From Ditylenchus dipsaci (Eukaryota > Nematoda > Chromadorea > Rhabditida > Anguinidae): a stretch of 64,000 nt of DNA. The notes under the pieces were generated by a model. It saw only the letters and a list, made by a program, of their open reading frames with translations. It searched no databases and was not told the DNA's origin. The position numbers were made by a program, and so were the translations under genes. The stretch lies in the NCBI GenBank assembly GCA_004194705.1, contig SADC01000040.1, forward strand, positions 1 to 64,000, written 5' to 3'. Below, piece after piece: positions 1 through 64,000 of this stretch (position 1 is the first letter of the stretch; the number at the start of each line of letters is the position of its first letter).

Positions 1-198
1 AAAGGATTTGTTTTGAATTCCCGCTTTTTATGATTAAAAAGTTCCTAATGAACAGTAAACTGACTTTTGAAACACCGTGATCGATAATTGAAAATGACGG
101 TTATTACACTTTCCGTTGCTTATTTAGCATCAACAGCGCTTTTGAAAATGACGCAATTGTTTCTTCGAACTAAAATTCTTGTATATAATACGTAAATA

Positions 199-1078
199 CC
201 TGCATGATGACTGCCAACCGACTCGTTACAAATACTGACTCGTTACACCGACTCGTTACATTGACGACTCGTTACACCGACTCGTTACATTGACGACTCG
301 TTACCGACTCGTTACATTGACGACTCGTTAACCGACTCGTTACACTTTTTCCAATTACTTCCAAATCTTTACCAAAACAAATGACTGTTCAATTTTGACC
401 TTTTTAAATGTTTTCATTTCATAAAGTTGCTATAAAAGTCGAAGCTTTTGGCACTTTGAAATTTCGACCATTTGCCTGTTTTGGCATGGTTTTCGTCACT
501 GGGAGCTGGGCGAAAATAGTCTCTAAATGCATTTTTGATCAAAAGTCTTGCTCGGAATTATGTCTAAGGTAAGTGAGTGCGCGCATCTCTAACAAACCAA
601 GCCCCCTGCGTCCCCTTGGGGATCCATTTCAACCCAAAGCCACCAAGCCTCTGCGCCCCCTTCGGGGGCGCAGGGCAGCTTGGTAGCTTGGGGTTGAATG
701 CGCACACCCACATACCTTAGACACAAATCACTCGAAAGTGACTCTGATGCATTAAAAATGTATGCATGCCAGAGCTTATATTAGGGCCCAGTTAACAAAC
801 TATGTTCAACACCTTTCTTTACACTAAATTGGCCCCTTTTTGGTCCATCTCCGCCCCAATACAGCCCTAAATCCATTTCAAATGGTCCGAGAAGTACTTT
901 TAGGTTTAGTTGCAAATTTGAAAAAAAAAGTGTAACGAGTCGGTGTAACGAGTCGTCAATGTAACGAGTTGGTGTAACGACTCGTCAATGTAACGAGTCG
1001 GTGTAACGAGTCGTCAATGTAACGAGTCGGTGTAACGAGTCAGTATTTGTAACGAGTTGGTTGTATACCCTGCATGAT
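199..1078. mobile_element. Foldback MITE with tandem-repeat arms, MULE-like
   Basis: The left arm (about 216-345) and right arm (about 930-1062) are inverted arrays of a unit containing CGACTCGTTACA. The 10-bp direct repeat CCTGCATGAT flanks the element at 199-208 and 1069-1078, so it looks like a target-site duplication. A 9-11 bp duplication is typical of Mutator-like elements, and the MULE at 9033 has the same size duplication and the same arm design. No protein is encoded. The interior contains a copy of a repeat module that recurs elsewhere in the window. Confidence 0.8.
540..815. repeat. Dispersed repeat module with splice-donor-like core
   Basis: Two half-modules face each other here: one contains TGTCTAAGGTAAGTGAGTGC and the other, on the minus strand, contains GTCTAAGGTATGTGGGTGTG preceded by a short hairpin around GCATGCATAC. 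Related copies lie near 4745-4810, 7680-7775, 11650-11840, 28620-28800 and 46630-46800. In all of them the motif TCTAAGGTAWGT resembles a 5' splice site. I take it as an interspersed repeat used as a building block inside larger elements. Confidence 0.6.
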
Positions 1079-2044
1079 ATTTCATAAGAAAGCCCGTGAT
1101 CTGTGCTTTCTTTGAAATAAAAAATTGCTGAAAAATGAGAAAAAATTCTGAGATCTTTCCTTTTGAAGTGGCATGAGCGAAAATTCTGACTTGGTTTGTT
1201 CAGAGAGGCAGATGACCCGCAAATACCAACTTTTTCCAAACTAAATTTCACCATCGTGTTCAGCGTGAAATTCTGTAACAGTAGAGGCAATTAACTGACT
1301 TATATAAAGGCCCTAGGAATGGATCCAACATGCTGCTGTTCGCTCGGATTCTTTCCAGGGTGCGCTTTGTGTCGTGGAGCTCAACCCTAAGCCCCCACCC
1401 CCTACGCCCCCGAGGCTTTAAGGGTTCCTTTAAGGGTTCCCGAACAATTCAGTGCTCGCATTAGCGTTTAACGGCCAAGGCTGACCCTTTATACACACCT
1501 GCTTGCCTTCGGCAGGCACTCTAATTCAATAGGAAGCCCCTTTGGGGGTACATTGTTCGGGCCAAGGGCTGACCCTTTATACACACCTGACTGCCTTCGC
1601 AGGCACTGGCATTGTTGAGGCGAAAGTGCATTTTTATGCAAGAAAACAATGAGCAGATAAAAAAACGGAGACGACGATTTCAACAAAAAAAGAAAAAATG
1701 AATCTTTAGTCAAAAAATGTAGATTTTGAACAACTTTCAAAAAAATTTTTTTTTTGCTCCAGATGTCTTTAAAACATGTTTTTCGTACTAATTACGACCT
1801 ACTATTAGAGTAAATACGGTACCTAAATACGGTACCTAATACCTAATTACGGTCCTAATACCTAATAATAATACGGTACCGTAACCTAATAATTTTACCT
1901 AATTACTGAACTTTTTCGAACCGAAATCAAGCTTTTAAGATTTGAATTTCGCCTTTTGAATTTCAAGAAGAATAAGGGCTTTAATGGCGGGAGGGCCACT
2001 TTTAATGAAAAGGGCCACTTTTATGGCAAAATGTTAAAAACGTA
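1079..2044. other. Intergenic, no gene seen
   Basis: No credible reading frame. A short direct duplication of about 45 bases (GACCCTTTATACACACCTG) occurs near 1483-1510 and 1569-1600. Around 1800-1900 there is a degenerate tandem run of ACGGTACCTAATAC-like units. Confidence 0.5.
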
Positions 2045-2052
2045 GATGTCTG

Positions 2053-4699
2053 CAGACATGTGCACGGGCCGGCCCGGGGCGGGCGGGCCTAGGTTTTTAC
2101 GGCCCGGGCCGGGCCTAAAGCGATCGGCCGGGCAGGCCCGCCTCGGCCCGCCCAATAAATAATTTCAAAAATCCCGCCTCTTCAAAAATCCTCTTTTCAA
2201 AATCCCAATATTTACAATATCCCGCAATTTTCAATCATTTCCAACTTCTTTTCTTACTCATCTCCAATCTTTGTTCAGAAGCTAGAGCAGACGATGAACA
2301 CTACGCAAGACTCCAATCACAACGACGAGGAGGATTCTGGAGAGCCTTCGGCGAAGAAAAATCTTTTTGGGTGGTATGAATTAGTTTTTATTGTGATTGC
2401 AGTTTAGTACAACGCTATTTCAGGATTGCGATCTAGGGACAAGGCGGCTGCCGACTTGACAAAAGACGACTACTTGAGATGCTACAAGCAAAGCCGGCGA
2501 GGATCTTTTTCAAGCCCAAGGACAACGATGACCTTTTTCAGATAGTGAAGTACGACCAAGATGGAAATGCGGAGAAGGCTGAAGTTACAAAATTTTTGGC
2601 GTGCAAGCAATGCAGGATGCTTCTGGCTCACACTCACGGCGGTCATATTTCGTAATCGGCCAGCCGGCCCACAACCGGCCCACTTCGGCAGAAATCCAGA
2701 AAATAAAGGAAGCGACCGTGGACCTGTGCCTCCTGGAAAATGTGCCATTCTCTATTGTCGAAAAGAGGGGATTCAAAGTAGCTTTGGAAAGCGCAATGGA
2801 ATTGGGTAGGTGACTTTCAGACTTGCATACATCCAATTATTAATCAATAAAAATTTTCAGAGCCAAGCGGAGTGGCGTGGTGTACATCGATGCTCTTCTC
2901 GTCGACAGAACTACTATTCTCGACGTGTGGCGGCCAAGGCAGACTCGCTGATCAAGCACATGGCCCCTAAGTTGGTGAAGTTGCTCAAGAAGCGCGGAGG
3001 ATCCTTTGGTCTTGACTATGGAAAGCGCCTCAAGGACTATCTATGCGTCACACTTCATTTCTTTGATAAGCATGGTGGGTATAATTTTTCGGCCGCCTTC
3101 TCCATCATTCGATGCTCGAATATTTTAGGAACTTCCAAAGAATTGTTGTTCAGATGTGGACGAGAAACCAAGGATTACAACCAAGTCTGGAGCCATTTGG
3201 TCGAGTCACTACGTCCGTTCTCCATCTCTGATGACCTTTTCTTCCAACTCTACTGCATATCCGATGAGGGCGCTAAGGTTACGAAGGCTCTGAATGTGTT
3301 CAACGGAAAGAGTATGTCCTATAAGTTTTTTTGCCGAAATAAAATCTTACAGATTATTACGATAATCATTGCATCTGCCACCTGCTCAATACGATCGCAA
3401 AGAGGATTTTCTCACCGTACAAGAAAAACCGGGCCATTCTCGAGCATGAGGACTTGACGAATGTGGACAAGGAGAATCTCAGCAAGGCACAGGAGATAAT
3501 CAAACATTGCAAAGATGTGGTGACAAATCTCAGGTTGGTAATTTAGTATGGAATGTGGATCATTTAGTGAACTATTTTAGGAATACGGCGGTCGAAGATC
3601 AACTTGGGTTCAAACTAACCACGGATGGTGAAACTCGATGGTTCTTGAAAGACCGGCTTCTCAAGTCAATGAAACGCGCGATTAAGAAGTTGATTCAACT
3701 GAAGCAAGATGACCGCTTCGTACGCCACTTTTCCGACGCCCTGTCCGACGCCTTGGATGCCCTGAACACCTCTCGCCAAATCGATGATTGCATTCGTGTA
3801 CTCCAGATTTTTGAAGAGCCAGTGACCTACTCCAGGTAAAGCTCTAGAAAAAATTTATGTAGGAATGGAAAATACGCATCCTTTCAGAACATTTCCGTTC
3901 CCACCCTTCATGCTGTGTGGCCCACTTGGGAGAGTCTCAAACAGAAGTTCCGAAGAATGCTCAACAATCCCTGCAACAGCATGTTCCTGAAGACAATGGC
4001 AAAGTCCGCGGCTCTTTGCTTCAATCGTAAATCGGGCTCCATGACGAAGTACCACAAGATGGCCACCTTTCAGCATCCAGCGAAGAGGCATTTCTCAGAA
4101 ATGGATTTATACAAAGAAGAAGTCAATAAGGTAGGCTTGTATATTTTATTATTCGGATACTTTAGACAAGAGAAATTCCAGATTCTAGAGAGTGTTCGTG
4201 ATTGCCTTGATGCCCCGCTGGATGGTCCATACTCCCTTGAGTCGCTAAAAACCCCAATCCTTCCACCCGACGCCACCAACACAATCGACGCAATGTTCTT
4301 GCCTGATGTGGAGAATGAGGAAGGCGGCTTGACTGATGAAGTGGATCGTTACTTGATGAAGAAGTTTTTTGATGTCCCCAGGGATCTAGGCCATTTTTGG
4401 AAGAACAATGCCGCCAAATTTCCTGAACTCGCCAAGCTCGCCTTCAAGTTGCTCTGTATCCCGGCATCGACCGCTGAAGATGAGAGAATGTTTAGCAAGT
4501 TGCGCCAGCTGGTGGAAGAGAGCCGTGAACGCCTATCTGCCGGATCGATTTCTTCAGTTTGCATTGGAAAGTCTCTGATGGGGAGAGATATTGTGTTCGA
4601 GTAAAAAGCCGGGCTTTGCGGGCCAGCCCGGACCGGGCCGGGCTCAAGAAAACATTCGGCGGGCCGGGCCCTAAAATTTCCGGCACGTGCACATGTCTG
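2053..4699 (+). mobile_element. hAT-superfamily DNA transposon
   Basis: The element begins CAGACATGTGCACG and ends with its exact reverse complement, and it is flanked by a perfect 8-bp direct repeat GATGTCTG (2045-2052 and 4700-4707). The 8-bp duplication, the CAG start and the encoded BED finger plus C-terminal dimerisation region define hAT. The subterminal regions are very GC-rich (GGCCCGGGCC-type repeats at 2070-2150 and 4605-4675), unlike the AT-rich host. Clean ends indicate a fairly recent insertion, although the gene inside is broken. A 113-bp element at 22803 has a closely related terminus. Confidence 0.93.
2479..4604 (+). pseudogene. hAT transposase, frameshifted
   Basis: A BED-type zinc finger lies at about 2488-2652, with cysteines in ACKQCRM and histidines in HTHGGH. 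An hAT RNase-H-like core follows (LDYGKRLKDYLCVTLHFFDK near 3013, then GAKVTKALNVF near 3269). The C-terminal dimerisation region (FPELAKLAFKLLCIPAS, AEDERMFSKL) ends at the TAA near 4602. Several short introns are evident. The finger frame hits a stop just after HGGHIS near 2653 while the next homologous stretch (KEATVDLCLLENVPFSIVEK) is in another frame, and a second shift falls near 2910-2920. The copy is therefore probably inactive, unless an unrecognised intron resolves the first shift. An upstream ATG at 2294 could start a short leader exon. Confidence 0.82.
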
Positions 4700-5252
4700 G
4701 ATGTCTGTTTGTTTTGGCTGCTTCGCCATGTTTTTCAACATGAATGCATTTTATGCTTAAGAAATTTTCTCGGAATCATGTCTGAGCTAAATCAGTAAGC
4801 GCATCTCTAACGTAATCTCTGAAAGTTTAAGAGGAGGGTGAGGAAATGCAGTCGACTTCCGATTTAGTGTGGACAAAGCTTTTTTTGGAGCAAAAAGACT
4901 TTTTTGGGTCAAAAAGACTTTTTTTGGATCAAATTTTAGCTGGGTCAAAAAGACTTTTTCTTGGGTCAAAAAGACTTTTTTTGGATCAAATTTTAGCTGG
5001 GTCAAAAAGACTTTTTTTGGGTCAAATTTTTTTTTTCAAAAAGACCTTTTTTTTGGGCAAAAAAACTTTTTTTTGGAGCAAATTGGCTTTTTTTGGTGAA
5101 ATTTTTTTTAGTTGTAATTCTGCATTCCCTTTTATTTTTCTAACGGGCGACGGTAAATTCATCTACAAGGTTCAAATCCATGTGGAGGTGATCCATTTTA
5201 TCAGAATGTTCGAATCCGATAGGAAGCATCACTTTTCAAGGACACTCATTTG

Positions 5253-6249
5253 TAGGGTTGTCGAGCGCTCGAAATTTTCGAGTCGAGCGCTCGATTCGAT
5301 ATTCGAAATTTGAAATTTTCGAGTCGAGCGCTCGATTCGATATTCGAAATTCGAAATTTTCGAGTCGAGCGCTCGATTCGATATTCGAAATTCGAAATTT
5401 TCGAGTCGAGCGCTCGATGCGACATTCGAAATTCGAAATTTTCGAGCGCTCGATTCGAAATTCGAAAATTTTCGAGCGCTCGATTCGAAATCGAAAATTT
5501 TCAGCGGCTTCGCCGCCTCATAAATGGATTTTTTAGAAATAAATTGATCGAAACCATGGTTAATCGACCACACACGACCGTTTTACCACACCAAACGAAT
5601 AAACGGCCGAAAAAACTACCATTCTTTGTTCATAGTTGTGCTTGATCAAACGGCGCAGATCGGAGACTCTGAGATCGCAAAAAGCACCGCTCTGGCTTTT
5701 TTCGCCTCAGAAGGTCCCAATTTTTTGTTCGCTAAGTTTTCCTTGGGCCTTGCCGATTTCAGATGACCCGAAAGATGAGTTGTTGATCTACTCTTTGGCA
5801 GTCTAAGCTCTTCCCCACAAGTGAAAATAGTCTTTCCACCGACTTTCTTAAACGATTTCCAAACTTCGCTTGGCATTTTTCTCAAACAAGAAAAAATCAC
5901 CATTACATTCTTTTTTGTGTGCTGCAAGTTCCGAACTATAACTCGAAAATAAGCGCTCAAAATTCGAAAGCATAATTCGAAATTTTTTTTCGAGCGCTCG
6001 AAATTCGAAAGCATAATTCGAAATTTTTTTTCGAGCGCTCGAAATTCGAAAGCATAATTCGAAATTTTTTTCGAGCGCTCGAAATTCGAAAGCATAATTC
6101 GAAATTTTTTTTCGAGCGCTCGAAATTCGAAAGCCTAATTCGAAATTTTTTTTCGAGCGCTCGAAATTCGAAATTTCCGCTCGAAATTCGAAAATTTTCG
6201 AACTTTCGAGCGAAAAGTTCGAAATCGAGCGCTCGATTCGACAACCCTA
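5253..6249. mobile_element. hAT-like foldback element (TAGGGTTGTCG ends)
   Basis: The ends are TAGGGTTGTCGA and its inverse, with perfect 8-bp target duplications CTCATTTG at 5245-5252 and 6250-6257. The uninterrupted target is visible at 6920-6945 in the opposite arm of the surrounding inverted repeat, which confirms the insertion. Both arms are long arrays of CGAAATTCGAAATTTTCGAG-type units with CGAGCGCTCG palindromes. Confidence 0.93.
5646..5872 (-). pseudogene. Degenerate BED zinc-finger remnant
   Basis: On the minus strand the centre of the 5253-6249 element encodes EVWKSFKKVGGKTIFTCGEE followed by LRLPKSRSTTHLSGHLKSAR. This is the layout of a BED finger from an hAT transposase. One of the paired cysteines and the last histidine are missing, so it should not bind zinc normally. 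No catalytic core follows. It is best read as what is left of an autonomous parent after internal deletion. Confidence 0.7.
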
Positions 6250-6289
6250 CTCATTTGGCCTCGATATTTGGAAACTGTGTCTTAAAGCC

Positions 6290-6905
6290 ACTTTTATAGT
6301 CCTTTTACAAACTCAGGCAAGGCCTTAGTTGCAGGGAAACCCCGAACCCCGAAATCCGAGGCGGGTACTTTCGAATATGTGGATATCCACCTGGCTGGCC
6401 TAAAAAAGATTTTTTATTTTAATTTAGACGTATGTTAAACCTTGCTAGCAATTCTGTTGGACAGGACCAAATATATATTTGTAGCCACCCGGACCCCTAT
6501 ACCTGGGTACCACCTGTCAAACATGACCCCCACACACAAGAAAAGTGGGTTGTTTTGACTTTGGCGGAGTTTCATTTTTGTCGGGCAGCCAGGTGGATAT
6601 CCACCTAACCGAAGAATACCCAAGGCATTTCGCTCCGCGTAGGGGGAATCTCAATTTAGGTACTAACAAATAATTTTTAAATTCTACTTAAATTCTACTT
6701 AAATTCTAATTTAAATTCAAATACCCGACACTTTTTTTAACCTAATTTTTGAAATCTTTGCCAGTTGTCTTCGGTCAGTCTAATCGCAAATATCGCAAGG
6801 ATTTTAATATTCGAAAGTACCCGCCTCGGATTTCGGGGTTCGGGGTTTCCCTGCAACTAAGGCCTTGCCTAAGTTTGTAAAAGGACTATAAAAGTGGCTT
6901 TAAGA
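6290..6905. repeat. Central inverted repeat with internal GTGGATATCCACC foldback
   Basis: The stretch AGGCAAGGCCTTAGTTGCAG to about 6372 is inverted at 6820-6880. Inside it, AGGTGGATATCCACCT-type ends at 6379-6395 and 6588-6606 border a smaller element. At 6725-6815 lies a copy of the dispersed CCCGACACTTTTT...TATCGCAAGGATT repeat also seen at 7255, 7490 (inverted), 16205, 19025 and 45560. Confidence 0.65.
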
Positions 6906-7221
6906 CACAGTTTCCAAATATCGAGGCCAAATGAGTGTCCTTGAAAAGTGATGCTTCCTATCGGATTCGAACATTCTGATAAAATGGATCACCTCCACAT
7001 GGATTTGAACCTTGTAGATGAATTTACCGTCGCCCGTTAGAAAAATAAAAGGGAATGCAGAATTACAACTAAAAAAAATTTTCACCAAAAAAAAGCCAAT
7101 TTGCTCCAAAAAAAAGGTTTTTTTGCCCAAAAAAGTCTTTTTGACCCAAAAAAAAGTCTTTTTGACCCAAAAAAAAGTCTTTTTGACCCAAAAAAAGTCG
7201 TTTTGCTCCAAAAAAAGCTTT

Positions 7222-7637
7222 GTCCATTTAGTGTACACCCCAAAAGTTCGTTCCCGCCCAGGGCCCGACACTTTTGTACACCGACTTTTGAAATCTTTTG
7301 TCAGTTCTGATTCGTCAGTCTAATTCAGAATATCGCAAGGATTCCGATTTTGCTGATCGTTTTTAAAAAATACTTCAGGTTTGCATTTAGACCGACGACC
7401 CCCGGTTTAGTGTACGCCCTCTTCAAATTTAGGTGTACACTAAATCGGGAGTCGCCAGTCTAAATGCAAACCTGAAGTATTTTTTAAAAACTATCGGCGA
7501 AATCGAAATCCTTGCGATATTTTGAACTAGACTGACGAATCAGAACAGACAAACGATTCAAAAAATCGGTGTAAAGAAAGTGTCGGGCCCTGGGCGGGAA
7601 CGAACTTTTGGGGTGTACACTAAATCGGGAGTCGACT
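7222..7637. repeat. Foldback of pogo-like repeat family
   Basis: 7230-7370 is inverted at 7490-7630. Each arm contains TTCGTTCCCGCCCAGGGCCC and GACTGACGAATCAGAAC-like sequence and starts at TTTAGTGTACACCCC. The right terminus CACTAAATCGGGAGTCGACTG is also the right end of the composite element. Single-arm copies at 16205-16335, 19025-19140 and 45560-45690 show that the arm itself is a dispersed repeat. Confidence 0.65.
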
Positions 7638-7640
7638 GTA

Positions 7641-8135
7641 ATAGGGGCCACCTTTTGAGGGTTTTTTGTCTGTCTATACCATGTTTTTCAATATGGGCCG
7701 TGGCAAAAGTAGACTCTATATGCCTTTTCTGATCGAGAGCACTTCTCGGAATCATGTCTAAGGTAAGTGAGTTTTCTATATTATAATTTTATATTTTATT
7801 TATTTTATATTTATAACACGCCCCTCGCCGTCAGAATTTTTTTGAAACTATGTAGGTAAAATGGCCTCAAAAATTATAAAAACCGTGTAGGTAAAATGGC
7901 CTAAAAATAGCCTGGTGCTCCCTCCATCAGAAATTTCAGGCTAAGCCTCTGGACCACGAAGTGGTCATGCATTTCCTGTGTCAGAAATACGGAGACAACA
8001 AATTCTTTGAAAGTTTACTTTCTGAAATTATTTGCATAATGTAATTTATTGAAAATGTAAGCAATGTTTGTGATATATTTGAGTAATCAATATTTTTAAC
8101 TTGAAAATTGCAAAACGTTCGAAAAGAAAAGTGTA
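7641..8135. other. Intergenic, AT-rich, no gene seen
   Basis: It contains one copy of the TGTCTAAGGTAAGTGAG module (about 7680-7775), then A/T-rich sequence with no coding signal on either strand. Confidence 0.4.
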
Positions 8136-8280
8136 ATAGCTCTTTCACAAACGTTGGAGTTGGCGTTGGAGTTGGCGTTGGAATTGGAGTTGGAGTAATT
8201 TTTTTATGAACACCTTTTTACTCCAACTCCAACTCCAACGCCAACTCCAACGCCAACTCCAACGTTTGTGAAAGAGCTAT
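8136..8280. repeat. Near-perfect hairpin of (T)GGAGTTGGCGT units
   Basis: AGCTCTTTCACAAACGTTGG at the left is exactly inverted at the right. The arms are built from alternating GGAGTTGGAGTT and GGAGTTGGCGTT units, separated by a loop of about 20 bases. A related hairpin with GGAGTTGGAGTTGGAGTA arms is at 20908-20996. Confidence 0.8.
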
Positions 8281-8284
8281 AAAG

Positions 8285-8692
8285 CCTGGTACCCAATGAG
8301 TGAGGATTTTTTCATACTTCCTCACTCGGAAATGGCCGTAACTTTTTTTTTAAATTTTCAAAAATTATTCTGTTGGTGCTATCTTGTAGCTAAGATCCAG
8401 AACTACCAGATAAGCTATTTATTAGCTACATGTGATTCAAAAATTTTGGATAAAAATGAGTGCATCCGCACTCTGGATCCGCACTCGATCCGAGTGCGGA
8501 TACAGAGTGCGGATCCACTCATTTTTAACCAACTTTTTAAACCGACATCTACTTTATCAATATCTCATCTGGTAGCCCTGGATCTTAGCTACAAGATGGC
8601 ACCAACAGAATAATTTTTGAAAATTTAAAAAAAAAGTTACGGCCGTTTCCGAGTGAGGAGATATGAAAAAACCCTCACTCATTGGGTACCAG
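8285..8692. mobile_element. MITE with CTGGTACCCAATGAGTGAGG ends
   Basis: About 115 bases at the left (8285-8400) are inverted at 8577-8692. The centre has a second short palindrome around GGATCCGCACTC. It sits just downstream of the GINS1 stop codon. A diverged copy of one arm and the element end lies at about 54520-54720 inside an AKTIP intron. Confidence 0.75.
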
Positions 8693-8736
8693 GCCTAAAC
8701 AACTAAAGTAGGTAATAGAAGCACAACTGTTTTACA

Positions 8737-11700
8737 TTAAGTGGCATGCTCGAGAACACCTCTCCTAATCAAATTTTCGCAGTCTTGCAGTGGCAGAAAG
8801 TGCTAAATAACGCAATTTAAAACTAAAAATCACAAACCCTAAATCAAAAAATTAACCATAGAATTTTTTGTGAACACAACTGTGGTGCCATCACTTGTCT
8901 CAAAGTCACCGTAATTTTGAAGAGCTCGAACCTGTAAAGGTTTATTCCCAATTACGAAAAATGTCGAGACAGTAATGAATGCTCGGCGATATTTCAATAT
9001 AACCCCTCCTCCTCCAAATCATGATTTTTAGGGGACACGGTCGTTTGTTCGAAAGTTCGTTTGTTCGAAAGCGTCGTTTGTTCGAAAATTTCGTTTGTTC
9101 GAAAAGTTCGTTTGTTCGAAAAGTTCGTTTGTTCGAAAGTTGTTCGAAAAGTTCGTTTGTTCGAAAAATGTTTCTTCGACCGAAAATTATAAAAGTTTTT
9201 TCAAATAATATTTATCTTGAGCGGAAGAACTTTTGTTTTTGTTGCTTCATTCATTTTTTTTGCTGTTCCTGTTAGTTGTAGCTGGTTCTCTCTTATTTTT
9301 TGTTTGGCATTTTATTTCTGGGACAAGTTAGACAAGTGCTTTATAATTGATTTCAGAAAGTGCGATGTCTGTCCGAAATGTCCTAGAAGCAATTGGTGGT
9401 TTCTATTCCGACTCTGATGATGATGGTGAAGAAGATCAGCAAGTATTGATGGTGGAGCCAGCCGAGCAGCAAAAAAATCGTCGTTGAGCATCTGGTGGTG
9501 GTGGAGCCAGTCATTCCGGTGGGTTTTAATTTATAGTTGGCAATCATTTCAAGTTTATTTTAAGAGTTTCCTCAAATCGGTGCAGGTCAAGGATGGTCAA
9601 GGATGGATTCTCAATTTGGACGGTCGTCTCTTCTGGAAGAACAAGCAGCACAAAACCACAGCTTACTGGAAGTGTGTCAAGGCAAACGATTTAGACTGCA
9701 AAGCTCGCACCAACACAAACACTCAGACTGGAGCTGTCATCAAGACCAAGAGGATTTACAATCACGACAAGTGTGCTACGTCTCTGCAAGTTCGAAATTT
9801 CAAGAATGCCGTCAAAGAAAAGGCTGGTGAGACAATATTGGTTTGAATTTGTTTATTTGTTTGATTCTTCCTTATGATTAATTGTTTAGAAGCCATCACA
9901 GATCTTCAATCAATTGCTAAAGAATGTTCCGGAAGCTGTGCAGGCATTAGTGGACAAAAGTGCAGAAAGGCTCGTCATTAGAAGAACAAGAAAGCGTGGC
10001 AGAGTGGAACCGGCGGCTATCAATGGAATGGACCTTGAAATCCCAGAGGCGGTCAAGACCTACAACTTTGCTCAGAACCTTCCGGAACTCTTTTTGCTTG
10101 GAGATGAATTTGATGAAGAAGGAAACAGGTTAGTGCTTTTTATTCACAGATGACCACTAGCAATGAATTTGTTTTAGGATTTTGCTTTTTGGTCGAGCCA
10201 GCAACAAGAATTGGTCGAGTCAAATAAAGGTCATCTTTATGGATGGAACGTTTAAAATCACACCTTTTCCATTCTATCAGGTTTGCTTAAATATTTTCAT
10301 TGTTGTACAGAGGATGTATAGATATTTTCAGGTTTACGTGATTCTGGCTGAAAGGGATGGCTACGTTTTTCCAGTTCTCTACGCTCTTCTTACAACCAAG
10401 CAGCAGATGGTCTATGAGAAACTCTTTCGAATGGTGCGCGGAATCTAGCCGGACGTTACTCCTTCAAGCGTCAGCATCGACTTCGAGATGGCAGTTATCA
10501 ATGCGGTGCAGCTGGTCTTTCCTGAGTCTGAAATCTGGGGATGCTTCTTTCACCTCGTGCAAAACATGATCAAGAAACTTGGAGCAAACAATCTGAAAGC
10601 GCGCTACGACCAAGATCCAGATTTTCAAGTGATGTGCAGTAAGTTTATTTTATGTAAAGATAGTTGCAACACTAATCTTGTTTTTTTAGGAATGATTCCA
10701 GCCATGGCATTTGTTCGACCAGATGAAGTTTTGCCAGTCTTTGAAGAGCTCGAAGAAATTTTGCCAGAAGAGTTGGATCCAGTCGTCAAATACTTCAAGA
10801 AGAATTACATCGGTATGTTCGTGATTCTTAACCCACATTTACTTCTTTCTTATTTGCAGGACAAGTTAACCGTCGCGGAAACTTTGCGCCTCCACTCTTT
10901 GCTCATTCGCTCTGGAACGTCTACGAGAGAACACTCAATGGAGCTCACAGGACGAATAATTTTGCTGAAGCCGCCAACCATCGCATCCAGACCGAATTCG
11001 ACATGTGCCATCCTGGACTCTACAACTTCGTAAATTGCCTCAAAAGGGTGCAGCGAGGACGTGATCAAAAGTTATTGCAGTGGCAGCTTGGCAAGAAACC
11101 AAAAGGGAAGAGAAGCAAGCACAAGGACGCCGATGCCCGCATTCTCAAAATCGTTGAAGCTTACGAGGAAAGAAGCACTGATGAATATCTCAAAGGAATT
11201 GCTAACAATTTTGTGATGGATAGTTAAATTGTTGTTGAATGGTTGTCTCATTTATTTTTGTTTGTCTTCTACCAATAAAATCATTTGTTCATAAAATCGT
11301 TACAAAAGAACAGAGAACAAAACGAACAGACACTTTTCGAACAAACAAACTTTTCGAACAAACGAAGTTTTCGAACAAACGAACTTTTCGAACAAACGAA
11401 CTTTTCGAACAAACGAACTTTTCGAACAAACGAACTTTTCGAACAAACAAACTTTCGAACAAACAAACTTTTCGAACAAACGACGCGTACCCGATTTTTA
11501 GGAGTGTTTAAATACTATTTTTATGTGATAATTTTGCCATAAAAAGCCTAAAAAGCAATTTATATAGAGACAAAGGGCTGTATAGGGAGGGCAAGGGACA
11601 AAATAGGGGGCACTTTATAAGACCAGTTTAGGCCCTTCAAGGAGGAAAAAAAATAACTATGTTGAACATAGTTTTGAATACTGGGGCCTACCGCATAAAT

Positions 11701-14700
11701 AAACTCTGGTATGCATGCTTTTTCATGCATCCAGAGTCACTTTCGATTGATTTGTGTCTAAGGTATGTGGGTGTGCGCATCTCAACTCCAAGTCCCCAGG
11801 TCCCCTGTGCCCTGAAGGGTATATCATAGTAGGGTCGAATGCTCACATGAATCATGAGAGCCTTAGGAGGGTGCACATGATTCAGAAGATTGATGCCATT
11901 TTCGCCAAACTTGTTTTGAAATTTGAAGATCGAATCTCTAAAAACTAAAAATTGTTTGAAATTCATTGTCGATTAGTTCAAAAGGAGTATTACGAATAAG
12001 TGCCCAGCCATTCCAGTTCCTCCTTTGATAAATTTGCCTAAATTTTATTATGCATGAAAGGCATGAAATAGCTAACAAAGGGTAATTTAACCTTTACACT
12101 ATTTGTCAATAGACTCCCACTCTTCCAGCGTAAATGCTTGATCCTATTTAGACGCTAAAAATAAACTAACTTTTTTGACCGTCAGAAAAGTCTAAAGTAA
12201 GGGTGACATTTGTGGTTATTTTTTTACATTGATTTATACAGGCGCTCCAAGATTTTTGGCCACTTTTAAACTGCCATAATTTTTTCTAGGGCGGATTTCA
12301 AAATCCTTAAGCGCAGATCGACTCAGCTTTTGGTTAGCTTTAGCTTTTTGATTTTGGCTGTGTTTTCGTTCCTGGTCTGTAGATGGCCTTTGGATGAGCA
12401 AAGCCCAAACCATAGCGGGACCTAGCAAAAATTGTGTTTTTCAGATTACAGTTGCGGAAAAAAGTTACCGCCCGATCAGAATTTCCACATTTTTTTTTGA
12501 GAAAAACTGTTTGAATTTAATTATTTTTCAAACGGAAAGGGAAAACGAAATAGACAGTCTTGTAGAGAATTTCACGCTCTACAAAACTGGTATTTTTGTT
12601 CAAAAGATTCATTTAAAATTTATGCAAAAAAATCGCAAAGTTTGAAACAATGCAAAAAAAGGTCACGAAAAAAGTTACCGCCCGATAACATTTTATTCCA
12701 AACAACGCACCAAAACAACATTTTAATATTTTGTAGCATATCCGTTAGAATCAATAACAGCCTGGCATCTTCTTGGCATTGACTCCACGAGCTTTTCCAG
12801 GCGTTCTTTCGGAATCGACTCCCATGCTTTCTTCACCGCTTTGAATAGTTCGTCCGACTTCTTGTGCTTGTGCCCACCCATTCTTCGTTCAGCTTCATAC
12901 CACAGATTTTCGATCGGATTTAGGTCTGGAGATTGAGCGGGCCATTGCATAACATCGACGCTGTTGTCCTGGAGCCATTTTGTGATGATCTTGGCCTTGT
13001 GCTTGGGATCGTTGTCCTGCTGGAAGATCTAGAAAAGTCACGAATAATAAAGGTCAGAGAAAAGTTAATCTACTAGTACCAAGTTTTCATCCGGATGCGA
13101 GTTTTCAAGATGTTCCAAATGAGAGAGCATTGTTTCCGAAAGGATCTGTTGATACTGAAACCGATCCATCTTGCCATTCACCAGTCTGAGAGGTCCAAGT
13201 CCATGCCACGAGAAACAGCCCCAGACCATAATGTTTCCTCCACCAAATTTAACGGTGCCTATTGTGTACTTTGGATCGAAGCGCTTATTAACCGGACGCC
13301 TTACATAACCTAAAAACATTGTTTACGACGAAAAAGAAAACAAAATCCAACCTTTTCCATCACTTCCGATCATGTTGAACTTCGATTCATCCGACCAAAG
13401 CACGCTCTTCCATCGATCGACAGTCTAATTTTGATGTTCTTTGACATTCTTTGGCGATATAAACGGCTTTTCGGCTGGACGACGACCAAATAGACCAACC
13501 TAAAAAACATCAATCAACACGGTAAATATTAAAAAGCAACCTCAATGAGACGATTCTGTACTGTGCGCACCGTTATGTCATCCAACTTTAGCTCTTCACG
13601 AATTTCAGGGGCCGTAAGCTTTGGATTCTCCCTCGATTTTCGAGCAATCATTCGGTCGACCCTGCAACAACCACTGATGTCATCGTGTGCCTAGTTAATT
13701 ATAATGCTACCTGCCACTTGTCTTTCGCTTCCGGCCATCCTTTTTGTGCACTTTCGGATTCTTTTGGCGATGGTAAGCATCACGAACACTTTCCTTCGGT
13801 ATTCCCACGTGATCAGCGATTCTTGTGAAGCTCCATCTTTCATCTGTGTCGTGTAAGCGAACGATAAGCCTTTCCGTAACTTGATCAATCGATTTAGGAC
13901 GCATCTAAACATAATAACACATGAAAAATTCATAAAACCACCACAAAATACAAGGAAATGTTATCGGGCGGTAACTTTTTTCGTGACCTTATTTTTGCAT
14001 TGTTTCAAACTTTGCGATTTTTTTGCATAAATTTTAAATGAATCTTTTGAACAAAAATACCAGTTTTGTAGAGCGTGAAATTCTCTACAAGACTGTTTAT
14101 TTCGTTTTCCCTTTCCGTTTAAAAAATAATTAAATTCAAACAGTTTTTCTCAAAAAAAATGTGGAAATTCTGATCGGGCGGTAACTTTTTTCCGCAACTG
14201 TAGGTCACTTTGAGTGGTCTATTACTGCCGATATTTCTGTTGATATGAAACCTTATCTCAAACCTTTAAGGTCATCAAGACCCTTCAGAACCAGATAATA
14301 ATAGTAAAAATCACGGTGGAAATCAATGCCAAAAGGTGGCCGTAAATTTTTCCCCTGCAAGAAAATCACAAACGACCTCCTGGATGTACGCACAACAACA
14401 CTGTTTGATTCGCTCTATGGCTGCCTGCCTTGCCCTAACCATGGTCATTGTCTTTTCTTCTTCTGAGGCTGTTCCACCACGAATTTCTAACCTAAAATAT
14501 CAAAATTTTACAATTCTTATCAGCACAAAAAATAATCAGCTAAAGGTTTTAATCGTTGAAACATACAAAGCTTTCATATTGGTATCGTACAAATCAGTGA
14601 TCTGTTCAGCACATTTCTTTATTAGCGCTTCGTTGTAGGGTGGAATAATGTCTGGATTGTCGTGCAACTCTCGAACCAACTCCAATGCTGTGTCACCAAT

Positions 14701-14730
14701 TGTCGCATTCGATGAGAAGCTAGAACTCAT
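8737..14730 (-). CDS. psf-1: GINS complex subunit PSF1 (GINS1)
   Basis: PSF1 is part of the GINS tetramer that joins Cdc45 and Mcm2-7 as the replicative helicase in the nucleus. Seven exons with matching phases were found: 14730-14567, 14491-14377, 12154-12092, 12037-11994, 11937-11847, 8931-8857 and 8802-8737, giving 205 residues (human about 196). Family landmarks in order are ALELVRELHDNPD near the N-terminus, RLNRIKHLRWKSGSLL (exon 3), LSKEELEWLGTYS, then HPPKALMIHVRALQNYGDFE spliced across exons 5/6, and HFLPLQDCENLIRRGVLEHA at the end. TTTCAG at 14743-14750, 12 bases before the ATG, looks like a trans-splice acceptor. Intron 2 holds a Tc1 and intron 5 a MULE, but every exon is open, so I expect a working gene. 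Confidence 0.93.
9033..11492 (+). mobile_element. Mutator-like element with foldback arms
   Basis: Inverted arms made of TTCGTTTGTTCGAAAAG units (9043-9170 and 11330-11482) border a MULE transposase gene. The 10-bp direct repeat GATTTTTAGG lies at 9023-9032 and 11493-11502, as expected for Mutator. The terminal bases are GGACACGGTCGTTTG at the left and the inverse of GGGTACGCGTCGTTTG at the right. It is inserted in intron 5 of GINS1 in the opposite orientation. It is the only element in the window that couples array-type arms to a classical transposase. Confidence 0.93.
9365..11227 (+). pseudogene. MULE transposase with FLYWCH finger, disabled
   Basis: Exons run 9365-9518, 9586-9826, 9900-10138, 10178-10280, 10332-10638, 10690-10812 and 10860-11227. 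A FLYWCH finger occupies exon 2 (LFWKNKQHKTTAYWKC, then H..C). The MULE core follows: IFMDGTF (first Asp), VSIDFEMAV (second Asp), WGCFFHLVQN (the C..H pair) and NNFAEAANH (likely the Glu region). Three lesions are visible: a one-base excess in the A7 run at about 9471-9477, a one-base shift near 9923 (AAAGAATG) and an in-frame TAG at 10446-10448 just before PDVTPSSVSIDF. The rest of the frame is well preserved, so decay is recent. Confidence 0.88.
11560..11840. repeat. Dispersed repeat module
   Basis: The segment GAATACTGGGGCCTACCGCA to CTAAGGTATGTGGGTGTGCG matches 28620-28745 and 46630-46760 almost base for base, and it matches 700-815 on the minus strand. It lies in GINS1 intron 5, immediately 3' (on the minus strand) of exon 5. 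Its 5' part (GGGCTGTATAGGGAGGG) is also shared with 46565. Confidence 0.7.
12449..14200 (-). mobile_element. Tc1-family transposon with long TIRs
   Basis: The ends are CAGTTGCGGAAAAAAGTTAC and its inverse, each next to a TA dinucleotide (12447-12448 and 14201-14202). The terminal inverted repeats are unusually long for Tc1, about 245 bases (12449-12695 and 13958-14200), and repeat the motif GAAAAAAGTTACCGCCCGAT at their inner border. It lies in GINS1 intron 2 in the same orientation as that gene. Confidence 0.95.
12723..13904 (-). pseudogene. Tc1 DD34E transposase with one nonsense codon
   Basis: Five exons with compatible phases (13904-13711, 13661-13541, 13499-13352, 13309-13080, 13028-12723) give 332 codons, the normal Tc1 length. 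The N-terminus has paired helix-turn-helix domains (RIADHVGIPKESVRDAYHRQ, then LDDITVRTVQNRLIE). The catalytic triad is present: WSDESKF, QQDNDPKH and PDLNPIENLW, with 34 residues between the second Asp and the Glu. The only lesion is TAG at 13425-13427 in HQN-stop-TVDRWKS, where the family has Trp, a single G-to-A change. The copy is therefore one base from an open frame. Confidence 0.93.
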
Positions 14731-14750
14731 TTCTCAAAATATCTGAAATC

Positions 14751-15390
14751 CAAATAAGTAATTTTAACAAAATATTTCTCTTGTTATTACTCAAATAATA
14801 AATACGGCGCCCACCTCAAAAAAAACTCACGCCTGTCGATTTTTTTAAACTTTTTCTCTAAAAGTTTTGAAAGTGTTTTTTTACACTTTTTAGTCATTTT
14901 TAGGAAAAAATTTCGCATTATTTAACGGTGAAACATTATATATTTGCTGGACAAATATATATTTCTGACACAAAAAGGGCCGTTGAAATCTGTTTGAGAC
15001 GTTTAAGAGAAAAAAGATCAAAAAAATTAGCTTGAGAGGCCAAATCAAAAAATTTTAGGAAACTTTTTTTAGCAAAAAATTTTTTGCTAAAAAATGATAA
15101 AAAAATAAACACTTTCTGAGACTTTTGCAGAGAATTTGAAAAGGTAAAATAAACAAAAAAGCGCTAAACATTCCACGGTTCAGATTTTTGTTGAGCACCC
15201 GAAAATCTCGAAATCGACCCTAAATTTTTCCGATTTTTCGAGGGTTGAAAAACGGCCCCATGGGGCCTTTTTAGAAGATAAGAGTTTTTTAAAGTAAAGG
15301 TCAAAAGGTTGAATTTCAAAGATCGACAAAAAAGTCTCATATTGAAATGCGTTTTTTCACCTTTAGCTAAATAAATTTTTTTGAAAACAA
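14751..15390. other. Intergenic between GINS1 and a doubtful gene
   Basis: A/T-rich, rich in AAAAAA and TTTTTT runs. No coding signal is seen on either strand. Confidence 0.4.
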
Positions 15391-15393
15391 AAT

Positions 15394-16023
15394 TTAGCGC
15401 CTTTTTTTGTTTATTTCACCTATTAAAAATTCAAATATCTTTTGTTCATATTTAGATAATGGCACAACATTACGATGCATACATTTGCAGTCAACCGGAG
15501 TGCAGCACTGATTCAATGTATACAAACCAAAATAATCAGCTTCCGGAGCAACAGATAGCAAGAAAGTCATTACCAAAAACTTTTCCTTCACGCTCCTTAA
15601 ATGCTCCTTTTCTGCAACAAATTTTTGATTCCTGTCACTACTTTCTTGTCTGTATTTGTAGCTACCTTTGAAAACTTCAAAATGAAGGGGAGAATGCTAA
15701 CATATCTCAACGTTCCAATCACCAAGATCAACAACAAGTCAGTTGCGCTATCTTCTGACATGTTGTGGCTTTCTTTATAACTTAAGCCTCCCATGTTCCG
15801 CAGTGCATGTTTGCAACGAGTTTCTGTGAGAGGTAATCTCAAAATCATTAAAGATTCTATGCAGGAAAAGAGTGAAATGATGAAATTTGTTGCAGAAAAA
15901 GAACGAAAATTTGAAGTTTTCAGTTGGTCGAAAAGAATAACAAAAATACCTTGAGCCAATAGCATTGTACACCAAGAAGTCTTTTTCGAGATTTTGTGGC
16001 ACGAGTTGTTCAGTGGAGACCAT
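15394..16023 (-). CDS. Doubtful gene, product not recognised
   Basis: A plausible first exon starts at 16023 (MVSTEQLVPQNLEKDFLVYN) and ends at a GTATTTTT donor near 15951. A CTGCATAG acceptor near 15862 opens a second exon. Two frames there both look protein-like, one ending LQTCTAEHGRLKL-stop and the other giving MSEDSATDLLLILVIGTLRY. A last stretch (CCTPVDCKCMHRNVVPLSKY, stop near 15394) lies downstream. I could not make one consistent model, so this may be a decayed gene or a fortuitous reading. No family is recognised. Confidence 0.3.
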
Positions 16024-17604
16024 ATTTTTTATACTATTTCGGGCATCAAATAAACGATTGCAACTTACTCTTGATTTAAATCACACGTTTGAGTCCTTGC
16101 TAACATTTGATGGTCTACCTTGAGCCTAAGCCTAAATGCGTAAAAATTCAAAAAATCGAAAAAAGTTGAAAAAAAATTTACAGGGGCACCAAGCTTCAAA
16201 TTTGGAAAAGTTCGTTCCCGCCTGAGATTCGACACTTTTTCAATCTAATTTTCAGAGTCTTTTGCCAGTTGTCTTTCGCTGATCTAGTTCAAAAAATCGT
16301 AAGATTTCCGATTTTACTAGTCTTTTCTGTCAATGATTTGGCAGTAAGACCCACGGCTCGTGGTATAGCTCCATCCTCTTTTTGAAAATAAAAAATTTAC
16401 CTTAAACGATTTCCAGAAACTACTTGTGAAATCAGAATCCTTACAAACTTTTGCACTAGCGGATCAATTTCTTGAAAATACTCTTAAAATTGAAGAAAAA
16501 AATGTCGGACCCAAGTCGGGAACAATTTTTTGGAAGTGGATTGCAGAGCGACTGGACTGTACATTGTACCCAACCCTACAATCGTCATATCCATTTTGCA
16601 ATCTTTAGTATGTGTGAACAAGTGCCAAAGTATTGTTGGAGATGTGTGTTTGTGCGATACCTTGTTACCTTTTGCTAAAGTACCTTTTTATCGCAGCTTC
16701 ATTGCATTCTGTTATCACCAAACAAAAAAAGAGAGCAACTGGAAGTCAATAATGTGTCAAGGCTAATTTCTTGCTTCACTCCCTTTTTAACAGCTTAAAT
16801 TTTTATTAATTGGTTTTCGCATTAAAAATTGATTAATTGCTTACAGAACAAGTTAATTCTTTCAAATCTGATATAACATGACTTCATAATAATAATTATT
16901 ATTTTTGTATTGAAAAAAATAGGCGCTAGTAGCGAATACCATACTTCACCACACCCCCCCTCCAAATCTGACTTCCGAAAATCGCTGTAGCTACCATAGT
17001 GGGGCGTCCGTCCAGCGACCAGGCCCGTCCCGTCCGGACGGTCTAGAAATTGGCTCAGAGAAGAGCACAAACTAACTATAATATAAACTAACATGTTATA
17101 GTGCCTAAAACACAGCGACCGTCCATGCCTGTCCACCCTTTTCAATCGACCGGCCACCACCGTCTTAAAAATTGTCATTTTTCGAAAAAAAAATATTTTT
17201 CGGATGGTTGCGGCCGGTCGACTACCAAAATGGACGGACAAGTACGGTCGATATGTTTTGCGCATAAGAACAAGGTAGTTCATGTTATATAAACTAGACC
17301 GTCCAGATTTGATGGGCCAATTGTTAGACCGTCCGGACGGGGACGGGATGTGCCCGGAGGATGGTCGCCCCACTATGAGAGCTACCCTTTAAAAACAACA
17401 AGTTTAGGCTTAGCCCTTAGGCTTGGGATAGGCCAGCGTACGGAAGTTGTGACTAATAAGTAGTTTACGCACTTTTCTGGGTCTGGGACATAAATTTGGG
17501 TACTTTTAAATAAAGTTTAAAAGTTGAAAATGGTTGGGGGGTATTCTATACTAGGGTCGAAAAATAAAATTGCAAGATAACACTGCTTTATTTTCAGTAG
17601 TTTT
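16024..17604. other. Intergenic with repeats, no gene seen
   Basis: It contains a single arm of the pogo-like dispersed repeat at about 16205-16335. A GC-rich foldback follows at about 16998-17372, with GTGGGGCG ends and internal CGTCCCGTCCGGACGG, inverted at 17325-17370. Its flanks show no clear target duplication. No coding signal was seen. Confidence 0.5.
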
Positions 17605-20600
17605 ATGATGTGTACATCAGTCAAGAAGCTATATGATTGGGCAATATTTATTGCAACTCTTTCTTTTGTTTTATATGACATATCTTGCGTGTGTGGAGAA
17701 AAAACGTGTAATATATTTTTTTTTATTTATTTCCGTTTATTTTAAAAAATTTGATTTTTGAAAGGTTTTCCCTTTGAAGAAGAATATACCGAGTTTGTAT
17801 CAGACAATGGCCAGTGTGAGTGGTTGAACAAAAGTAGCCAAGAAGATGATGATAGCTTTGAGTTTCCTTGGAACAAAAATTTTATCGAAAAGATCCGATA
17901 CAATATTGGTCCAGATGAGACTAAGGTGAATTTTACATACCGAATTTCGGTGATGCGACTTTACAATAAAATCTCTATTAAATACCCATGGGTTATTATT
18001 ATTTTTTAACTCAAAATTTGGGTCAATTTTAAAGTTTTTGGGTGCCCAACCAAATTGGAATAAGGAGAGTTCATGCTAATTTAGAAAAGGCGAAAACAGA
18101 GTTTCGAAATATTTGTTATAGACTTAGATTAAGGTCCTTAGGCTGGGTTATTAATAGAGATTATATGGTATTTAGAATACTATATTCTTTTAAAGGTCCT
18201 CACCTACACTGATTCAAAACCGTGTTTGTATCCTTAGGGTTTTGACCAAATTTTTGTAGATGATCCCTACGCAAGTTACTGCCCATCTACCCTTATTCCA
18301 TACAAACATGATTTTGAATGGCCCGCTCACACATCTTAAAATTGAAATTGAAATGTTGCTCTTTTGCATACTTTTGCTCATATCTCGCTGTTACGCTAAG
18401 CCAGTCAAGGATTTATACGGCTCAAAATGAAGCTCAGAGACAGAAGAATCCAATGAGTACTCGAGCTTTGTATTGTGATTAAAAAATGTTTGAGATTTCA
18501 GTCCATTTCAAAAAGTGTCGTTCACATTTCACATTTCAATATTAACATTTTTCTACGATAAAACAAAGTTTGAATATGTATTGTGTTCCCCCGGAGACAG
18601 GGCTTAATTTTGACACCAAAAACTATTGGAACTAATTCAAAATCACAGGAGCTGTGATAAAAAAACGGCCGAAAAAATAGTGCATTTTAATTTGAAGAAG
18701 TATGAGTGGGGCCAATAAGTAGATGTACGGCTCTATTAGAAGAAATATAGTAATTTAGTATTTCTTATATTGTTTTTCATTCCTAAAGTGTTTAAAAACT
18801 ATCAAATCAGGTGCCTCAATGTACTCGAATATACTTGACAGATCTTGGCTCAGAATTTGTTTCGGACCAAGATTTCATGAAGATAAAAGTGTACATGTAT
18901 GAGTCAATTAAATCTTGTATTCAACAAGGCATTGGTCACACTGTCTTGATTGTGCCATTGATGCGTGAGGTAAGCAGTGTCTTTTTTCTTTATTACAGTC
19001 GAGTCTCGATTTTACGGCACCCTCTCAAGTTCGTTCCCGCTTTATCTCCATTTTCACAATCTTTTTCGAAATGTGATTTGCCAGTCTGGTCCGAAATATT
19101 GCAAGTATTCCGATTTTGCCGGTCGTTCCCGAAAAGACTAATTTTTTTGCCATTTAGGCTCGCGAGTCTCGATTTTCCGGTATCTCTTTTCAAAAATAGG
19201 TGAATTTTTTTGACTTTGTGAAAAACAATCAATAAATTTTGGTAAATTCCACTAGGCATTTTAACAGAGCTCAAAAACTTGAGAAATTCAAATGCTTTAA
19301 ACCATTTGAAGTAGTGAGTGGGGGATAACTAGAAAAAATACGGAACATTTACATTATTTCAAGGAGAACCGTCAAGTGTGCTGCAGCCTGGAAGATTGTG
19401 CTCAAACACTGCTGCGTATGGAAAAGTCTGACTTTGTGCAACCTTACAACAGTACTGATTTACTCTGGAATAAACAATCGTTTGCAAACACATGGTACAA
19501 TGAAATTGATTACATGAACAATACTTTGTTGAATGTGAGTCTCTTTCGTTCTAAAAGTACTGTCAACTGTTCAATTAAGTCAACCTTTATATACCGTATT
19601 TATTCTAACAAAACGACATGTCGTTCTATTTTCCAACCTCCAGAATTTTTTTCGACTTTATATTAAAAATGTAATAAAAGGCGATTTACCCCCTACACGG
19701 CGTGTCAAAATTCAAAAATGTAATCAGTAGAGAAATTTTGCGCGAAATGCGAAATTGAAAAAAGCAGCAATTTTCAATGGATTTTTTCTTTTGGTTTGTA
19801 TTACTGAATTATGTCCATTCCGTTTGTGTTTTTGTGTTTATCTTAAACTGGTGAGATTCGCTGTTTTTCGGGCTTTCTATCGAGCCATCACTTGCAAACA
19901 AAAGATAGCGAATTCGGTTGCCACAAATTTATTTTATGAAAAGATCACTGAAAAAATTCACTGAGTTGCAAGCCTAGTTGCTAGGCCTAGTTGTAGCCTT
20001 TACCCCTATAGAGACTGTCGTTCTATCAGAATAAATAGGGCAAAGCTTTTCCGTGCTGCAAAAAAACTTTTATCTGCTGCAAAAAAACTTTTATTAGCTG
20101 CAAATATTTTTTTTGCTCCACATGCATTCTTCGTGATATGCATGATAATTGATATTCTTAAGAAAAAATATTACCAAAAATGCATGTTGAGCAAAAAAGT
20201 ATTTGCAACAAATAAAAGTCTTTTTTGCAGCAGACAAAAGTTTTTTTGCAGCTAAAAAAATTCTTTTTATGAGCAAAAAAGTCTTTTTGCAGCACGGAAA
20301 AGCTTTACCCGAATAAATACGGTAAGCACACACAAAAAATTAACTAACATACAGTATTCATTCTGCTAGAACAAAATGTCGTCATATCTTTTAACTTTAA
20401 AATTATTTTGACTTTACGCTAAAAGGGACATAAAAAATAGTTCACCCCTTAAAGGACCATGGTTTTCGCGCGCTGCAGAAATTGGTAGAGTTGGCGGGAA
20501 CACTTCTCTTTCGTCTCTCAGTATACTTTAATGAGTCATTTCAAACGACCCCAAAGAGTAAAGTGCGAGACCAAAGAGAAGTGTCCCGCGCCAATTCAAA

Positions 20601-23600
20601 TTTTGCACATGCCGCTGCGAGCAAAAGCAGTGGTCTTTTAATTTTGACTTTAACATATCCCGCTCTATTGAAAACTGCCGTTCTATTAGAATGAATACAG
20701 TAGACTGATTTCTAAAGTATGTAGACTAATCATCGGTAAAGTCGATACTCGATAATTGCAATTCGGCACTCTTGAAGACTCATTCTAGGGCTGCGCATTC
20801 TCAGGGATGCTGATTAGTTTTTATTCATTTTATTTAACATTAACATCGGTCATATTGTGTCCAGTTGGTGAGGTGATGAATTATGAAGGGTCGACTGTAT
20901 TTCATTTATGGCTCGTTCAGGAAGTCGGAGTTGGAGTTGGAGTAAAGAGTGTTCACGATGCCATATACTCCAACTCCGACTTCCTGAACGAGCCATTAAG
21001 TCTGTTTTAAGCTGTTTGTTTAGTTAAAAGCATACTTTGGACCAAGTCCTTGTTCCAAAAATTCCTTCGTCTTTATTTCCAATCGACTGATGGATATGAA
21101 CCAGATCACGGCTGAGGAGGAGATTCCTCTAACTTACCAGGTATTTGGTTTCAGCCTTCAAAATAAATGACTTGAAAGTACTTGCAGTATTTTGAAGAGA
21201 TGATCACATTCTACTGCATTCGCATGACAATGATCATAGTTGGTCGGCCAGAACTAACAGACCAGCAATTAGATGGTCAATATATGAACATAACTAAAAA
21301 TCTATTTTCCGTGATTGACTACAACTGTTTGGCTACAGAATTGACCGAGTGTTTACGACCTTGTGGTGATGAAAACTTTTTCCTATGCCGGAAGAAAAAT
21401 TTGTCAAAATGTCGTGTGCCTGATCCAATCCCACGTCCACCTGTCAATCCAGTAGCTTTTTAAAATTGAGATTTATATTTAAAGTATTTCTTCTGATTAA
21501 CCACTAATTAGTCCCGAACCTCTTTTAATACTAGAGGATGAGTGAAAAATAAGCCATCAGCCTATATTAAAGGAGCATGCTTTCCTAGTGCAACGGCAAT
21601 TGTTGATTTTTGAATTCCGGGGACATAAAAAAAATAAAAATAATTATCAAATAATTTGCGCGAAATGTTTTTTAAACGCAAACAATTTTTTTCGGCAGCC
21701 ATTTTTTACTTTTCAATTGAATTTTCGGTCGGGTTCGCCGACCCACTGTTACTTTGTGCTCGCCCATTTGGTTTTTGTGTGTAACTGGTTGAATTATAGT
21801 GACCAGTTCAATAATAGTGGCTATATTTCTATTTATGTTTTTTTCGTTTCAGATTGTTGAAAGAAAAAGCCACGTTGTTGCCTCAAAAGTAATTAGATAA
21901 GTTTTATCGATTATTTGCCGTCCTTTGCTTTTCCTTTCTTGGCTTTTTAGGACATAGCTATCAACATGATGCTTGGTGATGCTCCTACTCGTCATCAGCT
22001 AAATCTCATCGAAGGTCTCCTCTTTTTTGAATAAAACCACAGTAAGCAAATCTTCAAGATTCGGTAGGTCTTTTGTCTTCATATAGCTTTTTACGTCTTC
22101 TATGGTTAAGTTTTTTAGTGATGGAAACTCGGCTTGTCTATTCTACTTCAGCAGTTGCTTCAGTCTTGTGCTCTCTGTCTGTTGAAGTGCTGTGGAGACG
22201 TCCACACGAATCGATGCTTCTGACTGGTGTTTTCCGGTAACTATTTTTCGCATTTTCATGTCAGTATCATCGTTGTAGGAGAGCTTTAGTTGGACCAGTA
22301 AGATCTGAAATGCTAACAAGTAGATGGACAGTTACATGATGATAACCTCTAATTTTCCGTTGCTTTTTCTAGCTTCATTACCTCAACTGGAATATAAACC
22401 TCCCCCATAAAAAACGCTACTGGAATAAACCCCCTCCCCTCCGCTCAATCATTTTTTGAAAGTACCTAAAACTACCATTTTTGAAAAAAAGGTTGTGCAA
22501 AAGCCCTTGTTAGTAATGGCTAAGTCCTGAGTCTAAACCTTAATTATTGAGAGCATGGAGTTTATTCCAGTAGCGTTTTTTTGGGGGTAGATATATTCCA
22601 GTGGCGCCTAATAGTTACTGTTACTGTTTTAGGTTCTCTGGTCACGTAACTCTTTTTTTTTAAACGAATTTTCACTGCCGCTGCATACCGCTTGGCATAG
22701 TCATCACTTGATTGATCGTCAAATTCATAAAGTAGCTACACATGTATTCTTTTCGTCTATGTGAAAGCTATTGACGTTACCAATTGTGTGTTGTCTTAGT
22801 GTCAGGCATGTGCACGGGCCTGCATGCTCAGGCCGTAAATTTCGAAATCCATCACGGGTTGTGATGAAAGTAATTTGACCGAAATCACTAAAAGTACAGC
22901 GCGTGCACATGCCTGCGTAGCGTAACTTTCTATGTGCCTTCGTGCTACATCCCAAGACAGTATGGCTAGGCCTATGTAACATAACTGTCGGAGCACGTCA
23001 ACTTCATGTAAGAGGCTGCCTAGCGAAAGTGATTATAAGTCACATATTATTTACCATAGTGACCTGCTCTATTTCATGTTTCTTATTTTCAGGTATAATG
23101 GGTCACTCAGCGAGATCAACCTCGACCTAAACTAAGGAGTGTGAGCAGCATCGACCCCGACATGTACTGTGAGTACACTCTTCGACTAGCCACTATGAGC
23201 GAAGCATTAATTATAGAATGAATCATAACATCCGAGTATTGCAAACTCACTTGTTTTGGTAACGTTAAAAGTACTGGAAAGTTGTGATGAGAATCAAGCA
23301 ATTTGGTGTTGTACCGTGGTGAAAATCGAACAGTGACAAAGAAAAAACCTTCTTCCGGCTAGCACAAGAACAGTGTAAAGTACTAGAAACAAGTAGCAGG
23401 ACAACAAACAAAAATAATTTTATTCTGAGAAGCAACAACAATAATAGGTCCGAATTCTTACTAACGCCCTTGGAGGTACACTAGAATTACTTCTTTTGCC
23501 AGAAGTTTGAACAGCTGATCCTTGCCCACAATCCCGATCGAAGTGTTCTGAAACCTATGATTGATAAATCATAAATAACCATTTAAATTTCAGAATCCTT

Positions 23601-26600
23601 AGCTTTCTCATCGTTAAACAAAGTATCACGGAGAGCTTTCAACGCGTGTTTGATCGATCGGTTCAATGCTCTTACGAAGCCAGTATTACGTAGAAAGAGG
23701 GTCCAGCTCGTATCCTGAAAACCAAGAAATAATAACTTGCTCGATCTTTCTGCTGTTGCATCAGAATTCAAAGTCGATCACAAGAATCCCACGTAAACCT
23801 GAAAATGCAAAAACCACACAAAGAAAAAGACGACAAATAGTCAATAAAAACTTATCTAATTACCTTCGAGGCAACAACGTGGCTTTTTCTTTCAACAGTC
23901 TGAAACGAAAAAAACATAAATAGAAATATAGCCACTATTATTGAACTGGTCACTATAATTCAACCAGTTACACACAAAAACCAAATGGGCGAGCACAAAG
24001 TAACAGTGGGTCGGCGAACCCGACCGAAAATTCAATTGAAAAGTAAAAAATGGCTGCCGAAAAAAATTGTTTGCGTTTAAAAAACATTTCGCGCAAATTA
24101 TTTGATAATTATTTTTATTTTTTTTATGTCCCCGGGAATTCAAAAATCAACAATTGCCGTTGCACTAGGAAAGCATGCTCCTTTAAAGGAAGACAGACTT
24201 TAAGGGGGATTTTGACTGGAAATGGGGGTTTTTCAAACCTCAGTTAATATGATTTTTATTTATAACCCCCCCCCCTTTTACACCATATAATTAAATCGTG
24301 AATCCACCCGACGAAAAAATATATCAGATCACAATTTCGAAATATTTTTTCGGAAAAATTTGCCCTGGTACAAATAAAGGCTACCCGTAGTTTTCGGAGT
24401 TATTTTAGAACTTGTGTTTTTATCAGTTCTATAGTTGACATATTCATATGCAAGTTAATACTCAAATTGCCGCCAGAAAGCAGGGCTACATTTGGAGTGT
24501 AAAGTTGTTTATGACCGTGTTTGCAAAATATGAAAAATACAATAGTGCTGATAAAGTTTCGAAAATTATCGAAATCCTGAATATTTTGTCCGAAATTTTG
24601 TCTTTTTCATAAATTTTGCAAACACGGTCATAAACAATTTTACACTCCAAATCTAGCCCTGCTTTCTGGCGGCAATTTGAGTATTAACTTGCATATGAAT
24701 ATGTCAACTATAGAACTGATAAAAACATAAGTTCTAAAATAACTCCGAAAACTACCGGGTAGCCTTTATTTGTACCAGGGCAAATTTTTCCGAAAAAAAT
24801 ATTTCGAAATTGTGATCTGATATATTTTTTCGTCGGGTGGATTCACGCTTTAACTATTTGATGTAAAAAAATAAGAAGGTTATAAATAAAAATCATATTA
24901 GCTGAGGTTCGAAAAACCCCCATTTCCAGTCAAAATCCCTCGTCACTTAAAACCTGTCTTCCTTTAAAGGACAATGGTTTTTGCGCGCAGCGAGGGTCCC
25001 CACCAATTCAATTTTTTTCCTAATCATTAAATCTATGTACGAAATTTTCAACTTGGTTTCTAATAAAACTATACCTAAAATTAAATTCTAGGCCTTTTTT
25101 TGTTAGAAACCAAGTTGAAAAATCCGTACAGAAGTTCAATGATTAGGAGAAAAAATTGAATTGGCGGGGCCGTCGCTGCGCGCAAAAACCATGGTCCTTT
25201 AAGTCAACCCTTGTAAAAGTCACAATATTGGCCAATTAGAAGAATTTCGGTATTTAAAATTTGTTCAGGAAGAAAAATTCACTAATGATCTGCATGTGAT
25301 CTACGTTTTTGCGTTGTCTCAACACCTTTCTGAATGGTCCTTTTTCAATGTTGTGAATGCAGTAAGGCAGCCGATCTTCGATTATTTACAATCTGTAAGT
25401 ATTTTTTCTTAGCCAATTTTTCGACCATTTGATCTTTTTATTTGTTAAATTCTTTTCTACGAGAAATTTTTTTTACAAATATAAATGAAATTCATGACTA
25501 AACAGACTAAAAAGGTGACAAAAGATTACGTTATCACAGTAAAACAGAAGTTATTCTCCGGTTTTTATTAAAGCTGCGTTTTTTGCTTTTTGGATTGTGT
25601 AGAAGAAACTCAAACATGTTTGTAGACCTATACAAAGAAAAAAACATGTGTTAGTAGTCCAAAAGTGCAAGTGGCTTATTCTTCGCCCAATCCAGTGTTT
25701 CGAAAACTGGCACTGGTACCTGGCATTGGCAAAACTGGCACTGTCAGTGGCACTGGCAACATGTGCCAGGGCCACTGCCAGTTTGCCAGTTTTGCCGACT
25801 GCTACTGCCAGTGTGCCAGCTTGAATTGCCAGTTTAAAAATAATAGTTGGCAAACTTGCAGTTGGCAAAACTGGCAATGGCACTGGTACTTGTTGCCAGT
25901 GCCAGGTACCACTGCCAGCTGCTAGCCTGGCAATTGGCAGTGCCAGTGCCAGTTTCGGAAATACTGGCCCAGTCAGAGTCCGTTTTACAAATTTCGACAT
26001 TTTTTTTCGAAGACATAGACTTTTTATGTAATAAATCGTCTTAACACCAGGGCTTCGAATCGACTTTTTAAAAAGATTTGTCCTTTTTTCGGGACCCCCC
26101 CCCCAATTAATTTTAAAAACTTATTTTTGAGTTAAATAAAGTCATTTTTGCAGGGGAAAAAGCTGTCGATAGCCTTGGTTTTTCCGGAGACACTTTTTGA
26201 GTTTGTGAAATACTGATTTGGATTTTTCTATTTTCAAGCTAGAGTTTGCGTTTAGTTCAACCTGGATTCACACCGCAGAAGATTTGGCAGAAAAATTAGA
26301 CGTGAATTATGAGAAGAGCATTTTGAACGTGAATTTTGCGGAGGGTAAACCATTTTGCAGCTTTTTCTGCCCGCAATTACGTTGATTTGCAGATTTAGTC
26401 AATAAAACTTCTAAGAGCACCACAAGAATGTTTTATTTGGCAGTGGAGAAGTATTTGAAGTTTTCCCTGACTTTGAAAACCCTGCTCTGGCTGCATCAAT
26501 ACCTCAAGCTCGTCTTGTGCTCATCACCGACTTTATTGCTCAAGTGAATTTTTTTGTTTCGAAATTTTTGGTAACGCGGGCTGCACTTTTTCTTATAAAT

Positions 26601-29600
26601 TTTGATTGGCTTTGAAAACACATTTCCGGGTCAGACACTGCAAATTCGGGCGTGTGTTGCTCCACAAATTTTTTGTGACAAATGTCCGATTGCCAGCTGA
26701 TCTACTGAAACTTTATTAAACTTTAATTTCAACTCTAACCTTAAAAGTTATCCGTATTACTAGAAGTAATTCAGAACTTTATTGACACAGTCAGAAATAA
26801 TGTGTCCAGCGACATTTTGGACAAATTTGACCTACGCCTGCATACATCTAATCAAGCTACTCGTCACTATTATCTTGCGTGAGTCTACATTTCAGACTAG
26901 GGCTATGAAACAACGAAAAGCTAGAAGGGTTAAAAACAACGGTTATGCAAGGCTATAAATGGCTACCCTATTTACTTTATTAACTCCCCGCCTCTCATAA
27001 CTCCTCACATTTCGTTTTCTGACGAGGATTTCACTGTTACGGCCAATTTTGATTAATGATTTCAAGATTTTTGAGGGGTTGGAAATAACTCACCATGGGA
27101 GTCAATAGAGAAAATACGGTATATAGCCGATTATACAGTCAAAAAGTAACCCTAGTTTTTTGCAACTCTACTTTAGACCAGTGCTGTAAACGATGTTTTT
27201 TGGTGCAAGCAGGTGCCATGGGAGCCGGTGCCCGAAAAAGAACCTGCACCGGTGCGGCGCTGGGCTGGAAAATTTGGCACGCCATCAGTTGGCTGACCTT
27301 CAAACTGATTGAAAAAGGTTAATATGCCAAATATGCTTACATGATTTCGCAGCATAGAGATTCGCTAATGTGCCTAATCCGGGTTTCACTCCAAAAGTAG
27401 TTGAAATCGATTTTTCGAATAGATGTTTTAGCATCTATGAATGTTTCAGCGGAGCAACAGAACCTTTGGGGCCCCACTCGCCAGAACCAAAGGGGTCCCA
27501 CTCGCCAGAACCAAAGGGGTCCCACTCGCCAGAACCAAAGGGGTCCCACTCGCCAGAAGCAAAGGGGTCCCACTCGGCAGAACCAGAGGGGTCCCACTCG
27601 CCAGAAGCAAAGGGGTCCCACTCGGCAGAACCAGAGGGGTCCCACTCTCCAGAACCAGGGGTCCCAGGAGGTACCAATGAATTGTCAAATGCTTTCCAGC
27701 CACCAGAAGTCGAACGAGACGTCGCTGAACCGGAAGTGCAGGGTGACGTTGCTGTACAAATCGAGGGACTTCCGAGCGGATTGGTGGTGGGATCAGCCGT
27801 GGCCGTTAAGCGGGAAAAAGAAGATCTGTGCAGTCGTCGTAGAGATGTCCGCCGAAGAAATCACAGTTCAGTTTGGCACAGGAAAGCGGTTCCCTTATCG
27901 ACGCTATCTATAAAATAAAATTAATGTCTTTCTGTCTGAATAGGTCATTGTATGTGAATAGTATTGCATTGTATGTGAATGATAATTAAATAAAGATTTA
28001 AATAAAGTTTGTGAATGGACCCCTGGTTCTGGCGAGTGGGACCCCTTTGCTTCTGGCGAGTGGGACCCCTCTGGTTCTGCCGAGTGGGACCCCTTTGCTT
28101 CTGGCGAGTGGACCCCTTTGGTTCTGGCGAGTGGGACCCTTTGGTTCTGGCGAGTGGGACCCCTTTGGTTCTGGCGAGTGGGGCCCCAAATAAATAAAAC
28201 ACAAACTGAGTAAAAATTAAAAATGAGGATATTTTTCGCATAAGAAACAACGCGGAAATTCAGAATGAAAACAATTTAAAAAAAACAATGGCAAAAGATA
28301 GCAGGGACCCCTTTGGTTCTGCCGAGTGGGACCCCTTTGGTTCTGGCGAGTGGGACCCCTTTGGTTCTGGCGAGTGGGACCCCTTTGGTTCTGGCGAGTG
28401 GGACCCCTTTGGTTCTGGCGAGTGGGACCCCTTTGGTTCTGGCGAGTGGGGCCCCAAAGGTTCTGGATAGCCGTTTCAGCATCTGAAACGTGTAGAAGAC
28501 ATGTTTTCAGGGCCTGACCGACCATTTAAAAAAATGTGACCAAAATTTGAATTTCGCCTTGGGGAACAAGGCAAAAATTACTGGAAGGTACCTGGATTCC
28601 CTAAAAAAAGAAGGATTTTGAACATCGTTTTGAATACTGGGGCCTACCGCATATATAAACTTTGGTATGCATGTTTTTATGCATCCAGAGTCGTTTCGAG
28701 TGATTTGTGTCTAAGGTATGTGGGTGTGCGCATCTCAACTCCGAGTTGAGATATGCGCACTCACTTACTTCAGACATGATTCCGAGCAAGACTCTTGATT
28801 GAAAATCCATTCAGAATCTCTTTTGCCAAATTCTAGTGAGAAAAACAAGGAACAAAAGTAAAAATAGGCAGTTCAGGTACCCTCCAGTACCCTCTACCTT
28901 GGTCCCTCTGGCAAAAAGTCAAATTTTGGTCAAAATCTCTTTTTTCCTCAAATGGTCGGCCAGGCCCTAAAACATGTTTTCTACATGTTTTCGATGCTAA
29001 AACATTGGAAAAAGCACTTTAAACCACTTATGAGTGAAAACTGGATTGGGCACTCCGATCTAGAGGTTTCTCTACAAAATGATATATTGAAAAAATTCGA
29101 TGGAAACTTAGAGCAAGTGTATGTGCGGTAAAAACGCAAAAACATCGATTTACAGCAATGGTTTAGACTATAAACTACCATTTTTTCTGCTTTATTTAGT
29201 TTTTTGCAGCCATTCTCCCGTTTTTGAGCAAATTAATGTATTTAACGCTTTGGATCCAAACCTACGAATACCTGTAGACGATGATGAACCACTAGGCCTG
29301 TCAAAACTCGTAAGTTTTTAATGCTCCCTTCATTGCTTTTTCTCATTTGATTAAATTTTAGAAACAAGCAGGGAAAAGTTTATATTCTTTATTGTGCTGA
29401 TTAGCTTCTCGGCCTCCATCCTTATACTTGTTGCCTGCACATTTATTTATCGACGCAAGTTGGTTTGGCTCCAGAAATTAGAGCGTTTTCGAGCCCATCA
29501 CCAAAGAGATGAACAAAACAAGGACAGTACTGATACAGTTGTGTAAGTCCGGTTTTCTTTTCACATTAAATTTTGACTGTTAATTGCAAAAATTTCTATA

Positions 29601-32600
29601 TAAAATTAAAATTATTGGCATAGTAGTCTATAAGTCTTTATGTGACATTTTTTGGAATTCTGGGTTTCTGTTTTCCAAGTTTTTGACAAGTTTTTCTTTT
29701 TTTACTTACAAGGAACATATAGAGATGTACGACGCGGTTCAAAAATTCTGACAACGCTATTTGCTATATGAATTTTCAATATTTTTGGCGAACAGACAGA
29801 AAAACTCCAACCTGAAGACTCGAGGAACATGAAAAAATAGGCCAAAACTGCCTTGCTCCTCCCTGTGGATTTTTGAATCATATTTTTACAATCCTACCTT
29901 GATAATAATTCCCCTGAAACTTCGATTTCCAATTGGGTCTAACACTTCTTTTTTCAACAATCGGGTTAAAACAAGTGTAGGACCCCGTTGGGGTGCAAAC
30001 TTTTAAGATATCCCTACATCGAGGTTGACTGCAGAAAAACATGTTTTTGAAAATCAACAGGAGGGACCAAGGCAGTTTTCGACTTGATGTTTTTTTAGTC
30101 TCCAGGTTGGAGTTTTTCTGTCTGTTCGACAAAAATATTGAAATTTCATCTAGCAAACCGACTATGCTCCACAAGAAAAGCCTTGTCAGAATTTTCAAAT
30201 CGTACAGTTCGATATGTTCCCTTGTTAGACGAAGTTTTTTATGGGCAAAGTATCCCAAAAAAGCTAGAATAGGCTCAAACCTACGTATCAAATCATCCAA
30301 AAGCATTCTCAAAATATGTCACCAAAATACCTTAACGACTGAGAACATGAAAATTGTCCGGCACTAAAATTTGAAATAGTCTCGAAATAAGAATACTATA
30401 AAAATATACGCTGCATAGACATTTTTTAGAACTGACATATGGGAACTTAGTTGGGACAAACTGTTGATCAAAAGTGAAAAGCTGGGTTCAGGAGCTTATG
30501 GTTAACTTTTGTCCAATATATTTAATTTTACTGTTTGATGTCTTTATGTTTATAGGTCAAGTATATAGAGGTGATATTTTACAAGTCGAAATTCTTTCAA
30601 GTCAAATGTTCCATTTTGTAAATTAGGCACAATTATTGGAAAACCACCGTGTGTTGAGCATGTTTACAGCAACAGCCGTCCCAATTCCTCGTTTGAAATG
30701 GAGAATTGTGATGTTGCGGTCAAAATGTTGCCTCGCTATGCCTCAGAAGCGGCTAGACAAGAATTTATGTTTGAGATTGAAATAGTCGGTTCTCCGCAAA
30801 TAAACTTTGGCTTTTACACAAATCTATTAGCTATTTCAGATGAAATCAATGGGCTATAGCGAAAACATAGTTAATATGTTGGGTTGCATCACAGTTGGCC
30901 AAACCATATGTTTAGTACTTGAGTTTTGCCCTTACAAAGACTTGCTCAACTATGTCAAAATTGCCAAAACTGATTTGGAGAAGGTACAAATATTTATATG
31001 AGTAAAATTAACCGACATTTTTTATATACTCTAAAATTAGATAGTGATATTTCTAGAGTCAAAAAGGATGGGGGATTTTTTTGCAGCCTTCTAAATTTTA
31101 AGGCTTAAAAACCAATGTTTTCAACTAGCTCACTTCAAACCTGTTTATGCTGAACTGCCAAACACGTCAAATTTCAGTTTTATAAGAATCAAAAGAATTT
31201 CCCTACCTTTAATTATAATTTTTCTTGCGATAACGTTGTACTGCCCTATCATCTACTAATCCCGAAAACTTGCGATAGAAGCCCTACTAGGGATTTAAAG
31301 TTGAGTGCAAATGAAAATTGTTCGGTGAATTAGTAAGCTCTACAAATAATAAAAATAAAAGAAGTGTCTACGTTAGAAATTTTTTATCGTTTAGGTGGAT
31401 GAGTCTGAGGAAAAAATAGATTATACCAAAGATTTTTTGCTTTTTCATGGCAGATCTCTGATGGAATGGTATTTGTTTTTTATGGTTTCTGTGTATTAGT
31501 ATTCATTTTTAAGAGATTTCTTCATTCTAAGAGCATAATTCATCGAGATCTTGCAGCCAGAAATATTCTTATTGATGCGGATAGAAATGCTAAGGTGAGT
31601 GCTCATAGCCATACTTGTGCGGACCAAAAAATCGGCGCCGGGCGCACCACCGCCTGTTAAAAGTGGCGTCGGAATAGGCGCCAGCGACAAGGGCGCCTGC
31701 ACCTTTTTGTAAAAAGATCGGCGCAGCGCGCCATGGCAGACAAGATGGCGCCGGAGCGGAAAATGCGAAAAAATTGGCGCCGTTTCATTTTTTATTACAG
31801 TTTGATCGCTTTTTCAACTTATAATATAGAAGTCAAAAAGAACAGGAGCTGTATGAGTCATAAAAGCTGAAAGAATCAGTACAAAACACAGTTTAGAAAC
31901 AACTAAAAAGGCTATTTCTATGATAAGAAAAGATATAAAAAACCACTGAAAAAGAGGCGCCGGGGCCCGACTACACACCTTGGTCTCTCAAAAAAAATCA
32001 GCGCCAATTTCTCAGATATGCGATTTCGGGCTCTGTGTGACCACCAACCACAAAGCTTTGCCATTGTCAGACTCGTTCGGCAACTCAAGAAATGGAAAAA
32101 TATCAACATCTGGTCGTTTGCCCATCAAATGGCTGGCTATTGAATGTCTAAAAAGCCAACAATTCAGTCCTAAAAGTGATGTGTATGTGATTTTGGTGTT
32201 TATTCTGAAAAAAAATATTAAATTAAGGTGGAGTTTTGGAATTGTGCTTTTTGAAATGTACTCTTTTGGAAGTGCTCCATTTGAAAATATTGAACCCACC
32301 GACTTGCTGGAGCATTTGGAACAGGGCAATAGACCAGAAAGACCGGAATGCTGTTCTGACGAAATGTTAGTTTTATTTATTTTTTTACTTTTTTATATTA
32401 TTATTACTTTAACTACCCAAAATTTGAGAGGGTATAAGGAGCGCTAAAAAATTTTTGGTTATCCATAAGACCTATGATATCTGTTCTTTGAAGAAAACAT
32501 CAAAGGTCCTGTGGATAACCAAAAAAGACTAAACTTTGGTTTTTCTCAAAAGTTAAAAGCAAAAAGTGGATCCATATGCGTCAAAGCCAAATGCGCAAGT

Positions 32601-33574
32601 GTTAATAATAATTCACAAATATAGTCAAAACTAGGGTTGCCAAATGGGAGATTTCCCGAAAATTTGCTGGCCTATTTTCCCCGGTTAAGAAGAATCGAAG
32701 AATGATGGACAATGCAATTTACAAGAAAATGCTTGGTCTCACAACGAAATATGATGATTTTATACTTTGATTTGAAATTTGCATACACAGGCGTACCCAG
32801 AATCTTCTGACGGGGGAAGGGCTAAATAGACTAAAAAATCATGACGGGCGGAGGCTATAGCCCAACTATCATGTTTCATATTTCACCATTTTTCGGAGAA
32901 TTGTGGTAAGTCCTATTTACAATTCCATAGGAAATTTGACAGCCCTAGCAAAAGCGACATTTTATTGAGTTAGTTTTTTATCTTTTTGTTTTTAAATAAT
33001 AACATCATTAGAAGACATTAATTATATTTTCGACATTATGGAAAGTGGGTGTTATTGCGTGCTTCTGCTGCTAAACTTAATTTTTATGCTATCAGAAAAA
33101 GAGAAACAACCAACTTATTAAATGCAGTTGTGCTCTTTGGACTTTGTAGTCTTACTAGTGTTCTTCTATTTAGATATGATGTGATGCAGAAGTGTTGGTT
33201 GGAAAAGCCAGATGAAAGGGCTACATTCCATGAACTCCTTACCCTCTTTACTATATTCTTGGAGAGAGCAACAGGTGAAAAATATACCGAGAATAATTTG
33301 AAATACAAAATAATCTGCTAAATTTGCAGAAGGTTATGGTTATCTTTGTTTACTAAAGACCAACACAGAACACTATACTCAACTCAGCAAATTGGCACTA
33401 GCCAAAAGTTTCCGTCAAGAAAATACCGAAAGGTTTTGTTGGTTTAACTTTCGATTCAGCTCTTATTTGAGTTGGTTTAGACGCCGATCTCGAGCTGCGA
33501 CTGATCTAAACTTGACGGTTGGTCAGTTCAACAACACTTTGCAGTTGCCTAACACCCACAAAAATGTTGTGTGA
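17605..33574 (+). CDS. Nematode receptor tyrosine kinase, damaged
   Basis: Exons: 17605-17707, 17765-17925, 18811-18969, 19364-19534, 21105-21140, 21188-21451, 25269-25394, 26239-26344, 26416-26543, 26748-26878, 27360-27396, 28480-29118 (split by a MITE), 29210-29309, 29362-29542, 30430-30500, 30556-30570, 30627-30784, 30840-30983, 31395-31468, 31514-31594, 32016-32182, 32228-32365, 33174-33274, 33330-33432, 33472-33574. A TTTTCAG acceptor precedes the ATG, and a signal peptide follows (WAIFIATLSFVLYDISCVCG). The extracellular part is unrecognised, with a faintly VWA-like stretch (QARLVLITDFIAQ). The transmembrane helix is FIFFIVLISFSASILILVAC. The kinase has LGSGAYGQVYRG, DVAVKML, HRDLAARN, CDFGL and GRLPIKWLAIE. 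Lesions: two insertions at exon 12, a phase clash between exons 13 and 14, and one missing base in exon 19. Joining the part before 21451 to the rest (donor CCA/GTAGCT) is inference. Confidence 0.85.
18990..19180. repeat. Pogo-like dispersed repeat in kinase intron 3
   Basis: ACAGTCGAGTCTCGATTTTA followed by AGTTCGTTCCCGC, and later GAGTCTCGATTTTCCGGTAT. This is a diverged copy of the family whose best foldback is at 7222-7637. Confidence 0.55.
19594..20322. mobile_element. TA-flanked MITE (CCGTATTTATTCTA ends)
   Basis: The terminus CCGTATTTATTCTAACAAAA is inverted at the right end (GTTCTATCAGAATAAATA, interrupted by the 20038-20310 insertion, then CGG). TA dinucleotides flank it at 19592-19593 and 20323-20324, as in Tc1/mariner-type elements. 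It lies in kinase intron 4. Confidence 0.72.
20038..20310. mobile_element. Foldback MITE with GCTGCAAAAAAAC arms
   Basis: Ends GGGCAAAGCTTTTCCGTGCT and, inverted, GGGTAAAGCTTTTCCGTGCT, with a perfect 9-bp target duplication GAATAAATA (20029-20037 and 20311-20319). The arms are short arrays of TGCTGCAAAAAAACTTTTAT. It has jumped into the right terminal repeat of the 19594-20322 element. A 9-bp duplication and array-type arms are as in Drosophila FB and MULE elements. Confidence 0.9.
20352..20700. mobile_element. TA-flanked MITE, relative of 19594-20322
   Basis: The ends are CAGTATTCATTCTGCTAG and the inverse of CTGTATTCATTCTAATAG, next to TA at 20350-20351 and 20701-20702. It carries the TTAA element 20453-20637 in its interior. 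Confidence 0.7.
20453..20637. mobile_element. TTAA-flanked MITE (AGGACCATGG ends)
   Basis: AGGACCATGGTTTTCGCGCG at the left is inverted at the right with a few mismatches. TTAA lies at 20449-20452 and 20638-20641. It shares its terminus with 24968-25198. A TTAA target is typical of piggyBac, though no transposase is present to prove it. Confidence 0.72.
20908..20996. repeat. Perfect short hairpin
   Basis: ATGGCTCGTTCAGGAAGTCG followed by GAGTTGGAGTTGGAGTA is exactly inverted after a loop of about 18 bases. It belongs to the same type as the hairpin at 8136-8280. Confidence 0.75.
21990..22740 (-). pseudogene. Unidentified coding remnant inside TTAA element
   Basis: Protein-like segments on the minus strand are DDYAKRYAAAVKIRLKKKSY (about 22720-22640), VQLKLSYNDDTDMKMRKIVT (about 22300-22240) and, in another frame, LKNLTIEDVKSYMKTKDLPN (about 22120-22060). 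They are charged and helical. They are separated by stops, frame changes and an inserted foldback at 22385-22610. I do not recognise a family; the last segment is only loosely SAP-like. It may be another captured host gene or a dead transposase. Confidence 0.4.
22803..22915. mobile_element. 113-bp hAT MITE
   Basis: The ends CAGGCATGTGCACG and its inverse differ by one base from the termini of the hAT at 2053-4699 (CAGACATGTGCACG). The flanking 8-mers CTTAGTGT and CGTAGCGT match at 6 of 8 positions, as for an old target duplication. It is probably mobilised by that hAT family. Confidence 0.8.
23415..23800 (-). pseudogene. pas-6: Proteasome alpha-6 (PSMA1/PAS-6) C-terminal fragment
   Basis: PSMA1 is an outer-ring subunit of the 20S proteasome. 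On the minus strand ALNRSIKHALKALRDTL and then, after a short intron-like gap, NTSIGIVGKDQLFKLL match the conserved C-terminal part of this subunit. Upstream, ERSSKLLFL weakly resembles the ARSQSARTYL region. A stop falls between the two segments and another (TGA) upstream, and no N-terminal half is present. An AATAAA lies near 23418-23423. I read it as a host gene fragment carried between the terminal repeats of the 21571-24182 element. Confidence 0.75.
24187..24963. mobile_element. TTAA-flanked long foldback
   Basis: Almost the whole element is one inverted repeat of about 380 bases per arm around a centre near 24570. The ends are AGGAAGACAG, and TTAA lies at 24183-24186 and 24964-24967, both shared with its neighbours. 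The arms differ by only a few substitutions and one region near 24265-24290 versus 24855-24885, so they are young or kept alike by conversion. Confidence 0.85.
24968..25198. mobile_element. TTAA-flanked MITE (AGGACMATGG ends)
   Basis: AGGACAATGGTTTTTGCGCG is inverted at the right end. TTAA lies at 24964-24967 and 25199-25202. The arms continue inward (ATTGAATTGGCGGGG, CTAATCATT). It has the same terminus as 20453-20637. Confidence 0.82.
25693..25966. mobile_element. Foldback MITE with TTGCCAGT arrays, hAT-like
   Basis: The body is an irregular array of CTGGCACTGGCAA and GCCAGTTTGCCAGTT units in both orientations. The ends are CAGTGTTTCG and the inverse of CAGTATTTCC. The flanking 8-mers GCCCAATC (25685-25692) and GCCCAGTC (25967-25974) match at 7 of 8. 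It is located in kinase intron 7. Confidence 0.78.
27451..28472 (+). mobile_element. Foldback element with coding arm, copy 1
   Basis: The left arm is an array of about eight 24-base units (CGCCAGAACCAAAGGGGTCC). The right side has two inverted blocks of the same unit (28018-28186 and 28305-28460) separated by unique sequence. The perfect 8-bp duplication GTTTCAGC is at 27443-27450 and 28473-28480. A second copy with its own duplication is at 48603-49581. This copy landed exactly on the 3' splice site of kinase exon 12 and duplicated the TTTCAG acceptor. Confidence 0.93.
27660..27913 (+). CDS. Trp-rich reading frame of foldback element, copy 1
   Basis: After the left array comes a stretch reading GGTNELSNAFQPPEVERDVA, then EPEVQGDVAVQIE, then DFRADWWWDQPWPLSGKKK and a conserved tail ICAVVVEMSAEEITVQFGTG ending KRFPYRRYL and TAA at 27911. 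AATAAA follows directly. One extra G in the GGG at about 27765-27767 puts the tail out of frame with the first part in this copy; copy 2 lacks the extra base. The upstream array is in frame with the first part and reads as repeats of SHSPEPKG. The function is unknown and no family is recognised. Confidence 0.5.
28509..28982. mobile_element. MITE splitting kinase exon 12
   Basis: AGGGCCTGACCGACCATTT at the left is inverted at about 28945-28967. ACATGTTTTC occurs at 28499-28508 and again at 28972-28981 and 28983-28992. Removing 28509 to 28992 gives a continuous reading frame across the exon (RVEDMF then SMLKHWKK), which shows that it is an insertion in coding sequence. The interior carries a copy of the dispersed module at 28620-28800. 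Confidence 0.78.
29709..30224. mobile_element. PIF/Harbinger-like MITE, copy 1
   Basis: The ends CAAGGAACATATAGAGATGT and the inverse of CAAGGGAACATATCGAACTG are flanked by TTA on both sides (29706-29708 and 30225-30227). The 3-bp TTA duplication is diagnostic of PIF/Harbinger. The arms extend about 170 bases. It lies in kinase intron 14. Copy 2 is at 36208-36742. Confidence 0.85.
31620..32000. repeat. GC-rich foldback remnant in kinase intron 20
   Basis: GCGGACCAAAAAATCGGCGC at the left faces GGCGCCGGGGCCCGAC and TTGGTCTCTCAAAAAAAATC at the right. GGCGCC motifs recur. Its base composition stands out from the surrounding intron, and it ends a few bases before the acceptor of exon 21. Confidence 0.6.
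32440..32527. repeat. Short hairpin in kinase intron 22
   Basis: TTTTTGGTTATCCATAAGAC is inverted as AGGTCCTGTGGATAACCAAAAAA. It is a small foldback MITE without a visible target duplication. Confidence 0.6.
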
Positions 33575-34974
33575 CAGATGAAATTATTTGTGAAAGGTAC
33601 AACACATTAGCAAATAAATAATTAATCCATCTACCGTATTTTATGGATTTCCAAAAATTGGAAAAGTTTAAGGTCAATCTCGATATTTTTGGGCGAAAAT
33701 CAAAAATTCAAAACGCAGAATCGGTAGAGCTCGCATGAATTAAGAAAATGCAAAAAAGAACACATCGAAAAAAAATTCTGCTCCGATATACAGACTCTCA
33801 AAGTCAGGGAACACGTTTATTAGAGGTAATACGGTGAGTGGGTGAAAATTTCAAGTTGCAAGGGAGAAACAAATAAAAAGCTATAATTTGGTTGCCTTTT
33901 GTGACACAAAAGTAGGCGCTAGGTGCTTTTTATTTCCTAAAATTCAAAACTTCTTCTAAATTTTTTTAATGAAAGTCAGATTAAGATCTCAATGCATTCT
34001 AAAGCTTCATTCATGACTTTTATTCAGGGCTCTTAGACTTTTTTCAGGAAAGGACGTTTGGGTAAAAAAGTACATTTCGACCATTTCTGAAGGAAAAAAG
34101 TCTTTTTTTATTCAGTGCTTATTGTCATTTTAACAGCAAAACATTGACTTAAAAGTTCGAAAACAAAAAAGATTTGGGGTCTCTAAAGAACAAACTTTTT
34201 AAAAAAAGACGTCTAAGTGCTCTGCTTTTATTTGAGTGAATACGGTACACTGCCCATTAAATAAACGAATACAAAATAAAGTCTGTATTTTATTGAGCTG
34301 CACGTGAGTTTTGCAAAAAAGTAGATTTAATTTTATCTGGTCCTGAAGCAGATCCACACAACTAAACATCCAGCTTTCAGGTGGCCCAAGTGAAGATGGT
34401 TAGACAAAGCTGAACAAAATTTCTATTCTCACAATGCCAATTATTTGTTCACGGGTTCGCTGTGATGACCATGTAAATAATATTTAAACTTTCTAGTTTT
34501 TTTTACAAATGCCTCTAGTGAAGAAAATGTACTACTACTTTTTGCATAATTATTTCTTCCTTTTTTATTTATTTGTAATATTTATTTGGTAATTTCTGAA
34601 TTTTCGATAAATGTCCTATATATTTGTTTAATTAATAGAATAAAAAATCATAACAAGTTGAAAAATAAAATTGCTGCACCTTGTTTTTTCTCTTTTTAAC
34701 ATTTTCACAAACATCACTATCTGCATTCAAATACTACCAAGTGATAAATAATTTTTATTGATCAAACCAAAACAATTGACACTATTATTGACCAGCTGAA
34801 CGCAATCCAACACAAAATACAAGAAAAGGAAATAATAGCACTAGAAAGTAGTAGTGGACAGCACAAAAGCACCAAAAAGTTTCTACAAGTGCTTTTTTAC
34901 AAAATTATTATTATTATTTTGACTTGTTATGTAAGTACTGCTCCTCCACAAAGCTTTCACGCTCCATTTCCACT
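33575..34974. other. Intergenic between convergent genes
   Basis: Downstream of the kinase stop and downstream of the neuropeptide stop. AATAAA on the minus strand at about 34754-34759 probably ends the neuropeptide transcript. The rest is A/T-rich with short TTTTTT runs and no coding signal. Confidence 0.5.
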
Positions 34975-37409
34975 TTATCTTCCAGGTCCAGCAAAACTTG
35001 AGAATTTGTTCGCCTGAAAAAAGTCAATTAGTTGGAAGAAAATAGTTTAGCTGGTATTTGAAGAACGCCGGAAATGAGCTATATAAATGTATTGTGTGCT
35101 GTTAGTCTATTTGATTAATTGGATTAGAAGCTGAGTGCTTCGCACCCAACAACATTTAAAATAGAGTTCTTTGTCTGTTTCAGTTTGACGTGGACGCCAG
35201 TCCCTGTGGACTTAGGTCCATCTGAGGGTATGTTAACACAAAGCTGCCGGAAGAAGCCGTAAATAAATTGCGTCACATTGTCTCGGTTTTAATGAATAAA
35301 ATAGTGCAAAATAAATAAATTTTATTTCAAAGCATTTTATTTGGAAAACAATTAAAAGTACCCGGAATAGTCTGAAAAGTTTCACAGTTTTGTCAAAAAA
35401 ACTGAAAAGTTTTAATCTTAATTTACATTTTTAGCGTGTTTGAAGCCTTGAATAGGGTTGTGAAACTGTCCGGACAGAAAAGAATCGGAAAGTTTTCTGG
35501 ACAGAAATGGATAAATTTGGACAAAAATGGATAAAAATTAGCAAGAGATCACACACATTATATTTGAAAAACGTATAATTTTTTTTTGTATAACTCTATA
35601 GCAGGGCTGTACCGGATATCCGATATCCGACATCCGATATCCGATATCCGGCACTTTTTGACATCCGATATCCGGTATCCGATATCCGAAAAAATGGCCA
35701 ATTTTCGGAAAAAATTTTTTAAAATTTTTTTAATTTTTTTTTCAAAATTTCATCAAAAATATCCGAAATCCGATATCCGATAACCGATATCCGGCACTTT
35801 TTCATATCCGGTATCCGATATCCGATCCGATATTTTTCCATATCCGGTATCCGATATCCGATCCGATATTTTTTGGTATCCGGTACAGCCCTGCTCTATA
35901 GCTACTACAGGGTTCCCAAGTGGGCAAATAAATCAGCCATTATACTGGCTGATTTTTTTGCCCACTTGGCAACCCTGAGCTACTAGTAAATTCTAATTTC
36001 TGTCCATGGAAAACTTTCCGCGTTTTTTCTGTCCGGAAAGTTTTCCGGAAAACTTTCTATTTCACAACCCTAGCCTTAAATCTCATTTTTCTAACAAGCT
36101 ATCAAGCTCCACTGACTAATTTTAGGAATTTAGAGATTTAGGGGTCTAAACAAAATAACATTCACTTTATTCAAGCCTTTAAATATTTACATTCCTGAAA
36201 TCACTTATAAGGGAACATATCGAACTGTACGATTCAAAAAGTCTGACAAGGCTTTTCTTGTAGAACATAGTTGACTTACTATATCAAATTTCAATATTTT
36301 CGGCGAACAGACAGAAAAAAAACGAACCTGGAGACTTTAAAAAAAATCAAAACAAAAATTGCCTTGGTCCCCTCTACTGATTTTCCAAAATATATTTTTC
36401 GGCTGTCAAACCTCAATTCAGGCATATCCGTCAAAGTCTTAATCCCAGCTTGGTCTTACACTTTTTTAACCCGGTTGTTGAAAAAAAGTTTAGGACCCAG
36501 GCGGTAATCAAACTTTTGGAGGTGTCATTATATAAGATTGGATTGCGGAAATGTGTTTCAAAAATCCACAGGGGACCAAGGCGATTTTGGCCTATTTTTT
36601 CATGTTTCTCGAGTCTTTAGGTTAAGGTTTTTCTGTCTTTTAGCAAAAAATGCTGAAATTTCATATAGCAAATCGACTATGCTCTGCAAAATAGCATTTT
36701 CAGAATTTTAAATCGGATCGTACAGCTCGATATGTTCCCTTGTTATTGGCGTTTGATAGCTTTTTAGAGAGCTGAGATTCAGGGCTACAAGCTGCTAAAT
36801 AATGAAATTAAGTTTTTGACTGTTCAGTTTTTTTACAAAACTATAAAAATCGGGCGCTTTTCAGCCATAATCGTGCACTTTTGAGATTATTCCATTTATT
36901 TTTAAAACCTCAAAAAAGATATCCGACTTTGTTTTTTTTTAATAATAACCAAAATGACATTATATAAAGTTTCCATTAAAAATTTTCTACAAATGACTGT
37001 TTCATGAACATACCTGGTATTTCGCATACAAAATGTCGGATAGATCACATCCTTGGGACAGTCCAGCATTTATTAAACAGGGTCGGTCTCTCCTTTCAAT
37101 CCGGGCTCTGGTTGCTCTGGAAAAAAAATTCAGTTTTATAAATAAATAATTAATTAGGTACCTGATCATAAGGGGTAGGTAATTGGTATTGTAGTTTTGG
37201 TGGTTGATGTTGCTATTTAGGGAAGAAGGCCACTCGGAAGACATAGCTGATCCACTGATTTCAGGTGAAATCGCCCCCGTAAATTCATTAGATGATGAGA
37301 GTGCAGCCGAAGATACAGCCATCAATTGTGCTATCGAAAGTAACAGCACTGCCAAAGCTAATATCCTTAGAGAAGGGAAGCACAAAGACAAGCAAGAGAA
37401 CAGGCCCAT
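34975..37409 (-). CDS. nlp-73: Calcitonin/DH31-like neuropeptide precursor
   Basis: Three exons with exact phases (37409-37162, 37116-37014, 35013-34975) encode 129 residues. A TTTGCAG acceptor at 37426-37432, 16 bases before the ATG, suggests trans-splicing. The N-terminus is a signal peptide (LRILALAVLLLSIAQLMA). Near the C-terminus a dibasic site (ERRDRP) precedes CLINAGLSQGC, a cysteine-bounded loop as in calcitonin, followed by DLSDILYAKYQ and ANKFSSFAGPGR-stop. The terminal GR makes the mature peptide end in amidated proline, as in DH31 and calcitonin. The family is expected to act on class B receptors. Exon 3 has only 13 codons and overlaps a longer open frame that is a shadow. Intron 2 (2.0 kb) holds four MITEs. 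Confidence 0.88.
35602..35893. mobile_element. hAT MITE with ATCCGATATCCG arrays
   Basis: The ends CAGGGCTGTACCGGATA are flanked by the perfect 8-bp duplication CTCTATAG (35594-35601 and 35894-35901). Both arms are arrays of CCGATATCCG-type units, a 10-base near-palindrome. It is nested in 35453-36072. Confidence 0.93.
35908..35977. mobile_element. 70-bp hAT micro-MITE
   Basis: CAGGGTTCCCAAGTGGGC at the left and its inverse at the right, with perfect 8-bp duplications AGCTACTA (35900-35907 and 35978-35985). The left duplication overlaps the right duplication of the previous element by two bases. Confidence 0.9.
36208..36742. mobile_element. PIF/Harbinger-like MITE, copy 2
   Basis: The ends TAAGGGAACATATCGAACTG and the inverse of CAAGGGAACATATCGAGCTG, flanked by TTA at 36205-36207 and 36743-36745. 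The sequence is clearly homologous to 29709-30224 throughout. It lies in intron 2 of the neuropeptide gene. Confidence 0.87.
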
Positions 37410-37494
37410 GTTTTGTGTGGTTAAACTGCAAACAAAACATATTGAAACAAAGAATAAAAATCTAATAAATGGATAAGAATATTTGGCGCTACTC

Positions 37495-37691
37495 GGTTTG
37501 ACATACCGGCCCCCTCCCCCCCCCCTCCTAATAATTTTTAGGCTCAGCAATTAGGATTAGCTCTTAGGCATTGGGCCTTAAACTCAGAGCTGAAACCGTA
37601 CTAATTTTAGTTTTTTTTTTCAAAAAGATATATGGTTTTAGGTTCCCTGAAAATTTTGGGGGTATGGGGGCCGGATAAACCGAGTAGCGTC
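37495..37691. mobile_element. MITE with GRCGCTACTCGG ends
   Basis: GGCGCTACTCGGTTT is inverted as AAACCGAGTAGCGTC. The flanking 8-mers GAATATTT and AAATATTT agree at 7 of 8. A similar type of terminus (GRCGCTAYTTGGATATACCC) is seen at 63121-63316. It lies upstream of the neuropeptide gene. Confidence 0.75.
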
Positions 37692-38973
37692 AAATATTTT
37701 TGGTACTTGTGTACTTCGGGGCCTAGGCAAAGTCCTTGGCTTAGGCTAAGTCAAGGTAGGTCAGCGTATGTTAAAACGGACTGAAAAATGTTTTTATTAC
37801 TTTTTTATAGTCAGCGAAACACATAAGAGTACGTCCTAACATACGCTGGTCCACTTTTGTTTAAGCCTGAGCCTAAGACCTTACCGAAGGTCCCCGACGT
37901 ACATGAGTCCATATATTTTACATATTTCATTCAAAAATTTCCACGGATGACCAAATGAAATTTTACAACTGAGAAATGCGTAGTCAGAAACATTATTATT
38001 TCAATCAAAAGAATACATGCTTTTTTCTGAGGAAATTTTTTTTAAATGGAAAGTCTCAAAAAAAACCTTTTTACAAAATAGTCTCATCGAAATGCACTTT
38101 CCTAAGTTTATTTTTGTTCATTTGTTAGAAAAAACAAACAAATACAAACTTAAAAATTCATAGCTCAAACTCCTATTTTATGATTTTGCGCGTAATTACA
38201 TGCATAGAATAAGATTTAAAACAAAAAACGGCTAATTCATGACGAAAAAAGCGTTCTCGCCTAATCAACCACATTCACTTAATCCAGTCTCCAGTGGGTG
38301 TCAACCACTATTTTAGGAACCACAATTAAAGGGAATTTTGGTAGGGGATGAGAGGCAAAATGAAAAAAGCTTTTGCAGAAAGGAACACCACAGGGGATTC
38401 GAATTCAAAAAATATATTAAAAATCATGATTCGTCAGTTTCATCCGAATAATTGTAATGATTCTCATATTAGGGTTGCTTCAATGTTTGCCCCTCAATAA
38501 GGCGTCACCTTGTTTTTTAAAAAGGAAGGATTGGTTAATTTTTAAGCTATACAGGGTGAAATAAAAAAACAGTCCTATTTTAGAAAAATTTCTCAGGGTT
38601 ACTCCTCGACCCATCGATTGCGCCAGGAAAATCGATGATAGCATTCAAGCTACCTGGGAGTTCTTACATCCAGTGTTTGGATCTCGTACTTGGCTCGTAC
38701 TTGATACTTTGTATTTTTCGTCCTATAAATTCTTCTTTTTTCTGAAAAGTTTCAAACTAGATGGCTTCAGAACAACCACAGCTACATTTTTACAAAAAAA
38801 TATACCTGTGTCGAGATTATAAAACGTTATATATTGACATTTTAAGTGCAAGTACGAGCGCAGGTACGAGCACTCGTAAAAAAGCCATCCATTGAGGGAT
38901 AGGGCCGTCAACAAAGTATTATCCCCTGAAAATTTGAAATGTTGGCAGTTTATCAAACCTTGATTGTGTACCT

Positions 38974-39365
38974 TAAAAGAACCCTGTCTCTTCCTTATCA
39001 TGGCAATTTCAAAGGTTTGAATGCGCTCGGGACCACACTGATTTTGTCAATAATGTTTTAGAATTATTTTGTTGTTTGCATTTTAAATTTTAAATGTTAT
39101 TTTCTATTCGATATAAATCACAAGTAGTCAGTGACAGTTGTGGAGCAGTGAAAGTCGGATAAGTTGTCTGATCTGCTATTGTCAAGCAACGTTAGGCTCG
39201 ATTAGTGAATTGTTCGTAATTTTGAACAAATTTATAAATTTCTTCTCTAAACAATAAGCGCAAACAAAAACAATTCGAAATTATTATTGACAAAATGTGT
39301 GTGGTCCCGCGCGCATTCAAACCTTTCAAATCGCTATGATAAGGAAAAGACAGGGTCTTTTAATC
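38974..39365. mobile_element. MITE with AAAAGACCCTGTC-type ends
   Basis: AGAACCCTGTCTCTTCCTTA to TTTTGTCAATAAT (about 85 bases) is inverted at 39285-39365 with several mismatches. The interior is A/T-rich. No target duplication could be fixed. Confidence 0.65.
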
Positions 39366-39547
39366 TCAAATAGATTGAACTTCAATCTTTTTTATTTTCT
39401 GCTCCTAAATACAAGACCGGTCATCAATAAATAAATAAATTTAAAAATTAGGTTAAAAATAGGTTGAGGTTGGTAGTAATTGACTTAAAAAGGTTTTCTA
39501 CCATCAAAAGTTGACTGTAACAACAATAATGCTCATAAATTTCAAAA

Positions 39548-39736
39548 ATGTGTGGATATTCTATGCTGATGGTCTACATCCTTGCTCTATATATATGCAC
39601 AAATGGCGAGCACTCAAGCAGTAGCTCATTTGCTCTTTCAGAGTTCAGCAGACCATTCCTCTCGCAAAAAAAGACATATAAAATAATATTTTTAGAAGGA
39701 ATAAGTGAAATCATTCTCTTTGGCCAAAGAACATGA
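39548..39736 (+). CDS. Small open frame with signal-peptide-like start, doubtful
   Basis: The 62-codon frame starts CGYSMLMVYILALYICTNGE, a plausible secretion signal, followed by a Ser-rich stretch. No acceptor is obvious before the ATG, no partner exon was found and no motif is recognised. It may be chance. Confidence 0.25.
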   Translation: MCGYSMLMVYILALYICTNGEHSSSSSFALSEFSRPFLSQKKTYKIIFLEGISEIILFGQRT

Positions 39737-41777
39737 ATTCCCAGCTTGGTGAAATAGTTTTCGGCACAGATGATTTAGTGGTTCTGTGATGTAACATTGT
39801 TTTTGTCTACTCAAATGAATTTTAGGGTAAAACAAATCAAAGAGTTTTCGGGGTAAAAGGGCTAACATATTTTCCTAAGGACACACTTTGACTACTACTT
39901 GAAGTCCAGCAAGAAATAGAATAAAATGACATGTTCCTGATCCTTTTCTCAATTAAATTAAGTCGTGAAGACCAGCATAAAAAATAAATCTTTCAACTTG
40001 GAGTACTTAAGGTTATTTCCAAAAGACTTTGGCAGCCCAAAAATAGTAACCATGCTAATAAAAAACGCATGGTTCAACTCATGTAGTTTTCTGAAACTTT
40101 TTAAAAACTATCCTAAAAATTTCGATTTTTTAAATTTAGCTGTTTTGAGAAAATTACAAAAGATTTGTTAATTTTGCAATTTTTGCCCATATTTTACATA
40201 AATTTAACAGAAATAGAATAGGAAATTTTGTAGGCGATTAAAACAAAAAATGGTAATCTTATATTTTTTAACCTTAATTTACTTTTCACTTTTACGTCGG
40301 ATAGCCTTAGAATAAAAAATTTGCAAGGGGAAATTTGCGCCAAACGAAATTTACCAAATGTAAGTTTGCCCAGATAGGTTTGACTTCAAGAAAAATAGCC
40401 TTTCTTGCTTTATAAAATCTTGTGACGGAAAGCTGCATACACGTCTAAGAAGCTAAAGGAAGAATTTTTGGGCGTTTTGAAAAGCCGTATACTAAAAGTA
40501 CTGTTAGCTGTGTGAAAAAAGCACTTAATAAAAACCCCGTCTCTGAAACCAAAAGTTTCAAATAAATCTCAAAATTGACAAAGTTATCACTTTAAAATTC
40601 GGCTCTAATAATTGAATTGCTTGCTGAATTCACTTCAATATTCAAGACAAAAAGTATCAAAAAGCAAATAAAGAGGAAATATTTTTATCGCGTGTTTTAA
40701 ATTAAACATTAATAAAGAAGGCACTTGGCGTGGTGGAATTTACCCTTATTGAACTGGCACTTCTCTTGGCCCTTGAATATATTTTGAAAGGGGTGAAGTG
40801 GGAGGAGAAAAAAACGTCAAATTGTGCGTTAATTATTCATCTAACCCCAGCACAAGAACAACAATGCCCGAGTTCTTAGAGCATTGGACAAAACAACCTC
40901 AACTTATAGAGTGCATCAAACGGAACCAAAAATATATGCGGAAACTGCAGGAATTCCAAATATAAATTAGCAAAAAGCATATGTACTTGCACAAATCCAC
41001 CCCACACACATATATATGCATGTATTTGGTGTCCAGCTGTAAACCTTACGTAAGTAAACCCTACCCCAACTCCCAGGCTTTTCATCCTAACCATATCAAA
41101 TTCATAAGCGATAATTCCTTTTTCTTTTTTTTGCATAAAAGTGGAATAATATTTTAAGGTCTTGAACAATCTTTGTGTTTTTTTCTCATTTCAGTTTTTG
41201 AAATTGTCTTTTAAGTTTATTATGATCCTTTTTAAAAGTTATGAATTATCGTATAGACTTAAAGTATCGACCACCTCACCACCATCCGAAATTGCGTTTT
41301 GGCCTTGGGACTTTACCCTACTTTTTACAGACTATTATTTAGCAAGTGAGATGAGTTAAAAATTGGGTGGTAATTTGTTAGAGAGCAGTTTTCAACACGG
41401 GGTGGAAACACAATGTCTAAATTACGATTTTGAACATTAGGGCGAAGGCTGATAAATAAACTTAATATGCTTTATCGAATCAATATTTTTCAGAAGCTGA
41501 ATAATCATGCTCATCTGACCAACATTATGCTTGTCGGGGGAAAAACTTGAGAGTATCGCTTGTAAGTTTTAGCTGTAGCTGAAATTACCCATTAAATTTC
41601 TGAATTTTCACACTAAATTTATACAAAAGCCAATTCTCAGCGAAAACGTGGCATACATAGTGTCAAATTTGTAACCTACGACATCAATTTCTCTTAATTT
41701 TCCTAAAAACACTCTGAATAAAATGATGTCTGTAAAAATTCGATTTTGTAAAAATTTAGTGGGAAAAATGGTGCGTA

Positions 41778-43495
41778 GACGTTTAGCGGTTGGCGTAACA
41801 AATGTTACAAAAACCGCTAAACGTCACACCAAAACGCCAAGCTTTTGAATTTTATAAATTCATTTTAATTTTTTTCACGGTCGGGTGTTTTCCTGCTGTT
41901 GCATCTCTCTTAATTTTTTTCCCGAAGTCTATTTTTGAGTCCTTTGATAAATTTTCATGAGTTCATGAAGCTTTATGGCACCATTAGAGTACAATATGAA
42001 AACAATTTAACATTCTATTGCTTATTCATTTATCTCGTTTTGTTAAGATGAATGACTTCAAGTGGACTAACACCGACGTTGTTGATAATCTCCAGCGACT
42101 CAAAAACGAGAAAGTTTCAGTGGGAGATATCGTCAAGTTCTTGAAGCGGCAGTACAATAAAACGTGCGCGCTGATGACCATCTACCGCCATATGCCGAAA
42201 GAAAAAACTGTTGATCCGTATCTCAATGATGGAATTGTTGTGTAAGATCTGATTTTTTCATTTACGCGTTTTTTACAACTGTTTTAGGTTTCTTCAAACT
42301 AAATTTTCAAGCTCTATCAATTCCTGCAGAAGATTCAATATCAGCAATCAGTGCGTATCATCCAGCTGGAGAGTGGACAGAAGCCCAGGCCGGCGAACAA
42401 GCTTTACAGTGCTATGAATGAAAAGCTAGATGAGCTTTTGGACAGAGTTTGAGGTTGGCTTTTTTTGGGAATCTTTTTTGAAAAAAAAACTTGCTTAAGG
42501 AAAACACTGAAAATGCTATGCACGATGCAAGTATTCTTCCAGACGCGCTGAATTTTCTGACTGCTGCCAGTTATTTGCTTGCCAGAGCTGAGAAAAAAGA
42601 GCAGCGTATGAAGCGAGCCAGTAGAATGCGTAAAGTCATGGAGCGATCAGCAAAGCAATCCTCGAGGACAGTGGTACCCGATCAAGTTTCAGCGCCTCTA
42701 TCCCAATCCGATTTTTGCGAACAAGAAGAACCAACAGAATTTCTTCCAATCAAGCCCAATGGTCATTGTTTTTATGGGTTTGATAGGTTTTTAAAATTCT
42801 CCGCTGTTTATGAAAATGCAAGTTTTTTTAGTCTGTTTGATAATTGATTGTTATGATTGTAATTATTTCAGCTGAGGACTCCTTTGCTGCCAGGTCTTAC
42901 TTCTATCATCCGCTACCAGCACAGCCAATTTGATGTTGTGAGCCGAACAAAAAAAATAATAAGAAACCAAGAGTTTAGAAATGTTTGTTGTCTAACCCAT
43001 TGTTACTAGTTGTTATTGGTTTGAAGTAGAATAAAATTTGGCGTATATTTTACATTGGAGGTGTTTTTATATTTTGAAGTGGTTGGGACGTTCTTATTTG
43101 TGCCGTAATCAATACCCGGGGAAAGGATAGTACATCAAGGCAATAATTGTACAACTATTACCAGCGATTGTTCAATAATTCGAATAAGGAAATAGTCATC
43201 CACTTTTAGTAGACTATGACTCAAGCAACGTAAACCTAGAAAGAAAACCTTATAATGAGTTATAATATATAGGAGAATTACATTCTAAACATGCCATAAC
43301 GATTCATGAATTCATGAAAATCCATCAAAGGACTTCAGAAGAGACTTCGGGGAAAAAAATTGAGAGAGTAAAACAGTAGTAAAAACACCCGACCGTTCAG
43401 AAAGTAATAATGAATTCAAAAAAATTCAAAAGCTTGGCGTTTTGGTGTGACGTTTAGCGGTTTTGTAACATTTGTTACGCCAACCGCTAAACGTC
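41778..43495 (+). mobile_element. 1.7-kb TIR element carrying an intact spliced gene
   Basis: The terminal repeats 41778-41970 and about 43300-43495 are inverted copies. Each begins with ACGTTTAGCGGTTGGCGTAA and is itself partly palindromic (CCGCTAAACGTC occurs in both directions). TA lies next to the left end and two bases beyond the right end, so a TA target is possible. The only gene inside is 42048-42933. No DDE domain was found, so the element is either mobilised in trans or carries an unrecognised mobility protein. Confidence 0.8.
42048..42933 (+). CDS. Element-borne helical protein, putative DNA-binding N-terminus
   Basis: Four exons (42048-42239, 42312-42446, 42500-42761, 42872-42933) join in phase to 216 residues with no stop, followed by AATAAA at 43030. 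The N-terminus (FKWTNTDVVDNLQRLKN, then VSVGDIVKFLKRQYNKTCAL) looks like a helix-turn-helix of the type found in transposon proteins. The middle is helical and basic (ARAEKKEQRMKRASRMRKVM), and the tail is acidic then Pro-rich. No catalytic motif is visible. Two of the introns use weak signals (donor GTGTAAG, acceptor TTTCAAG). The product is not recognised; regulator or accessory protein of the element is a guess. Confidence 0.72.
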
Positions 43496-43733
43496 CCTAT
43501 GCCGGAAAAATCAGAAATTTAGTGGGGAAATTTGAATTTAGTTGGGGGAATTAATTAATTTAGTGGAGAAATTCAGAAATTAAGTGGGTAAATTCAATTT
43601 GAGCCGTAAGTTTCACTCGTTTTTGAAAGATGAATTCACCTAAGAACTAATTTTCAATTCAAGAAAAATTGCAGAAATTTCCGAATAAAAAAATTAATCT
43701 ATTAAATTTTTTGTGATGAGAAAAAGAGATTGT

Positions 43734-43806
43734 GCCGAATACAGGGGTCGAACCTGTGACCTTGGGCTTATTAGACCCACGCTCTAACCAACTGAGCTAA
43801 TTCGGC
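43734..43806 (-). tRNA. trnI-AAU: tRNA-Ile (anticodon AAU)
   Basis: The 73-base minus-strand sequence folds as a cloverleaf. The acceptor stem is GCCGAAT with ATTCGGC, the D arm GCTCAGTTGGTTAGAGC, the anticodon loop CTAATAA on a TGGGT/GCCCA stem, and the T arm ACAGGTTCGACCCCTGT. The A box and B box are intact, there is no intron, and a TTTTT run follows within about 15 bases. It should decode AUU and, after inosine modification, AUC and AUA. Confidence 0.96.
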
Positions 43807-46009
43807 TCTTATTGTATAAAGTTTTATACATATATAGGCTAAGTCTCAAAAACTCAATTTTTTCGAATTCTTGCCTTTTTATCTTACTTCGGTTGTTTTC
43901 GCGATTGCTTGTTATTACCTGTCTTCAGCTTATTTCATCTTATTTTTATTGTTGACTGAAATCTTAAGAATTTTTTTTTGGTATTTTCTCGGTCCGCAGA
44001 AGCATCTGAATTTTTTTCCAAAAAGTGCAACTTTATTGGACAGGTACCCCTGCAAAGAGTATTTTTCTCTAAGCAGACTTTTTTCATTTAATCCTAAGGC
44101 CTAAGCCTAAACCTAAGCCTGAGTTAGCGCGCTACACATTGCAAAAAAGAAAACTTAAAAAATCAAGGGAACCCAAAATAGGACGCTTAGAGAAAAATAC
44201 TCTTTGGAGGGGGGGTGCACTTGGGCTTTTACGCTTTCATTGGACACCCTGCAAAGATATCCGTTAAAACTAATGTACATTAAACCGTAGTAACGAAAAC
44301 GGATAAAAAAAGATCAGAAGACAAGTATGAGGCACCTTGATTCACCGTGTTCCCTAAACAAAGGCTGAAAAAAACTACAAAAATGATATACCACATATAA
44401 ATAGAACTAAAAAGTTTTGTATTTTATTATAAACCAAGAAAATTGTTATTATATACTAAAAACTTGATGAGATTTGTTGCACCAATAATAAGTCTGCATA
44501 AATAATTCATTTTTAATAAATAACAAAAAGCTACATCAATTATTAGCTGCTTTTAGCCTTGAACATAAATAACTTACGCCTACGAAATTCGTTTTATTCA
44601 GATCTTTGAAACAAAGACCAGTAAAGAGAAATGATGATATTCAGCTAAAATTGTAGCTTATATACGGCCTTTCGAAAAATGTGGAGCAGCTTAAACCAAT
44701 TTTTAAGAAATCTGCTACCGAGAAACAAATTTAAGTTTTGGAGCGGGGGTTGGCTGTGAAACCAACGCTCTACTCAAAACAATCAGCTCGTTTATGGCAC
44801 CCACGGGATAATTGTTTTAGCGGCTTGCACAAAGAACTCTAATTCGCGTTGCGAGACAATATAACAGGAGAAAAGAGGCGAGTAAATTTAAAAAGAACAA
44901 GTCCAGCTTTCCACGAATTTCTATCAAAATAAATGAGTCACTACATTTTTATTCTGAAAAACTCTGTACCTAGAATGAGGTCAAAGTACCGCATTTCTTC
45001 TAATAAGCCACCCTGTTCTATAAAAAAATATGTAGCAAAAATTAAAATTCGGGAGAAAAACGTTAAAATAATCCAAAATCTGTGTTTCCCAAAATGCCTT
45101 TTTTCGGTTTACAGCCAACTCGCTCCATAGTGTACACCCGCCATGGTGCACACCCGGTTCCGATTTATTTGGTTGGCTACCATGTAGATTTAAAGTAACG
45201 GACCCCTGCCATAGTGCACATCTGGCGCCGGTCCCTTGGGTGTGCACTATGGAGGGAGTTGACTGTATTAAGAATTTATGTCCAACCAAACAAATGTATT
45301 TTAGAAAATCGTTTTCGGCAGAAAGATAGTCCGCTTTCTCTTGTTTTTAATAGTACATAAATTCTTAGGTGAGTGATGCGGAAGACACGACAACCAAGCA
45401 TAAATTCAAAGTAAGTCCGTTTCAGCACTACCCAACTTCGAAAACCCATGGCTCAGCAGACTTACATGAAAATTCATAGATTGTATTTGTAATCTATTTA
45501 CAAGACACCCTCTCAGGGTGTCATTCTGAGGACCCTATCACGGGAATTTTTTTCACATATTCGTTCAGGCCTAGGGTCCGACACTTTTTTTAACCTGATT
45601 TTTGAAATCTATCGCCGGATATGTTTTTACAGTCTGATCCTAAATATCGCAAGGAATGCGATTTTGTTGATCGTGTTTCATATGCATATAATATTTTCTC
45701 TAAAAAATCGGCCTCCTTTGAAAAGCAATAATCTTAAAAAAAAATGTGGAAAAAGGGACTTTTTTGACGAAATAGATAAAGGGCCGAAAGTAGCAACGCC
45801 GTTTTATAATCGATGGAGCATTCTTGAGCAAGAATATTCCTAAATTATTTTATGCCTTCTAACAAATAACTTATTTTTTTTTATAATTTAAAATTGTTCT
45901 TGCTGCTGAAGATGCTCAGAAATACATTAAAAGTTAAAATAGCCAGCAGTCGCTGTGACATTAGTATGGAGCAGTGTACATTTTGGCCAGATTATTTGAA
46001 TAGAAACTA
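43807..46009. other. Gene-free stretch with small MITEs
   Basis: CAAAGAGTATTTTTCTCTAAGC (near 44051) is inverted near 44183-44205. The pogo-like MITE 45112-45265 and a single dispersed-repeat arm (45560-45690) follow. The rest is A/T-rich. No exons were found. Confidence 0.45.
45112..45265. mobile_element. 154-bp pogo-like MITE
   Basis: The ends CAGCCAACTCGCTCCATAGTG and the inverse of CAGTCAACTCCCTCCATAGTG are next to TA at both sides (45110-45111 and 45266-45267). The CAGTCAACTC start and TA target are typical of pogo/Tigger-type elements. Confidence 0.82.
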
Positions 46010-46017
46010 GTTTAATA

Positions 46018-47958
46018 CGTTACTACTCATTTGCGCAAAACTCATTTGCGCAAACTCATTTGCGCAAACTCATTTGCGCAAAACTCATATGCGCAAAACT
46101 CATTTGCGCAAAACTCATTTGCGCAAATTTTTTAAAGTTACAGGTTCGAATCCCGGTGGTAGCAGAATTTTTTTTCTTGAATAACAACCATAAACTAGTT
46201 TTATTAGACCAGTAAACCTCAGGTTGGATAGGAGGTCAACCTGGTACTTCTTTTGAATAGGCATTCAGCTCCAGAATCCGATATTTTGGATTACACTGAA
46301 AGTATTGAAAATCAATGTACCCTATCCAAAATTGTAACCTGAACACGGGGCTTGAGTTCAGAATCCCCCCCCCCCCACGGGGACTGATCAGGTGGAGGAG
46401 ATAACTTCATATTCGTGTTTCTCGACCCCGATTTCATGAGAAAGCCGCGCGTTTTTTTGGTTCTGAGAAAAAAAATTTTTTTCGAACCACAGGGGGGGGT
46501 ATCATGGTTTTTTAGTCAAAATTTGAAAAATTTAAATTGGCGCCTTTTGAATTTAAGAGGGATTAAGGGCTGTATAGGGAGGGGAAGGGAATAAAAGGGG
46601 CCACTAATCATAGAGGGCCCACTAACAAGAAGATGTTGAACATAGTTTTGAATACTGGGGCCTACCGCATAAATAAACTCTGGTATACATGCTTTTTCAT
46701 GCATCCAGAGTCACTTTCGAGTGATTTGTGTCTAAGGTATGTGTGTGCGCGCATCTCTAACTCTCAAGCCCCCTGCGCCCCCTCGGGGGCGCAGGGGCTT
46801 GAGAGCCCTATCCAAAATCGTGTCCTGAACACGGTTTGTCAAGACCAAAATGCTGTTTTAACCAACTGGAATGTCAATACCGTGAGTAGTTACCCACTCT
46901 AAGGTGGTCGACCTTAAACTTTTGTGAATTATTGTGAGTAGACAAACAAATTTTGCTTGCCTAAATCAATTCAGAAAAAAAGGTTTTGGAACATGAAAAA
47001 CGTAAATTTTTTTTTAATCCAAGTGGACTACCACTTGGTTTTGTTGTACCCAGGTGGTCGTACCCAGGTTGAAGAACTCAGGTAAAACTCCCAAGTAGTG
47101 AGGATGTTTTTCGGATGTTTTTGCGGGATGTTGTATAGCCCGGATGTTTTTCTATGGCCCAACTTCAGTTCCACCGGATAATCCATACCAACTTAACCAA
47201 GTGGTCGTCCACTCGGATGGAAATTTTTTTTACGTTTTTCATGTTCCAAAACTTGTTTTTTGGACTAATTCAGGCATGCTGAAGATGGTTTGATAGTGAT
47301 GAAATGCCGTTTCGCCGAGTATTTTTTGAGTATTCGGCAATAATTGATTTTACCCAAACTGGATTTTACCAAAACTCAAGAAATACCCTACAAAACGGTA
47401 TTTTACCACTATCAAACCATTTTCATCATGCCTGAATCAGTCCAGAAAACAAGTTTTAAGGCTCGAAAAAGTAAAAAAGTTTTTGCTGCAGGTTTTTGCT
47501 CCAGGTGGACGACCACTTGGTTTGGTCGGTTAAGACTAAAAAATTAAAATTACACCAAATTTTTTACTGAAAGTGAGAGTCCAAAAAAGTCATTGAATAC
47601 ACTGAAAGTGAATATAAGACTGAGAGGCAAATTTTTCCTATTGGGTACAACACTGAGAGTGAGAGTGAAAGGCATAGTGAGAGTGAGAGGAGAAACCACT
47701 TATTGTATACGTGGCCTTACAGGACTACTCCAGGACTGGGGTTTCTATTTCAAATCGTGTTCAGGACACGATTCTGAATAGGGTATGCTACCTTCAAAGT
47801 TTTTCCAGTGAAGAAAAAATAATTTCTGCTACCACCGGGATTCGAACCTGTAACTTTAAAAAATTTGCGCAAATGAGTTTTGCGCATATGAGTTTTGCGC
47901 AAATGAGTTTGCGCAAATGAGTTTGCGCAAATGAGTTTTGCGCAAATGAGTAGTAATC
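46018..47958. mobile_element. Foldback element with CTCATTTGCGCAAAA arms
   Basis: The left arm (46026-46126) and right arm (47865-47955) are inverted arrays of ACTCATTTGCGCAAA. Next to each arm lies TTACAGGTTCGAATCCCGGT, which contains a perfect tRNA-type B box. The direct repeat GTTTAATA (46010-46017 and 47959-47966) is a likely 8-bp target duplication. The core (46300-47710) includes CCAAGTGGWCGACCACTTGG palindromes and a module around GCATGCTGAAGATGGTTTGA. It is shared with 56131-57959 and 59871-61781, whose arms are different. It also contains the dispersed module at 46630-46800. No protein is evident. Confidence 0.88.
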
Positions 47959-48459
47959 GTTTAATAATATCCCGGTAATACATTTGTCGGATCTTTCAAA
48001 ACATTGAATTGCAGCTTCGGATTTCAACTTAAAAAGTCTGACAGTTGAAAAACATATTCTTCTAAGCAAAAACTTCTATTGCAATTAAATGTCCACCTCC
48101 AACTATCCCTTCCATGTCTAAGAAGGCGTTCCACTAAATGTGTTCAAATTAAATTAGAATAAATTGTCAGCCGACTAATTCGGTAATATAATTTGATGAC
48201 TGGAAAGAAAAACACCCAAATATATGGCATAATTAATAAAGTCAGTCTATTTTCATGCTGAAACTTACAAAACACATGTTTTATGCTGGCATTAAACAAA
48301 AAAAACAAGCTCCTTTCTTCTTTTAACTTTTTTTTCAGAGAATCATCTCCTACGTTTTTGGAAGAAATAAGTTAATTATACAGAAATGTCAATTGTTATT
48401 GTAAACATTTCGCTAGCATACCAAAAAATAAAAGTGCTTCACAAATACATTTGAAAAGC

Positions 48460-48600
48460 ACATAGCTCTCTGAGTGAAATTATCAGAGGATTGGAAAACC
48501 GAGTACATGTAATTGGAGAGCAAAAAAAGATTGGTGAAATTGTGGCGTCAATTCTTTTCGAAATTTTCAGCTGCAGCAAAAGCTGTAAATTATTATAATT
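48460..48600 (+). CDS. Possible exon, product unknown
   Basis: The frame SLSEIIRGLENRVHVIGEQK then KIGEIVASILFEIFS is open and looks helical. It runs up to the insertion point of the 48603-49581 element. A TTTTCAG at about 48330-48340 might open another exon upstream. No matching exon was found downstream of the element. Confidence is low. Confidence 0.25.
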
Positions 48601-48602
48601 TT

Positions 48603-49581
48603 GGAGCAACAGAACCTTTGGGGCCCACTCGCCAGAACCAAAGGGTCCCACTCGCCAGAACCAAAGGGGTCCCACTCGCCAGAAGCAAAGGGGTCCCACT
48701 CGGCAGAACCAGAGGGGTCCCACTCGCCAGAAGCAAAGGGTCCCACTCGGCAGAACCAGAGGGGTCCCACTCGCCAGAACCAGGGGTCCCAGGAGGTACC
48801 AATGAATTGTCAAATGCTTTCCAGCCACCAGAAGTCGAACGGAAGTGCAGGGTGACGTTGCTGTACAAATCGAGGACTTCCGAGCGGATTGGTGGTGGGA
48901 TCAGCCGTGGCCGTTAAGCGGGAAAAAGAAGATTTGTGCAGTCGTCGTAGAGATGTCCGCCGAAGAAATCACAGTTCAGTTTGGCACAGGAAAGCGGTTC
49001 CCTTATCGACGCTATCTATAAAATAAAATTAATGTCTTTCTGTCTGAATAGGTCATTGTATGTGAATAGTATTGCATTGTATGTGAATGATAATTAAATA
49101 AAGATTTAAATAAAGTTTGTGAATGGGACCCCCTGGTTCTGGCGAGTGGGACCCCTCTGGTTCTGCCGAGTGGGACCCTTTGCTTCTGGCGAGTGGGACC
49201 CCTCTGGTTCTGCCGAGTGGGACCCCTTTGGTTCTGGCGAGTGGGACCCCTTTGGTTCTGGCGAGTGGGACCCCTTTGGTTCTGGCGAGTGGGACCCCTT
49301 TGGTTCTGGCGAGCGGGCCCCAAATAAATAAAACACAAACTGAGTAAAAATTAAAAATGAGGATATTTTTCGCATAAGAAACAACGCGGAAATTCAAATG
49401 AAAACAATTTAAAAAAAAAACAATGGCAAAAGATAGCAGGGACCCCTTTGGTTCTGCCGAGTGGGACCCTTTGGTTCTGGCGAGTGGGACCCCTTTGGTT
49501 CTGGCGAGTGGGACCCCTTTGGTTCTGGCGAGTGGGACCCCTTTGGTTCTGGCGAGTGGGGCCCAAAGGTTCTGGATAGCC
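48603..49581 (+). mobile_element. Foldback element with coding arm, copy 2
   Basis: Same architecture as 27451-28472, with terminal GGAGCAACAGAACCTTTGGG and the inverse of GGCTATCCAGAACCTTTGGG, arrays of the CGCCAGAACCAAAGGGGTCC unit and the Trp-rich frame. The perfect 8-bp duplication ATAATTTT is at 48595-48602 and 49582-49589. Outside the arrays the two copies are almost identical apart from small indels, which points to recent movement. Confidence 0.93.
48852..49021 (+). CDS. Trp-rich reading frame of foldback element, copy 2
   Basis: GDVAVQIEDFRADWWWDQPW runs without a break into PLSGKKKICAVVVEMSAEE and ends FGTGKRFPYRRYL with TAA at 49019. AATAAA follows. Upstream, 16 bases present in copy 1 are missing here, so the link to the left array is out of frame in this copy. 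Between them the two copies suggest an ancestral frame that ran through the array. No family is recognised. Confidence 0.5.
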
Positions 49582-49589
49582 ATAATTTT

Positions 49590-50217
49590 ACTTAATTAAC
49601 CAGTAGCAAGACGACTTATCCAAATTTAGCTCATCCTATGTAATTTACATTAATTTTCTGGTTTAACGAGTAAGAAGAAGGCATCGAAGAAGGAATTCTT
49701 ATGTGAAATAAGATAGGAGAGCCTAAATAAATATTGTAATACTTAATTTGCAACCTCAGTTCTCAGTGGTCACTGACACGTTTGAATATTCATCGAAATT
49801 CAAATGATAACATTATTCTAACGGTTAAACGCAGATATAATTCGTATAGAGCCCGCTAGGCGCTTTTTAGATTATTTCAGAGAAATTTAAACCTCCACAC
49901 TGCCCTCAAACTCTACAGGCTTTGCCTTTTTTTGGATGTCAAGCCTTTCTTTTGGAACTGAAATAAGCATTTTGTTTGAAGTGCTTTTTTTCGAGAAACT
50001 TTTACATTAAATGCCTTTTTCACATGCTCATGGCTTTCACTGGGAAATCAGAGATGGCAACCCTGACTTTGCGGCACCGTAGCCACTAACCCCTTGCCAT
50101 ACTCCCACTATAAAACTACAAAAAAGTTTACTTGACTAAAGTGACAAGAAATACGAGCATCAATAACGATCTGATTTAATATGATCCATTGCTTGAACAA
50201 CGAAAATGAATTCTTCT
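49590..50217. other. Intergenic downstream of HINT gene
   Basis: No coding signal was found on either strand. A/T-rich, with no repeats that I can place. Confidence 0.4.
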
Positions 50218-51087
50218 TTAGCCCGGAGGCCAATTCAACTGACGCCCGCCAAGAACATGCAAGCTAAAATTGAATAGGGTGGATGCTGAATCAAGGAAAG
50301 AACGAAAACACATACTGCAAGTGATACACTGACTGACATCCATGTTTGCCATTATTCACCTAAATTTTAGAGACACCTCATTAAAGTGGGTCCAAGCATA
50401 GCACAAAATTTAACGAACCACAATGCGGTATCCTCCATCCAACTTCAATTCCTTTGCGACGTTCTTGGCTGCCAAAAATAGTTTACCGAGCAGCTCCGTG
50501 TCCTAAAAGTTCATACTCGAATAATAAAGACGACAAGTGGTGACTGTCGGAAAATTTGCCACCTCATTTTGCGCCTTCTCAATGCTCTCAATGGGCTTCT
50601 TCGGAATTACCAGAAAATGGACGGGAGCCTGAAAAATATCATGGGGCTCAAAATTTCTATAAATGCAAGCGTCAAAAAAATACCTGAGGCGATACATCGT
50701 GGAAAGCCAAAACCTGAAATTTTAGATACTTTGAGAGCAGTAACTAATTGACCGACCTGCTCATCTTCGTAAATTATCTTTGCTGGAATCTAAAAAGGAC
50801 AAAAATGTACGTAGATTATTCATACTTGTGAGAACTAAATGATAATGATGACCTCCTTGCGAATTATTTTTCCGAAAAGAGTGTCTCCACCTACAAAAAC
50901 GTTTTTACATGAAATTAATGTGGTTGAGTAATAAAGCTTTACCAGGCTTTGCAATCTGAGCCTTCTCTTTTTCATCCGCCATTCTGCTACTCGATGTAGA
51001 TATGTATGCAGACGAGAGTACAATTTTCTTCAAATTAAAAAGACTAGAACCAAAACGAAGACCAACACCAATCACTGCAGAACTCAT
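50218..51087 (-). CDS. hint-1: Histidine-triad nucleotide-binding protein (HINT1/2-like)
   Basis: HINT proteins hydrolyse purine nucleoside phosphoramidates. Eight exons with matching phases: 51087-50943, 50890-50853, 50789-50757, 50713-50684, 50628-50563, 50502-50419, 50359-50316, 50263-50218, total 161 residues. Landmarks are [33 protein letters not shown] and the catalytic triad SVYHLHLHVLGGRQ close to the C-terminus NWPPG. The core protein could start at Met 50982 (MADEKEKAQIAKP). The in-frame Met at 51087 adds 35 residues rich in Ser, Arg and hydrophobics with no acidic residue, which would suit a mitochondrial leader as in vertebrate HINT2. The gene looks fully intact, has only short introns and contains no transposon. 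Confidence 0.95.
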
Positions 51088-52235
51088 GCAAAAAAGCAAA
51101 AAGTTATTTACATTTCAAACCAGCGCGAAAATAGTAAGACTTTTATTTGGGAGCGCTGCTTGTGTGTAAAGAGTTCTGCAAGAAAGCAAACAATAGTTAA
51201 CAGGGAGGTTAAATTGGCTTTTAACTATGCGTGTAGTCTGTAATTTATATGATTATTTCCTGTTGGATTAAAATCACTTGTGGCTACAATGGAGGTAGGA
51301 AATCGGATGACGAGGTCATGAGGTCTTGTAGCTCTGCAAAATTTTTTAAACAAAAAGCCCGATAAATTCCATCAAAACATTACTTTCCGATAACTTGACA
51401 GGAAAAATGTTAGAATCGGACTACCGACTTTCTTGGTCTGACTTCGGCATCCTACCTTCATTGTTGAAGAGCATTAGAAAAGAGTACGAATAAAAAAGTT
51501 AATTTTTAGATCCACATCGATAAATAGGTAGTACAGAGATTTTCTATCTACCTGACAGTCAGGTCCTGACTATAGGCACGGAAAATCGCGCATTTAAGAC
51601 AAAATGTTATTTGACTAAAACATTTTGAGCATTTTGTAGATAGAAGCAATTTTTTCACTCACTCTGAGGGGTATATTCGGGTTGGATTTAGGTGAAACCG
51701 CAATTTTGGTTCTGACAAATTCAATTTCCTTAAATATTTTAGGTTGAAAATGATTAAAAATAATCATTTTCAGTCAAACCTCTATATATAGCATCCCGCA
51801 AGGGACCGGCTATGCCCGGATGCAATGAAAGAGGTGGATGCTGTATTGAGGGTTGCAATATAGAAATTCGTAGGGCAAATTATTGACAGTCGGACGCAAC
51901 AAAGAGGTTTTCACCAAAATATGTTTTTAACTAGGCGAAAGGCGCATATTGGCGCCTATATTGCGTCGCATATTTTTCCCGAAATTAGCGGGCATTTTTC
52001 ACAGATTAGCGGGCAGATTTAAATATTACCCCTTGTTCTTTGCAAATACGCAATAACAGATTTGCAAAATATTGACTATGCCCCGAGATATGGACTGTCC
52101 AAGTTGAGAAGGGGCGGAATTGGAGAAATTACAGTAATTGAAAAATAAGATTTTTGTCATTATGGTCAAGCGCAATTTTTTATAACTTTCTACTTGAGGG
52201 TGTGCTATTTTTGATTGACCTCTGAGTCACATCTG
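51088..52235. other. Intergenic, possible shared promoter region
   Basis: It separates two divergently transcribed genes (HINT on minus, the next gene on plus). No gene or clear repeat was found apart from weak GGATGCTGTATTG / CTATATATAGCATCC similarity near 51785 and 51836. Confidence 0.45.
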
Positions 52236-52267
52236 CTTTTAGAAAACTGTTGGCAAACGTGACAACT

Positions 52268-53663
52268 ATGAATCGCGCATCTATGAAGGTCAAGATTTCG
52301 CTAATCAACAAGATTATTTCTCGCAATGTCAGTGCTGTTCGAGGAACCGGAAAAAAGCCGGTAATTATTTTTTTAAACAAGATGATTAATAACTGATTCA
52401 ATGTTTTTTAAGCCACCGATGGAGCAATTTGATCCTCTGAATCCTGGTGAATGGCAGCTTGGGGTCACTGTTGTTTTTAAATTTGTTTTAATAATTAGGC
52501 TTTATTGGTTTAGGCTCAGGCCAAAATTCTTCCGCGTCTGCGTATGTGTTTCTACTTTAAAATATCTTTGAGTTAGTTCAAATAACATTTAGCTGAGGAT
52601 ACTGTCGTGGGGAACTGTAAGTGTCATTTTTTTAAATCAGGATTTGATTTTGTAACCAGCTCAACTTAATTTCTAGTAACAATGGGTAAATTTGGCCTGT
52701 ATCCTAAGAAAGTGATAGACAATGCCATGGAACATGCGGTCTGCTACTTTTTGGGCTCGTCTTTTTTTGCGTTTTCATGCAAGAACTTTATTTAGGAGGC
52801 TGCTCATCATGCTGATTCATCTTCCGAGGCCCGTCCGACGGATGCAATCAAGACAAAGATTGGCGATATCATTGGATACGCTCTACTGTAATACCGTGTC
52901 TCTATATTTATTTATTTACCTGATTTTTATTTTCTAGGGTTGTGGGCACTATCCAGGGCATTCAGGTTGGTTTTTGTGATATTCAGTAATCCGGGTTGGT
53001 AGGAGGTGGCCATCCTAGTACTCCGATACAGTGCCGATTTTTTCGAGGGGCGATTCACAATGCAAAATGAGTTGTAAACCAGTTACCTTTTATAAACTGG
53101 TCATTGCCTTCAAAATATGATTATGACTATAAAAACTTTTGTCGGATCAGTTGAACGCAAGATGTGAAAAAAGTTTCAAGAGATGAAAACTGCTGGTCCC
53201 CGCCTTTTTTCACTGCAATGGACTGGTATGTCCATTTCAGGATTAAAAATTATTCAAACGATTTTTTCATGAACGACCGCATTTTTCGGCCAAACTTCAA
53301 ACATTTTCGTCATTTAAGTTTTTGACCATTCCAACTTTAACCGCCCACAGGCGTGTGACTACTAGCTTCGAAACGCAGCTACATTTTGAGTGGTCATACT
53401 TTTACGTGTGATTAAATTTTCGCGTTGTGAAAATTTCAATACCACAAATGCTCCTTCAAACGATTAGATCACGTTATAGTTAACTTGTGTGCCTTATGCT
53501 TATAATGCACCTTGCTAATTTTTTATTGTTTAGATGATTACTGGCGTCTTCTGGTGGGTGATTGAACAATTTAAAGTTTCATCCTGAGGGTTCTACATTA
53601 TATGTTTTCTTCATTCAGGCCGTGGACTCTGCAACAGAAAAAGCACTAGGAATAAAGAAGTAG
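52268..53663 (+). CDS. Putative mitochondrial membrane protein, 150 residues
   Basis: Nine exons with consistent phases: 52268-52360, 52413-52469, 52514-52541, 52593-52616, 52677-52738, 52796-52887, 52938-52965, 53534-53557, 53619-53663. CTTTTAG at 52236-52242 is a likely trans-splice acceptor. The N-terminus (SLINKIISRNVSAVRGTGKK) is basic with no acidic residue, as in mitochondrial leaders. The middle reads EQFDPLNPGEWQLG and MGKFGLYPKKVIDNAMEHA. A hydrophobic segment IIGYALLVVGTIQGIQMITG follows, then a basic tail ALGIKK and TAG. The donor after exon 5 (GTCTGC) is weak. I do not recognise the family; a small subunit of an inner-membrane complex would fit but is only inference. Confidence 0.82.
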
Positions 53664-53880
53664 AAATCCTCTGCCACTATCAACAGTCTTGAAACTTTTG
53701 GTGTGTGTTTATAGAAATCTGTCTCATATATCATTGTGTAATGCCGGATATAGTAAATTAGTTGTTTATTACGTGCGTATAACTTCTATTTTTGTGTCTT
53801 CGCAACATAGCTGTGACTTCTACCCTGAACTAATTTTCAAAGAGTATTCTTACTTTATTTTCAGTTGTTAATTTTCAATA

Positions 53881-56800
53881 ATGCATGAGAGTAATGTACC
53901 TAAGTTAGATCTTGGAGGGCAAGATGATGTTAGCGAGTTATCTAGTGCATCTCGTCCATCTTCCTCTATAAATTTTGATGCTGAAAAAAAGATTAAACAT
54001 TCTCGTCAAAATGTTCAAATTGAACCTAAAATGAGAAAACTGCACTACATTTTCCAGGAATTGTATGTCTTTTACAGATTCCTACAGTTATTTTTTGGGT
54101 TATTTCAGTGCAGCAGTCGCAAAGGATCCCATAGAGGGGATTTACGTCACTCCTAGTGCCAAAAATCCACTAGGTTCTTGTCATTTCAATTTTGACAAAT
54201 AGGTTTTTTTTAATTTTGTTTGCTGTTTAGAGTGGTTCGGTTTATTGATTGTGAGGGCAGGTAGTTTAGTTAGTATTTTCATTTTCCGGTTGACAGATAT
54301 TAATTTAGGGATTTTCTGTGGTAGATACATACTTCGCTTAGGCACATAAATTGTTAGGCTATTTTTTTTAGGAGGAATGTTCCGATTTTCTTTGCTATTG
54401 CCCATTGATTTTCCGGACACCAAAGAAATGCCAGTATGTTGCATTGTTTAATTGACGTCTGCATGAAAACTTCGAAAACTAAGAACTTAGAAGGTCAACA
54501 AACCACACTCCGGGCGGGTGAGGATTGTGAGTGAAGATTGTTAACCTTTTTTCAACATTTTCAAATTCACAATAACTTTGTTAATAGCTTGTCTGGTAGC
54601 CCTGGATTTAAGCTGCAATATGACACAAAAAGTTGATTTTTGGAAATTTAAAAAAATTATGGTCATTTCCGAGTGAGGATTGTTGAATTTACAGTCCACC
54701 ATTGTTACCAGGCTTTAAGGTGTTCGTTTAGCGAAAATGAAAAAAGCTTTAAATATTGAAAAAAGTTTCTATCCACACAATAGGAACACGATACACTCCT
54801 TTCTTATTGCTTGATTTTTGCGGACGTTTTTGTTCTGTTCACTCATAGGATACATGACCAGTAATGTATTTTTGCGATTTTTCGCTCTGGTTCTGAAATC
54901 TAAGTTAAAAAAAATTGCTCCTGTTCTTGCTCCGGGCTCTCAACTTTGAAAAATTTGCTCCGGCTCTTGCTCCGGGCTCTCAGCTTGGAAAAATTTGCTC
55001 TGTCTCTGACTCCGAGCGAAATCTAGAGCCAGAAAATAATACGTATATACTCGCTATACGCGTATAAAATATCAATATATGATTTGAATTTTCTCTGAAT
55101 ATGGCTCCGAGATTTTTATTTGAAAAAATTTGTTTCGGCTCTCGCTCCGGGCTCTCCAGCTCTGCCTCCTGCTCGGAACCAGATCAGAGCGAGAGCCAGA
55201 GCCGGAGATTTATACATCACTGGTCATGACGAGCAAATTTATGAATGCAAATGTCGATCAAAGTGTGGTACTAACTAAAATGTTTTAGCTGGTGAAATTT
55301 GACGACGTTTTGTTTCACCCTTTAATCAATCCGAAAACCAATGTGAGTTCCATCAATTTTTTGTACAAATGGGCAATTCGGCACAGGTAACGAACAAGCA
55401 CCCCACTCGAGTGAAGAACAAGCACCCCACGATTTTAAAGAACATATAATATGCATTACAAATTTATTTTTAATGGTTCTATTGTTTTGACCAACATTTA
55501 GTTCGCATTTTTATTCCTGCTCGTATCTGTTCTGCTCATATCTGTTATATTTGTTTTATATCTTTTTTGTTCAGATGGCTTTGGACAGAAATGGTCGCTG
55601 TCATAAAAGTCGCTGGCTTTTCTCTGAACTGGACCGCTTGACAGAAAATGAAGACGAAATGCAGAAAGCCAAACATGCGTATTGAAAAGCGTAGAAATAA
55701 GTACCTTTATCACTTTTTTGAAGTGTGCCACAGGGGCCCAAAATTTGAATTTATAATCAGTTCAGCTTAAACAAAACGCCAAGAATTTTTGAATGGCTCT
55801 TTTTCGTAATTTTGGGATTTTTTTATTTTTTCAATGAATTGTTTCAACCAAAAGATCTTTTTTAACAAAATTGCGTCACATTGACCGTCTCTTACACATA
55901 TCACAACGAACCCAAAAGCGCTACAGCTTCAAATTCTGCTATAAGTTACCTTTTTTGCACAGTCAGTATTAAATGAAAGCAATCATCACAAAAAGGTCAA
56001 ATCCAAGAGTGGAAAGAAGAATTTATTACAGATCTAAATCATCTAGACCATCTTCATCCAAACACTCTACTTCGCCATCATATAACACATTCCGTACATA
56101 AGAGTTCTCCATAATTTTTTCTGAACAGCAGGGGCCTATTTCACTAATTGAAGATTGGAAAATGGAAAGTGGAAAATGGAAAGTGGAAAGTGGAAAATGG
56201 AAAGTCATTTTCTGTTTCACTAACATTTTGGAAAATGGAAAATTGGAAATGGAAAGCGGAAAGTGAAAAGTGGAAAATTTCCATGGAAAATTTCCGCTTC
56301 TGTTTCACTATTTGAAAAGTGGAAAATGGAAAGTGGAAAATTGGAAAATTTTCCATGGAAAATTGATGACTAAGGCTACGGTCTACAAATTTTTGGAAAA
56401 TTGGAAATTTTTTCAAGTAAGTCAGAAAACCATCCTATCTTACCTAAAATCATGTGCTGAACACGGTTTGTCAATACCAAAATGGCGATTTCACCAACTA
56501 CACACCCATATTGGGGTAAGTACATATCCTGAGGGGGCATCTGCCTCCAAATCACGAAAATATTAGTTTCTCACATGGGATTGTAAAACATGGCTTCTTA
56601 GCCAAAATTTTACGCTGAACATGGTTTGACAATACCGAAACTGTGTTTTCAACCATTCAAACTCCAAAACCTAGGGTAGGTACCCGTGGTTCAAGTGGAT
56701 ATTCAGGTGGAATTCTTTTTTACGTTTTTCATGCTCCAAAACCTGTTTTCTGGACTAATTCGAACATGCTGATGATGGTTTGATAGTGGTGAAATGCCGT

Positions 56801-59800
56801 TTTGTAAAGTATTTATTAAGTTCTGTTAAAATCGAGTTTTAATAAAATCAATTATTCCCCAATACTCAGAAAATATCCGAGAAAACCTTATTTTACTATT
56901 ATCAAACCATCTTCAGCATGCCCGAATCAGTCCAGAAAATAGGTTTTGGAACATGAAAAATGTAAAAAAAAAATTTGATCCAAGTGGACGACCACTTGGT
57001 TTTAATGGTCTAGAGGAGGTACCAGGTGGTTACCCTACCCACTTTGAGGCTTACTGGTCTTTTACAGAATAGTTTATAATTGTTATTAAAGAAACAATAA
57101 TGTCTGTTACCACCAGGATTCGAGCCTGTAACCTCAAAAATTTGGAGTGGCGATTTACATGGATATCCTAGTGGACCACCGGAAAACCAAGTGGTCGACC
57201 ACTTGGATCAAAAATTTTTTTTACGTTTTCGGGTTCCAAAACTATTTTTCTGCACTTTTGATAAATCAATCGTTAGCGATAACTCAAAAATTTCTCGATA
57301 AAACGTGATTTCACCACTGTCAAACCATATTCAGCATGCTCGAATTAGTGCAGAAAAATAGTTTTGGAACCCGAAAACGTAAAAAAAAATTTTTGATCCA
57401 AGTGGTCGACCACCTGGTCTAAATTGGGGAGGGTCGCCGTCACCGAGGTTACTGGTTCTAGTCCCACTAAGTGTAAACTTAATTTTTTTTACTTCCATTT
57501 TTTAGGTTACCCAGGTGGACGCCCACCTGACAAGGAAGTACCTACCCAGGAATTGGGGTTAGGGTGGGGGATATACAAGTGGACCACCCAAAAATTCAGG
57601 AGTCTATTAGACGTGTCAACGATTTATTATTAATACTAATTTTGGTCGATTGTGTATTTGTACTCTGATTACGGGGCTCGTGGCATAGAAAAATGACTTA
57701 ATTCGACTTTTCATGTAAAAATTATTTTATGGGAAATTTTTCATTTTCCATGGAAAATTGGAAAATGGAAACTGGAAAATGGAAAGTGAAATTTTTTTTA
57801 GTGAAACAGAAAACTGGAAAGTTTCCACTTTCCATTTTCCACTTTCCATTTCCAATTTTCGTTTAGTGAAACAGAAAATTATCACTTTCCATTTTCCACT
57901 TTCCATTTTCCAATTTTCCATGGAAACTTTCCCAATCTTCAATTAGTGAAATAGGCCCCAGACGTCACAGATAATTCAATCGTTTGAAGATCACGATTTG
58001 GAAACTGCTGCGCACCACCAAAGCCCAGCTGGAAATCTCTATTGCGCGATCGCTGAAAGACACAGTTATACTTGCATGGTCCCCGAAAAAATAAAAAGTG
58101 CCGCCGCCGACGCTTCAAACTCGTTAATTTTAGCCGCTGGCAGAAGGCGGCCGCCGACGCTCCGCCGGCGGCCGTGCAAATATGAACACAATCATAAAAT
58201 ATAGTTGACCATGACATTAAAATTTACCTGCTTAAACTGATCAGAGGTGTTCAAAGCTATTCATATCAAGCAAGAAGAGCTCACACGTACGTACGTGTCT
58301 ATTTATCTATAATTTTATTCTAATAGGCAAATTCAATTTCGCTGTGGAAAACGTTGTCCGGGAAGTAAAAAATGTGATGGGGGACTTGGTTTTCTAGTCG
58401 GCTCATATTTGGAGGCTTCAAAGATTCCGGTTGTTTCCGCCTTAAAGTTCATCTATTTATGGTTTTATAAAGTTCATCTATTTATTTCTTTTTTTCATTT
58501 ATATTTCTTGGGGTCTTGACAATGGAAATTCTGTGGTTGCCGAGCAAGAATATTTCTTTCTACAAGCAGTACCAGTTCAGAAACATCAAGGCAGATTCCA
58601 ATCCGAAATATTTGGTCGAACTATAAGTTGAGATTATTTCGTGTGCTTTTGTATTTGTGTGATAAACTATGCGGTATCTAATAAAATCGGGTGAAATTCT
58701 GTGGTGCTTGTTCTTCACTCGAGTGGGGTGCGTGTTCTTTACTCGAGTGGGGTGCTTGTTCTTAACCTTGGGCGGGCAATTTATTAATGATAAACTATTA
58801 ATCTTAGATCACTGACCTTAGCCGTTATTTCCCGAGTGGATGGCAAAGAGAGAGGAATCACATATACCAGATACTTACAGCCACCCAAAGTATGTTTTTT
58901 CGTTGCAAAGTGGAAACAGGACATGCTGCAAACCCGGTTTGATTTCCACTATAAGTAAATTACATGGGAACCGATTTCAGGAGGCAGCTATTTTGTTAAC
59001 AGAAAACAGCACTAAATTCAAGCAGATGGCTCGTGATGCAGTCAGGTTAAATTTTTGTTGATGCAGCTTTTTAACCTGGGATTATTTAGGAGAAGTAGAA
59101 CTCAGATATATGATGTTGCCAACTCAGACGATCCTAATGCTATTTGGTAGCTGAGTTTTCTTGGGGTTTAAAGACATATTTGACTATAGTGAAATGCTTA
59201 AGTACGTCATAATCAGTGATGGGTAAGCAGGCAATTTTCGCCCCAGCACCGCCCCACGCCCCAGGGTTTTCCAGACTATCGCCATGGCACCGCCCACGCC
59301 CCAGAATTTTCCAGACTATCGCCCCGGCACCGCCTCATGCCACAGGGCGTGGCACCCCGGGGCGGTGCGCACCGGATAATGTAGCAGTTCCGAAGATTTT
59401 TAAAAGCCACCATTATGCTTCTACGCGATTTGTAAGGCTAATTGGATCAAACTTTAAAAATTGAAGTCATCTTGCAAAGTTTTAAGAGAAATTTGAAAAA
59501 TCCGAGGGCCCCGTACCGCGCCCCAGAAATAATTCTGCCTCCGCCCCGCCCCTCGCCCCGGACTATTTTTTTTCGTGAAGTAGCAATCGAGGTCAACAAG
59601 TAGCCGTAGAAGTCTCCTTTCTCTTTGAACAAATAACATCTTTGTGCGACCCTGCGATTGTAAGTTGTAATGAGGTGTCACATCTCATCAGCATTCAAAT
59701 TGAGCAAAACCTTAAGCTCAACATATGCAGCATATGTTAGTAGGAACTTAAAATTGTGTTCCTATATGAGTTTTAAAATCCTTCACTTAATTTAAAAAAA

Positions 59801-62516
59801 ATCATAAATATTCGCCATCATTCAAAAAATTGGGCAAATTTTCATATTCGTGCTAATATATTACAGTTCTGGGCAGCGACATATTGCGCCATATCAAATT
59901 GCGCCATATCAAATTGCGCCACATTCAAATTGCGCCGCCGCAAATTGCGCCGCCGTAAATTGCGCCAATGTAAATTGCGCCACATTCAAATTGCGCCGTA
60001 TTCAAATTGCGCCACCGCAAATTGCGCCGCATTCAAATTGCGCCACCGCAAATTGCGCCGCATTCAAATTGCGCCCACGCAAATTGCGCCGCATTCAAAT
60101 TGCGCCACCGCAAATTGCGCCGCATTCAAATTGCGCCATTGTGTAGTGTAATGAAACATCACCATTAAACCTTTTAAAATTCTCGTCTTAACCTGTTTTC
60201 ATGTGCTCTAACGATCAGTTTAGCAAATGGTCAGAGTATTTCATACTGAAAGAGGCAATGTCCTTAGCTTCTAAAAAATTGTGGCGCAACAGCGATATCA
60301 ACAAACCAAGAGCATCTGGTGGAAAAGAAGGTGCATCATGGTCATCTCCCTGATACAGCTCTCGTTGAAGTTTTTTTCCTTCTTGCAGTGGTTTTTTTAT
60401 CTCATACTTTAAGGTCAGGAAGAGGGTTTCGGAAGCGATTTCAGCAGCAGAAAGCAATCGTGACACGCCGGTGAGTAGCCTAGTGGATTTAGCATTCAAC
60501 GGGCTTGTGGGAGAAATTTAATCGGTACTTTAGTCATGACAATCCGTCGCTTGCAGATGTAATCTTGAAGCTTCAAACAGATGAGGAGAAGGTGCGACAG
60601 AAGATTGAACTGTAATTTCTCTATTATTTTTTTTTGAGCGTGCTTATAAACCATAATGTTTAGTAGTCTCGGCTCAAATATAGTATACCCACCCCACTGA
60701 ACTATAGTATACCCACCCAGAAATTTGCCTTGGTCCCCCAAGCTGATTTTTTTGCAAAAAAAAATTGTAAAAAAAAATCAGCTTGGGGGACCAAGGCAAA
60801 TTTCTGGGGTGGGTATACTATAGTTCAGTGGGGTGGGTATACTTAAGTTTAGCCGTCGTCTCTACAATCCGTTGGCGCGCGTGACAGGTGGAATCAGGTC
60901 GAAAAAAGCAATATATTCCGCCGATCAAATTAAGCAGCTGGTTACCAACTACGTCGATGGTGGTGGGCAACTTCGGATGGAATTCCTTGTCTCAATTGGT
61001 GCCCATCTAGAAAAGTACCAAAGCAATTAAATCACAATATTTATGTTACACTGTTGTGCTTTTTTCGGTTTATTGTTATGCATTTCTCGAAACGAAATAA
61101 ACTAGTGATTGTTGTTGAAAAGATTTTTTTTTTGAGGAACAAGAGTTAATTCGTTTTTTTAAGTCAGAAACCTCTGCCGTAAAAAAGGGCCAGTGATCTA
61201 CAAACTCGATTTTACCAATACTCAAAAAATACCCTAGAAAACCGTATTTTACCACTATCAAAGCATCTTCAGCATGCCCGAATTAGTCTAGAAAACTAGT
61301 TTTGGAACCCGAAAAGTGAAAAAAATTGCTCCAAGTAGACGACCACTTGGTTTAGATGGTTCAGACTGAAAAATTTTAATTCCCACGAAATACGTTAGAT
61401 AGAAAGTGAGTGTCAAAAAAGTCATTGGGTACACTGAAAGTTAGAATGAAAGAAAGATTGAGAGGCAATTTCTCCACGTTGGTACACACTGAAAGTGAGA
61501 GTGAAAGGAAAATCTTTTTTGATTGAAAGGAAACGTGGCTTTACTGGCGCAATCTGCGGCGGCGCAATTTGAATTCGGCGCAATTTGCGGTGGCGCAATT
61601 TGAATGCGGCGCAATTTGCGGTGGCGCAATTTGAATTCGGCGCAATTTGATATGGCGCAATTTGAATGCGGCGCAATTTACGGCGGCGCAATTTGCGGCG
61701 GCGCAATTTGAATGTGGCGCAATTTACGGCGGCGCAATTTGCGGCGGCGCAATTTGAATGTGGCGCAATATGTCGCTGCCCACAGTTCTAGGAGTCACGA
61801 ATAAAGCAAATGATTCTAGTACAGTCAACCTACGATTTGGCGTCACCCCGATTTAACTTCACCCTCGGTTTTACATCACCTAAAAACTGGACGATCTGTT
61901 TGTCTTTAGCTTTAAATTAAGGCAAATTAAACCCTCGATTTAACAATGTCACCACATGGCCGGTTCCTGGAGTTTACGTTAAATAGAGGGATGACTGTCG
62001 ATAGAAATTTATTAGTTTTTTGTTACAACTGGATTTCAGCTTCACACCATGGAATGAGAAGGAAATGGAACCTGTAAAAGAGGTATTCAAATTATCTGAC
62101 AGGCTTCTGATAAAGTATACATTTTAAGTATCTCATCGGCAAAAAACCTCTAGATAAGTCTTTGTCTGGAATTGCTGGTAAAAAAAATTAATTTCCATTT
62201 TGTTGCTTTTTCTAATTCAAACTTTTTAGGTGAATACACTCAGAGCTCCAATAAAAAGTTAGGCTATTCTTGGGTAGATTCAGAAAGATGCTATTACATG
62301 TGTGACCTGTTTCCAACAGTCTGTTTTTTGGAACGGTTTTAGTTTATGTCTGCCTGTCTATTTGCAGCAAATACCGAACCATCTAGCCAGTTCCCGATCG
62401 GTCACCGGAACCCCGAAGAAGACTTGTCTCCCAAAGTATTGGAGTTGAGTCTGAAATCTAGCGAAAGCAACCAAGAAATGGTCTCTACAAATCCACTTAG
62501 TAGCGAAAAGTTATAA
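53881..62516 (+). CDS. AKTIP: AKTIP/Fused-toes-like UEV protein
   Basis: FTS/AKTIP is an E2-like protein without catalytic cysteine that works with Hook proteins in vesicle transport. Twelve exons in phase: 53881-54062, 54109-54173, 54231-54260, 54372-54433, 55289-55342, 58808-58936, 58981-59045, 59090-59146, 62040-62082, 62129-62177, 62230-62301 (or to 62322), 62368-62516, about 318-325 residues (human 292). UBC-fold landmarks are EGIYVTPSAKNPLEWFGLLI, GGMFRFSLLLPIDFPD, KFDDVLFHPLINP, RNHIYQILTATQSMFFRCKV and HAANPEAAILLTENSTKF, then DDPNAICFTPWNEKE matching the AKTIP tail. No cysteine lies at the E2 active-site position. TTTTCAG at 53858-53864 precedes the ATG by 16 bases. Introns 5 and 8 are filled by 3.4-kb and 1.9-kb transposons, yet every exon is open. 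AATAAA follows near 62540. Confidence 0.93.
54520..54720. repeat. Decayed copy of the 8285-8692 MITE
   Basis: GTCTGGTAGCCCTGGATTTA, GGTCATTTCCGAGTGAGGA and TTACCAGGC correspond to the right arm of the MITE at 8285-8692. The left part is reduced to GGGTGAGGATTGTGAGTG. It lies in AKTIP intron 4. Confidence 0.65.
54859..55222. mobile_element. hAT-like MITE with GCTCCGGCTCT arms
   Basis: CAGTAATGTATTTTTGCG at the left faces ATACATCACTG at the right. The arms are arrays of TTGCTCCGGGCTCTC units, inverted as GAGAGCCAGAGCCGGAG. The flanking 8-mers TACATGAC and GTCATGAC match at 6 of 8. It is in AKTIP intron 4. Confidence 0.72.
56026..58205 (-). pseudogene. Interrupted coding remnant, family unknown
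   Basis: On the minus strand RNRDFQLGFGGAQQFPNRDL and QTIELSVTS (about 58055-57965) lead to the right end of the 56131-57959 element. On its other side CCSEKIMENSYVRNVLYDGE then VECLDEDGLDDLDL-stop (56123-56026) continues in a compatible way and is followed by AATAAA. The most economical reading is one gene of the outer element split by the inner one. Upstream sequence is GC-rich (GCCGCCGACGC-type repeats near 58100-58170). The family is not recognised. Confidence 0.5.
56131..57959. mobile_element. Foldback element with GGAAAATGGAAAGT arms
   Basis: The ends GGGGCCTATTTCACTAATTG are exactly inverted. The left arm (56150-56370) and right arm (57725-57945) are arrays of GGAAAATGGAAAGTGGAAA units with TCTGTTTCACTA spacers. 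The core shares modules with 46018-47958 and 59871-61781: CTGAACACGGTTTGTCAATA (56459), ATGCTGATGATGGTTTGATA (56767), the CCAAGTGG/CCACTTGG palindromes, and TTACCACCAGGATTCGAGCC, a tRNA-like B box, at 57110. The flanking 8-mers do not match, so no target duplication can be claimed. Confidence 0.82.
59214..59590. repeat. GC-rich hAT-like fragment in AKTIP intron 8
   Basis: CAGTGATGGGTAAGCAGGC opens a stretch of GCCCCAGCACCGCCCCACGC repeats, which reappear inverted (GGCGTGGCACCCCGGGGCGG), and related sequence occurs near 59510-59570. The CAGTGATG start is hAT-like. No clean right end or target duplication was found. Confidence 0.55.
60215..60499 (-). CDS. Doubtful helical open frame inside 59871-61781
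   Basis: A 94-codon minus-strand frame reads LLTGVSRLLSAAEIASETLF, then LKYEIKKPLQEGKKLQRELY and a Pro/Leu-rich end. Its N-terminal side may be spliced to sequence up to about 60620. The opposite strand of the same region is also protein-like (LKEAMSLASKKLWRNSDINK), so I cannot tell which, if either, is coding. Confidence 0.3.
   Translation of the reverse strand: MNAKSTRLLTGVSRLLSAAEIASETLFLTLKYEIKKPLQEGKKLQRELYQGDDHDAPSFPPDALGLLISLLRHNFLEAKDIASFSMKYSDHLLN
60676..60842. repeat. Near-perfect hairpin (GTATACCCACCCC arms)
   Basis: GTATACCCACCCCACTGAAC at the left to CCCCCAAGCTGATTTTTTT is inverted after a short A-rich loop. It is nested in 59871-61781. Confidence 0.8.
60846..61030 (+). CDS. 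Possible terminal exon inside 59871-61781
   Basis: RRLYNPLARVTGGIRSKKAI then YSADQIKQLVTNYVDGGGQL and FLVSIGAHLEKYQSN-stop form an open, protein-like frame right after the hairpin. No upstream exon could be joined with confidence and no family is recognised. Confidence 0.35.
61822..61997. mobile_element. Pogo-like MITE (CAGTCAACCTACG ends)
   Basis: CAGTCAACCTACGATTTGGC faces GTTAAATAGAGGGATGACTG, with internal ACCCTCGATTTAAC repeats. TA precedes the left end, while TC follows the right end, so one duplication has mutated. It lies in AKTIP intron 8. Confidence 0.7.
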
Positions 62517-62813
62517 TGGTTTTGTGAAAATGTATACACAATAAACAGAGCTTTCACATATTCTAATACTCGACATTGACACTCTTTATTAAATTTAAAT
62601 TTTAGTTTTAATTGCTCTTACAAATAGTATGTGAGGTTCGCTGAACAGACAGCTGTATTCTACCTAATTTTGCACATTTAAAAGACATAATCTGTAAGAA
62701 TGGACCACCCTGTCGAGAGGTTTTTTTTTCTGAAAAACAGTTTTGTAGAAAAGAGGTTGCCAAAAGTAGATATGATAAATTTCCGAAAACTTTTGTTTTT
62801 AATTTTCTTTGAG

Positions 62814-63709
62814 TTATTTTATTGACAGATTCGTCTTCAGCGCGGTCGATTTGCTTATAAAAGTGCTCTTGAGTTTCAAATTAGTGTCATATTTAAAATT
62901 CCTCTCAATTGAATTGAATTTTTCGATGACAACTGGAATAAAACTGGTCTCTTTCGAAAGAGCTTTTCTGATGTGCGATTCTACGATGGAGGCACTGATA
63001 TACGCCATAGCGTGTAAAGCGTCAACTACAAGTTCAAAATTAGCTAAAATTTATTAGTTTCGTGTCGAGACCATGCGATAATTATTGGATCCCAAATTTT
63101 CATTTTTTTAATCAAATTTTTGACGCTACTTGGATATACCCACCCCAAATCAATTTTTTTTTCATAAGAGCCCAATCTCATGAATTTATTTGAAAGTGAC
63201 CCCGAAACTCAATTCTTAATTGATCAGAACTCAAAAATAATGCGTCTTTTGAGCTTCTGAGGGTGGTTGATGAAGTTTTGAAAAAAGTTGATTTGGGTGG
63301 GTATATCCAATAGCGCCAATTCTTTAATGTTTAATATTAACACGAGAATTCCTAACTGTAATGCTTGACTACCTGGGGTTTTTCAGACCTCCTGAGCACG
63401 ATGATCGCAAAATCGGTCCTCCTTGCTAGAGTACAATGCCCATAAAAAGCTCGATTCTCACTGCGACTCATTGAAAAATGGATGGTTTTTTCTTCAGGCT
63501 TGTGAGCACTGAATTAATTTAGCTCAGCATTTTCTTTTATGCTCATAAGAACGCCCTCTGTCTGGACTTTCTAATGATGTGTCGCTTGCCTACATTCGAA
63601 AAAAGTATCATGGGTAAAAAATCAAAAGAATTAAATAAGGCAGTTTTGAAAAATTTACAATTTTACTAACGGCATGAGAAGTTTCTGCACTCTGGCCGTT
63701 CAACTCCAT
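62814..63709 (-). CDS. Candidate gene, incomplete model
   Basis: A first exon may be 63709-63659 (MELNGQSAETSHAVSKI, GTAAAT donor), followed by an exon from 63589 (ASDTSLESPDRGRSYEHK). Near 62814-63052, after a TTTTAG acceptor, a clear minus-strand coding stretch reads NFELVVDALHAMAYISASIV, then SHIRKALSKETSFIPVVIEK, and ends LKTNLSIK-TAA. Between them lie a partly open exon (LYSSKEDRFCDHRAQE near 63430) and the MITE 63121-63316. Phases of the middle exons could not be reconciled. The product is not recognised. Confidence 0.5.
63121..63316. mobile_element. MITE with GRCGCTAYTTGGATATACCC ends
   Basis: GACGCTACTTGGATATACCC is inverted as GGGTATATCCAATAGCGCC, followed inward by ACCCCAAATCAA. 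The flanks are T-rich and no firm duplication was found. The terminus resembles that of 37495-37691. Confidence 0.7.
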
Positions 63710-63716
63710 AATGCTT

Positions 63717-64000
63717 GATCAATACTTGTAGATAAATTCAAGAGCTTGACGATATGGCAAAAATCAGCACAAAAGTTGAACAAAAGTTACTCCGAGATCA
63801 CAGAAGAAGAGATAGCACCAGCTGTTTTCTTGTTACTGAGATTTGAATGGTACTATGATTGGATTATGCCTGTTGACGTTTCAATAATTTTTTTTCTGAT
63901 AATATACTTAAATGCACAGCGTGAAAAATGCATCAGAACAAGTGCAAAGACTCACAAGACAACAAGCAAATATAGCATACAAGGGACAACAGGCGACTAT
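63717..64000. other. Window edge, no feature assigned
   Basis: Upstream side of the candidate minus-strand gene. No further exon is recognisable before the window ends. Confidence 0.3.

What the first reader, a model, noticed from the sequence alone, without database searches (positions are those of the whole stretch)
46018..61781. Three 1.9-kb foldback elements share a core but have three unrelated terminal arrays
The elements 46018-47958, 56131-57959 and 59871-61781 have similar lengths (1941, 1829 and 1911 bases). They share internal modules: ATGCTGAAGATGGTTTGATA, the CCAAGTGGWCGACCACTTGG palindromes, and CTGAACACGGTTTGTCAA in the first two. In the first and third, about 300 bases next to the right arm are also homologous. 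Their terminal inverted arrays are built from quite different units: CTCATTTGCGCAAAA, GGAAAATGGAAAGTGG and ATTCAAATTGCGCCGC. Two have clear 8-bp duplications. This suggests that cores exchange arms, or that arms turn over very quickly by unequal exchange while the core is kept. I know of no described family with this pattern.
Basis: partly seen in the sequence, partly recalled or inferred. Interest (0 to 1): 0.88.

Follow-up and report, generated by a model that had tools for sequence, protein, structure and literature searches.

The report
Palindrome cassette shared by foldback transposons
In a 227-Mb animal genome, most likely that of the stem nematode Ditylenchus dipsaci, foldback transposons with different ends and insertion marks carry the same palindromic filler, and in one family it sits where another copy has a gene that looks like its transposase, so the insides of these elements seem to move between families.

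Summary
The three elements are real and each belongs to a family: 493 (E1), 138 (E2) and 129 (E3) ends within 2 mismatches. E1 and E3 have 8-bp target duplications (7 of 8; 17 of 24 copies). E2 follows a 3-bp CWG rule, so its ends are of another kind. The shared part is a ~300-bp palindrome P, often with a neighbour module T. A P 26-mer occurs 2,054 times. P was read in five further element types with other arms. In family E4 the first 300 bases, arm included, are 99.7% identical between a copy with a coding, MULE-like interior (L077) and copies whose interior is E2's P1-T-P2 cassette; the joins show no duplication. In trees the E4, E5 and X74 cores lie among E2's. Mutator/foldback elements (Tm1), chimeric Galileo and Pack-TIRs are known; five literature searches found no shared palindromic cassette across foldback families with different ends.

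The parts
46010..46017 (.). E1 left target duplication GTTTAATA (right copy 47959-47966)
   Evidence: 8-bp duplication in 7 of 8 fetched E1 copies
46018..46130 (+). E1 left arm, 15-bp units CTCATTTGCGCAAAA
46126..46250 (+). E1 T module with B-box-like GGTTCGAATCC; homologous to E2 57016-57143 (inverted) and to L071, L075
46349..46805 (.). 457-bp stretch of this E1 copy, missing between the aligned blocks of the 7 other fetched copies
46814..46867 (+). CTGAACACGG module shared with E2 56446-56499
46955..47042 (+). extra half palindrome P in E1
47195..47523 (+). E1 palindrome P, bounded by CCAAGTGG..CCACTTGG-like motifs
47528..47672 (+). flank right of P shared with E3 61358-61508 (77%)
47811..47958 (-). 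E1 right arm with inverted piece of T
56132..57958 (+). E2 element, ends GGGCCTATTTCAC, 7/14-bp arm units, 3-bp duplication CAG (56129-56131 / 57959-57961)
56659..57601 (+). E2 stretch found as the interior of E4 (L069, L076), 92-97% identical
56708..57003 (+). E2 palindrome P1
57016..57143 (-). E2 T module
57183..57418 (+). E2 palindrome P2 (about 80 bases shorter than in many other copies)
59871..61781 (+). E3 element, ends GGGCAGCGACATATTGCGCC, 8-bp duplication ACAGTTCT (59863-59870 / 61782-61789)
60670..60855 (.). 186-bp palindrome in this E3 copy, left out of the alignments of most other listed places
61201..61353 (+). E3 half palindrome P
61358..61508 (+). E3 flank shared with E1
9032..11492 (+). 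foldback with 17-bp arm units carrying FLYWCH and MULE transposase exons, 9-bp duplication GATTTTTAG: shows that foldbacks of this genome include Mutator-like elements

Best explanation
The three elements are non-autonomous foldback transposons of different families. Most of those read here have 15-17-bp arm units and 8-9-bp duplications and are best read as Mutator-like (MULE). E2 has 3-bp CWG duplications and belongs to another type. Their interiors are filler, and one filler, the palindrome P with its neighbour T, has become very common. When an element breaks (after excision or at a stalled fork, helped by hairpin-forming arms and palindromes), the gap is repaired by copying from another P-bearing element with little or no homology at the joins. 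The repaired element keeps its arms, so its transposase can still move it, but its own gene is gone. It is then amplified, as in E4, where most scored arm-bearing copies leave the gene at one and the same base. Repeated rounds give one core with many arms and one arm with several interiors. SHOWN: shared cores, different ends and duplications, E4 with and without the cassette, no duplication at the cassette joins, tree nesting. INFERRED: that E2 was the donor, break repair as the route, the role of hairpins, and MULE identity for E1, E3, E4, E5 and the X types.
For: P 26-mer 2,054 sites against 493/138/129 ends of E1/E2/E3. Of 5 P sites picked from the 100 listed, 4 lie in complete foldbacks with duplications, in 3 arm types other than E1-E5; L072 is unclear. 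E4: L077 holds a coding interior behind 300 bases (arm included) that are 99.7% identical to L069; L069 and L076 hold E2 529-1471 instead. In one search (40 of 95 candidates scored) 29 of 40 E4-armed places leave L077's sequence exactly at base 300, the junction base; 4 run on into the coding part, L077 itself among them; 7 do other things. Joins: left without clear overlap, right with a 2-base GA overlap. Core tree: E4 groups with E2 copies L015/L036 and L020 (90/88), E5 with L021/L038 (87/75); 0% of 200 bootstrap trees put E2 on one side. P tree: E2+E4+E5 P1 rows together 100/97; P2-type rows of E2, E4, E5 and X74 together 100/100; E1 and X71 apart. Duplications: E1 8 bp in 7 of 8, E3 8 bp in 17 of 24, E2 CWG in 15 of 16. 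The window's own foldback 9032-11492 has FLYWCH (E 1.9e-8) and MULE (5.4e-7).
Against: In the cassette tree 1 of 19 inner branches is starred, 15 are open, and the bootstrap had not settled. E4's P1 pairs with L015 (90/76) and its P2 with L013 (84/55), so no single E2 copy is the evident donor. An unsampled family could be the source of all three. No intermediate was seen. Pfam found nothing in L077's coding pieces; the MULE reading rests on a 35-residue, 40% local match to the window MULE. L077's right arm is cut by the end of the fetched piece (44 bases seen), so its duplication was not checked. E2's transposase is unknown. The older E1-E2-E3-X71 sharing (70-83%) could be common descent with arm turnover. 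Only 2 of the 29 E4 junction places were read.
Confidence: 0.6

Rival explanations
1. P is a small MITE that inserted independently into unrelated foldbacks.
For: P is a palindrome with sharp CCAAGTGG..CCACTTGG edges and its 26-mer has over 2,000 sites. Nested insertions do occur here (E5 in another palindromic repeat; probably E3 60670-60855).
Against: By eye I saw no duplication at P's edges in E1 and E2; this was not tested systematically. Shared segments differ in extent: E2 529-1471 in E4, about 485-1126 plus an inverted part in E5, P alone or half P plus a flank in E1/E3. In E4 coding sequence is missing where the cassette sits. The window shows P only inside E1-E3, and of the 5 chosen sites none is a clear solo P, L072 being unclear.
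Confidence: 0.18
2. Common descent: an ancestral foldback had the T-P core, and arms diverged by unequal exchange while the core stayed.
For: T and P occur together in E1, E2, E4, E5, X71, X75. Most arms keep a 15-17-bp period, and a few units look alike (X71-X74 and X74-X72, 10 of 11 bases). Best fit for E1 against X71/X75, where T and P match at 70-81%.
Against: Cannot explain cores 92-98% identical under wholly different ends and different duplication lengths (E2 3 bp, E4 8 bp), nor E4 ends 99.7% alike with different interiors. E1-E3 units are not significantly alike.
Confidence: 0.17
3. Assembly or collapse artefact joining different repeats.
For: Repeat-rich draft assembly of 1,359 contigs.
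Against: The chimeric elements have their own matching target duplications in all 7 for which I had found ends by eye (L072, L077, L078 not among them), and one E4 junction base recurs at 29 of 40 scored places.
Confidence: 0.03

Closest known systems
Tm1, Mutator/Foldback family of root-knot nematodes (Meloidogyne), PMC3169594; read: abstract, sections 8 and 9, part 1 of section 11
   Same: Foldback arms of about 14-bp units, unequal outer ends, FLYWCH+MULE transposase in the putative autonomous copy, non-autonomous classes that differ in interior (histone hairpin, MITE-like, deletion derivatives). The window element 9032-11492 matches this plan.
   Different: Tm1 is one arm family with 9-bp duplications. 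In what I read no interior shared across different arm families is described.
Galileo chimeric copies, Drosophila mojavensis, PMC3573991; seen: search listing and passages found by term
   Same: Two TIRs of one subfamily around an interior of another (X-E-X); exchange between long-TIR elements proposed.
   Different: P superfamily, 7-bp duplications, subfamilies of one element. Here the families have different ends and duplication lengths, and the filler is a palindrome.
Pack-TIRs / Ssk-FB4 with gap filling or fork-stalling template switching (FoSTeST), PMC8277862; seen: search listing and passages found by term
   Same: Foreign sequence inside a TIR transposon, microhomology of 1-36 bp (median 2) at breakpoints, some cases amplified.
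   Different: The fillers there are duplicated host sequences; here the filler is a transposon-borne cassette recurring in several families.

Membership tests
Mutator-like (MULE) foldbacks, Phantom/Tm1 type | FLYWCH + MULE transposase between the arms | tested here: inconclusive
   Met for window 9032-11492. Not seen in E1-E3 (E3 pieces: Pfam none; E1 and E2 frames only listed). L077 (E4) coding pieces: Pfam none, weak local match to the window MULE.
Mutator-like (MULE) foldbacks, Phantom/Tm1 type | 8-11-bp target duplication (range recalled; Tm1 paper says 9) | tested here: met
   E1 and E3 8 bp; E4, E5, L073 8 bp; L071, L074, L075 9 bp.
Mutator-like (MULE) foldbacks, Phantom/Tm1 type | the same duplication length for E2 | tested here: not met
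   0 of 18 copies have a perfect duplication longer than 3 bp (L038 in that list is the same place as L021); CWG rule 15 of 16.
PIF/Harbinger (considered for E2) | DDE_Tnp_4 transposase inside E2 ends | tested here: inconclusive
   One listed DDE_Tnp_4 match (C1177:2602609) lies 1.4 kb inside a listed E2 end (C1177:2601178) (both lists capped). By rough arithmetic of mine about 0.3 such coincidences are expected, so it is no evidence by itself.
MITE insertion (P as its own MITE) | target duplication at P's edges and solo copies | tested here: inconclusive
   Not met at the E4 cassette joins; no clear solo copy in the window or at 5 chosen sites. Small sample; older sharing not tested.
Chimeric Galileo-type elements | P-element-type transposase, 7-bp duplication | tested here: not met
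   Duplications 8, 9 or 3 bp; P-type transposase was not searched for.

The most novel reading that the evidence does not exclude
P-T is a hyperparasite of transposons: a cassette with no ends of its own that spreads by being copied into broken elements of any family, across transposase superfamilies, turning autonomous copies into carriers of itself. Its hairpin would make it both fragile and a preferred repair template.
Probability: 0.2. Interest if true: 0.78.

Novelty: new variant of a known kind. Interest (0 to 1): 0.57.

Why it matters
Transposons are classed by ends or by transposase, and interiors of non-autonomous copies are usually taken to descend from the autonomous one. Here the interior passes between families, so repeat libraries built on internal similarity could merge unrelated families and hide others. 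The E4 set (ends with a coding interior, and the same ends with a borrowed cassette) makes the origin of non-autonomous foldbacks directly testable.

Tried and rejected
Solo-MITE reading of P: not supported for E4, open for the older sharing. tRNA or Rfam identity of T: ARAGORN found one tRNA in the window, outside the elements, and none in L069-L078; Rfam at a relaxed threshold gave 47 matches in 45900-62000, all below the families' gathering scores, most of them hairpin-like miRNA models on palindromes, and no tRNA family. Arm-unit homology as a general rule: weak statistics, E1-E3 not significant. Pfam on L077 and E3 coding pieces: nothing above cut-off. PDB search with an L077 piece: nothing below E 0.2. 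BLASTP of window ORF 10488-11033 against the L077 tail: no match; the correct frame of the window tail did match. An E1-ended 3.2-kb element on C176, a possible autonomous E1, could not be fetched. Literature: five paper searches showed in their listings no report of a core shared by foldback families with different ends; one search found no paper at all. PMC11118728 was seen in passages only. The field fold and structure tools were not used.

Full report
WHAT WAS CHECKED. The window is contig C40:1-64000 of a 226,978,389-base genome in 1,359 contigs. It is most likely Ditylenchus dipsaci. A coding piece from this genome matches two UniRef D. dipsaci proteins, at 61% over 73% and 89% over 23% of the query, and the second begins with nearly the same residues as another L077 frame. 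The published D. dipsaci genome size is 227.2 Mb (PMC11118728, passages). I call the elements E1 (46018-47958), E2 (56132-57958 by its ends) and E3 (59871-61781); X71, X73, X74 and X75 stand for the elements in L071, L073, L074 and L075.

Arms, arrays and shared modules are confirmed. E1 and E3 have 8-bp duplications in this window and in most fetched copies with both ends: 7 of 8 (with E1's ends set two bases outside TTACTAC) and 17 of 24; no 8-bp match in 56 and 552 mismatched pairings. E2 has none longer than 3 bp in 18 copies. With fixed ends 10 of 18 have an identical 3-mer, against 73 of 306 mismatched pairings. For the CWG count I left out L017, L030 and L038 (the last is the same place as L021), added L010, and slid an end by one base in six copies: 15 of 16 agree, L010 does not, p 0.0002. 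The similar lengths are accidental: E1 here holds a 457-bp stretch that the seven other fetched copies lack, which measure 1334-1491 bp.

COPY NUMBERS. Ends within 2 mismatches: E1 493, E2 138, E3 129, with reversed-pattern controls of 3, 0 and 0. A 26-mer of P within 1 mismatch: 2,054, control 0. Six of the 100 P places listed there lie in the 40 places, which are E1-type cores. One P can hold the 26-mer twice, so 2,054 counts motifs, not palindromes; the ends were counted with other lengths and mismatch limits. P still looks too common to belong to E1-E3 alone.

SAME CORE, OTHER ARMS. Two places found through E2's core turned out to be new foldbacks. L069 (E4): 134-bp identical inverted ends, 8-bp duplication. 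L070 (E5): 15-bp units, 8-bp duplication, inserted in another palindromic repeat whose uninterrupted sequence is in the same locus. Of five P sites that I picked from the list by contig before seeing them, four lie in complete foldbacks with 8- or 9-bp duplications: L071 and L075 of one type, L073, and L074. L072 has an array on one side only and no duplication that I could find. P is thus seen under at least eight arm types.

SAME ARM, OTHER INTERIORS. The E4 arm was searched alone (40 of 99 candidates scored). L077 carries E4's first 300 bases, arm included, 99.7% identical to L069, in front of coding-like frames, one of which begins inside the 300 shared bases; its right arm is cut by the end of the fetched piece. 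L069 and L076 leave that gene at the same base and continue with E2 529-1471, then rejoin E4 sequence near the right arm. In one search (40 of 95 candidates scored) 29 of 40 places stop at exactly that base, 4 continue into the gene (L077's own place included), and 7 end elsewhere or begin inside. L078 has an E1 arm (E1 3-315, 93.7%) with a different sequence behind it, which may be a nested element.

WHAT THE JOINS SAY. In E4 the left join has no clear overlap between E4 gene and E2 core. The right join overlaps by the two bases GA. There is no duplication, and the gene's interior is absent in L069 and L076. This is what repair of a broken element from another template leaves. It is not what insertion of a MITE leaves.

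TREES. With the 598-base core of 24 E2 rows (some places fetched twice), L069, L076 and L070, E4 groups with L015/L036 and L020 (90/88) and E5 with L021/L038 (87/75); 0% of 200 bootstrap trees had E2 on one side; 1 of 19 inner branches is starred and 15 are open. A tree of 41 P sequences splits off a P2 type (14 rows, 100/100) from the rest. E4 and E5 each carry both types, and each lies among E2's; X74's P is of the P2 type and pairs with E5's (99/94); E1 (100/99) and X71 (100/98) stand apart. E4's P1 and P2 have different nearest E2 copies, with modest support. Both bootstraps had not settled. Reading: at least two separate transfers from E2-like elements, plus an older sharing whose route is open.

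WHAT KIND OF ELEMENT. The window itself holds a foldback with 17-bp arm units, a 9-bp duplication and exons with FLYWCH (E 1.9e-8) and MULE (E 5.4e-7). That is the plan of Tm1, the Mutator/Foldback family of root-knot nematodes (PMC3169594; abstract, sections 8 and 9, part 1 of 11). E4's coding remnant shows a 35-residue, 40% match to this MULE's tail but no Pfam hit. So MULE identity is likely for the 8-9-bp families and unproved for E1 and E3. E2 fails the duplication test. Whether E2 is PIF/Harbinger is open.

MECHANISM. Most likely: a break in a foldback, ectopic copying from a P-bearing element, and amplification of the chimera by the transposase that reads the unchanged arms. Published precedents are Pack-TIRs with median 2-bp microhomology, among them an FB4 case (PMC8277862, passages), and Galileo X-E-X chimeras (PMC3573991, passages). 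Here the filler is neither host sequence, as far as seen, nor from the same family. It is a recurring palindromic cassette.

NOVELTY. A new variant of a known kind. The most novel reading, P-T as a cassette parasite of transposons, is not excluded but rests on few read junctions.

Noticed in passing
window 9032-11492: Foldback with 17-bp arm units and FLYWCH+MULE exons, 9-bp duplication; a Tm1-like Mutator element.
   Followed up: partly
G000 C968:78440-82914: Three E4-type copies in tandem with a period of about 1,570 bases (coordinates; not read): possibly a transposon turning into a satellite.
   Followed up: no
window 46143, 47838, 57116, 57454; L069, L070, L071, L072, L073: B-box-like GGTTCGANTCC (at most 1 mismatch) in most P-bearing element types read (not in E3, L074, L075); possible Pol III or tRNA-derived piece.
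   Followed up: partly
L078 1133-1371 and 1608-1876: 27-29-bp satellite containing CAAGTGGTCGTC, the same motif as the edge of P.
   Followed up: no
window 60070-61040 (E3 interior): Coding-like fragments on both strands inside E3 (for example one ending MEFLVSIGAHLEKYQSN); possible captured gene pieces, Pfam none.
   Followed up: partly
window 27468-28466 and 48620-49564: Two copies of another foldback with 24-bp units GGGGTCCCACTCGCCAGAACCAAA.
   Followed up: no
window 216-1061 and 4875-7221: Further foldback-like inverted arrays (GACTCGTTACAAC; AAAGACTTTTTTTGGGTCAA), the latter enclosing 41-bp arrays.
   Followed up: no
window 3915-4604: hAT C-terminal dimerisation domain (Pfam E 1.5e-16).
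   Followed up: no
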